The notes beneath the pieces were generated by a model. The model made no database searches. It was not told where the DNA came from and saw only the letters and a list, made by a program, of their open reading frames with translations. Below, in pieces: positions 1 through 31,762 of a DNA stretch of 31,762 nucleotides (its first letter is position 1; every line of letters starts with the position of its first letter). The stretch is from a virus. The translations under genes and the position numbers were made by a program. The DNA is taken from the IMG/VR virus record IMGVR_UViG_3300042516_002891, positions 1 through 31,762 of that record; one strand, 5' to 3'.

Positions 1-99
1 GAGGTCGTGGGCCACGTCCACGTGCGGGCTGTGTGCCACGATGTCGTGGTTCACGGCACCGTCGAGACGCGTAAGGCCGCAGCCAAGATGCAGAATCAT
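1..99 (-). CDS. Methyltransferase-like protein, N-terminal part only
   Basis: Only the first 33 codons are inside the window; the gene runs off the left edge. The protein opens MILHLGCG and continues with an ..NHD..HSPHVDVAHDL pattern. This matches the start of class I SAM-dependent methyltransferases of the LxLGCG type, where the glycine loop binds SAM and the later acidic residue contacts its ribose. The ATG overlaps the TGA of the 49-aa gene upstream (ATGA), so the two are translationally coupled. The substrate cannot be judged from this fragment; sugar, lipid or DNA methylation are all possible. The call rests on the first 33 residues only. Confidence 0.6.
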   Translation of the reverse strand, partial: MILHLGCGLTRLDGAVNHDIVAHSPHVDVAHDL

Positions 100-245
100 T
101 TGCCACTCGCTGCGAGGTAGAGGCCGACGCACGCAAACGCGTACCCCAAATAGGCCAGACCTAGCCCTGCCTTCCCGTGCAGGGCTAGGTCGGCCGCGAC
201 GATCAAGTAGATGCCGCCCGGGAGGGCGATCAGCCACGGTGCCAT
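96..245 (-). CDS. Small membrane protein (49 aa)
   Basis: A 49-residue protein with two hydrophobic stretches (about residues 4-20 and 29-46) separated by a short polar turn (DLALHGKAG). This fits a two-span membrane hairpin. It begins three bases after the stop of the secreted-protein gene and its own stop overlaps the next start (ATGA). No strong ribosome binding site is visible, so it may depend on coupling from upstream. No family is recognised. Its tight packing between two genes on the same strand and its clean hydrophobic pattern are the reasons to accept it. Confidence 0.55.
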   Translation of the reverse strand: MAPWLIALPGGIYLIVAADLALHGKAGLGLAYLGYAFACVGLYLAASGK

Positions 246-248
246 TGC

Positions 249-542
249 TTAGCGGTACCGGATGACAGCGAAATACATGCGACGCGATGGCGAGTAGGCG
301 ATGCCTTCCTCGACGATCTGCTTGCGTCCGAAGAAGCAGCAGTTCCTTCTGGCGGCCTCGGGCGTGCTGCCCATGCCGATGCCTTCCGTCTGGGAACACT
401 GGCTATGCACCAGCGCCCCACGCCGGGCGATGACGGTGGCGTGGTCTTGGGCAGAGATCACCGCCGGGCCACGCACTACGACGGTCTGGCCGTAAGCACA
501 CGAAGCGGCCAGAGCGAGAAAGACGACGAACGCAAAACGCAT
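249..542 (-). CDS. Small secreted protein with CC motif, planctomycete-type
   Basis: A 97-aa protein with a classical export signal (MRFAFVVFLALAASCAYG). Cleavage could be by signal peptidase I before QTVVV; the LAASC stretch could alternatively be a weak lipobox. The mature part reads RRGALVHSQC..EGIGMGST..AARRNCCFFGRK and ends in an aromatic MYFAVIRYR strand. From memory this matches a small secreted family found in many Planctomycetes genomes (GVGFS..AI..CCYWG..GWYA.V.Y). The start is well supported by AAGGAG eight bases upstream. That site lies inside a perfect hairpin at 549-581. In a phage context it looks like a cargo ('moron') gene or a host-derived protein. Function unknown. Confidence 0.7.
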   Translation of the reverse strand: MRFAFVVFLALAASCAYGQTVVVRGPAVISAQDHATVIARRGALVHSQCSQTEGIGMGSTPEAARRNCCFFGRKQIVEEGIAYSPSRRMYFAVIRYR

Positions 543-548
543 AGCACA

Positions 549-581
549 ACTCCTTGGGTTGAGGAAACCAACCCAAGGAGT
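549..581 (-). promoter_or_regulatory. Perfect 13-bp hairpin covering the ribosome binding site
   Basis: Arms at 549-561 and 569-581 are exact inverted repeats with a 7-nt loop. On the minus strand the 3' arm contains AAGGAG, the ribosome binding site of the secreted-protein gene starting at 542. The hairpin follows the dnaN stop at 603. No T-run follows it, so it is a poor intrinsic terminator. It could hide the ribosome binding site or stabilise the 3' end of the dnaN message. Confidence 0.65.
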
Positions 582-602
582 GTGCCGTGCGTGTCAAATC
601 TT

Positions 603-1697
603 TCAGCCGTCGGCCAGCGGCATGATCGTGATGCGGGCGGTGTCGGCTCGCAGGAGCATGGCACTGTCGCCGTTCTTGAACTCAATGCTCACCGTTTCCG
701 CGCCGTCGATCTTGTTGAGCCATTCAATCGCGTAGACCGGGTTGATGACGAAGCTCCCCGGCGTGCCTGCTTCCAGCAGGCCGCACGTCACTTCGCTTTC
801 GCCGTACTCCTGCGACTTGCTCCGCAGCGTGATCCCGGTGTCCGCGACCGTCCACCGGATGCCCTTGCTCGTCTCGCTGGTGCAGACCGCCGCCATCGAA
901 CACGCCCGCAGCAAGTCGTCCGCGTTGGCGAACGAGTGCGGCCCGTCGTGATCCGGCTCGACGAGGCTCCACTTGGGGAACTGCCCGGCCAGCAACGTCG
1001 CCCGCACGACCGTCGAATCGACGGTCACGACCACCTCGGAGCCGGTCGTCTCGAACTGCACCGACTCGCCGGTTGCCGCGACCCGCCGCACAATCTCCAT
1101 CGCCCGCTGCGGAATCAACGCCGCGGCGTCGTCCGTCGCTTGGTCGATATCGCACTCGGTGACGGCCATCCGCTTGCCGTCCGTCGCCACGAAGTAGAGC
1201 GTGCCGTCGCGGAACTCCACTTGAATCCCGCCCATGCCGTAGCCTTGCTTCGCAGGCACGCACAGGATCGGTCGCAGCAGGCCGCACAACTGGTCAGCCG
1301 GAAGGTGGGCAATCGGCCGCGTGTAGGCGTCGGCCACGGCTGGGAACTCGGCAGCGTCCTCGGTGGGAAGCGTCCAACTGCCTTTGCCCGCGGAGATACG
1401 GCAGTGGTCGCCGTCGATCTGGAACGTCATCTCGTCGGCGGTGATGTTCCCGACGATGGATTGCAGCCTGCCGAACGGCAGCAGCGTCACGTCGTCCATG
1501 CCGGGGAGCGGAGCCTCGACGCGAATCTCAAGGTCGGTGCCGACCATGACGCCGTTGCCGACCAGCACGTTCGTGAGGATCGGTTTCGGGGAGCGGGTCG
1601 GCACCGCCTTCTCGACGGCGTGGATCGCCCTGCGAACGTCATCGACGCTCAACGTCGTGCCAGTGGTTGTACGCTTTCGGGTTGCTGTCGCGGCCAT
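603..1697 (-). CDS. dnaN: DNA polymerase III beta subunit (sliding clamp)
   Basis: A 364-aa protein, the usual length for a bacterial beta clamp. It should form a ring around DNA that tethers a replicative polymerase. Family hallmarks are the ATDGKRMAV segment in the middle domain, the LPxE-like strand before it, and the C-terminal ARITIMPL strand that corresponds to the conserved VxxIMPM end. The start ATG has AAGGAAG upstream. The first 59 bases overlap the 3' end of a small membrane-protein gene. A bacterial-type clamp carried by a phage suggests that the phage replisome uses its own processivity factor, perhaps with a polymerase outside this window. A host-derived paralogue cannot be excluded, but the surrounding genes are phage-like. 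Confidence 0.88.
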   Translation of the reverse strand: MAATATRKRTTTGTTLSVDDVRRAIHAVEKAVPTRSPKPILTNVLVGNGVMVGTDLEIRVEAPLPGMDDVTLLPFGRLQSIVGNITADEMTFQIDGDHCRISAGKGSWTLPTEDAAEFPAVADAYTRPIAHLPADQLCGLLRPILCVPAKQGYGMGGIQVEFRDGTLYFVATDGKRMAVTECDIDQATDDAAALIPQRAMEIVRRVAATGESVQFETTGSEVVVTVDSTVVRATLLAGQFPKWSLVEPDHDGPHSFANADDLLRACSMAAVCTSETSKGIRWTVADTGITLRSKSQEYGESEVTCGLLEAGTPGSFVINPVYAIEWLNKIDGAETVSIEFKNGDSAMLLRADTARITIMPLADG

Positions 1698-1824
1698 GAT
1701 TCACTTCCTTTCGACTCATGGAAATACCAGCCAGAACACCCACGGCGAACGTCGCCGCGTGGAGTATTGCACCGATAGAAACGCAGACGATTTGCTCAAT
1801 AGTCACGAACCATCCCCCCGTCAC
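1639..1824 (-). CDS. Small membrane protein overlapping dnaN
   Basis: A 61-aa reading frame with one convincing hydrophobic span (IVCVSIGAILHAATFAVGVLAG, about residues 12-33) and a polar, basic tail. It starts at a GTG (a second GTG at 1806 is also possible) and overlaps the gene upstream by 29 bases and dnaN by 59 bases. The dnaN ribosome binding site lies inside its coding sequence. The hydrophobic pattern argues for a real one-pass membrane protein, but the overlaps and weak start site make this uncertain. No function is inferred. Confidence 0.45.
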   Translation of the reverse strand: MTGGWFVTIEQIVCVSIGAILHAATFAVGVLAGISMSRKEVNHGRDSNPKAYNHWHDVERR

Positions 1825-2050
1825 CTTGAGCGTCCAGCACCTCGACCGCGTTCAGTCCTTGCAGCGTGTTCGCCAACTTCTCGGCAAGCAGCATCGGCAC
1901 GTCGTCCTCGTCGGCCAACGTCGCGGCACACAGGGCCAGCTCGTCGGCTCGTTCCTCGCACTCCTCACACAGCCCGTCGTCGGCCGCGACCCACAGGCGT
2001 ATCGTCAACGGGCCAACCGAAACCTTCCGCATGAGTTCGTAAGCACGCAT
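1796..2050 (-). CDS. Small acidic phage protein of unknown function
   Basis: An 84-aa protein beginning MRAYELMRK. The start was chosen because AAGGAGG lies seven bases upstream, whereas the longer open frame has no such site. It is rich in Asp and Glu and carries a CEECEER stretch, followed by a helical Leu/Ala-rich region. No domain is recognised. It overlaps the end of the VRR-NUC gene by 86 bases. Its position between nuclease and clamp genes suggests a minor replication-module role, which is only context. Confidence 0.6.
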   Translation of the reverse strand: MRAYELMRKVSVGPLTIRLWVAADDGLCEECEERADELALCAATLADEDDVPMLLAEKLANTLQGLNAVEVLDAQGDGGMVRDY

Positions 2051-2309
2051 ACGCTTCCTCCTTGCTGGTGACGACGTGGCACGGGGTTCCTCCCCGCGTT
2101 TCCAATTCATTCATGCGACGGCGTTGAATCTCGGTCGGGTGCTTGCCCGGCTGCTTCACTTCCAGCCACACCGCGTGGCCTTTCTGAAGGCACAGCAAGT
2201 CGGGCAGGCCCGCGAGTTGGTACGGCCCGCCGTGAATCTTGATGGGCTTCCAGCCCAGTGATTCGGCTACCCGAACAATCGACGCTACGATGCTGGATTC
2301 GCGTGGCAT
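1965..2309 (-). CDS. VRR-NUC domain nuclease
   Basis: A 114-aa protein matching the stand-alone phage VRR-NUC family of PD-(D/E)xK nucleases, which act on branched DNA such as Holliday junctions and flaps. The core is visible: GLPDLL at 34-39 supplies the catalytic Asp, WLEVK at 48-52 the Glu-x-Lys, and a Q62 helix follows, as in the family. The start at ATG 2309 was preferred because the domain begins just after it; an upstream GTG at 2354 would add 15 basic residues. The first codons overlap the end of the Gp88-like gene by 25 bases. The N-terminus (ASIVRV) contains one copy of the GATTGTTCGGGTA repeat. Confidence 0.82.
   Translation of the reverse strand: MPRESSIVASIVRVAESLGWKPIKIHGGPYQLAGLPDLLCLQKGHAVWLEVKQPGKHPTEIQRRRMNELETRGGTPCHVVTSKEEAYACLRTHAEGFGWPVDDTPVGRGRRRAV
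2271..2280 (-). repeat. GATTGTTYRG repeat inside the VRR-NUC gene
   Basis: Minus-strand GATTGTTCGG followed by GTA, near the start of the VRR-NUC gene (codons SIVRV) and 5 bases after the end of the Gp88-like gene. Same direction as all other copies. Confidence 0.6.
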
Positions 2310-3022
2310 TCCTTTGCCCTTGCTACCGCGTCGCCGTTGAAGCACCGGCGGCACGATTCACATACCCGAACAATCGACTCGCTCAGGTTGAGCGGACAAT
2401 CGTGATCGACCGGCTCCATTCCGTCAAGGTCATATCCGTCTCGAAAAATGACCGGTGCTATCGCTGCTAGCGGCACCTCGCCGCGGTCGCATTGGTACGA
2501 ATGAAACCATTGCAGCCCCGCCGGGGCGATCTGCTTGAACCGCTCCAGCCGCTCCCACGAACTCTTATCGACCGACAAGTGCAGGTAGACGTTGGGGCGG
2601 GGCGTGAGCGTCGCGGCGACTTCCGGCTTGCGGCTGACCACCCACTGCGGGACGTCGCTCAAGATTGTTGCTACGGAATCAATGCACGCGGGCGTCTCGG
2701 CAACAAGGTCGCCGCCGCCGCACCACCTGACATACGTCAAGCGGAGCCGCACGGCCCACGCCGCGATGCTGCCCGCGAGCCGGTGCGGGTCGGCCCGCAG
2801 GGAGTTGAGCAGCCGGTGCTGCTTGGCGAGGCTGGCGTTCCACGTCGCTGGGCCTTTGGCGAAGTAGCACGTCTCGGCACAGACGACGCTCGGCGTACAC
2901 GTCCCGATGATCGGGAAGTTCAGCGAATGCCCCGTGACCTTGTTCGTCGAGAACGGATTCTCGTCGGGGGCCAGAAGCTCGTCGTGGCCCTGCGGTTTGC
3001 GGGCGAGAGTGGCAACGCTCAT
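2285..3022 (-). CDS. Phage Gp88-like cysteine protein
   Basis: A 245-aa protein resembling the phage 'gene product 88' family. It has the typical opening NKVTGHSLNFPIIGTCTPS with cysteines at 42, 48 and 52 (C-x5-C-x3-C), then WCGGGDLVAET, a VVSRKPE strand and YLHLSVD, as in the family's barrel-like repeats. A second cluster, CESCRRC, lies near the C-terminus. The cysteines could bind zinc or an iron-sulfur cluster; the biochemical role of the family is not established to my knowledge. No strong ribosome binding site is seen. The C-terminal ESIVRV codons contain a copy of the GATTGTTCGGGTA repeat. Family assignment is from recall of the pattern. Confidence 0.6.
   Translation of the reverse strand: MSVATLARKPQGHDELLAPDENPFSTNKVTGHSLNFPIIGTCTPSVVCAETCYFAKGPATWNASLAKQHRLLNSLRADPHRLAGSIAAWAVRLRLTYVRWCGGGDLVAETPACIDSVATILSDVPQWVVSRKPEVAATLTPRPNVYLHLSVDKSSWERLERFKQIAPAGLQWFHSYQCDRGEVPLAAIAPVIFRDGYDLDGMEPVDHDCPLNLSESIVRVCESCRRCFNGDAVARAKECHANPAS
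2366..2375 (-). repeat. GATTGTTYRG repeat inside the Gp88-like gene
   Basis: Minus-strand GATTGTTCGG followed by GTA, in codons for SIVRV near the end of the Gp88-like protein. An identical 16-bp string (GTCGATTGTTCGGGTA) occurs 95 bases further on. Confidence 0.6.
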
Positions 3023-3052
3023 GCGGCCACTTGACCAACGCTGTCAAGCAAA

Positions 3053-3085
3053 CCGCCCCGCCGCGTGGAGGAGGCGGCGGGGCGG
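3053..3085 (-). terminator. GC-rich 12-bp hairpin, possible terminator
   Basis: Exact inverted repeat 3053-3064 / 3074-3085 with a 9-nt loop. On the minus strand it is followed by only TTTGC, so termination would be weak. It fills the gap between the zinc-ribbon gene (ends 3167) and the Gp88-like gene (starts 3022). The rest of 3086-3166 holds nothing recognisable. Confidence 0.5.
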
Positions 3086-3166
3086 CAGCATGGAGCCATC
3101 CATGGCAGGCCAGTGTTACACGCCACCGCTGGCAGGGCGACCCGTGTGGCTGACGATGAGCAGCCA

Positions 3167-3526
3167 CTACGCCGAGGGTGCGGCGGTGTTTAGATACTCC
3201 GTGATGCGGTCCCGCAGTTTGTCGTTCGTGTCGCGTAGCACTTCGAGATACCGCCGCCCGTTTGGCTCGGCGTCGGCCTCCGCGAACGTCATGCCTTGGA
3301 ACCGCCCGAACTGGAAGCGGAACTCCAAGCGGTCGGCCTGCGGCTTCACCACCGCGACCGGCACGGCGGCTGGCTCGGCCAGCACCATCACGCCGCAGAA
3401 GCAGCACTCCACCACGTCATGCGGCACGCTGCGGCCTCGCTCCCGCACCATGCGGGTGTCGATGGCTTCCCAGCGCGTCGCGTGGCAGCGGTAGCAGGGT
3501 TCGGGGTGGGGGTGGAAGGCGATCAT
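3167..3526 (-). CDS. Zinc ribbon fused to ExoX-like C-terminal domain
   Basis: A 119-aa protein in two parts. Residues 11-14 (CYRC) and 41-44 (CCFC) form a likely zinc ribbon. Residues 68-112 (FRFQFGRFQGMTFAEA ... YLEVL ... I.EYL) match the small domain at the C-terminus of exodeoxyribonuclease X, also seen alone in phages as DUF3820-type proteins. No exonuclease catalytic domain is present. A nucleic-acid-binding accessory role is likely. The start overlaps the previous stop (ATGA), so it is coupled to the 66-aa gene and helicase upstream. Confidence 0.65.
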   Translation of the reverse strand: MIAFHPHPEPCYRCHATRWEAIDTRMVRERGRSVPHDVVECCFCGVMVLAEPAAVPVAVVKPQADRLEFRFQFGRFQGMTFAEADAEPNGRRYLEVLRDTNDKLRDRITEYLNTAAPSA

Positions 3527-3723
3527 GAATCGCCCTCCCAGTTGTCGGGTAGATCACAATCAAACCAATGGCCGTGAATCGCCTTGTATAGACAACGCTT
3601 CGTTGCTCTTATGTCCTGTTCGATTTGTTCGCCGTGTTGTGCATCGTTGCAATCGCTGCGATGAGACTTCAAATGTTGAAGCTCGCTTTTGAACGCGCAG
3701 GCGAGGTGATTATCATCCGTCAT
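3523..3723 (-). CDS. Small phage protein (66 aa)
   Basis: A 66-aa protein (MTDDNHLACAF...) with GGAGGTG as ribosome binding site and a TGATG overlap with the helicase stop. Residues 10-47 are mostly charged and helical with scattered Cys and His; the end contains WFDCDLPDNWEG. No family is recognised. Coupled translation on both sides supports it as a genuine gene of the helicase operon. Confidence 0.65.
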   Translation of the reverse strand: MTDDNHLACAFKSELQHLKSHRSDCNDAQHGEQIEQDIRATKRCLYKAIHGHWFDCDLPDNWEGDS

Positions 3724-6281
3724 CACAACACCTCCATGCGGGGCACCGGCTTGCCGTGCCGCCCCTCGTTGACGATGTAAAGATTTCGCCGCGCCCGCGT
3801 CACGCCGACGTAGGCAATCCGGCACTCCTCGTCGTGCTGGTCGCGGTCGTCCTCGCGGCCCTGCTCGACCCGCTTGCCGACCGTCGTGAGCATCGCCACG
3901 TTGTCGGCTTCCATACCCTTGACCGAGTGGATCGTGCCGACGCGAATCTTCGTGTTGGCGACCAGTTCCGGCCCCCACCGCTCCGCGTGCCGCCGCCACT
4001 CCTCGCCTCGGTCAACGAGGCCGCACCACCTGCCGCTGCGAATCTTCTCCATCAGCGGCTCGGTCGCACCGACCTTCGTCAAGTCGTCGGAGAAGATCAC
4101 GTCCCACTCGTCGGCGTGCTTCTTCGCCCAGCCGGTCTTCACGCCGCGTGCCAGCATCGGCTCTTTGTCTTTGTTTGTGCATGGCAACAATTCAATCGCC
4201 CGCGACCACTCCTTGCCGCTGACGTGCTTGCCTTTCTCCAGCGCATAGAGGGCAGCGAGGCCCGTGCCGCGCGAGGTCGCCCCCTCCTGTTGCGTGACCC
4301 ACTTCGCGGGTTTGCCCGACGCGTGCAGGCTGGCGTAGAGCCGATTCGCTTCATAATTCGTGCGAGCGATAAACAGCCACTCCTCGTCTGGCCTCGCGCG
4401 GATGAATGGAAGTTCTGTCTCGCAGTCGAATATCTGCCCCTCATGGTCGGCCGGTGCGACCTTGCGGTCGAAGTACCCGCGGTACATGCGTCGCAGGCAC
4501 CGCTCGCCCAGTTCAAGGATCGGCTTCGGGCAGCGGTACGACTTCGGCATCGTCCGTTCCTTCTCCGCAGGCCACCCCAGGAAGCACTCAGCCGACGATC
4601 CCGCGAAGCCAAAGATGCAGTTGCCGGTCACGACGCCGTTGGTCGTGACGTAGGTGTGATGCTTTTCGACTTCCAGGCTGTAGACGCGAACCGCCTCTCC
4701 CGGCTCCAGCCGCCGCACCGCCGCCACGCCCACCCATTCGACCGTTTTGCCGACGCTTCTGTGGCCGCGGCGGTCGCCGCTGCCGCGTGCGGCACGATCA
4801 AAGTAACCGTCGAGGAGCTTCGGGACGACGTGAACGCCGGGCAAAAGGTTCGCCGCGTGAAGGAACCGGCACGCCTTGCTTCCGTTTTTGCTGCGGTCGG
4901 CCTTAGAGCAAAACGGAAACATACCGTCGAGACCGTGATCGGACAGGCAGCGGTCGGCATTTGTGGACAGGTCACCGAGAGCGTGAAACACTGCGTCGAT
5001 AAACTCGCGATCCAGGTATGTCTTGCCGTGCGGGGGCCGGAATGTCACTTGCGGGATGCCGTACTTGAACGACGCAATCTGCTCGTACAGCCGGGCCTCG
5101 CGGTCGGAGCCAAACGTCCGCAGCACCCACGCCGCGTCGGCATCCTCTTGATTCATTCGCATCTTGAGCCGGAAGTCGCCGTTCTTGGCTGACGTGGCGG
5201 CACTCCCGTTGGCGAACATCTGCACCGTGCCGATTCGCCAGCGGCTTCCCTTTCGCATGAGATAGGTCGCGTAGACGTTGCCTCGGTTGGTGCGAACGAG
5301 CCATTTGTGGTTCGTCGTACAGACGGACTTGGTGCCGTCGGAAAACGTCACCTCAATCAGCGAACCCGAATCAACTACTCGGCTCGCCTTTTGAAACCGC
5401 GTGCCGCCACCCGTACCGTAAAAGCGTCCGTCTTTTTTGTTGTATGCAATCAACCAGTCACGTTCGGGGTCGAGGTCTTCGATAGGCTTGTATCCGCTGG
5501 CGGTCAGTACCGGCGTTCCGGCGGGCTGGCATTGGAATGGATCGCCCACGACGTAGCACCACTTCACCGACTCCGCGGAGACGAGCCGCTTGCACGCCGC
5601 GTCGAGGAGCGGGCTGGCGTCCTGCTGCTCGTCGAACAGCCACGCCGACACGTCGGGCAACGTGCCTTCCGGTTCCGTTCGCTCGACGCCATCGACCGCG
5701 TGCAACCGGAAGCCTGAGAACCGCAGGAGCAAGTCGGAGAAGTCGAGCCGATCCTCCAGCCGCTTCGCCATCTCGTACCGTTCGGCTATCCGAACTACCG
5801 CGGCGTAGTCTGGCACGTCGTCGTCGAGCCGCCGCATCTTCCGCACGACTTCGCTGAGCGGTTGGAGCGTGTTCCTCGCCCGATCCCAGCACGTCAACGC
5901 GGCCCCCTCCTGCCCGCCGACGAACTTCTGCCGCCCCGTGTCCTCGTCGATGGAGGTCGACACCTTCACGCCGAGCGCGTTGCTGATCCATTCGGTGTCG
6001 GCCACGGCATTGCCGATCAACTGACCCGGCTCCAACGCCAAGCAGCGGCGAGCCGTCGAGTGAACGGTGCGGAACCACCCTTCGCCGTCGAGCAGCGACG
6101 GCGGGACGTTCCACGCCGCCGCCGCCCGGCTCACGGCCTCGGCCCGTGCAGCCCGCGTGAAACTGGCGAAGCCAAGCCGCAGGGGATTGCCGCCCAATTT
6201 GGGCAACGCCCCCTCCATGATGTTGAGCAGTTCGGTCGTCTTGCCGCTGCCCGCCGCACCAATGAGTCTCGCTATCTTCAC
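3723..6281 (-). CDS. UvrD/PcrA-like superfamily I helicase containing an intein
   Basis: 852 aa when started at GTG 6281, chosen because AAGGAGG sits seven bases upstream and the protein then begins MKIARLIGAAGSGKT with Walker A at 9-15. Other motifs: SFTRAAR.EA (motif Ia), FDEQQD at 216-221 (motif II), GDPFQ at 246-250 joined after splicing to CIFGFAGS (motif III), VGTIHSVKGMEADNV (motif V) and YVGVTRARRNLYIV (motif VI). These define a 3'-5' ATP-dependent DNA helicase, probably for phage replication or recombination. An intein of 304 residues splits motif III; the spliced helicase would be about 548 aa, small for UvrD. The start overlaps the stop of a 61-codon frame (TAGTG). Confidence 0.9.
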   Translation of the reverse strand: MKIARLIGAAGSGKTTELLNIMEGALPKLGGNPLRLGFASFTRAARAEAVSRAAAAWNVPPSLLDGEGWFRTVHSTARRCLALEPGQLIGNAVADTEWISNALGVKVSTSIDEDTGRQKFVGGQEGAALTCWDRARNTLQPLSEVVRKMRRLDDDVPDYAAVVRIAERYEMAKRLEDRLDFSDLLLRFSGFRLHAVDGVERTEPEGTLPDVSAWLFDEQQDASPLLDAACKRLVSAESVKWCYVVGDPFQCQPAGTPVLTASGYKPIEDLDPERDWLIAYNKKDGRFYGTGGGTRFQKASRVVDSGSLIEVTFSDGTKSVCTTNHKWLVRTNRGNVYATYLMRKGSRWRIGTVQMFANGSAATSAKNGDFRLKMRMNQEDADAAWVLRTFGSDREARLYEQIASFKYGIPQVTFRPPHGKTYLDREFIDAVFHALGDLSTNADRCLSDHGLDGMFPFCSKADRSKNGSKACRFLHAANLLPGVHVVPKLLDGYFDRAARGSGDRRGHRSVGKTVEWVGVAAVRRLEPGEAVRVYSLEVEKHHTYVTTNGVVTGNCIFGFAGSSAECFLGWPAEKERTMPKSYRCPKPILELGERCLRRMYRGYFDRKVAPADHEGQIFDCETELPFIRARPDEEWLFIARTNYEANRLYASLHASGKPAKWVTQQEGATSRGTGLAALYALEKGKHVSGKEWSRAIELLPCTNKDKEPMLARGVKTGWAKKHADEWDVIFSDDLTKVGATEPLMEKIRSGRWCGLVDRGEEWRRHAERWGPELVANTKIRVGTIHSVKGMEADNVAMLTTVGKRVEQGREDDRDQHDEECRIAYVGVTRARRNLYIVNEGRHGKPVPRMEVL
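4620..5531 (-). other. Intein inside the helicase (304 residues)
   Basis: Residues 251-554 of the host protein. It begins with Cys (CQPAGTPVLTASGYKPIEDL, block A), has the block B histidine in CTTNHKWLV, and ends with VYSLEVEKHHTYVT (block F) and NGVVTGN followed by Cys as the +1 nucleophile (block G). The terminal Asn and both cysteines are present. The usual penultimate His is Gly. The roughly 200-residue middle part (YGIPQVTF ... CLSDHGLDGMFPFCSK ... NLLPGV) shows no LAGLIDADG motif that I can see. It resembles, from memory, middle regions of other phage inteins. The insertion point is the conserved GDxxQ of motif III, a typical intein site. Confidence 0.88.
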
Positions 6282-6466
6282 TAGATTGCCTCCTTGAATC
6301 CCGTGCAGCCGCGAGTCGAGTGACCCGCCCAAAAGTTCTCCCGGCAAAAACAGTTTTCCCGCCAATTTTCCCGGCACGTTTCGCACTTGTTTTTACGGCA
6401 CCAAACGCACTTTGCCGGGAAAACGAGCTGCCGCGAAGGTGTTTTGGGCACGTTGAAATTTCCCAT
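6281..6466 (-). CDS. Possible small Cys-rich protein within repeat element E1
   Basis: An open frame of 61 codons starting at ATG 6466 and ending TAG, overlapping the helicase GTG (TAGTG). It contains six to seven cysteines (CVWCRKNKCETC ... NCFC). No good ribosome binding site precedes it. Its sequence is largely dictated by degenerate GCCGGGAAAA repeats, and the related element E2 keeps a similar open frame (SRRLVL ... GNCFCR..FW) but lacks the ATG. It could be a real peptide, a decayed gene fragment, or chance coding in a structured leader. Confidence 0.3.
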   Translation of the reverse strand: MGNFNVPKTPSRQLVFPAKCVWCRKNKCETCRENWRENCFCRENFWAGHSTRGCTGFKEAI

Positions 6467-6475
6467 ATAACTAGA
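6323..6475 (-). repeat. Intergenic element E1, diverged copy of E2
   Basis: About 150 bp between the primase stop and the helicase start. On the minus strand it opens TCTAGTTATAT, then carries AAC(A/G)CCTTCGCGGC.GCTCGTTTT, a variable middle, and CTGTTTTTGCCG near the end. All of these recur in the same order at 17923-18075. Several copies of GCCGGGAAAA and one reversed copy lie inside, giving potential hairpins. It may be a regulatory leader or a mobile or repeated fragment; no promoter is obvious. Confidence 0.6.
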
Positions 6476-8207
6476 CCGATTCCCCGGCGGGCTGCGTCGG
6501 GGGCAACGCGGGAGGCCCAGCGGTCGTCAGCGTCGCCGCCATATCCTCCAGCACCGCGAATTCCCTCCTAGACCACACCACGTACGATTTGCGGGCACCG
6601 CCGAGGTGGCGGTGTTCCTCATGCCGGAAATCCTCCGACGCCCCCATGCGGGCAAGCAGACGCCTCTTGAGGGCCAACCGCTCCCCGGTCTCGACGCGGT
6701 GCTGCCGTTCGATGTCTTCCCAAATCTTTCCCCACGCAAACCAGAGCGTGCCGTCGGCCCGCCACGCGGCCCGGCCCGTTGGGTCGGGAATGTCGTCGTC
6801 GGACGGCTGGGCAGCCTGAGCCAGCCGGTCGTAGAGCCATGAGGCCAGAAGCACGTACCGCAGGCTGCTTGCTCCCGGCCACTCCTCGCCCGCGTTGTCG
6901 AGGAGCTTCGCCTTGACCCCGCGTGCGTTTCGCTTCGTCGCCCGGTCGCCCGCCGACACGTTGTCCCGCACCTTGTAGCCGCCGTCCCAAATCTGCTTCC
7001 ACCGCTTCGGGTCGTCGTCGAGCATCACGCGGCCCGTCGCGGCCAGCACCTGCGCCGCGACCTTCGACGCCGAGCGGTATTGGTCTACCGTGAGCGTGAC
7101 GTTGCCCGTCTTGTCGGCGGTCATCTCCCGCCAGTGCGGAACGTGGAGGCGGTACTCAATCGGGTCAGAGTGGACGACCGTGAGGTTCCATTCGCCCGGC
7201 CCCCACTCTGGATCGCTGTCCGTGTCCGGTACCAGCGGTGCGTGCGACAAACCGATCTCCGTAAAGACCCGCTGCCATCCCGTCGGGGCCAGCCCCGGCT
7301 GCCTCGCTGCGGGTACGGGCAGCGGAGCCGAGTCGGCGGCGGCAATCGCCGCTTCGGTTGCCAGCCCCGCCGAACGCGTCTTGCGGACGTAGGCGATTGC
7401 CGAGCGGTACAGCCCCACGACTTCGGAGTCTTCGAGCGGCGGCTTGCACTGGATCATGTTCACAGCCCGAATCTTGAGCAGCAAGTCCTGCTGCTCCCGC
7501 TCGTTGTCGAGGTTCGGCCCTGAGCGGAACGCTTCCGCGATGGCGAAGCGGTGCAGTTCGTTGTTGCGACCGCCGCTGGCGACCGGTCGGTGCAGCATCT
7601 CGCGGGCGGGCGAGCGGGCAATCCGCTGCGTCTGCCCGTCGTCGTTCCAAAGCAGCGAGAGCAGCCGTTCGGGGAGCGGCTGAAGCTCCACGTCGTCGGG
7701 CGACAACCCCGGCACCCACTCGTAGCGGACGCCCGTGTGGTGCGTCGAGGGCGGCACGACCGACTGCGCGGCCTTGCCGCCGTTGCCGATCCGTACTTCG
7801 ATCCCCAGCACCTTCCGCACCGCGACCGCGGGCAAGTCCTCTTGCCACTTGAACAGCCGATGCGGGCCACGCCCGGCCCGGTAGGTTGGCGTCCAGATTT
7901 CACCAAGGCCCAAGTCCTCCCACGCCGCCTTCGCATCCTCGCCGTCCAGTTCCACGTCGATGACGCCCGACTTCGGGCCAAGGAGCAGGCCGACGTTCAC
8001 CGGCCTGCCGCTATCAAACCACGACAAGACTTCTTCCTCGTCGTTCGTCGCGGACAGGTGCCACGCGTCGCCGCCCGACGGATGCTTGCCCGGCGTGCCG
8101 CAGTCGCGGCCCTTCCAACAGGTGCAGACTTCCGGCTCGACCACGCCGTAGAGCGGCACCAGATGCCAGCCCAGCCGCGTGTAGGAAGCCGCCAATACGT
8201 TGCTCAT
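6471..8207 (-). CDS. Bifunctional DNA primase/polymerase (Prim-Pol, AEP family)
   Basis: 578 aa starting at ATG 8207, selected because GGAGG lies upstream and the Prim-Pol domain begins at residue 8. The N-terminal domain (about 8-200) shows GVIDVELDG (metal-binding acidic motif, D84 and neighbours), GIEVRIG, and VVPPSTHHTG with the S-x-H motif at 154-156, then YEWV. This is the archaeo-eukaryotic-type primase domain of many phage and plasmid primases, making primers for replication. The C-terminal 350 residues hold an uncharacterised region with a WxxIWDGGYKVRD stretch and no Walker motifs, so there is no fused helicase. It precedes the intein-containing helicase and follows the SNF2 module, consistent with a replisome operon. 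Confidence 0.85.
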   Translation of the reverse strand: MSNVLAASYTRLGWHLVPLYGVVEPEVCTCWKGRDCGTPGKHPSGGDAWHLSATNDEEEVLSWFDSGRPVNVGLLLGPKSGVIDVELDGEDAKAAWEDLGLGEIWTPTYRAGRGPHRLFKWQEDLPAVAVRKVLGIEVRIGNGGKAAQSVVPPSTHHTGVRYEWVPGLSPDDVELQPLPERLLSLLWNDDGQTQRIARSPAREMLHRPVASGGRNNELHRFAIAEAFRSGPNLDNEREQQDLLLKIRAVNMIQCKPPLEDSEVVGLYRSAIAYVRKTRSAGLATEAAIAAADSAPLPVPAARQPGLAPTGWQRVFTEIGLSHAPLVPDTDSDPEWGPGEWNLTVVHSDPIEYRLHVPHWREMTADKTGNVTLTVDQYRSASKVAAQVLAATGRVMLDDDPKRWKQIWDGGYKVRDNVSAGDRATKRNARGVKAKLLDNAGEEWPGASSLRYVLLASWLYDRLAQAAQPSDDDIPDPTGRAAWRADGTLWFAWGKIWEDIERQHRVETGERLALKRRLLARMGASEDFRHEEHRHLGGARKSYVVWSRREFAVLEDMAATLTTAGPPALPPTQPAGESV

Positions 8208-8230
8208 CGCCAGAACCTCCGTGAGTGGTG

Positions 8231-8271
8231 AAGAAAAGCCCCCGCGCCGCGTCTCCACACGACGCGGGGGC
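8231..8271 (-). terminator. Rho-independent terminator
   Basis: Arms gcccccgcg (8238-8246) and cgcgggggc (8263-8271) pair exactly, with a partly paired interior. On the minus strand the hairpin is followed at once by TTTTCTT. It sits between the gene ending at 8297 and the primase start, just before the primase ribosome binding site. Confidence 0.75.
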
Positions 8272-8296
8272 ATACGACCGACGAGCCTTTCCCTGA

Positions 8297-9061
8297 CTAC
8301 GCCGCATCCTGCGGTACGTCGATCTGCGTGGCGACGCGAGACAGCGGCTCGGTGTAGAGCCGCCGCACAATGTCGCCTTCTTCCTTCGTGATCGCGCCGA
8401 GAAACTTCGGCACGATCTGCGAGTACGGTTGCCCGCCCGCATTTTCCACCCGGTCGAGGGTCAGGCTGACCATCGCCCGGTAGTGCGGCACCGACAAACG
8501 CTTCACGAACGGCGTCACCGTCTTGAGGCTGCCCGGCCCCGCCGTGACCAGCAGCGGCCACGCCTCGTCGGCGCGGAGGATCGCCAGCAGGCGAGACTCC
8601 TTGCACCGCTTGCCGCGACCGGACTTCGACGTGCCGTACTGGTTGTAGGGCAATCTCGTCCAATCGTAGGTGCGGTCGCCCGTGCGGCACGATTCCAGCA
8701 CCTCGGCGTCGAGGTCGCCGATGTCCTCGTTGACCCGAACCGCGGTCATGAGGTCATAGGACACCAGCACCGGAGACGCCTTGCCCTGCGGCTCCTCGCT
8801 GCCCCACAACGTGCCACGCACGCCGTAGTAGACGAGTATGCCGTCGATGGACTTGGCACTCTGCTCGTTATTGCCAGAGTCCGTCCACGACCAAACCTTC
8901 CCGCCGCCCGCAGGCGTCGAGACGCGTGGGAGGTCGGACGCGAGCAACGACTCGCCCGGCCCAAGGTTCGCCATCAGAGCCTCACGCACGTCCGAGTCGG
9001 GACGCAACGCAAGGAACTTGCTCTCGGCTGCACCCGTGATGAGTTCGCCAGTAGGAGCCAT
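8297..9061 (-). CDS. Uncharacterised replication-region protein
   Basis: 254 aa beginning MAPTGELITG; GGTGG lies just before the ATG. The central and C-terminal parts read CKESRLLAILRADEAWPLLVT, then SLKTVTPFVKRLS, SLTLDRVENAGG and YSQIVPKFLGAI. From memory this resembles a widespread phage family that sits in replication clusters and is sometimes suggested to bind single-stranded DNA; that role is not established here. Its position between the coiled-coil/SNF2 pair and Prim-Pol agrees with a replication role. The repeat TGATTGTTTAGG and a 50-nt leader lie upstream. Confidence 0.6.
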   Translation of the reverse strand: MAPTGELITGAAESKFLALRPDSDVREALMANLGPGESLLASDLPRVSTPAGGGKVWSWTDSGNNEQSAKSIDGILVYYGVRGTLWGSEEPQGKASPVLVSYDLMTAVRVNEDIGDLDAEVLESCRTGDRTYDWTRLPYNQYGTSKSGRGKRCKESRLLAILRADEAWPLLVTAGPGSLKTVTPFVKRLSVPHYRAMVSLTLDRVENAGGQPYSQIVPKFLGAITKEEGDIVRRLYTEPLSRVATQIDVPQDAA

Positions 9062-9108
9062 CAAACCACCAATCCTTTCTTGAAGTGGAAAAGAGAAACG
9101 AAACGTAC

Positions 9109-9118
9109 CTAAACAATC
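9109..9118 (-). repeat. GATTGTTYRG repeat, copy at the 9117 gene end
   Basis: Minus-strand GATTGTTTAG followed by GTA. It overlaps the TGA stop of the coiled-coil gene. It is one of eight same-direction copies in the window. Confidence 0.7.
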
Positions 9119-9554
9119 AACCCAACGTCCGATGCGACAGCCGCATCTCACGGAATTCACGAACCAGACCCGCGAACGGAGTGCCGTCGGCCAGCGCGGA
9201 ATCCGCCGTGCCGTCGCCGCCCCGCTGCTCAATCAGCCAACTCTTGAGCGTGGTGGTGTTCACCGCGATCAAGTCGTCGAGGCCCGCCGACTCGGCCGCT
9301 TCGACCACGGCCTCGCGGTTCTCGGTCGGCACCGACACGCTGAAAAACTCCCGCACGTACCACGACTTGCCAGCGGCCCGCACGCCGTCGAGGCCCGACG
9401 CGGCCAACTGCTCGACCGCCAACTGCTCGGCCTCGTCGAGAGCCTTGTTGATCTTCTTCGCCTCGTTGGCGATCCGATCCTTCTCGGCTTGCAACGACGC
9501 GACGCGTTCCAGAATCGCGGCCAACTGGACCGGCTGGGATTCAACTGAACTCAT
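9117..9554 (-). CDS. Coiled-coil replication-module protein
   Basis: 145 aa; AAGGAG precedes the ATG, which overlaps the SNF2 stop (ATGA). Residues 12-45 form a charged coiled coil (RVASLQAEKDRIANEAKKIN...). The middle reads GLDGVRAAGKSWYVREFFSVSVP, then a helical segment ENREAVVEAAESAGLDDLI and a VNTTTLKSWL segment. Proteins of this plan (short coiled coil, small beta part, 'LK..L' tail) are common beside phage SNF2 helicases, but no biochemical role is known to me. A helicase partner is a reasonable guess from coupling only. Confidence 0.65.
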   Translation of the reverse strand: MSSVESQPVQLAAILERVASLQAEKDRIANEAKKINKALDEAEQLAVEQLAASGLDGVRAAGKSWYVREFFSVSVPTENREAVVEAAESAGLDDLIAVNTTTLKSWLIEQRGGDGTADSALADGTPFAGLVREFREMRLSHRTLG

Positions 9555-10960
9555 GCTACCGACTCCTTCCTCGGAGACAGGTTTTGCAGCACCGCCTCGA
9601 CAACGCTTCGACGCTCCTTCAATGCCGCGTAGACTTGTTGATCGACCGTGCCGGGGGCGACGAGGTGGTAGTAGCGGATGCACCGCGTCTGCCCCGGTCG
9701 CCGCAGACGGGCGAGCGATTGCTCGTAGTCGCCCAATGAAAATCCAAGGCTGTAGTAGACCGCGTAGGCCGCTCGCGTGAGGTCGATGCCGACGCCGCCC
9801 GATTGGATCTGCACGCCAAGAATCACGGCGTCGCCCGCCTGCCACCGCTCCAAGTCCTTCCGCTCGCCGCTGACTTCCGCATACTCGCGGCCCAGTTCGC
9901 GGGCCGCCGCGGCCACGTCGTCGAGGTCAGAGCGGAACCGGCAAAACACGACGACCGGCTCCGTCACCGGCAGGTCGGACAACCGATCTTCCAGCACCGC
10001 CCGCTTGGTCGGCATCCCGTCGATCAGCACCGTACCCGACTCCTCAGTGCGGGCGTAGCCGCTCGTCGCTTGTTGCAGCCGTAACAGTTTGGTCAAGGCG
10101 TTCGCCGCCGTGACCGTCCCCGCCGAAATCTCCGCGGTCATCTCTTTTTCCAACTGGCGATAGAACTTCATCGTCGCGGGCGACAGCGGCACCGGGATCG
10201 TTTCATGAATCGCATCGGGGAGGTCCAGCACTTCGTCGGCCGTCACTCGCCACGAGTGGGCGTCAAGTTTCGCTGCCAGTTCGTCTTGTTTCAGCCACGC
10301 CCTGACCTTGCTTGGAAACAGCCGGTCGCATTCTGCATATCGCCTCCGCATCCCAACGTAGGAAGTGCCAAACACAACGCGGTCAAGAAAGTTGAACTGC
10401 CCCCACAAGTCGAGCGGAGAGTGCGGCATCGGTGTCCCCGTGAGCGCCAGTCGCTTCGCGTGATCGTGCTTTGCAGCCAGCCGCGCCAGCCACTTCGATG
10501 CCTTTCCGTAAGGCGACTTAATGCGGTGGCTTTCGTCCAAAACAATAGCCGACCACTTTGTTGATTCGATTACCTTGCTCAGCTCGCCACGCCACACCGA
10601 GTCGTAATTCACCACGACAATCAGCGTCTTGTTGCCCGCCGTCTGCAATGCCTGCTGTAGTCTCGCAGCCCGCTTGGCTGACGTGCCGCAATGCACAAGC
10701 ACAGTTTCCATCGCCTTGCCAAGCAGCCCAAGGGCGAGCAATGCGGTGAGCGTCTTGCCCGTGCCCATATCAAGGGCCAGCATTGACGCGTGCCGCTTCG
10801 CGGCCCACGCCGCTGCCTCGCTCTGGTGACGCCACGGCGTGAAGTCGCCGCGGGCAGCTCCCGCGACAACCTTCTCCCATGCGGGAGCAACGGCCTGCGG
10901 GCAGACGACAAGGATATGCGGTCGCATTTTCATGCGGTCGAACGAATCGTGCCATGCCAT
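9551..10960 (-). CDS. SNF2-like superfamily II helicase
   Basis: 469 aa with AGGAGG before the ATG. Motifs: DMGTGKT (64-70, Walker A), NYDSVW (118-123), LDESHRIK (141-148, Walker B), LTGTPMPHSPLDLWGQ (173-188, motif III region), then the C-terminal RecA domain with VVVFCRFR, ILGVQIQSGGVGIDL (motif V) and EQSLARLRRPGQ (motif VI). It should translocate on or remodel DNA in phage replication. One oddity: a motif-Ia-like strand, LVVCPQAVAPAWEK, lies at residues 17-30, before Walker A, while the place where it is normally found (after about residue 82) holds METVLVHCGTSAKRA. It ends by overlapping the coiled-coil gene. Confidence 0.88.
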   Translation of the reverse strand: MAWHDSFDRMKMRPHILVVCPQAVAPAWEKVVAGAARGDFTPWRHQSEAAAWAAKRHASMLALDMGTGKTLTALLALGLLGKAMETVLVHCGTSAKRAARLQQALQTAGNKTLIVVVNYDSVWRGELSKVIESTKWSAIVLDESHRIKSPYGKASKWLARLAAKHDHAKRLALTGTPMPHSPLDLWGQFNFLDRVVFGTSYVGMRRRYAECDRLFPSKVRAWLKQDELAAKLDAHSWRVTADEVLDLPDAIHETIPVPLSPATMKFYRQLEKEMTAEISAGTVTAANALTKLLRLQQATSGYARTEESGTVLIDGMPTKRAVLEDRLSDLPVTEPVVVFCRFRSDLDDVAAAARELGREYAEVSGERKDLERWQAGDAVILGVQIQSGGVGIDLTRAAYAVYYSLGFSLGDYEQSLARLRRPGQTRCIRYYHLVAPGTVDQQVYAALKERRSVVEAVLQNLSPRKESVA

Positions 10961-10961
10961 T

Positions 10962-11279
10962 TCAGTTGTCCTCCTGCTGCAAGAGGTCGGCTTCGATTGC
11001 CTCCCACTTCGCTTCGATCTGGTTGTCGGCCCACGTGTGTACCTCGTCCAAGACGCCGAGCGTCACCGGGCGTGGCAGGCCGATAGCCGACGTGACTTCC
11101 TTGACCGTGATCTTGCGAACGTCCGCAGTCGGTGGCGTCGAGGGCCAGCCGTCGCCGTTGGCGTCCCGCCAGCAACCGGGGTCGCCGGGGTCGAGGTCGT
11201 AGGTAATCTCGACTTCGACTTCGCAGCAGTTCAGCCGCAGGTCGTCGTTGTCGTCGGTGAGCGTGAGCGTGTGCGTCAT
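10962..11279 (-). CDS. Acidic phage protein of unknown function (105 aa)
   Basis: 105 aa, strongly acidic, with GAGGTG before the ATG and an ATGA overlap with the gene upstream. The first half is predicted beta (LRLNCCEVEVEITYDLD) and includes CCE and a GDPGCW turn; the C-terminal third is helical (DNQIEAKWEAIEADLLQQ). It ends one base before the SNF2 start. No family is recognised. Genomic context links it to the helicase operon. Confidence 0.65.
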   Translation of the reverse strand: MTHTLTLTDDNDDLRLNCCEVEVEITYDLDPGDPGCWRDANGDGWPSTPPTADVRKITVKEVTSAIGLPRPVTLGVLDEVHTWADNQIEAKWEAIEADLLQQEDN

Positions 11280-11563
11280 GCCGTCACCTCGTTTCGTAGT
11301 TGCGTCCGCAGCCCGTCGATCTGCTCATGGATGCCGCGAGCGATCTCGGTCAGTGCCGTTGCCATCGCCCGGTTGGCGTCTGTTCGCGTCGCGTACCAGC
11401 CCTCCGACACCTTTGACAACGTGCCGCTGCCGCTTCGCACCAGCGGGTCGCCGTCCGCGATGATGTCCGTCACCGTGCCTTCGTAGACATACGTCACGAT
11501 CCCACCGAGGTCGCTTACCATCGTGCCCACGTAGGGGCGGTACACCGTCTCGCCTGCGTCCAT
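11276..11563 (-). CDS. Phage protein of unknown function (95 aa)
   Basis: 95 aa; AGGAG lies upstream of ATG 11563. The N-terminal half is beta-rich with repeated Gly and Thr (VGTMVSDLGGIVTYVYEGTVTDI); the rest forms a long helix with ANRAMATALTEIARGIHEQIDGL, possibly a coiled coil for oligomerisation. No domain is recognised. Coupled by ATGA to the acidic protein and then to the SNF2 helicase. Confidence 0.65.
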   Translation of the reverse strand: MDAGETVYRPYVGTMVSDLGGIVTYVYEGTVTDIIADGDPLVRSGSGTLSKVSEGWYATRTDANRAMATALTEIARGIHEQIDGLRTQLRNEVTA

Positions 11564-11595
11564 GACTTGTTGCTCCTGTGATTCCGTTCGGTTTG

Positions 11596-11641
11596 AAAAA
11601 GAGAGCCGAGGCGGGCGGGAGAACGGAGGTACCCGCCCGCC
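11596..11641 (-). terminator. Rho-independent terminator after the DUF932 gene
   Basis: Exact 10-bp arms (11610-11619 and 11632-11641) with a 12-nt loop. On the minus strand a T-rich stretch (CTCTCTTTTTC) follows within ten bases. It separates the DUF932 gene from the 95-aa gene. Confidence 0.7.
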
Positions 11642-11679
11642 CCGGCGACTGCCGCCTTGCGGCGGCGTCAGGCGGGGGA

Positions 11680-12678
11680 CTAGACCGCCAACTCAACTGC
11701 ACTCGCCCAGGCACGCTCCTTGAAGGAGTGGGCCGAACCGAACAGGCAGGAACGGAACTTCCGCTCCATTCGTTTTTCACCGCGGCCCGTGACGCGGAGT
11801 TCGTGGTCGGCCCACTCGCTCGCGGCGTTGTAGGCCGTCCACACGTTCGACTTGTAGCCACCCTCGTTCGTGGGCAGGGCGAACCGATCCCACAACTGCG
11901 TCAGCACCTTGCCGCGGCTTCGCTCGCTGCGGTTTTCGACCAGCCCGCCGAAGTAGTCGCTGACCTGCTGCGTGTTCATCTGCTTCGCCAGCATCGCCCG
12001 AGCCGCTTCCGCAAACTCGTCGTGGCTGTTGTGGATGATGCCGAGCAGTTCCTTCGCCTTCTGCACCCGCTTGCCGAGGCTCCCAGCGGTGTGAAACAAC
12101 TTGAGGCCGAGCGGCAATCCCGCGTCGGACTTGTTGCTGTCCACCGCACTGATCGCCAGCCGCAGCGTGTTCGCACACACCACTCGCACGCTCGTCGGGA
12201 ACAGCCGCACGGCTCCGGTGCCAGCGTGGTTGTTCGTGATCAGCACGTACTTGTCGAGAACGTCCCGGTCGCAGACTTCGATATGGCCGGGGAGCTTCGC
12301 GAGCATCCACACGTCCTTGCCGCCGCGGAGCGAGCCGCACGTCTCCCAAATCGCCAACTTCTCGCCAACGACCTCATCCATCCACGCGAAGGCGTCGCGG
12401 TTCTGGAGCGGCTGGTACCGCATCCCGACCGCCCCCAGTGCGGCCCCGGTGTCCGTCCGCATCGTCGCCCGGTGCGTGTCAATGGGCTGGTGCGTGCCGT
12501 CGGGCATGATCGCCGCGAGGTCGGTCAACTGCACGTCCCAGTCGAGCCCCGCGATCCGCAGGGCATCGACCGAAGTCTGAGCCTGCGCGACCACCGTGCC
12601 GAACCCGTGCCACGCGGGCTTGTAGGCGAACATCGCCGAGCCTTGAGCCTGCGTCGTGAAGTCAATTTCGTGAGCCAT
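11680..12678 (-). CDS. DUF932 phage/plasmid-like protein (TIGR03299 type)
   Basis: 332 aa, close to the normal length of this family. Typical features are the opening MAHEIDF ... PAWHGFGT, DWDV, YQPLQNRDAFAWMDEV, the GKDVWMLAKLPG strand, LITNNHAGTGAVRLFPTSVRVVCANTL, and the C-terminal NVWTAYNAASEWADHEL. The family is common in phages and plasmids of many bacteria; its biochemical role is not known, though it lies with DNA-metabolism genes. GGAGG precedes the start. A terminator follows it, and a hairpin plus one GATTGTTYRG repeat lies just upstream, so it may be a separately controlled unit. Confidence 0.85.
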   Translation of the reverse strand: MAHEIDFTTQAQGSAMFAYKPAWHGFGTVVAQAQTSVDALRIAGLDWDVQLTDLAAIMPDGTHQPIDTHRATMRTDTGAALGAVGMRYQPLQNRDAFAWMDEVVGEKLAIWETCGSLRGGKDVWMLAKLPGHIEVCDRDVLDKYVLITNNHAGTGAVRLFPTSVRVVCANTLRLAISAVDSNKSDAGLPLGLKLFHTAGSLGKRVQKAKELLGIIHNSHDEFAEAARAMLAKQMNTQQVSDYFGGLVENRSERSRGKVLTQLWDRFALPTNEGGYKSNVWTAYNAASEWADHELRVTGRGEKRMERKFRSCLFGSAHSFKERAWASAVELAV

Positions 12679-12706
12679 GATCAGAGTCCTCCGTTAGTTG
12701 TCGAAC

Positions 12707-12716
12707 CTAAACAATC
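12707..12716 (-). repeat. GATTGTTYRG repeat upstream of the DUF932 gene
   Basis: Minus-strand GATTGTTTAG followed by GTT. Here it lies about 38 bases after the previous stop and just after a hairpin, about 30 bases before the DUF932 start. Confidence 0.7.
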
Positions 12717-12722
12717 AGTCCA

Positions 12723-12749
12723 GCGGCACGGCCAACGCGGCCGGGCCGC
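12723..12749 (-). terminator. Intercistronic hairpin (11 bp, one mismatch)
   Basis: Arms 12723-12733 and 12739-12749 with a 5-nt loop, following the stop at 12754. No T-run follows on the minus strand; instead the GATTGTTTAG repeat follows. It may be a weak terminator or an RNA-processing or stability hairpin. Confidence 0.5.
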
Positions 12750-12753
12750 AGTG

Positions 12754-13173
12754 TCACTTGGCAGCGGTCGCGTAGTTGTGATCCACGTCAAGGATCAACT
12801 GCCACAGCCCTTGCTCCAGTGCGGCGTCGCGGATGATGGAGTCCATCGCCGCCTCGACCGGCGGGGCAATCGCCTTGAAGTCGATGCAGTTGATTCGCCG
12901 CCCACGATGCCTGTAGTGGTAGCGGTACTGCGATGCACTGATCCCAAACTTGCCGAACACTTGGCGAAACTCAGCCGAGCGGTTGCAAAGGCCGTTGTTG
13001 TAGAGGTCGTAGTAGCAGTTGACAGCCTTTCGGTAACGCTCAAGCATCCGGTTCCCGCGGGGCTCCGCAACAGAACCGCTCATTGGAATCCGCTTCGACA
13101 GTTCGTCCGCAGCCGCCTTGTACCGGCCAGCGTCGTCCCAGTATTGGCCGTACTCTTTGTCGTTCGTGGTCAT
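12754..13173 (-). CDS. Phage early-region protein of unknown function (139 aa)
   Basis: 139 aa beginning MTTNDKEYGQYWDDAGRY; GGAGA precedes the ATG. It is rich in Tyr and Arg (YRKAVNCYYDLYNNGL, SQYRYHYRHRGRR), which suggests nucleic-acid contact, and ends with an acidic helix (EAAMDSIIRDAALEQGLWQLILDVD). No known family is recognised. Flanked by GATTGTTYRG repeats on both sides. Confidence 0.6.
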   Translation of the reverse strand: MTTNDKEYGQYWDDAGRYKAAADELSKRIPMSGSVAEPRGNRMLERYRKAVNCYYDLYNNGLCNRSAEFRQVFGKFGISASQYRYHYRHRGRRINCIDFKAIAPPVEAAMDSIIRDAALEQGLWQLILDVDHNYATAAK

Positions 13174-13206
13174 GGTCTTGCTCTCCGTTTGAAGGTGTTT
13201 GGAAGT

Positions 13207-13216
13207 CCGAACAATC
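13207..13216 (-). repeat. GATTGTTYRG repeat at the 13215 gene end
   Basis: Minus-strand GATTGTTCGG; its GA is the end of the TGA stop of the 102-aa gene. The next ribosome binding site follows about 25 bases later. Confidence 0.7.
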
Positions 13217-13523
13217 ACTCACCGACGCTGCGACGCAGCCGAGCGGCCCACGCAGCAAAGAACGCCTGCTCAATCTGGTCGTGCGTGCGGGCGGTGAGTT
13301 TCACGCCGCCCATCTGAATGTCGTTGAGGGCTTCGCGTTGGATCGCGAGGCCGTCCTTGCGGGCCAACTCAAGCGTCACCCAGCCGGTCGCCTGCCCCTC
13401 GACCTCGTCCCCCACCAGCGTCGCGAGCCGATCCTCGCCAGCCGCCAGCAGCACGTCCACCAGTTTGTTCGCCAGCGTCTTGCTGAGCGTCACCACCACC
13501 GGGTTCTTGATCTTGCGGGTCAT
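13215..13523 (-). CDS. Phage early-region protein of unknown function (102 aa)
   Basis: 102 aa; GGAGA before ATG 13523. It starts MTRKIKNPVVVTLSKTLANKLVDVLLAAGED, a basic strand followed by a helix, then a beta part (GQATGWVTLELARKDG) and a helical C-terminus (HDQIEQAFFAAWAARLRR). The pattern could be a small DNA-binding or adaptor protein, but no family is recognised. It is the first gene after promoter P1, so it should be well expressed. Confidence 0.6.
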   Translation of the reverse strand: MTRKIKNPVVVTLSKTLANKLVDVLLAAGEDRLATLVGDEVEGQATGWVTLELARKDGLAIQREALNDIQMGGVKLTARTHDQIEQAFFAAWAARLRRSVGE

Positions 13524-13575
13524 CGTTCGTTCTCCGTTTCGTCGTCTGCCGCAGTGTCCGCTGCGTCATGTTGGC

Positions 13576-13603
13576 ATTATAGACTATCGGTAGCAACTGT
13601 CAA
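13576..13603 (-). promoter_or_regulatory. Sigma70-type promoter P1
   Basis: Minus strand: TTGACA (13598-13603), 16-bp spacer containing TACCGATAGT, TATAAT (13576-13581). An AT-rich stretch (AAAAAAATATTTTC) lies upstream of -35, like an UP element. The same block recurs at P2 and P3. It should drive the 102-aa gene and those downstream. Confidence 0.88.
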
Positions 13604-13647
13604 TAGGCTCCAGAAAATATTTTTTTCTGTGTTTTTCCCGGCGTTTT

Positions 13648-13887
13648 TCACCGGATCACCCCCAGCCCCGCGTCCGCGAGGTCGAGGACGGCCCGCCCGA
13701 ATGCCCGCAGCCGCCCAGGCGGCGAGGCCGGGGCGGGCTGCGGTACCGGCAGGGTTGCCATCGGCTGCATTGCCTGCCGGTGAGCGGTGTCGATGGCGGC
13801 GAGTTGGAGCCGCGTCTCAATGATGAGCGACGACGCAACTGCCATCACGGCGATGAAGCACACGGTGCGGAGTAGGTCGCGGAGCAT
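13648..13887 (-). CDS. Small membrane-anchored protein (79 aa)
   Basis: 79 aa with one hydrophobic span near the N-terminus (LLRTVCFIAVMAVASSLII, residues 5-23), a polar helix, then a Pro-rich linker (PVPQPAPASPPG) and a basic amphipathic C-terminus. Likely a single-pass inner-membrane protein with its C-terminus outside or inside depending on the flanking Arg residues. No family is recognised; a spanin- or lysis-related role is not supported by any motif. It starts three bases after the previous stop, with GGGTG nearby. Confidence 0.55.
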   Translation of the reverse strand: MLRDLLRTVCFIAVMAVASSLIIETRLQLAAIDTAHRQAMQPMATLPVPQPAPASPPGRLRAFGRAVLDLADAGLGVIR

Positions 13888-13890
13888 AGA

Positions 13891-14100
13891 TCACCCGTTC
13901 TTTCCGTACGTATTCAAGAACTCCACAAGCCCGACCTTCGTCCGCTCCGCTTCGATCACCCTGACTTCGTGGCTGTCGGACAACTTGAGTTGCCGCAGCC
14001 GCTTCATTGCTTTGTTGAACGTTGTGAACCACTCGCAGGTGGTGCCGCTCGGCGAGTCTTCTTCGTGGTACGAGATCATGTAGAGCGTTGGCTTGCTCAT
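13891..14100 (-). CDS. Phage small protein (69 aa)
   Basis: 69 aa, alternating beta and helix: LYMISYHEED, CEWFTTFNKAMKRLRQL, HEVRVIEAE, LVEFLNTYG. The middle helix is basic. The ATG overlaps the previous stop (ATGA). No family is recognised. It belongs to a run of five coupled small genes from 14850 to 13648. Confidence 0.65.
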   Translation of the reverse strand: MSKPTLYMISYHEEDSPSGTTCEWFTTFNKAMKRLRQLKLSDSHEVRVIEAERTKVGLVEFLNTYGKNG

Positions 14101-14276
14101 GCCTCTGCCTCCTGCCAGTGCTTCACCAGTTCAGCCGCCCGCTCCTGCGAGTCGTAGACGCCGACGAGCCACTGGTACCCGGTCGCGGGATTGCTGCTCC
14201 AGATTTCAAACCACCGCTCGCCGGGGCGGCGGGGGTCAAGCGTCTCGACGACGCGGTAGGCAACTTTGTGGGTCAT
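14097..14276 (-). CDS. Phage small protein (59 aa)
   Basis: 59 aa starting MTHKVAYRVVETL; GGGGGTG lies before the ATG, which overlaps the upstream TGA (ATGA). It has two beta strands (KVAYRVVE, WFEIWSS), a Tyr/Trp-rich turn (TGYQWLVGVYD) and a C-terminal helix (ERAAELVKHWQEA). The plan resembles its neighbour at 13891-14100, so the two may be distant relatives. No family is recognised. Confidence 0.65.
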   Translation of the reverse strand: MTHKVAYRVVETLDPRRPGERWFEIWSSNPATGYQWLVGVYDSQERAAELVKHWQEAEA

Positions 14277-14659
14277 GACTGCACCCCCGCCCGCAAAGCC
14301 GCGAGCCGCCGCGAGTCGTGATTCTTCGGCGGCACCCACACGCCACGTCTCCGCTCGCACCACTTGAGATAGGTTTCAATGCACCGCGCCGCGACACGGG
14401 CCATGCCGTCCGTCCATTCCATCGCGTTCTCCTCGGCCCACCGCCACGCCTGCGCTTCCTTGTCGAGCCGCCTACCGGCCTGCGGGCCGACAACGTGGCC
14501 TATCTCATGGAGTGCGATAGCGTAAGTGCTTGCACCACGCACCCGCTCCAGCCGAACACGCTTCGTTTTTCTCCATGACCGGGCCGCTGTGCGATCCCGC
14601 CAATCAGCCGCGATGCAGTGCTCCACAAGCAACGTTTCAACGTGTTCGGCGTAGGTCAT
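14273..14659 (-). CDS. Small HExxH zinc metalloprotein (zincin-like)
   Basis: 128 aa starting MTYAEHVETLL. Residues 47-56 read AIALHEIGHV, the zinc-binding HExxH helix; E69 in DKEAQAWRWAEENA is a likely third ligand, as in gluzincin-type and ImmA/IrrE-like small phage peptidases. The rest (Arg-rich N-terminal half, Trp-rich C-terminal half) is not recognised. It could cleave a host protein such as a repressor, or be a catalytically weak relative. It is embedded in a run of small early genes with ATGA overlaps on both sides. Confidence 0.7.
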   Translation of the reverse strand: MTYAEHVETLLVEHCIAADWRDRTAARSWRKTKRVRLERVRGASTYAIALHEIGHVVGPQAGRRLDKEAQAWRWAEENAMEWTDGMARVAARCIETYLKWCERRRGVWVPPKNHDSRRLAALRAGVQS

Positions 14660-14850
14660 GACTGCACCGCCTTCCGCAAGCAATCGGCAAGGTACTCGGC
14701 CACGCCGTCATCGCCCCCGTGCCTCGCAACAAATTTCGCGAGCGTCTCATCGTCGCCAAGATCAGTCACGGCAGCGCGGCACCGGATAATGGTGCGGTCG
14801 CCACGCTTCACCGCAATGATTAGCCCGCAGTGCTCAAACATCGTGTTCAT
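14656..14850 (-). CDS. Phage small protein (64 aa)
   Basis: 64 aa starting MNTMFEHCGL; GGAGG precedes the ATG. A beta hairpin (LIIAVKRGDRTIIRCRAAV) is followed by an acidic helical part (DETLAKFVARHGGDDGVAEYLADCL). No family is recognised. It is the first gene of the coupled run, placed directly after a GATTGTTYRG repeat and a 12-bp hairpin. Confidence 0.65.
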   Translation of the reverse strand: MNTMFEHCGLIIAVKRGDRTIIRCRAAVTDLGDDETLAKFVARHGGDDGVAEYLADCLRKAVQS

Positions 14851-14884
14851 CGTCCCGTCCTCCGTTGAAGTCCTATCGTCCCAG

Positions 14885-14913
14885 CCCGTGCTGCGGAACG
14901 CCCGCAGCACGGG
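14885..14913 (-). terminator. Intercistronic hairpin (12 bp, perfect)
   Basis: Arms 14885-14896 and 14902-14913 with a 5-nt loop. It lies between the repeat at the end of the 91-aa gene and the ribosome binding site of the next gene. No T-run follows, so attenuation or mRNA stabilisation is as likely as termination. Confidence 0.55.
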
Positions 14914-14916
14914 TAT

Positions 14917-14926
14917 CCGAACAATC
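14917..14926 (-). repeat. GATTGTTYRG repeat at the 14925 gene end
   Basis: Minus-strand GATTGTTCGG followed by ATA, overlapping the TGA stop of the 91-aa gene and immediately followed by a perfect hairpin. Confidence 0.7.
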
Positions 14927-15200
14927 AGCCGTTGATCGCTGCGCGGCCAGCGTCGGTCAAGGCGTACCGCGTCACGCAGTACGCGGTGCGGCGAACGTGG
15001 TAGCCCTTGCCGCAGAAGTTGGGAACGTAGTCGCTGGCGTACTGGAGGCCGGTCGATGAAACAACCTCGATCAGACCGCGATCAAGCAAGGCGATGCCAG
15101 TGCATCGCATCACACCCTCGGGCCATCCCGTCTCGTTGTAGGTGGCAAACGCGGCAAGTGCTGCCCGTTGCCTCGCGTTGATCTTTGCGGTCGCCATCAT
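14925..15200 (-). CDS. Winged-helix-like small protein
   Basis: 91 aa starting MMATAKINARQRAAL (either Met possible); GGAGA upstream. The order ALAAFATYNETGW ... GIALLDRGLIEV ... RYALTDAGRAAI is the signature of a winged helix-turn-helix: the 'LxxRGLI' recognition region followed by a wing and 'YALTDAGR'. It is probably a small DNA-binding protein. A CGKGYHVRRTAYC insert lies in the wing. Its gene is flanked by hairpins and by repeats on both sides. Confidence 0.6.
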   Translation of the reverse strand: MMATAKINARQRAALAAFATYNETGWPEGVMRCTGIALLDRGLIEVVSSTGLQYASDYVPNFCGKGYHVRRTAYCVTRYALTDAGRAAING

Positions 15201-15231
15201 GGTTCGTGTCTCCGTAGTCTTGAGTCCGTAG

Positions 15232-15258
15232 AACCCCGCCGCACTGTGCGGCGGGGTT
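15232..15258 (-). terminator. Intercistronic hairpin (12 bp, perfect)
   Basis: Arms 15232-15243 and 15247-15258 with a 3-nt loop, GC-rich. On the minus strand it is followed by CTACGGAC, not a T-run. It lies between the repeat at the end of the 88-aa gene and the next start. Confidence 0.55.
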
Positions 15259-15265
15259 GGGTTAG

Positions 15266-15275
15266 CCGAACAATC
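15266..15275 (-). repeat. GATTGTTYRG repeat at the 15274 gene end
   Basis: Minus-strand GATTGTTCGG followed by CTA; it overlaps the TGA stop of the 88-aa gene and is followed by a perfect hairpin. Confidence 0.7.
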
Positions 15276-15540
15276 AGCCCTCGACCGTGTGCGGCACAAC
15301 CTCGCGGCCATAAGTCGCGCGGGCGTTGCCGCCGTACCGGCCACCGTTGAAGCCGCCGGTCAGCCGTTGGCCGTTGAGCGCATCCGGTTCGCTGGTCAGG
15401 ATGAACGTGCGAACCCTCTGGCCGTCGCCTGCCGTCGAATCGTGGCACCCGCTGGCACGGCACCGATAGCCGTAGGTGAAGATGATGTCGCCGTCCTGCA
15501 CGTCGGTGGCTGCGATGCGTTCGATTTTGCGATTGGTCAT
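15274..15540 (-). CDS. Phage early-region protein of unknown function (88 aa)
   Basis: 88 aa; GGAGA before ATG 15540. The N-terminal part, IERIAATDVQDGDIIFTYGYRCRASGCHD, looks like a small beta domain with two cysteines; later come TFILTSEPDAL and a Gly-rich GGFNGGRYGGNA stretch, which could be disordered or RNA-binding. No family is recognised. It is the first gene of promoter P2. Confidence 0.6.
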   Translation of the reverse strand: MTNRKIERIAATDVQDGDIIFTYGYRCRASGCHDSTAGDGQRVRTFILTSEPDALNGQRLTGGFNGGRYGGNARATYGREVVPHTVEG

Positions 15541-15593
15541 CGTCGTGTTCTCCGTTGTTGGCGTCTCGCGGTGTCCGCCGCGTTGACCCCTGT

Positions 15594-15621
15594 ATTATAC
15601 ACTATCGGTATGCACTGTCAA
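15594..15621 (-). promoter_or_regulatory. Sigma70-type promoter P2
   Basis: Minus strand: TTGACA (15616-15621), 16-bp spacer ending ACCGATAGTG, TATAAT (15594-15599). The upstream AT-rich block is identical to that of P1 and P3. It should drive 15274-15540 and the genes beyond. Confidence 0.88.
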
Positions 15622-15649
15622 TAGGCTCCAGAAAATATTTTTTTAGGCT

Positions 15650-15666
15650 GTTTTCGCCGGGAAAAC
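15650..15666 (-). terminator. Small CCGGC hairpin upstream of P2
   Basis: GTTTTC and GAAAAC arms around a CCGGC loop, directly after the stop at 15671 and just upstream of the P2 AT-rich region. The same hairpin lies upstream of P3 at 17565-17581. It is probably the end of the upstream transcript, though it lacks a T-run on the minus strand. Confidence 0.45.
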
Positions 15667-15670
15667 GCGG

Positions 15671-15895
15671 TCACAGCAACTCGTCGTCGGCCACGTCGAT
15701 GGGCTGGCCCGCCGCGTTCACCGCGAACGTGAGGGCCACGTCGAACATTTCGCCGAACACCGGCTTCCGCGTCACGCACTTGTCGCATTGGAACACCGGC
15801 AGCGTCGAGCCTTCGATCTCGACGCTGCCGGTCGCCTTGAGTTCCACCCCGCATCCCGGGCAGTGCCACGTTGAGACTTGCGATTGATTGTTCAC
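15671..15895 (-). CDS. Small zinc-ribbon protein (74 aa)
   Basis: 74 aa with CPGC at 12-15 and CDKC at 37-40, a clear two-knuckle zinc ribbon holding a beta sheet (VELKATGSVEIEGSTLPVFQ). The C-terminal half is beta and acidic (DVALTFAVNAAGQPIDVADDELL). Such ribbons bind nucleic acid or proteins. AAAGGA lies 13 bases before the ATG. It is the last gene of the amidoligase/glutaminase transcript from P3 and could be a partner of those enzymes. Confidence 0.65.
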   Translation of the reverse strand: MNNQSQVSTWHCPGCGVELKATGSVEIEGSTLPVFQCDKCVTRKPVFGEMFDVALTFAVNAAGQPIDVADDELL

Positions 15896-15907
15896 GGTCG
15901 GTTCCTT

Positions 15908-16540
15908 TCAGGCGTATTCGACGATCTGACCTTCGGTGAACTGCGTCACCGAACCGGGGAGTCCAAACCCAAGCGAAGCGAGGTAGTACGCGCCGCGGGT
16001 CTCGCCGACGTGCAGCGGTTGCCCGTTCGCTCTCGCCGCGATCATCCGGTCGGGCCAGAGCATCATCGTGGCGAACGGAGAGACGCCCATTGCTTCCTCG
16101 CAGGCCCGCCTCGCTCTTGCCATCGGCTTGCCGCCAAACTTCTGGAGCATCAGCCCAAGCACCTCGCTGTCGCAGTCGGTCCGCATGGTTAGCTCATGCC
16201 TCTCGGCGATGTTCTGGTAGTGGCCGATGACCCCGTTGTGAACCACCCACGCGTCGCCGCCGTCGTGCGGATGGTTGTTGAGGTTGTTCTTCGGGTCGCC
16301 GTGCGTCGCCCAGCGGCAATGGCCGATCAACATTCTCGCCCCCTTCGCCATTGCCAGCAAGCCAAGAGCCGAAACAATCCTGCCCTGCTGCTTGTAGTTG
16401 TGCATCCGGCCGCGACCGTCAACCCATGCGAGGCCCCACGCGTGAGGCCCGCGGGTCTCCGTGATCGTGGCGATCCGACGCAGGATCGAAAGGTCGACCG
16501 GCTCGTTCTCCTTCGCAACGTATCCAAAAATTCCGCACAT
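15908..16540 (-). CDS. Class II glutamine amidotransferase (Ntn glutaminase domain)
   Basis: 210 aa starting MCGIFGYV with AAGGAG before the ATG. Cys2 becomes the N-terminal nucleophile after Met removal. Other family marks: RGPHAWGLAW (30-39), GHCRWATHG (73-81), NNHP, VVHNGVI (99-105) and TDCDSEVLGLML (121-132). The domain hydrolyses glutamine to supply ammonia, as in GlmS, PurF or AsnB, but no synthetase domain is attached. The gene just upstream encodes an amidoligase, so ammonia could be passed to it, or the pair could build amide bonds on a peptide or cell-wall substrate. Expressed from promoter P3. Confidence 0.88.
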   Translation of the reverse strand: MCGIFGYVAKENEPVDLSILRRIATITETRGPHAWGLAWVDGRGRMHNYKQQGRIVSALGLLAMAKGARMLIGHCRWATHGDPKNNLNNHPHDGGDAWVVHNGVIGHYQNIAERHELTMRTDCDSEVLGLMLQKFGGKPMARARRACEEAMGVSPFATMMLWPDRMIAARANGQPLHVGETRGAYYLASLGFGLPGSVTQFTEGQIVEYA

Positions 16541-16573
16541 GACTTGCTCCTTTGTGTGTTGGTGATCGTCTGT

Positions 16574-16599
16574 CTCTCGCGGCCCAGTTGCCGCGAGAG
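16574..16599 (-). terminator. Intercistronic hairpin (10 bp, perfect)
   Basis: Arms 16574-16583 and 16590-16599 with a 6-nt loop, between the amidoligase stop and the glutaminase start. No T-run follows on the minus strand. Together with the preceding repeat it may set the relative expression of the two enzymes. Confidence 0.55.
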
Positions 16600-16608
16600 T
16601 TTCCCTAC

Positions 16609-16618
16609 CCAAACAATT
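16609..16618 (-). repeat. GATTGTTYRG repeat (AATTGTTTGG variant)
   Basis: Minus-strand AATTGTTTGG followed by GTA; its first A is part of the TAA stop of the amidoligase. A perfect hairpin follows. Confidence 0.65.
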
Positions 16619-17456
16619 ACGGCTGGCTGTCGTACTGCTTCGCCATCTTGCGGAGAACCTTCTTCGACTCCGCGAGCGTCGGGACTCCTTCGCCTTCGAT
16701 GCTGCCGACAATGCCTTCGGTGTTCCACCACTTGAGGTCGTAGAACAGGCGGGTCACTTCGGCCTGTCCCTCGCCGCGGCTCGCACGCCAGCAGGCCGAG
16801 CGGCTGTTGAAGCGGCAGGCCTTCTTCGCCTTGAGTGCCTTCTCCGCGAGAGCGACGCACAGCCGCACGAACCCGCAGATTTTCGTCTTGTTCAGCGAGC
16901 CGGAGAACGGACGGAACTCGACGGTCGGGTGTTCGGTCGTCAAGTTGACGACGTGGTAGCGGTCGGCGGCGGGGCCGCTATACGAGACCCGAGCAGCGGC
17001 AGCGGAGCCGAACCGCTTGACGCTCTTGCACCAGCAGGTGCCGCGGCGGCTGCCGACGCCACGCTCGCGGTTTTTCGTGCCGGTCACGGCGTAGATAGCC
17101 TTTTCGTGATTGGCGACAAGAGCGAGCAGGCGGTCAACCGCCTTCGTGTCGTTCTTGTCGAAGCCGACGTGGACGTGAATGCCGCAGGAGTCGTTGACCT
17201 TGCCGCCGCGACGCTTGATCTCCGCGACCGCTTCGCAGAGTTGCCGCAGGCCTTCGGCACCTTTGAGGATGGGGGAAACAAACTCGCACTGAATCTGCGT
17301 CTCGGCGTCGTAGATGATTGAGGGGTCGCGGTCGGCGAGCCAGCCGCGGGGGAGCCACTGCACTTGGATGCCGTCGCCGTGCCCGCCCACTCGCACCGAA
17401 CCAATGGGCATCGTCGTTTCGATCTCGACACCGAAGGTCATTTCGTTTGCTTGCAT
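16617..17456 (-). CDS. Amidoligase (Amidoligase_2 family)
   Basis: 279 aa starting MQANEMTFGVEIET; GGAGA lies before the ATG. Motifs of the glutamine-synthetase-fold amidoligases are clear: FGVEIET (8-14) and a second Glu strand QCEFVSP (56-62) for metal/ATP, CGIHVHVG (91-98), RYHVVNL (166-172) and VEFRPFSGSLN (179-189). These enzymes are predicted to form amide bonds between carboxyl and amino groups, for example on peptides or wall components. The C-terminal 80 residues are basic and helical. It is the first gene after promoter P3 and is followed by a class II glutaminase, a pairing noted for this superfamily. Confidence 0.85.
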   Translation of the reverse strand: MQANEMTFGVEIETTMPIGSVRVGGHGDGIQVQWLPRGWLADRDPSIIYDAETQIQCEFVSPILKGAEGLRQLCEAVAEIKRRGGKVNDSCGIHVHVGFDKNDTKAVDRLLALVANHEKAIYAVTGTKNRERGVGSRRGTCWCKSVKRFGSAAAARVSYSGPAADRYHVVNLTTEHPTVEFRPFSGSLNKTKICGFVRLCVALAEKALKAKKACRFNSRSACWRASRGEGQAEVTRLFYDLKWWNTEGIVGSIEGEGVPTLAESKKVLRKMAKQYDSQP

Positions 17457-17508
17457 CGTCGTTTCTCCGTTTGCTGCGTTGCTCGCGGTGTCCGCCGCGA
17501 ACTCCCCC

Positions 17509-17536
17509 ATTATACACTATCGGTATCGGCTGTCAA
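17509..17536 (-). promoter_or_regulatory. Sigma70-type promoter P3
   Basis: Minus strand: TTGACA (17531-17536), 16-bp spacer with a doubled CCGATACCGATAG, TATAAT (17509-17514). Upstream AT-rich block and CCGGC hairpin (17565-17581) match P2 almost exactly. Drives the amidoligase, glutaminase and zinc-ribbon genes. Confidence 0.88.
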
Positions 17537-17564
17537 TAGGCTCCAGAAAATATTTTTTTAGGCT

Positions 17565-17581
17565 GTTTTCGCCGGGAAAAC
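17565..17581 (-). terminator. Small CCGGC hairpin upstream of P3
   Basis: Same GTTTTC-CCGGC-GAAAAC hairpin as at 15650-15666, lying eight bases after the stop at 17589. It probably marks the end of the upstream transcript. Confidence 0.45.
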
Positions 17582-17588
17582 GAGGGTT

Positions 17589-17834
17589 CTACGGGGCGGG
17601 TGGCGGGGCGATCCCCTGCATCAGCACCGGGGCGTCCGTCTCAATCCAGACTTTTGCCCCGCAGGCCAGCGGCTTGCAGGGGGAGTAGACGACGCGGCTT
17701 GGCCCCAGCAGGTCGACCGACCGGCAGTACGTGTTGCCGCGGCTCGTCTTCACGGTCAGCGGCGGCTCGTCGGTGCCGTCTCGCTTGTTGCGCCGTATGA
17801 CGTGCTGGTTGACGTGGATTCTAGTGCGTGCCAT
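17589..17834 (-). CDS. Phage small basic protein (81 aa)
   Basis: 81 aa starting MARTRIHVNQHVIRRNKRDG, basic at the N-terminus, then beta-rich (PPLTVKTSRGNTYCRSVDLLGPSRVVYSP, AKVWIETDAPVLM). The alternation fits a small beta-barrel, but no family is recognised. No strong ribosome binding site is seen before the ATG. It follows element E2 and precedes the P3 block, so it may be a single-gene unit. Confidence 0.6.
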   Translation of the reverse strand: MARTRIHVNQHVIRRNKRDGTDEPPLTVKTSRGNTYCRSVDLLGPSRVVYSPCKPLACGAKVWIETDAPVLMQGIAPPPAP

Positions 17835-17922
17835 GCGGGCATCGTCGCACCCGCGTCAACTCCCTTTATCTATATAGGCCTTCTTCGCAGTGAAGGCGAC
17901 GCAAAAAACGCACGTACCCCGG

Positions 17923-18079
17923 CCCTACCCAAAACAAAGATCGGCAAAAACAGTTTCCGCGGGACTTTTCTCGGGCACCTAACCCATTGCAGCGAAAGCG
18001 GTTCGCTCCAACTCCCGACAAAACGAGCCGCCGCGAAGCTGTTTCGGGCAGTTGTTTTTTCTCTATATAACTAGAGAAA
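17923..18079 (-). repeat. Intergenic element E2, diverged copy of E1, with palindrome
   Basis: About 150 bp after the stop of the HTH gene, related to 6323-6475: TCTAGTTATAT, CTTCGCGGC.GCTCGTTTT and CTGTTTTTGCCG occur in the same order. Its right end is an exact 8-bp palindrome (18058-18065 / 18072-18079, 6-nt loop) preceded by a T-run on the plus strand, so it could also stop plus-strand transcription. The remaining gap to 17835 holds only a TATAGAT-like sequence that might be a -10. Confidence 0.6.
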
Positions 18080-18085
18080 GCGTCG

Positions 18086-18328
18086 CTAGGCCTTCCGACG
18101 CTTGGCCCGCTTCCCTTTCGCGGCGATCCATCGCGGGTTGCCGCTCGTCGTGTGGAGCAGCGGCTTGATTCGCAGCAGGTCGGTCGTCGCCAGAGCAGCG
18201 AGCCGCCCGTCCTCAACGATCACACCGATGCCGTGCTGGCGAGCGATGCGGCTCACCGTAATCGGCGCGCAGCCGAGCCGCTTCGCCGCTTCCTGACCGC
18301 TGATGTAAACCACTGCGTCGTCTCCCAT
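18086..18328 (-). CDS. Helix-turn-helix regulator or excisionase-like protein
   Basis: 80 aa starting MGDDAVVYISGQEAAKRLG, chosen because AAGGAG lies nine bases upstream (an earlier ATG at 18346 falls inside the -10 of P4). Residues 9-50 (ISGQEAAKRLGCAPITVSRIARQHGIGV..EDGRLAAL) form a MerR/excisionase-like HTH with a wing. The tail is very basic (AAKGKRAKRRKA), typical of DNA-binding proteins. Close to the integrase and a second HTH gene, it is a candidate for a repressor or Xis. Confidence 0.7.
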   Translation of the reverse strand: MGDDAVVYISGQEAAKRLGCAPITVSRIARQHGIGVIVEDGRLAALATTDLLRIKPLLHTTSGNPRWIAAKGKRAKRRKA

Positions 18329-18345
18329 CTGGCCGTTCTCCTTCA

Positions 18346-18374
18346 TTCATAGGACGGGTGCAGTCCGCTGTCAA
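18346..18374 (-). promoter_or_regulatory. Promoter P4 (diverged)
   Basis: Minus strand: TTGACA (18369-18374) inside CTATTGACAGC, shared with P1-P3, a 17-bp spacer and TATGAA (18346-18351). It lacks the TACCGATAGT spacer and the AT-rich upstream block. It should start transcription a few bases before the HTH gene. Confidence 0.6.
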
Positions 18375-18378
18375 TAGG

Positions 18379-18600
18379 TCAGCCGAGCTTCGACCGCTTG
18401 CGTCCCGAGAGAGTGGGATCGCGGTGCAGGTAGTCGCGGAGGTTCTTCTCGACGCTCTTTTTGCTGACGGCCCACGCTCGACCGCTCAATCGGAACCCTT
18501 CAAGCGTTCCAGCCTGCACCATCTTTATGACCCAAACGTCCGTGCAGCCAAGCATTTCCGCTGCGACCGGAACGGAAATCCATTCGGGGGGGCGTTGCAT
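18379..18600 (-). CDS. Excisionase-like HTH protein
   Basis: 73 aa; GAGGAG before ATG 18600. EWISVPVAAEMLGCTDVWVIKMVQAGTLEGFRLSGRAWAV is a MerR-type helix-turn-helix with the 'G.L.g.r..gR.W.V' wing of excisionase and helix-turn-helix type 17 proteins. A basic tail (DPTLSGRKRSKLG) follows. It is divergent from the integrase, 145 bp away, which is the usual place for an Xis or a lysogeny regulator. Confidence 0.72.
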   Translation of the reverse strand: MQRPPEWISVPVAAEMLGCTDVWVIKMVQAGTLEGFRLSGRAWAVSKKSVEKNLRDYLHRDPTLSGRKRSKLG

Positions 18601-18745
18601 TGTTTCGGCTCCTCAAGTATTCCGGGATACGACAACCGGCCGTCCTTGCGGACAGCCGGGGGTCGAATGGCGGGGACAGGATTCCGCGCTAGGGGGAGTT
18701 GCACCGCAGGAGGCATGACCTACATACGAGCGGAGGACTACAACC
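18601..18745. promoter_or_regulatory. Divergent control region between excisionase and integrase
   Basis: 145 bp between two divergent genes. It must hold the start signals of both, and perhaps arm sites of the integrase, but I see no consensus promoter and no clear repeats. A short inverted pair (CCGGCCGTCC ... GGACAGCCGG, about 18638-18661) is present. AGGAGG at about 18708 precedes the leader frame described below. Confidence 0.4.
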
Positions 18746-18879
18746 ATGCTCCTGCAAAATCTGTTCGACAATTTTTATCGCCCGCTGCGTCTGCGTGGCC
18801 GCTCGGCCAACACCTCTCGACTCTACGGCTGCACAATCCGTGCATTCGGCAAATGGCTCACATACCCACCAACCGTTGA
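18715..18879 (+). CDS. Possible leader peptide overlapping the integrase start
   Basis: A 54-codon frame (MTYIRAEDYNHAP...) with an excellent AGGAGG site six bases before its ATG. It runs through the integrase start codon in another frame and ends 134 bases inside it. Its sequence shows no domain. It could regulate integrase translation by coupling or interference, or be chance. The integrase has its own GGAGG. Confidence 0.3.
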   Translation: MTYIRAEDYNHAPAKSVRQFLSPAASAWPLGQHLSTLRLHNPCIRQMAHIPTNR

Positions 18880-19603
18880 AGACCTCACAGACCTCACGCT
18901 GTCGCGGTATCTGGAACACCGGGCGGCGACTCGCAGCCCGTACACCAGCGAGAAAGAGCGGAGCCAGTTGTGCAGCCTGTGGCGGTTCGCCGCGGATCGC
19001 GGCATTGTGACGACGCGGCCGGAAGTGCCGCCCGCACCGCTGCCCGACCGCGTGCCGCGAGCGTGGACACTTGGCGAGCTTGGAGCGATCTACCGTGCCG
19101 CCGCCGCGACGCGGGGGTACGTTGGCTCCGTTCCGGCGGGCGTGTGGTACTCGGCCCTCGTCTCCGTGATCTGGGAGTCAGCGGAACGCATCGGGGCGGT
19201 GCTAGCCTGCCGTCCCGGCGACTTCGCGGCTCCGCATCTGCACGTCCTCGCCGAGTACCGGAAGGGACACAAGCGGGATCGCATCTACCGTCTGTCGCCG
19301 CGGACGTGCGGCCTGCTCACTCTCGCCTGCGGCAAGGACTACCTATTGGAGTGGCCCAAGTCTCGCACGCTCCTATGGGCGAAGTACGCCGATGTCGTGG
19401 CCCGTGCCGGGCTGGGGCGCGGGCGGCACCTGTCGTTCCATGCCCTGCGTCGTTCGGCCGCGAGCCATTACGCTTCGCGGGGCGGCGACCCGGTGCAACT
19501 GCTTGATCACTCCAGCCCGCGAATCACGCACCGTTGGTACCTCGACCGCAGGCTGACCGACAACGGGCCAGCCCCGTGCGACGTGCTGCCGGAAATCAAC
19601 TAG
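18746..19603 (+). CDS. int: Tyrosine recombinase (phage integrase)
   Basis: 285 aa, the only clear plus-strand gene; GGAGG lies before the ATG. Residues 1-95 form a SAM-like core-binding domain (NTSRLYGCTIRAFGKWL). The catalytic domain shows R148 (SAERIGAVL), K173 in YRKGHKRDR, H232-x-L-R235 (FHALRRSAASHYASRGGD), H255 in LLDHSSP and nucleophile Y265 in THRWYLD. It should integrate the phage by site-specific recombination between attP and a host attB. The order H-x-x-R, H, Y is complete, so it is probably active. No attachment core can be named from this window alone. Confidence 0.9.
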   Translation: MLLQNLFDNFYRPLRLRGRSANTSRLYGCTIRAFGKWLTYPPTVEDLTDLTLSRYLEHRAATRSPYTSEKERSQLCSLWRFAADRGIVTTRPEVPPAPLPDRVPRAWTLGELGAIYRAAAATRGYVGSVPAGVWYSALVSVIWESAERIGAVLACRPGDFAAPHLHVLAEYRKGHKRDRIYRLSPRTCGLLTLACGKDYLLEWPKSRTLLWAKYADVVARAGLGRGRHLSFHALRRSAASHYASRGGDPVQLLDHSSPRITHRWYLDRRLTDNGPAPCDVLPEIN

Positions 19604-19614
19604 CGGCTGACGGG

Positions 19615-19650
19615 GAGGCGGCGGGGAAAGGAAGGGAAACCCGCCGCCTC
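19615..19650 (+). terminator. Terminator-like hairpin after the integrase
   Basis: Exact 11-bp arms 19615-19625 and 19640-19650 with a 14-nt loop, twelve bases after the integrase stop and before the convergent gene ending at 19669. No T-run on either side; it may act in both directions or as an RNA 3'-end hairpin. Confidence 0.55.
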
Positions 19651-19668
19651 GACCCGCCGCCCGGCCCA

Positions 19669-19848
19669 CTACTCCTGCGGTCGTGCAATGTTCGCAAGCA
19701 GCAACAGCAGCCGCTCGCGTTCTTCGAGCAGGCGGCCGATCATCCTGGCCGCCGTGCCGTTGGTCGCCGTCCAACTGTTCGACGGGCCGTGGCGGCCGAC
19801 GAACAAGCGAGCCTCGTTGGCCTCGTCATCAGTGTATGGCTGCTTCAT
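19669..19848 (-). CDS. Small protein after the AlpA-like gene (59 aa)
   Basis: 59 aa, MKQPYTDDEANEARLFVG..., with a helical, Leu-rich C-terminus (RMIGRLLEERERLLLLLANI) that could form a coiled coil. The ATG lies 20 bases inside the 3' end of the AlpA-like gene. No strong ribosome binding site is seen. Codon content (GC-rich third positions) and a sensible composition argue for a real gene. No family is recognised. Confidence 0.5.
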   Translation of the reverse strand: MKQPYTDDEANEARLFVGRHGPSNSWTATNGTAARMIGRLLEERERLLLLLANIARPQE

Positions 19849-20029
19849 ATTGCGACCGTTGATGTTTGCGATTCACAAAGTCGATGAGCGCCTGCTCACG
19901 CCACCGAAGGCATTTCCCAAGTCGGATCGGTTCGGGGAACTCGCCTCGCTTCCAGAGCCGACGCAGAGTTCTTGAGTTCATCGAAAAGTATTTCGCTACT
20001 TCGTCGAGTTTCATCAGTCGTTCAGGCAT
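19829..20029 (-). CDS. AlpA-like helix-turn-helix protein
   Basis: 66 aa starting MPERLMKLDEVAKYF with GAGGAA before the ATG. The pattern LMKLDEVAKYFSMNSRTLRRLWKRGEFPEPIRLG..LRWREQALIDF is the helix-turn-helix/wing of the AlpA (HTH_17) family, which includes prophage excisionases and regulators. It lies convergent to the integrase. It could regulate the late genes or excision; the choice between these is open. Confidence 0.75.
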   Translation of the reverse strand: MPERLMKLDEVAKYFSMNSRTLRRLWKRGEFPEPIRLGKCLRWREQALIDFVNRKHQRSQYEAAIH

Positions 20030-20393
20030 CGCGTTCCTCGCGGTGCAATAAAAGAGCCAGCAGGCTATACGAGGCGAGGTCAAATAAATTGTCGTCGAGC
20101 GATTCGTTCTCCAGCCGCCCCGTCGCGTTGAACGTCGCGAGCCGCGTCACCTTGTCGGAGAGCCGCACCATCGCGCCTTTCCACGACGGGATGCCGACGA
20201 ACTTCGCACCGTTGCGAATGTTTGCCAGCGGGTCGGTGCCGCTCGGGCAGCCGTAGTCGGCACTCTTGGACCGGTGCATTTCCTTCAGTGCATCGCACAG
20301 GTCGAAGAACGCCTGCGAGGTGGGATGCACAGGAGTCAGCACGCGGGGGCGGCACTTGCCGCCGTCGCAGCAGCCTTCTTCAAGCGTTGTCAT
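20022..20393 (-). CDS. MazG/DUF1599-like all-alpha pyrophosphatase-family protein
   Basis: 123 aa starting MTTLEEGCCDGGKC; AAGGGAAA upstream and ATGA overlap with the phosphoesterase stop. The region 37-117 (KEMHRSKSADYG ... NIRNGAKFVGIPSWKGAMVRLSDKVTRLATF ... LENESLDDNLFDLASYSLLALLL) is the helical core of DUF1599/MazG-like phage proteins; E95, D100-D101 and D105 are likely metal ligands. Such proteins are linked to nucleotide hydrolysis or DNA-base modification. The N-terminal Cys cluster (CCDGGKC) is an unusual extra. Confidence 0.72.
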   Translation of the reverse strand: MTTLEEGCCDGGKCRPRVLTPVHPTSQAFFDLCDALKEMHRSKSADYGCPSGTDPLANIRNGAKFVGIPSWKGAMVRLSDKVTRLATFNATGRLENESLDDNLFDLASYSLLALLLHREERDA

Positions 20394-21469
20394 GGTTTTC
20401 CCTTTTTCAAGTCTTCGTCGCAGAACAATGGGTAGGCTTTCGTGACCTCGTTGCGTCCGTGGTCGATCACGACGAGTCCCTGGCATGGCCGCTCGGGACT
20501 CGCCTTGATGTGGACAGCGTATGCACTGTGTCCAATCACGCTGCCGTTGCTGACGTACCGCCCGCCACGCAGCCAGCCCCACGTGTGATAGTGGCCGAAG
20601 ATGGTGAGGTTCGCCCGGCGGTGAGCGTCCCACGCTGCGATCGCTTTGCTGGCGGGCAGGGCAAGACCGTAGACGCCGCCGGAGTAGCGAATACTGTGGC
20701 CGTGGGTCGTGCGGATCACGAACCCGTCGAGGTCGAGGTAGTTGAGATGCCCGGTGGCGATCTGCCACTCGACGTTTTCGTTTCGCTCCTCACGCCGCAG
20801 CGTGTGGTACATGAGTTGTTCCCACGAATGGTCAAGCTCCGTCGCGATTCGGTTCTTTTCCGTAGACCGCCCGTGGTTGCCAGCGTTCGTTGCCACGACC
20901 ACGCTCTCGACTTTCGCCGCGATGGAGTCGATGAGACCCCGCAGCCGCTCGCCAATCCACCGCGTCGCGTTGGGCGGCGTGAGTTGGGCGACCTCGACGC
21001 AATCGGGATGGATATGCCCGGTAATGAAGTCGCCGCCAAGCCAGATGACGACGCGGCGCACGTCGGCCAACTGCCGCTCATGGTCGAGCATCAGAAAGAA
21101 ACGTCGCTCCAGTTCAGCCAGCCGGGAGTCGCACACGTCGAGCGAAAAGTCGTTCTCGCCATTGACCGTCTCCGGCGTCACTCGCTCCTCGCAATGCACG
21201 TCCGAGAGCATGAGCAGCATCGTCGCGGCGTGCTTCTTCCCTTTGCCGCTCTTGGCGACGGGGCGGCGTTTCGGCTTGATGCCTTGAAGCGTGACGAGTG
21301 AATCAGCCCGCTCGCGTTCGGCGTCGATCTGCTTCAACGCCGCGTCATACCGTTTTCGGTATGACGCCACCTCGGCCCGCAGCCGGGCCAGTTCGGCGTC
21401 GGCCGCGAGCTGCGAGGTGCTGGCGAGCGAATCGGCCACCTCGGCCGCTAGCGTTTTCCGTTTAGCCAC
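20390..21469 (-). CDS. Calcineurin-like metallophosphoesterase
   Basis: 359 aa starting at GTG 21469, selected because AAGGAG lies seven bases upstream. An N-terminal coiled coil (about 20-58) is followed by the two-metal phosphoesterase fold: LSDVHCEE (D90, H92), WLGGDFITG (D147), NAGNHGR (N-H pair), THGHSIRY and FGHYHTWG (final His pair). Likely substrates are DNA or RNA ends or nucleotides; phages often carry such enzymes near packaging or DNA-metabolism genes. It is coupled to the DUF1599-like gene. Confidence 0.85.
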   Translation of the reverse strand: MAKRKTLAAEVADSLASTSQLAADAELARLRAEVASYRKRYDAALKQIDAERERADSLVTLQGIKPKRRPVAKSGKGKKHAATMLLMLSDVHCEERVTPETVNGENDFSLDVCDSRLAELERRFFLMLDHERQLADVRRVVIWLGGDFITGHIHPDCVEVAQLTPPNATRWIGERLRGLIDSIAAKVESVVVATNAGNHGRSTEKNRIATELDHSWEQLMYHTLRREERNENVEWQIATGHLNYLDLDGFVIRTTHGHSIRYSGGVYGLALPASKAIAAWDAHRRANLTIFGHYHTWGWLRGGRYVSNGSVIGHSAYAVHIKASPERPCQGLVVIDHGRNEVTKAYPLFCDEDLKKGKP

Positions 21470-21702
21470 TGGATCACTCCTTGCAAGCCGCTTGTTTTCC
21501 AGCCGCGCTCGCGTGCGGCTTCGATGATCGCACGAGCGAACGCTGTCTTCTGGTGTGCCGCGTGGTCGAACGAAGCCCGCACCGCTTCCAGTTCCGCCTG
21601 GGCCTCGGCGGGCAGCCGCTCGAACCACGTCCCGAACCCGGGGCTGCGGTTCCGCGTCCGAGCCAGCACGTCATCGAGCAGGCTTGTCGGCTTTCTTGCC
21701 AC
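21448..21702 (-). CDS. Small HTH-like phage protein (84 aa)
   Basis: 84 aa starting at GTG 21702 with AAGGGA upstream. It is helical throughout (TWFERLPAEAQAELEAVRASFDHA, FARAIIEAARERGWKTSGLQGVIQWLNGKR), with a likely DNA-binding helix-turn-helix at the end. It could be a small packaging or regulatory protein; there is no family match strong enough to say. It overlaps the phosphoesterase start by 22 bases. Confidence 0.55.
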   Translation of the reverse strand: MARKPTSLLDDVLARTRNRSPGFGTWFERLPAEAQAELEAVRASFDHAAHQKTAFARAIIEAARERGWKTSGLQGVIQWLNGKR

Positions 21703-21856
21703 GGGGCTTCCCTTTCGGCTTGGGCTTCGCAGAACGCCGCAGGACCATGTTGCCGTCGTCGTCCAAGGTGAAGGGCGGCGAGGCGTCGTCGTCCTCGTAG
21801 TCGAGCTCGGCGAGGTTAGGCCGGGCCGCTTTCGGCTGGCTGGGCTTCCTTGGCAC
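21671..21856 (-). CDS. Small disordered basic-tailed protein (61 aa)
   Basis: 61 aa starting at GTG 21856 with GGAGG six bases upstream. An acidic middle (LAELDYEDDDASPPFTLDDDG) is followed by a Lys/Pro/Arg tail (KPKPKGKPRGKKADKPAR), so it is probably disordered and binds nucleic acid or protein. It overlaps the genes on both sides. No family recognised. Confidence 0.55.
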   Translation of the reverse strand: MPRKPSQPKAARPNLAELDYEDDDASPPFTLDDDGNMVLRRSAKPKPKGKPRGKKADKPAR

Positions 21857-22322
21857 GGCGGGCCTCCGCTTTGCGGGCGTTGCTGATCGCCCGCTTCACC
21901 AGCACCCTACCGGCCATGTCAACGAACGGCAGCCCCCGCTTCGTCGCCTCCTCGCGGAGCCAGCCCACGATCTCGTCGAGATGGGCTTCGCACCAACCGG
22001 GCTCGCGGGCCTCCTCCTCGTCCATCCTGCGGGCGCGGGCGTTGCACGAGCAGGTAGGCGAGGCTGTGATGCCGACACGCTTCAGGAGTTTCTTCAACTC
22101 GGTGCCTGGGCCGTGCGTCGGGGCTGGGGGCTGCGGCGGTTGCACTGGCCTTGCGACCGGCGGCACGAATCCCGGCTTTGGCTCGCGCGGGTACGCCTTG
22201 TGCGTCTCATCTACGGTGATCTGGTCGCCGTCTTCACTGACGATGCACGGCCGCACTTCGTCCAGCGTGTAGCCGCGCTGGCGGCAGCGGGCGGCTAAGT
22301 GTTCTTTGGGGCAAGTAATCAT
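21816..22322 (-). CDS. Zinc-binding phage protein of unknown function (168 aa)
   Basis: 168 aa starting MITCPKEHLAARCRQRGYT, coupled to the upstream stop by ATGA. A Pro-rich linker (PVARPVQPPQPPAPTHGPG) separates the N-terminal part from a C-terminal domain: GTELKKLLKRVGI ... CSCNARARRMDE ... GWCEAHLDEIVGWLREEATKRGLPF ... AISNARKAEARR. The C-x-C ... C pattern and the following helix recur, from memory, in phage and planctomycete proteins annotated only as hypothetical. Metal binding is likely; position after tail genes suggests a virion-associated or late accessory role. Confidence 0.65.
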   Translation of the reverse strand: MITCPKEHLAARCRQRGYTLDEVRPCIVSEDGDQITVDETHKAYPREPKPGFVPPVARPVQPPQPPAPTHGPGTELKKLLKRVGITASPTCSCNARARRMDEEEAREPGWCEAHLDEIVGWLREEATKRGLPFVDMAGRVLVKRAISNARKAEARRAKEAQPAESGPA

Positions 22323-22726
22323 GGCAAAAGATTTGGAACGCACTGCCCATCCACGCACTCGCACCCTTCGGGGCACGGGTTCGACTGTTTCTCTGGCGGG
22401 CACTCAAACCCGAGTTCTTGCGAAGTGAAAACATACATACCGCAGCCAAACTGCCAAGAGGGATTGTCGGCGTTGAAGCTGTCGGCAAACTCCTGAGCTT
22501 CCGCACCTGTCGCGAAAAACGCAGGCGCGTTCCATCGTTCTTGGCAGCCAAGGAAATCGGCGCAACCGTCGCCATTGGGGCCGCACAGGCCGTCAGACGA
22601 GCAGCAATAGGCGACATAGCAACTGGTGTCGCACGGGCCTGAGCATTTATTACAGCAACACGCCTGCGTCGTGGCCAGCGCGCTGTTTCGCAGCAGCAAC
22701 TTTCCACCCTGGTTCACAAGCGTCAT
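22319..22726 (-). CDS. Cysteine-rich distal tail or virion protein (135 aa)
   Basis: 135 aa with about 17 cysteines. It opens MTLVNQGGKLLLRNSALATTQACCC, then has clusters NKCSGPCDTSC, YCCSSDGLCGPNGDGC and a C-terminal ECPPEKQSNPCPEGCECVDGQC that resembles small disulfide-knot repeats. No signal peptide is present. Many disulfides or metal sites would suit an exposed virion part such as a tail-tip or receptor-contact protein. The ATG overlaps the previous stop (ATGA); no separate ribosome binding site is visible, so it depends on coupling. Confidence 0.6.
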   Translation of the reverse strand: MTLVNQGGKLLLRNSALATTQACCCNKCSGPCDTSCYVAYCCSSDGLCGPNGDGCADFLGCQERWNAPAFFATGAEAQEFADSFNADNPSWQFGCGMYVFTSQELGFECPPEKQSNPCPEGCECVDGQCVPNLLP

Positions 22727-23205
22727 GCGGTAGCCGTTGCCGTTGAGCAGGTGGTGACGGAGATGGAAACAGTCGAGGCGGTTCCCAGCGAAGGCACATT
22801 GATCCGGCCAAACTCCAGCGACCCGCCGAGCGTGGCGCTGCTGAGAGCGGTGGAAACGTCCCACTGCCACTGGATCAGGTGCCACGCGGTGCCGTCCTTG
22901 GCGACCGCACAATTGCGCTGGCCGTTTGCGGGCAGGTCCAAAAAGAGATTCACGGCCGACAGCGTTGCCGTTGAGCCGCGCAGCGTCACCGTCTTTGCGG
23001 AGTTGATCGACCACGCGCCGGTGAACGTCGCCACGCGGAACGCCTTGCCCGAAGGGCCGGTGACGCGGTTGCCAAACGTCAGCCCCGCCTGGTCTCGGTC
23101 GCCCGCCTCGACGGTTCGCACCACCTTGGCGATCCGCTCCGCAGCGGGCCGCGTGAAGGTCACGCGCTCAGTGCGGGCAGGTCTGCCGTCTGGTTTCTGG
23201 GCCAT
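22723..23205 (-). CDS. Distal tail/virion protein (160 aa)
   Basis: 160 aa; AAGGTG before ATG 23205. A basic N-terminal helix with VTFTRPAAERIAKVVRTVEAG is followed by a beta-rich domain (FRVATFTGAWSINSAKTVTLRG, TAWHLIQWQWDVS, TVSISVTTCSTATATA). It lies between the baseplate-like and the cysteine-rich genes, in the place where siphophages keep tail-tip and fibre components. No known family is recognised. Confidence 0.6.
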   Translation of the reverse strand: MAQKPDGRPARTERVTFTRPAAERIAKVVRTVEAGDRDQAGLTFGNRVTGPSGKAFRVATFTGAWSINSAKTVTLRGSTATLSAVNLFLDLPANGQRNCAVAKDGTAWHLIQWQWDVSTALSSATLGGSLEFGRINVPSLGTASTVSISVTTCSTATATA

Positions 23206-23213
23206 GCGTCACC

Positions 23214-24077
23214 TTAGAACGGCGGCGTGCCGAAGTAGGTGGCGAACGCCACTGCGGGGTTTACGCGGCGATCAAGAATGATCGGTTCGCCCGATGTTTT
23301 GATCGCCCCGCTTTCCGTAAGCGCCACGACATTGGCACTGGCAACCTTGTCGCCGCTTTCGTTGTCGATGACGTAGGCCCGCTTTTTCTGCCCGCTTTCC
23401 AGGTAATTCCACCCGGCGTTAGGCAGGAAGAGCTTGTAGCCGCTCGCCTTGTACGAGAGCTCGGCGGTGACTTGCCAGTATTTCACTTCCACGCCGTTCA
23501 CGACTTCGGTGGCGGGCTGGCCGCTGATGCCGTTGCAAATCCACTGGTGGGCCGAAGCCCCCAGGAACGAATCGGAGTTCACAGCCCCGGTGACGGCGAC
23601 TGCCTGGGCGACCGGGAACGCTGCGCGGTTGCCTGCGATCGACAGCCGCAACTCGCCCTCGATGGTCTGCGCCCCTTCGATGATGTCGCCAGCGGTGTTC
23701 GTGAGCGTCTTGATGTCGTTGTTGCCGTTGCCGTTGTAGTAGCGAAACGTCGGGACCGAAATGCCGCCGGTGGAGAACGACCAAATATCAGCCCGCGCGA
23801 GCGGGTTGGCGTCATAGTCGTGCTCTTTCGGTACTTCGTAGCTGTAGGTGACCTCCGCATGGAAGCGGTCGGTTTCGTTCACCTGCCCGTTGTGGCAGAG
23901 CAGGTACGCATACTCGGGGTGGGCGGCCCCGTGAAAGATGCCGATTGCCCCAAGGATGTTCTGCGTGCTCGTCGCGCCGTCGAGCGTGAGGGCGTACTTG
24001 ATCTCGGCCGTTGGGCTTTCGCCAAACTTGTGCGAGAACGTGCGCGGCAGGATTTCGCGGTAAGAGAGAACGGCCAT
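23214..24077 (-). CDS. Distal tail or baseplate-like protein (287 aa)
   Basis: 287 aa starting MAVLSYREILPRTFSHKFG; the ATG overlaps the tape measure stop (TAATG), with AGGTG before it. It is beta-rich with Tyr/Asn repeats (FRYYNGNGNNDIKTL, VEVKYWQVTAELSYKASGYKLFLPNAGWNYLESGQKKRAYV). The gene directly after a tape measure gene usually encodes the distal tail protein, which joins the tail tube to the tip. That role is inferred from position; sequence alone gives no firm family. Confidence 0.65.
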   Translation of the reverse strand: MAVLSYREILPRTFSHKFGESPTAEIKYALTLDGATSTQNILGAIGIFHGAAHPEYAYLLCHNGQVNETDRFHAEVTYSYEVPKEHDYDANPLARADIWSFSTGGISVPTFRYYNGNGNNDIKTLTNTAGDIIEGAQTIEGELRLSIAGNRAAFPVAQAVAVTGAVNSDSFLGASAHQWICNGISGQPATEVVNGVEVKYWQVTAELSYKASGYKLFLPNAGWNYLESGQKKRAYVIDNESGDKVASANVVALTESGAIKTSGEPIILDRRVNPAVAFATYFGTPPF

Positions 24078-27000
24078 TAGGCACCTACGATTTCCACGGT
24101 CCCGCCAACCTTGGCGATTTCCTTCTTGATCTCGTCGAGCTTCGTGAGTTGCTTGCGGTATTCCTCGACCGCAGGATCTTGTCTGCCCGACGCGAGCCGC
24201 AGGAACTCCGACGCACCGGCCGACGTTCGCACGTCCTCGATCTTGAGCGGCTCCTGCGAAACCTTCGCGAGCTTGTCGAGTCTCTCTTGGTCGATCTCTG
24301 CGGCAGCCTCCGCATACTTCAGTTGCAACTCGCCGAGCTTCTCCGCCTCTTGTACCGCATCCTCAAAACCCGCACGGAGTTCGTCGGCCGCCATGCGGTA
24401 GGTCTCTGGATCAATGCTGCCGTCAAGCAGTTGCTGCTGGAGCGACTGCAACTCGGCCTGTGCCGCATTGAACGCATCGGGTGCGATCTGGAAGTTGTCA
24501 AACGTGAAGGCTTCGTCGAGACTGGCCTGCACTTCTTCGATCGCCCTGTTGGCGTCGTTGGTGCTGAACCCCACCTCGACCACTTCTTGAGCGGCTGCCT
24601 GGGCCTGGTCCAAGACGGCGAGCCGTCGCAGGGCTGCCTGCTCGGCGGCCCTATCGCCAGCGGCGCGGGCATCCACGATCGCCGTTTCGGCCTCGTCGAT
24701 TTGGCGGGTGATCGCCAGGAGGTCTTCGGCGGCCTTCACTCGCGGATCTTCGCCGCCGAGTCCCTGCGACTCTATAAACGAATCGGCACGCTTTTGATCT
24801 GCGGCAATCACAGCCGCTGCCGCCCGCTCGGCTGCGGCGATCTTTTCTTCCTCTGCCTTCTGGGCTTCCTTGATCGTGTCAATCTGCGACTTGTAGGCGT
24901 CGGTCGCCTTTGCGATCTCTTGGCGGTATGCCTCTTCGTTGAGAATGCCCGCGTCGGCCTGGGCCTTCAGCTGCTCCAGTGCCGTCTGGAATTGCAGGGC
25001 AGCGTCAAAGCCAGCCTGGCCAAACTCTGCCGATTCAGCGATAGCGGCGTTGATGGCCGCACGCGAGTCCTGAATGGCCTTCTCGTAGTCGTTGAATCCC
25101 TCGGGCGGCGTGAACTCGACAGCCTGCTCGACGGCTTCGCCAGCGTCTTGGGCGGTTCGCTCAATGCCAAGGAAGTTTTCGGCAATCGTCAGCAGGCGGC
25201 CGACCGTGCCGCCGACTGCTTCCGAGATCGTGCTGAACACAGACGAGACGCTGCCGAACACTGCGTTGATGACGGTGCCAATGCTCTCAATGGCACCGCC
25301 GAGGCCGATGAACTCCGCGAACGATGAGGCCAGCCCACTGACATACTGCGCCGCCTGGGTGAACGCCGTGCCGATGATCGTGGCGAGTCGGCTAATCGTT
25401 TCACCGATCACGCCGATGTTGTCGGCGATCACGCCAATGGGCGAGAAGGAAACAAGCCATTCCGTAGCCGCCACCGCAGCATCCCCAAAGCCGCGAATGA
25501 CGCTTGTGATGCCGTCCACAAAGCCATCGACGGAGATACCGATGCGACTGAAGATGGTGCCAAGCGGCTCAAACACTGCGCCGATAATACGGCCGACCGT
25601 GCCAAGCGTTGCCCCGAGCACCTCAAACGCTGCGCCGATGATATTCAACGCTGGCTCCAACACTTGGCCGATCGGCTCCACGATTGCGCTGATCCCACCA
25701 ATGAATTCAGTTGCGCCCTGTGCGATGCCTTCGCCAAGACCAGCGAACGGCAGCAGCAGGTCAGTCTTGAGTCCCTTGGTGGCAACACGCAAGGCGTCGA
25801 GGCCAGCACCAAAATCGTCCACCCTGCCGCGATCCAGCGCGCTCAGCACCTTGCCGAATCTTTCAAGGTCGCTGGCGGCCGGGTCCAGGTTCTTGAAGAA
25901 CGGCAGCAGGGCCGCGCCGCTCTTGCCAAAAAGGGCCATCGCGGCCGCCGTGCGTTGAGCAGGATCTTCAATCTCCGAAAGCCTGCTTCCGATTAGGCGA
26001 ATCTGGTCTTCCTGCGAAAGGCCGTTGAGTTCGCCAACGGAGATGCCCAGGCGATCCAGAGCAGATACTGCCGCCTTGCTCTCTTCGTCCGCGCCCGCCA
26101 GCGTCTTTTGCAGCCGAGTCATTGAACCGGCAAGCGTTTCGACGGAAACGCCAGACCTATTGGCAGCCTCCTCCATGACCTGCATGAACTCGAATTCGAT
26201 GCCCAGCTGGTCGGCTAGGTTGCCAAGTTTCTCCACGCGGTCTTCGAGCTCGACTAGCCCACCGGCCACGCCAGCCGCAGCGGCACCAAACCCGGCCACC
26301 GCTGCAATGCCGACCGTGAACGGGTTGACGAGTCCAGCCACGGAAGTGCCGATGCTCGACAGCCCCTGAGAGATGCCGCCGGAAAAGACACGGCCCAGCC
26401 CCTCGCCTGCACTCGACAGCCCAGAAAGGCGGCCAGCCACGTTACCAATCGGGCCGGGCAAGGCAGCCAGGATGCCCGAGAGTTCGTTGAACTTCAGGTT
26501 GCCGCCATCCCCCGCAGCGTCTGCCGCCTTGTCGTAGCCCTTGGCTGCGGACTCGGCCTTCACGAATGATGCCGTGGCCTTGGCGAGCGCGGCGTTGAAC
26601 GTCTCCTGCGAGATGCGGCCAGCGTCGAGGTGGTCCTTGAGTTCGAGCACCTCTTGGTCGTACTTAGCCTGCGGCGTGAGGTTCGCCTGCGTAATCTGCG
26701 CGGCACGCTGCAACGCCTTGGCGCGGGCCTCCTCGGCCTCGGCTGCGGCAGCGTTGGCCCCAGACGCATCCGCTGACGCGCGGGCGAAGGTCTCTTCCGA
26801 GATCGCCCCCTGCTCGAGCAACTGCGCGAGGCGTTCCAGTTTGGCCGCCCGCTTTTCTTCGGCGGTGGCCTGCTGTTCGGTGATCGCCACCCCCTCCGCA
26901 AACGCTGCCGCCTGGGCCTGCGCGGCCTGCGTGATCGCAAGCATTTCCGCCGCGTACTGGTCAGCCGTGACTTGGCCCGTCTTCAGCGCGCTATTCAGAA

Positions 27001-27196
27001 AGGCGATGTCGGTGGCGATCTGCTGCTGCGCGGCGGCGGCGGCGGCACTGGAACTGGCGAACGTCGAGAAGAGTTTGGTGGCGTCACCGGCCTGGCGGGC
27101 CAGTTGGCGCATGGCCTGCTCGGCCTGCGCCAGCCCCTTCGTCATGCCGTTGGCGTTCGCCGTGAACTGAACGCCGAGGCCGATTGTTGTTGCCAT
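24077..27196 (-). CDS. Tail tape measure protein
   Basis: 1039 aa, GGAAGG before the ATG. Long Ala/Glu-rich coiled coils at both ends enclose a Gly/Ile-rich hydrophobic centre (about 260-320 and 490-680), the typical layout of siphovirus tape measures, which set tail length and reach the host membrane at ejection. At the usual rule of about 0.15 nm per residue the tail would be near 150 nm. A short motif of the form L..G.I..E.Y/F..A is repeated five times (near 71, 127, 190, 745 and 923). It follows the tail chaperone pair, as expected. Confidence 0.93.
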   Translation of the reverse strand: MATTIGLGVQFTANANGMTKGLAQAEQAMRQLARQAGDATKLFSTFASSSAAAAAAQQQIATDIAFLNSALKTGQVTADQYAAEMLAITQAAQAQAAAFAEGVAITEQQATAEEKRAAKLERLAQLLEQGAISEETFARASADASGANAAAAEAEEARAKALQRAAQITQANLTPQAKYDQEVLELKDHLDAGRISQETFNAALAKATASFVKAESAAKGYDKAADAAGDGGNLKFNELSGILAALPGPIGNVAGRLSGLSSAGEGLGRVFSGGISQGLSSIGTSVAGLVNPFTVGIAAVAGFGAAAAGVAGGLVELEDRVEKLGNLADQLGIEFEFMQVMEEAANRSGVSVETLAGSMTRLQKTLAGADEESKAAVSALDRLGISVGELNGLSQEDQIRLIGSRLSEIEDPAQRTAAAMALFGKSGAALLPFFKNLDPAASDLERFGKVLSALDRGRVDDFGAGLDALRVATKGLKTDLLLPFAGLGEGIAQGATEFIGGISAIVEPIGQVLEPALNIIGAAFEVLGATLGTVGRIIGAVFEPLGTIFSRIGISVDGFVDGITSVIRGFGDAAVAATEWLVSFSPIGVIADNIGVIGETISRLATIIGTAFTQAAQYVSGLASSFAEFIGLGGAIESIGTVINAVFGSVSSVFSTISEAVGGTVGRLLTIAENFLGIERTAQDAGEAVEQAVEFTPPEGFNDYEKAIQDSRAAINAAIAESAEFGQAGFDAALQFQTALEQLKAQADAGILNEEAYRQEIAKATDAYKSQIDTIKEAQKAEEEKIAAAERAAAAVIAADQKRADSFIESQGLGGEDPRVKAAEDLLAITRQIDEAETAIVDARAAGDRAAEQAALRRLAVLDQAQAAAQEVVEVGFSTNDANRAIEEVQASLDEAFTFDNFQIAPDAFNAAQAELQSLQQQLLDGSIDPETYRMAADELRAGFEDAVQEAEKLGELQLKYAEAAAEIDQERLDKLAKVSQEPLKIEDVRTSAGASEFLRLASGRQDPAVEEYRKQLTKLDEIKKEIAKVGGTVEIVGA

Positions 27197-27198
27197 AG

Positions 27199-27453
27199 TC
27201 AGCCTTCCAAATCGGCCTTCATCCGTTCGAGCGCTTCGAGAATCTGAAGGTCGTGCTGCGGGGCACGATCAATGGGCACGAAGTCTTCCGCCTTGGGCGT
27301 GCGTCCTCTTGGGCAGTATGGCGCAAGGGATGCGGAGGCTAGCAGCCCCGTCTGCCGCCACGGGTCGGGCAGTGGCTGGTAATAGCGTGTGAACGCAACC
27401 CACTCTGCGAGCTCGCGCGAGTCCATGCGCTGGCAGAGTTCGCCCACTGTCAT
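27199..27453 (-). CDS. Tail assembly chaperone T-like (DUF4035 type)
   Basis: 84 aa if started at MTVGELCQRMDSRELAEWVAF, the signature of DUF4035/T-type tail chaperones; the C-terminal part FVPID.APQ is also typical. No separate ribosome binding site is obvious, and the frame stays open upstream (..RRFLFRLAGHLK) back to a slippery site in the G-like gene. It is therefore probably made mainly as part of a G-T fusion, which recruits tail tube subunits onto the tape measure. Confidence 0.8.
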   Translation of the reverse strand: MTVGELCQRMDSRELAEWVAFTRYYQPLPDPWRQTGLLASASLAPYCPRGRTPKAEDFVPIDRAPQHDLQILEALERMKADLEG

Positions 27454-27848
27454 CTTCAGGTGCCCGGCCAGGCGGAAGAGGAAGCGCCGTGTAGGCCGGA
27501 CGTTTAGCCTTTTCCCAACTCTTCCACGTCGGCCTCGGTCAAGGCGTTGTGCTGCATCGCCTTCTGCCAGACGCGACTCATCACCTTGGCCGACTTTTTC
27601 GCCAACTGCTCAACCTCGGCGTCGGTAAAGAGCCGTTCCCCCTTCTCGTCGCACAGGCACTTCGCCAGGAACTTCGTGCGGAAGTTCTCGACACCCTTGG
27701 CCTTGTTCAGCACCCAATCGTTTTCGTAGGCGTCGCGCTCGCCGCAACTCATCACACGGCAGAAGACGCTGCCGCCCCATTCCTTCACCTTGATCTCAAG
27801 CAGGCCCAGGTCGTCCGCTGCCAGGATTTGCTCTTTCGTGAGTGCCAT
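27199..27848 (-). CDS. Predicted G-T fusion by -1 frameshift
   Basis: Translation of the G-like gene should slip by -1 at GGGAAAA (27510-27516, minus strand) and continue through AGG CTA AAC into the T-like frame without a stop. The slippery site is the standard X-XXY-YYZ form in the right register (TTG GGA AAA), close to the lambda G/T site. The stop TAA of the short product lies six bases after it. The fusion acts as the tail assembly chaperone; the G:GT ratio sets tail assembly. Confidence 0.8.
27504..27848 (-). CDS. Tail assembly chaperone G-like
   Basis: 114 aa starting MALTKEQILAADDLGLLEIKVKEWGG; GAGGAA upstream. The acidic, helical sequence with WGG..VF.RVMSCGERDAYE and FLAKCLCDEKGERLFTDAEVEQLAKKS is typical of siphophage tail assembly chaperones between the tail tube and tape measure genes. 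It ends just after the slippery heptamer at 27510-27516. Confidence 0.85.
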   Translation of the reverse strand: MALTKEQILAADDLGLLEIKVKEWGGSVFCRVMSCGERDAYENDWVLNKAKGVENFRTKFLAKCLCDEKGERLFTDAEVEQLAKKSAKVMSRVWQKAMQHNALTEADVEELGKG

Positions 27849-27856
27849 GCGTTCCT

Positions 27857-28168
27857 CTACTGAATGATCTTGAACTCGAAGGTGTAGCGCGTCACTCCGT
27901 TGAGTTCAGCCGCCGCACCGACTGACGTGCAGCATGCATCACACGTCAAGCCCATGCCGCCGCCAGAAATGGCGAGCGAGCCCACCGTGCCATACAAGCC
28001 AGTAGAGGTGCCGCCAATCGTCTCGACGCTGACGCTCCCGGCGTCGTCTGTCCAGACGGCACTGCGGCCCTTGGGGAGGCCACCGCCCCAAGTCCACGAA
28101 AGGCCCACGACCTCCGCAAAGGGAGTGCCGTTGAAGCTGACGCTGATGCCTGCGCTGTACGACGCCAC
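27857..28168 (-). CDS. Tail tube-like protein (103 aa)
   Basis: 103 aa starting at GTG 28168 with GGGAGG seven bases upstream. Beta-rich with ISVSFNGTPFAEVVGLSWTWGGGLP, an acidic loop and a terminal strand TRYTFEFKIIQ. Two cysteines lie in CDACC. Composition and position between another tube-type gene and the tail chaperones suggest a tail tube or tube-decorating subunit. Confidence 0.6.
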   Translation of the reverse strand: MASYSAGISVSFNGTPFAEVVGLSWTWGGGLPKGRSAVWTDDAGSVSVETIGGTSTGLYGTVGSLAISGGGMGLTCDACCTSVGAAAELNGVTRYTFEFKIIQ

Positions 28169-28186
28169 GGGAAAACCTCCCGTGAC

Positions 28187-28561
28187 TTAGCGGGCAACCC
28201 TAAACGTCGCCGAGCCCTTGATGACATCGTTCACGGCGAGCGTCACGCTTGACGAAGCCACAGTCGCGGCCTTCGAGAGCGAGATCCCGCCAGTGATCGC
28301 CAGGGTGCCGCTAGCGCCGTCCGTGATGACGCTGTTGCCGATGTACTCAATCGACACCTCGCGGCCCGTATCCGTAGCCGAGCCCTGAAGCGGGCGGCTC
28401 TGAGTCAAGACGCTGCTGCCAGCCGTCAGGCCGAGATGCGAGATGTCGATGGTATCGCCACCAGAAACGTCGTTGAGCGAGTAGGTGATGCTCGTCACCG
28501 TGTAGCCAGTACCGGCGAAGGTGAACGTGGTGCCGGTCGAATCATGGGGCGTCGAGGCCAT
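28187..28561 (-). CDS. Major tail tube protein-like (124 aa)
   Basis: 124 aa, AGGAG before the ATG. Ser/Thr/Gly-rich beta sequence (TFTFAGTGYTVTSITYSLNDVSGGDTIDISHLGL ... VSIEYIGNSVIT ... KGSATFRVAR), as expected of small siphophage tail tube proteins. It follows the tail terminator gene in the standard order, so it is the best candidate for the major tail protein. Sequence-only identification is moderate. Confidence 0.7.
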   Translation of the reverse strand: MASTPHDSTGTTFTFAGTGYTVTSITYSLNDVSGGDTIDISHLGLTAGSSVLTQSRPLQGSATDTGREVSIEYIGNSVITDGASGTLAITGGISLSKAATVASSSVTLAVNDVIKGSATFRVAR

Positions 28562-28564
28562 GCG

Positions 28565-28978
28565 TTAAGTCTCCTGCCAGCGAATGTCGTAGGTCTGAAG
28601 TACGGAATACAGCGAAGTCTCTGCCCCTTCGAGAGAAACGAGATCGTCCGACTCGTCCTCTAGCGAAGCCTGCTTCACTTCCACATTGTCAAAAGTTCCC
28701 CCGTACCCATCCAGAACGACACGCATGGCGTCGGCCACCTCTCGCGCTCCGGTGTAGGTCTCGGCGTAAACGTAAAACTCAACGCTGACGCGGGGCACGC
28801 CGACCGGGCCGACCAGGGTCTGCTCACGCAGAATCCTGGCCCGCCGCCAAATCACCAGCGGGAACTGCACGGGCGAGGGGCCGACGTACCGCAGCGGGTA
28901 GATGCGGCTGCCGACCAGCCCAGTAAAGGCGGCGTTGGAAAGCAGGGCGTTTCGCAGGACCATCTCGGGGGATTTCAT
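28565..28978 (-). CDS. Tail terminator/completion protein (DUF3168 type)
   Basis: 137 aa: LRNALLSNAAFTGLVGSRIYPLRY..PSPVQFPLVIWRRA ... VSVEFYVYAETYTGAREVADAMRVVLDGY ... LQTYDIRWQET. This is the pattern of DUF3168/gpU-type proteins that cap the tail tube and attach it to the head. The ATG overlaps the gp10-like stop (TGATG). Confidence 0.85.
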   Translation of the reverse strand: MKSPEMVLRNALLSNAAFTGLVGSRIYPLRYVGPSPVQFPLVIWRRARILREQTLVGPVGVPRVSVEFYVYAETYTGAREVADAMRVVLDGYGGTFDNVEVKQASLEDESDDLVSLEGAETSLYSVLQTYDIRWQET

Positions 28979-29529
28979 CAGAATGGCCCTTGGCGGGATT
29001 TGATGTAGGCGGCCATCTCGCGGGCTGCCGCCTCAAGTGCCTTTTTCATTTCCTCGACGATCATGCCCTCAACGCGACTGCGGGTCAGTTGCCACGCCGT
29101 GCGAACAGGCGGGCGGCCATAACTTCCGCCCACTGGCATCTTGCCGGTGGAAACTCGCAGGCCCGCCTCGGTGCGGCGAAACCGCTCCTTCGTGCCAAAC
29201 TCCACGAGCCCCTGGTGGTAGCCGAGCTTCGTGTTGTCGTATGGCTCGTTCATCTTCCGGCCCGACTTGTAGCCGATGATCGCAACGCCAGTGCCTTGGC
29301 GAACGTAGCGCTTGGTCTTGACTGCCACCGATCGCTTGAGGTTTCCGGTGCGGCCACGGGGCGTGGCGTTCTTGAGAGCCTCCCGCGTGCCACCTTTTTC
29401 TGCTGCGTTCTTCAGAGCCGAGGCGATGTACTTTGCCGCGTAGTTTTTGCCGAACGCCAAGAACTGCTCACGAACATCCTCCAGGCCGGGGATGTTTGCC
29501 GTCAGCCGGATGCCCGTCTCTTCAGCCAT
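28978..29529 (-). CDS. HK97 gp10-like neck/tail protein
   Basis: 183 aa, AGGAG before the ATG. GLEDVREQFLAFG..YAAKYIASALKNAAEKGG near the start, RGRTGNLKRSVAVKTKRYV, then VEFGTKERFRRTEAG and PVRTAWQLTRSRVEGMIVEEMKKAL are hallmarks of the HK97 gp10 family, which sits at the neck between head connector and tail. Its place between the adaptor and DUF3168 genes is standard. Confidence 0.88.
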   Translation of the reverse strand: MAEETGIRLTANIPGLEDVREQFLAFGKNYAAKYIASALKNAAEKGGTREALKNATPRGRTGNLKRSVAVKTKRYVRQGTGVAIIGYKSGRKMNEPYDNTKLGYHQGLVEFGTKERFRRTEAGLRVSTGKMPVGGSYGRPPVRTAWQLTRSRVEGMIVEEMKKALEAAAREMAAYIKSRQGPF

Positions 29530-29845
29530 CCCGGCGCTCCTGGCAAATAGCCTCGTGCTCGCTGCGGTTGCCGTGTTCGAGCAGGCTCACGATTTCCAGC
29601 GTGCGGCCCCGCCATGCAAACCGCATCTGCTGAGTGAGGCCCGGCAGATACCGCAGCCGCAGTCGGTGCGTGACGCTCGTTTCCTGCTGCCCGGCCAGCA
29701 ACGCCTCGCGGGCGCTCACGCCTTCCACGCTCGCCCAGACTGCCGAGGAGTCGCTCCACGCCAGCACCGTCTCGCCGAGGGCATTGGTGCTGCCGCTGGC
29801 GACCTGGACGGTGATGCGTTCGCGGAGCTTGCCGGGGTCGATCAT
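29522..29845 (-). CDS. Head-tail adaptor (SPP1 gp16 type)
   Basis: 107 aa starting MIDPGKLRERITVQ with an ATGA overlap to the connector stop. The sequence ETVLAWSDSSAVWASVEGVSAREALLAGQQETSVTHRLRLRYLPGLTQQMRFAWRGRTLEIVSLLEHGNRSEHEAICQE fits Phage_H_T_join proteins, small beta-barrels forming the last ring of the connector, where they join head to tail. Confidence 0.88.
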   Translation of the reverse strand: MIDPGKLRERITVQVASGSTNALGETVLAWSDSSAVWASVEGVSAREALLAGQQETSVTHRLRLRYLPGLTQQMRFAWRGRTLEIVSLLEHGNRSEHEAICQERRDG

Positions 29846-30450
29846 CGGTAGGAGCCCCATCGCTGCGAGTCGAGAAGCGACTTCACGCCGAACGGGATTT
29901 CGTCGCCGCTCATGGAGTCGGCCGCCATGCGGCGCTCGAACCACATGCCAACGAGCATCAAGATGGCGTGGCGGATCGCGGCGGGCACGTCGGTGCCGCT
30001 GGCCCCGTAGCCGCCCCACCACGTCACGGCATGCGCACCGGCGTCGATCCGGTGCGGCGGCCAGGTGCCCGCGTAGATCGGGAGCACCGTGCCCGGCGTC
30101 GATTGGCGATCCACGCGGAACTGCTCGACGGCGTAGGTGCCTGTCGTGCCGCTGTCCGTCGTGAACGTGAGCGACACAGCCGTGGCAGTGCCAGCGACGG
30201 CCATAGGCGGGCGGGGCAACTCAATCGCCTCGATGCCCGACGTGGGGAATCGGTCGAATCTCATCGCCCACTGCGTGTAGACGAGCGTGCGGTCGAGGTA
30301 CTGCTCGCACCACTCGCGGGCCGCCGTGATGAGGCTGGCAACGTAGGCGTCGTCTGCGTTGCCGTCGATGCGGCAATGGGCCTTCGCCTCGGAGAGCGTC
30401 ACGGGCTCCACGGCGGGGGGCGTCTGGCGGCTGAGGCTGCGGTACTTCAC
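29842..30450 (-). CDS. Head-tail connector (gp6-like)
   Basis: 202 aa starting at GTG 30450 with GGAGA upstream. VTLSEAKAHCRIDGNADDAYVASLITAAREWCEQYLDRTLV is the classic N-terminal helix pattern of gp6/gp15-like connectors. The beta insert carries RFPTSGIEAIELPRPP and a GY G-type strand, and the C-terminus ends SGDEIPFGVKSLLDSQRWGSYR. It forms the ring below the portal. Confidence 0.9.
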   Translation of the reverse strand: MKYRSLSRQTPPAVEPVTLSEAKAHCRIDGNADDAYVASLITAAREWCEQYLDRTLVYTQWAMRFDRFPTSGIEAIELPRPPMAVAGTATAVSLTFTTDSGTTGTYAVEQFRVDRQSTPGTVLPIYAGTWPPHRIDAGAHAVTWWGGYGASGTDVPAAIRHAILMLVGMWFERRMAADSMSGDEIPFGVKSLLDSQRWGSYR

Positions 30451-30647
30451 TTCTTGCGTCTCCGCTTGGGCGTGGCGTCGGCCGTCTCCACGTCGTGCTC
30501 GACGGCGGCCGTCTCGATCAACTCCTGCTGCCGGTCCTCCACCGCGAACCGCTTGGCGATCAGTTCCGCCGCCAAGCCGCCGGGGATCTCCACGACCTGG
30601 CCGGGGCGGTAGCTTCGGAACGAACGCAGCATCTTCAGTTTCGTCAT
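30447..30647 (-). CDS. Small head-region protein (66 aa)
   Basis: 66 aa starting MTKLKMLRSFRSYRPGQVVEIPGGLAAELIAKRFAV; GGAGCG upstream and ATGA overlap with the glycosyltransferase-like stop. The first half resembles small beta folds found between head genes; the end is basic (ATPKRRRKK). Such proteins are often head-decoration or assembly factors; not assigned. Confidence 0.6.
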   Translation of the reverse strand: MTKLKMLRSFRSYRPGQVVEIPGGLAAELIAKRFAVEDRQQELIETAAVEHDVETADATPKRRRKK

Positions 30648-31411
30648 TGGGGCACGCTCCATGCAGTTTCGGGCTTCGTCATCGTGTTGCAGTATTCCGT
30701 GGCGTGCTGATAGACGGGCTTGCCAAGGTCTTTGCCGGGCCATGTGAAGACGTATTCGCCGTGCCCAATGCACACCCGTGGCGTGACGAACACACGGTTT
30801 CCGCTCTCTCTCCAATTGACCCAGAATGCGATGTCGGCATCTCGCCGGGGTCGCCAGTTTGGATCGCCCGGCGTCCTCGGCTCTTCGTCCCAGGTGCCGT
30901 CGCTGTTGGGCAGTTCCTGCATCCACGGAAGTTTGCACCGCTTCAGAGCGGCCGTGCTCAGGATGGTGCAGCCGAAGTGCGCTGTGTCCACTTCCTGGAC
31001 AGGCTCGGCAAACCACTCCCTTGGCAGCGTTGTCGTGCCGCCCTCGGGCGGGTTGTCGAGCGTGCCTCGCAAGGTGAGCATCGGCCTGCCGTCCTCCCGC
31101 TTGGTTTGCAGCGGAGCGAGCGCGTCGCACTGGAACGTCATGGCCAGGGCGAACAACTGTTCGAGGTCGTCACGACTGAACGCGCTGTCGTAATCAATAA
31201 CGAGCAGGTACTCGCATTTGTCTACGAACTTTTGGCAGACCCTCGACAGGCACTGGGACCAAAACGCCCCCTGCATCATCGTCGGCCGAATGCCGAGGGG
31301 CATGAGCGCCTGAGCCCATGTGTAGAAGTTTGACATGAACCCGAGCCGAGGGACGCTCATTACGGCTTCCACCCGAACGTCGGCTTCGGTTCCACCCACA
31401 CGCACGATCAT
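30644..31411 (-). CDS. GT-A glycosyltransferase-like protein
   Basis: 255 aa starting MIVRVGGTEA; GCGAGGT lies before the ATG. YLLVIDYDSAFSRDDLEQLFALAM (69-91) carries the D-x-D metal/nucleotide-sugar motif (D73, D75). ALAPLQTKREDGRPMLT, VDTAHFGCTILSTAALKRCKLPWM and ADIAFWVNWRESG complete the nucleotide-diphospho-sugar transferase fold seen in several phage proteins. Its place between major capsid and connector genes is unusual. It might glycosylate a virion protein, modify host surface sugars, or be a non-catalytic relative. Confidence 0.72.
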   Translation of the reverse strand: MIVRVGGTEADVRVEAVMSVPRLGFMSNFYTWAQALMPLGIRPTMMQGAFWSQCLSRVCQKFVDKCEYLLVIDYDSAFSRDDLEQLFALAMTFQCDALAPLQTKREDGRPMLTLRGTLDNPPEGGTTTLPREWFAEPVQEVDTAHFGCTILSTAALKRCKLPWMQELPNSDGTWDEEPRTPGDPNWRPRRDADIAFWVNWRESGNRVFVTPRVCIGHGEYVFTWPGKDLGKPVYQHATEYCNTMTKPETAWSVPQ

Positions 31412-31421
31412 GCAGACCTCG

Positions 31422-31460
31422 CAAAAAGAGAGCGGGCCGCCCCGTCGTGGAGCGGCCCGC
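31422..31460 (-). terminator. Rho-independent terminator after the major capsid gene
   Basis: Exact 9-bp arms (31432-31440 and 31452-31460) followed on the minus strand by TCTCTTTTT. It would cut capsid transcription from the downstream tail operon and let capsid mRNA be more abundant. Confidence 0.88.
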
Positions 31461-31491
31461 CCAGTTTGCACATCACGTCAAGCCGTCAGGC

Positions 31492-31762
31492 TCACGCACC
31501 AACGAGGCCGATGACCGGACCGGCGACGGTCGAGGTGCCCAGGTTCGGATGCGCGATTGCAACCCTGGCCACCGCGCGAATCACGGTCTGGTCGCTGAGG
31601 AAATTCACCTGATCGCTGGAGGCGATCTCGATGCCCTGCCGCACGCCGTAGTAGGAGCTGTTGGCCATGTTGCCGTACAGCGCCATGACCGCACCCGTCG
31701 AGTCCGCACCGCTCGGGAGCCGGTCGGTGAGGACCACCGGGCTGCCGAGGAACGTCAAGCCC
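31492..31762 (-). CDS. Major capsid protein (HK97-like), C-terminal part
   Basis: The last 90 codons; the gene extends beyond the right edge. GLTFLGSPVVLTDRLPSG is the conserved strand of HK97-fold capsid proteins, followed by VMALYGNMANSSYYGVRQGIEI and DQTVIRAVARVAIAHPN, a standard ending of the family. The window begins inside the gene, so its start and N-terminal scaffold region cannot be seen. Confidence 0.87.
   Translation of the reverse strand, partial: GLTFLGSPVVLTDRLPSGADSTGAVMALYGNMANSSYYGVRQGIEIASSDQVNFLSDQTVIRAVARVAIAHPNLGTSTVAGPVIGLVGA

Follow-up and report, generated by a model that had tools for sequence, protein, structure and literature searches.

The virus record analysed here, a linear stretch of 31,762 bases referred to as the window, carries an amidoligase gene followed on the same strand by the gene of a stand-alone class II glutaminase. 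This pair is a real, conserved system across many planctomycete phages. There is about an even chance that in this temperate Planctomycetota phage the two products work together as a split amide-forming enzyme that depends on glutamine; the enzyme would act on a glutamate-like or gamma-glutamyl substrate and serve a contest between phage and host or between phages.

The window also encodes an integrase, an excisionase-like HTH protein, a tape measure protein, a primase-polymerase, helicases and a beta clamp. Since such integration, tail and replication genes surround the pair, the record most likely derives from a temperate tailed phage. The host group of the phage is Planctomycetota. All strong bacterial-genome matches of the amidoligase in profile searches come from this phylum, with two weak matches in other phyla, and many of the Planctomycetota matches look like prophages, terminase and portal genes being encoded close by. 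Profile searches also found at least 433 amidoligase relatives in IMG/VR, and more distant ones in phages of Arthrobacter, Bacillus, Faecalibacterium, Porphyromonas and gut Firmicutes. A DNA similarity search with positions 13500-18400 gave no match to described phages, and an Rfam search of the window gave none either. The UvrD-like helicase ORF at 3723-6386 (minus strand) features about 303 extra residues (286-588, approximately window positions 4623-5531), which its homologue in relative L004 lacks and which show a weak Intein_splicing match (2.3e-4); this insert is probably an intein.

Organisation and expression of the gene trio

The initial annotation of the window described an amidoligase, a class II glutaminase and a small zinc-ribbon protein transcribed from a phage promoter, P3. 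The three ORFs are indeed there, all on the minus strand and following a perfect P3 sequence. The features of this region are, in the direction of transcription:

17509-17536, minus strand: promoter P3, TTGACA-16 bp-TATAAT (12/12 sigma-70 match), preceded by an A/T-rich block and with CGATAG in the spacer
17484-17499, minus strand: stem-loop CGCGG-CGGACA-CCGCG of the 5' leader, near where the transcript should start (covariation)
16617-17456, minus strand: amidoligase (Amidoligase_2, 279 aa) with a predicted glutamine synthetase/glutamate-cysteine ligase fold (profile matches, model, invariant residues)
16574-16599, minus strand: GC-rich hairpin between the amidoligase and glutaminase genes, with a 10-bp stem, a 6-nt loop and no U tract
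15908-16540, minus strand: stand-alone class II glutamine amidotransferase domain, 210 aa, with Cys2 as nucleophile (family, fold, residues)
15671-15895, minus strand: small zinc-ribbon protein, 74 aa, with a GTG start and four cysteines (two CxxC pairs; conserved neighbour)
15594-15621, minus strand: promoter P2, the same element as P3, directly downstream of the trio at the end of the P3 cassette

Purifying selection relative to the nearest relatives (dN 0.21-0.39, dS 0.77-1.16) and the conserved neighbourhoods exclude that these ORFs arose by chance. There is no U-tract terminator between the genes of the trio, only the 10-bp GC hairpin between amidoligase and glutaminase, and a single transcript may span all three. 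Most close relatives also have a strong hairpin in this gap (L014-L020, L029, L032 and L104), its position being kept while its sequence changes. Hairpins with a stem of at least 9 bp number seven in the window versus a mean of 1.35 in first-order shuffles. Further perfect hairpins of 11-15 bp are located at 158-191, 549-581, 14885-14913, 15232-15258, 15795-15832 and 21342-21367.

Three perfect 12/12 promoter sites occur between 13400 and 18400, while shuffled sequences average 0.7 sites even at a looser 9/12 threshold. They correspond to three near-identical copies in the window at 13603, 15621 and 17536 (elements 13575-13637, 15593-15655 and 17508-17570). The same promoter-leader element is present in the related loci L002, L003, L004, L014, L015 and L019. 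It consists, in order, of an A/T-rich block, CTATTGAC, CGATA in the spacer, a TATAAT-like box and a leader stem-loop with the loop CGGACA. In an alignment of ten leaders 98% of the cells of the stem are paired and three of its five pairs have changed on both sides, versus 22-58% pairing when the stem is slid along the sequence; this covariation is moderate evidence for the structure because the ten leaders are short and were picked by hand.

A scan with a fixed-spacing version of the promoter pattern gave no match. The variable-gap version was found in 24 stretches of IMG/VR (L121-L144), where small ORFs of many unrelated kinds follow it, and the idea that the promoter is special to the pair was rejected on this ground. 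The pair is therefore best described as cargo of a phage-wide accessory-cassette promoter, an element whose multiple copies give access to the way planctomycete phages control their genes. Expression from such a promoter fits the suggestion of the initial annotation that the enzymes could form a modification system directed against host or rival phages, and it is in such a contest that the pair would probably serve. The suggestion has a precedent, as PMC10580990 and PMC11318856 attribute the idea of a wall-directed or superinfection-exclusion function to Iyer et al. 2009. The P2 cassette downstream includes a small ORF (14276-14650, minus strand) whose product has a zincin-like HEIGHVVG motif and no family match.

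The last gene of the trio codes for a zinc-ribbon protein as annotated, with the motif CPxC...QCxxC, and thus two CxxC pairs, invariant in five related sequences. Its only Pfam match is below threshold (Zn_ribbon_TFIIB, E 0.0025), and it is consequently given no named family. The zinc ribbon gene lies nearby in 24 of the 62 amidoligase loci compared. It is convergent to the pair in 21 of them, and direct reading of L002-L005 showed the convergent arrangement there too. The co-directional order is confined to the window, L014 and L015, which form one supported clade of the amidoligase tree (n=62). The trio was accordingly rejected as a fixed operon: the zinc ribbon gene is kept near the pair but is not a general operon partner, and the operon of the window is a lineage-specific re-arrangement of an older neighbourhood. 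The neighbourhood of the three genes nevertheless recurs outside the window, and so withstood the check on conservation elsewhere that the initial annotation had set. The amidoligase-glutaminase pair is kept both in phages and prophages of Planctomycetota and in unrelated phages.

The two catalytic domains

Assignment of the first gene product to the Amidoligase_2 family was upheld by profile searches, with matches to PF12224 (E 2.9e-22, 80.2 bits for a curated Pfam cut-off of 22) and phrog_2443 (E 1.5e-29). A structural model built from 62 sequences (pLDDT 93.6) displays the glutamine synthetase/glutamate-cysteine ligase fold, in which acidic and E-x-R residues are conserved. Positions invariant in the 62 sequences include F8, E11, E13, E58, H94, E180 and R182, which, F8 apart, presumably correspond to the metal and ATP ligands of glutamine synthetase. 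Over nearly its full length the model matches YbdK (Z 13.4-13.5), glutamine synthetases (Z about 12.5) and Dop (Z about 12), and PafA is among its Foldseek matches. The fold (Z 11.6-13.5) and the E-x-E and E-x-R type motifs are common to the phage protein, YbdK and glutamate-cysteine ligases, glutamine synthetase and PafA/Dop. The phage amidoligase is, however, shorter than these enzymes, 8-18% identical to them and without a relative of solved structure detectable by sequence, a PDB sequence search having found no chain. It is likeliest to be an ATP-dependent amide ligase, as predicted from its family.

The matches to Dop and PafA, and the position of the pair in an accessory cassette, are consistent with a role in protein modification. 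The amidoligase would then serve host takeover by modifying side chains of host proteins with ammonia or an amino acid, much as the related Pup ligase and deamidase (PafA and Dop) do with theirs. This appears improbable. No tag protein is recognisable and the carboxyl terminus of the zinc ribbon is not Pup-like; moreover, glutamine synthetases and YbdK reach the same Z as Dop, so that the fold alone gives no pointer to a protein substrate.

The second gene product is a stand-alone class II glutaminase with the cysteine right after the initiator methionine, in agreement with the earlier call of an intact Cys2. It matches GATase_6 (E 2.6e-12) and, over residues 2-189, the NCBIfam GlmS model (E 2e-25). 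Its structural model (pLDDT 96.2) has the class II Ntn fold, with the cysteine at the amino terminus once the methionine is removed. The model superimposes on the glutaminase domain of GlmS (1xff) with a TM of 0.84-0.85 at 31-32% identity, and on EgtC (4zfk) with a TM of about 0.75 at 17% identity. Residues C2, R76, T79, H90, H101, N102, G103 and D124 are invariant in 40 glutaminases and align with GlmS, and on this alignment the GlmS-type catalytic and glutamine-binding residues are retained. The class II Ntn-hydrolase fold and amino terminal cysteine are thus common to the phage protein, the GlmS domain and EgtC. In GlmS the domain is fused to an isomerase domain, and the substrate of EgtC is a gamma-glutamyl amide; the phage glutaminase is encoded on its own next to a ligase.

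Ergothioneine synthesis pairs the same two folds, and there the second enzyme, EgtC, strips off a glutamyl group. By analogy the amidoligase could link the gamma-carboxyl of glutamate to an amine, and the Ntn hydrolase (in relatives perhaps the cyclotransferase) would later remove the glutamyl group to yield a small compound. This EgtA/EgtC-like combination of gamma-glutamyl ligase and hydrolase is the main rival of the amidation reading and the most serious alternative, although it is itself unlikely. It agrees with the presence of the glutamate-cysteine ligase-like YbdK among the nearest full-length folds of the amidoligase, and EgtC, also a stand-alone enzyme of the class II GAT type, has a similar size and a related structure. 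A gamma-glutamyl cyclotransferase also adjoins the pair in several relatives (L014, L015, L024, L091 and phages ZRK32 and ctwe8250), about 1.3 kb upstream in L014 and 2.3 kb upstream in L015. Against it, the glutaminase is clearly nearer GlmS (31%, TM 0.84) than EgtC (17%, TM 0.75) and keeps the glutamine-binding residues of the former. The EgtC-type hydrolase model (NCBIfam TIGR03442) scores 20 bits on it for a cut-off of 218.65, with GlmS-type models far higher. No further gene belonging to such a pathway is recognised in the window, and the cyclotransferase (PF06094) is absent from its record, which is possibly a fragment.

In the preferred amidation reading the class II glutaminase would release ammonia from glutamine by means of Cys2. 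The amidoligase would use ATP to turn a carboxylate into an acyl phosphate, which would then react with the glutaminase-derived ammonia to a carboxamide. A glutamate-like or gamma-glutamyl substrate is most likely, because of the cyclotransferase beside the pair in the nearest relatives; it could be a carboxylate of a peptide or wall peptide, or a small gamma-glutamyl compound. A change of wall peptides would amount to phage-encoded wall amidation, the making of a gamma-glutamyl compound to a phage-encoded metabolite pathway. While the families, folds, catalytic residues, adjacency, host phylum and promoter class are computational results, the transfer of ammonia from one enzyme to the other, the type of substrate and the purpose of the pair are inferred.

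Co-inheritance of the pair and its neighbours

A glutaminase gene lies downstream of the amidoligase on the same strand and within 1.5 kb in 41 of the 62 loci. The same adjacency is seen in Arthrobacter phages and in podophage ctwe8250. Among the 21 loci without an adjacent glutaminase, 19 form one clade of the amidoligase tree and the other two (L060 and L077) are close to contig ends. No glutaminase was detected anywhere in the 13 records searched from this group, which include eleven contigs of the 19-member clade searched whole. It follows that the amidoligase family can act without a dedicated source of ammonia. One planctomycete prophage-like locus, L107, codes for two amidoligases (8001-8855 and 11025-11870), one belonging to the clade without glutaminase and the other followed by a glutaminase.

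Distances between amidoligases and between glutaminases correlate over 39 loci (Mantel r 0.79, with none of 2000 permutations as high). Such co-inheritance does not show that the two enzymes are physically coupled. They might be cassette neighbours acting independently, in keeping with the 19 of 62 amidoligases that have no glutaminase beside them and with a pair of phages, L017 and L019, in which the amidoligase alone was exchanged. Independent action nevertheless seems very unlikely, as the two genes stay adjacent, in the same order and orientation, in phages and hosts that differ greatly, and the distances correlate.

L017 and L019 are 97-98% identical on either side of the amidoligase and their glutaminases are nearly identical, while the amidoligases are only 78% identical, a change confined to the gene (from 6001). 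A general diversifying exchange of the amidoligase was rejected, as this is the only case in 31 close phage pairs; a single case suggests selection on ligase identity and does not establish it. There is only a slim chance that the pair carries out a minimal, planctophage-specific amidation in which ligase alleles are swapped between near-identical phages while the glutaminase stays, the ligase giving its specificity to a wall or surface change by which rival phages would be excluded.

A protein of about 150 aa is encoded between or after the two genes in about 18 loci (L027:6803-7312, L029:7678-8241 and L104:1707-2126 among them). Some members have a HEFGHA-type motif that others have lost, HExxH being present in 5 of 12 aligned sequences, and searches of Pfam and PHROG gave no match. 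It was rejected as a part of the system, being also absent from the clade of the window.

Comparison with known phage systems

Phages of widely differing bacteria carry amidoligase/glutaminase pairs. Such modules were first interpreted by Iyer et al. 2009 (cited through PMC10580990). They were reported in LUZ24-like Pseudomonas phages such as UFV-P2 (PMC3890496), in phage tf (PMC3517423), in OM43 phages (PMC10580990) and in the planctomycete (Poriferisphaera) phage ZRK32 (OP650935; PMC10945688). The papers cited here report no experimental substrate for such a pair. The published phages often add an ATP-grasp enzyme, a phiEco32-type ligase and a gamma-glutamyl cyclotransferase.

As in the LUZ24/phiEco32-type and OM43 modules, Amidoligase_2 adjoins a class II glutamine amidotransferase on the same strand in an accessory or early region of the window. 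The planctophage form differs from the LUZ24/phiEco32-type modules by what surrounds and extends the two domains. COOH-NH2_lig (PF14395), present in ZRK32 and ctwe8250, was not found in the window and 23 planctophage records, which may be fragments. Likewise, a search with the ATP-grasp of ctwe8250 identified no homologue in the window and 21 planctophage records, other ATP-grasp families being covered only in part. The cyclotransferase is present in only some planctophage relatives and not in the window record, and the planctophage glutaminase is a bare domain of 210 aa instead of a protein of roughly 300-530 aa.

ZRK32 also infects a planctomycete and has an amidoligase followed by a GAT-II gene. 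Its amidoligase is nonetheless distant (E 4e-7 with the planctophage profile), its glutaminase ORF codes for 532 aa and, unlike the window, it carries a COOH-NH2 ligase, an ATP-grasp-like gene and a cyclotransferase. The authors of PMC10945688 read the same gene pair as auxiliary nitrogen metabolism, moving nitrogen into host amino acids, and describe better growth with added phage, a result that in the accessible text is not resolved gene by gene. For the window this function is highly unlikely, given that the ZRK32 enzymes are distant, larger and accompanied by additional ligase genes; a short accessory cassette would also be an unlikely site for general nitrogen assimilation.

In Arthrobacter phages Wheelbite, Salgado and Ottawa the amidoligase is directly followed by a glutamine amidotransferase, as in the window, but identity is about 30%, the glutaminase has 295-307 aa and the host is actinobacterial. 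The pair itself is thus not new; what is new is its reduced planctophage form. Since the latter is the most reduced form found here, with two bare catalytic domains, good structural models and many natural variants, it makes a convenient object in which to test what such pairs do.
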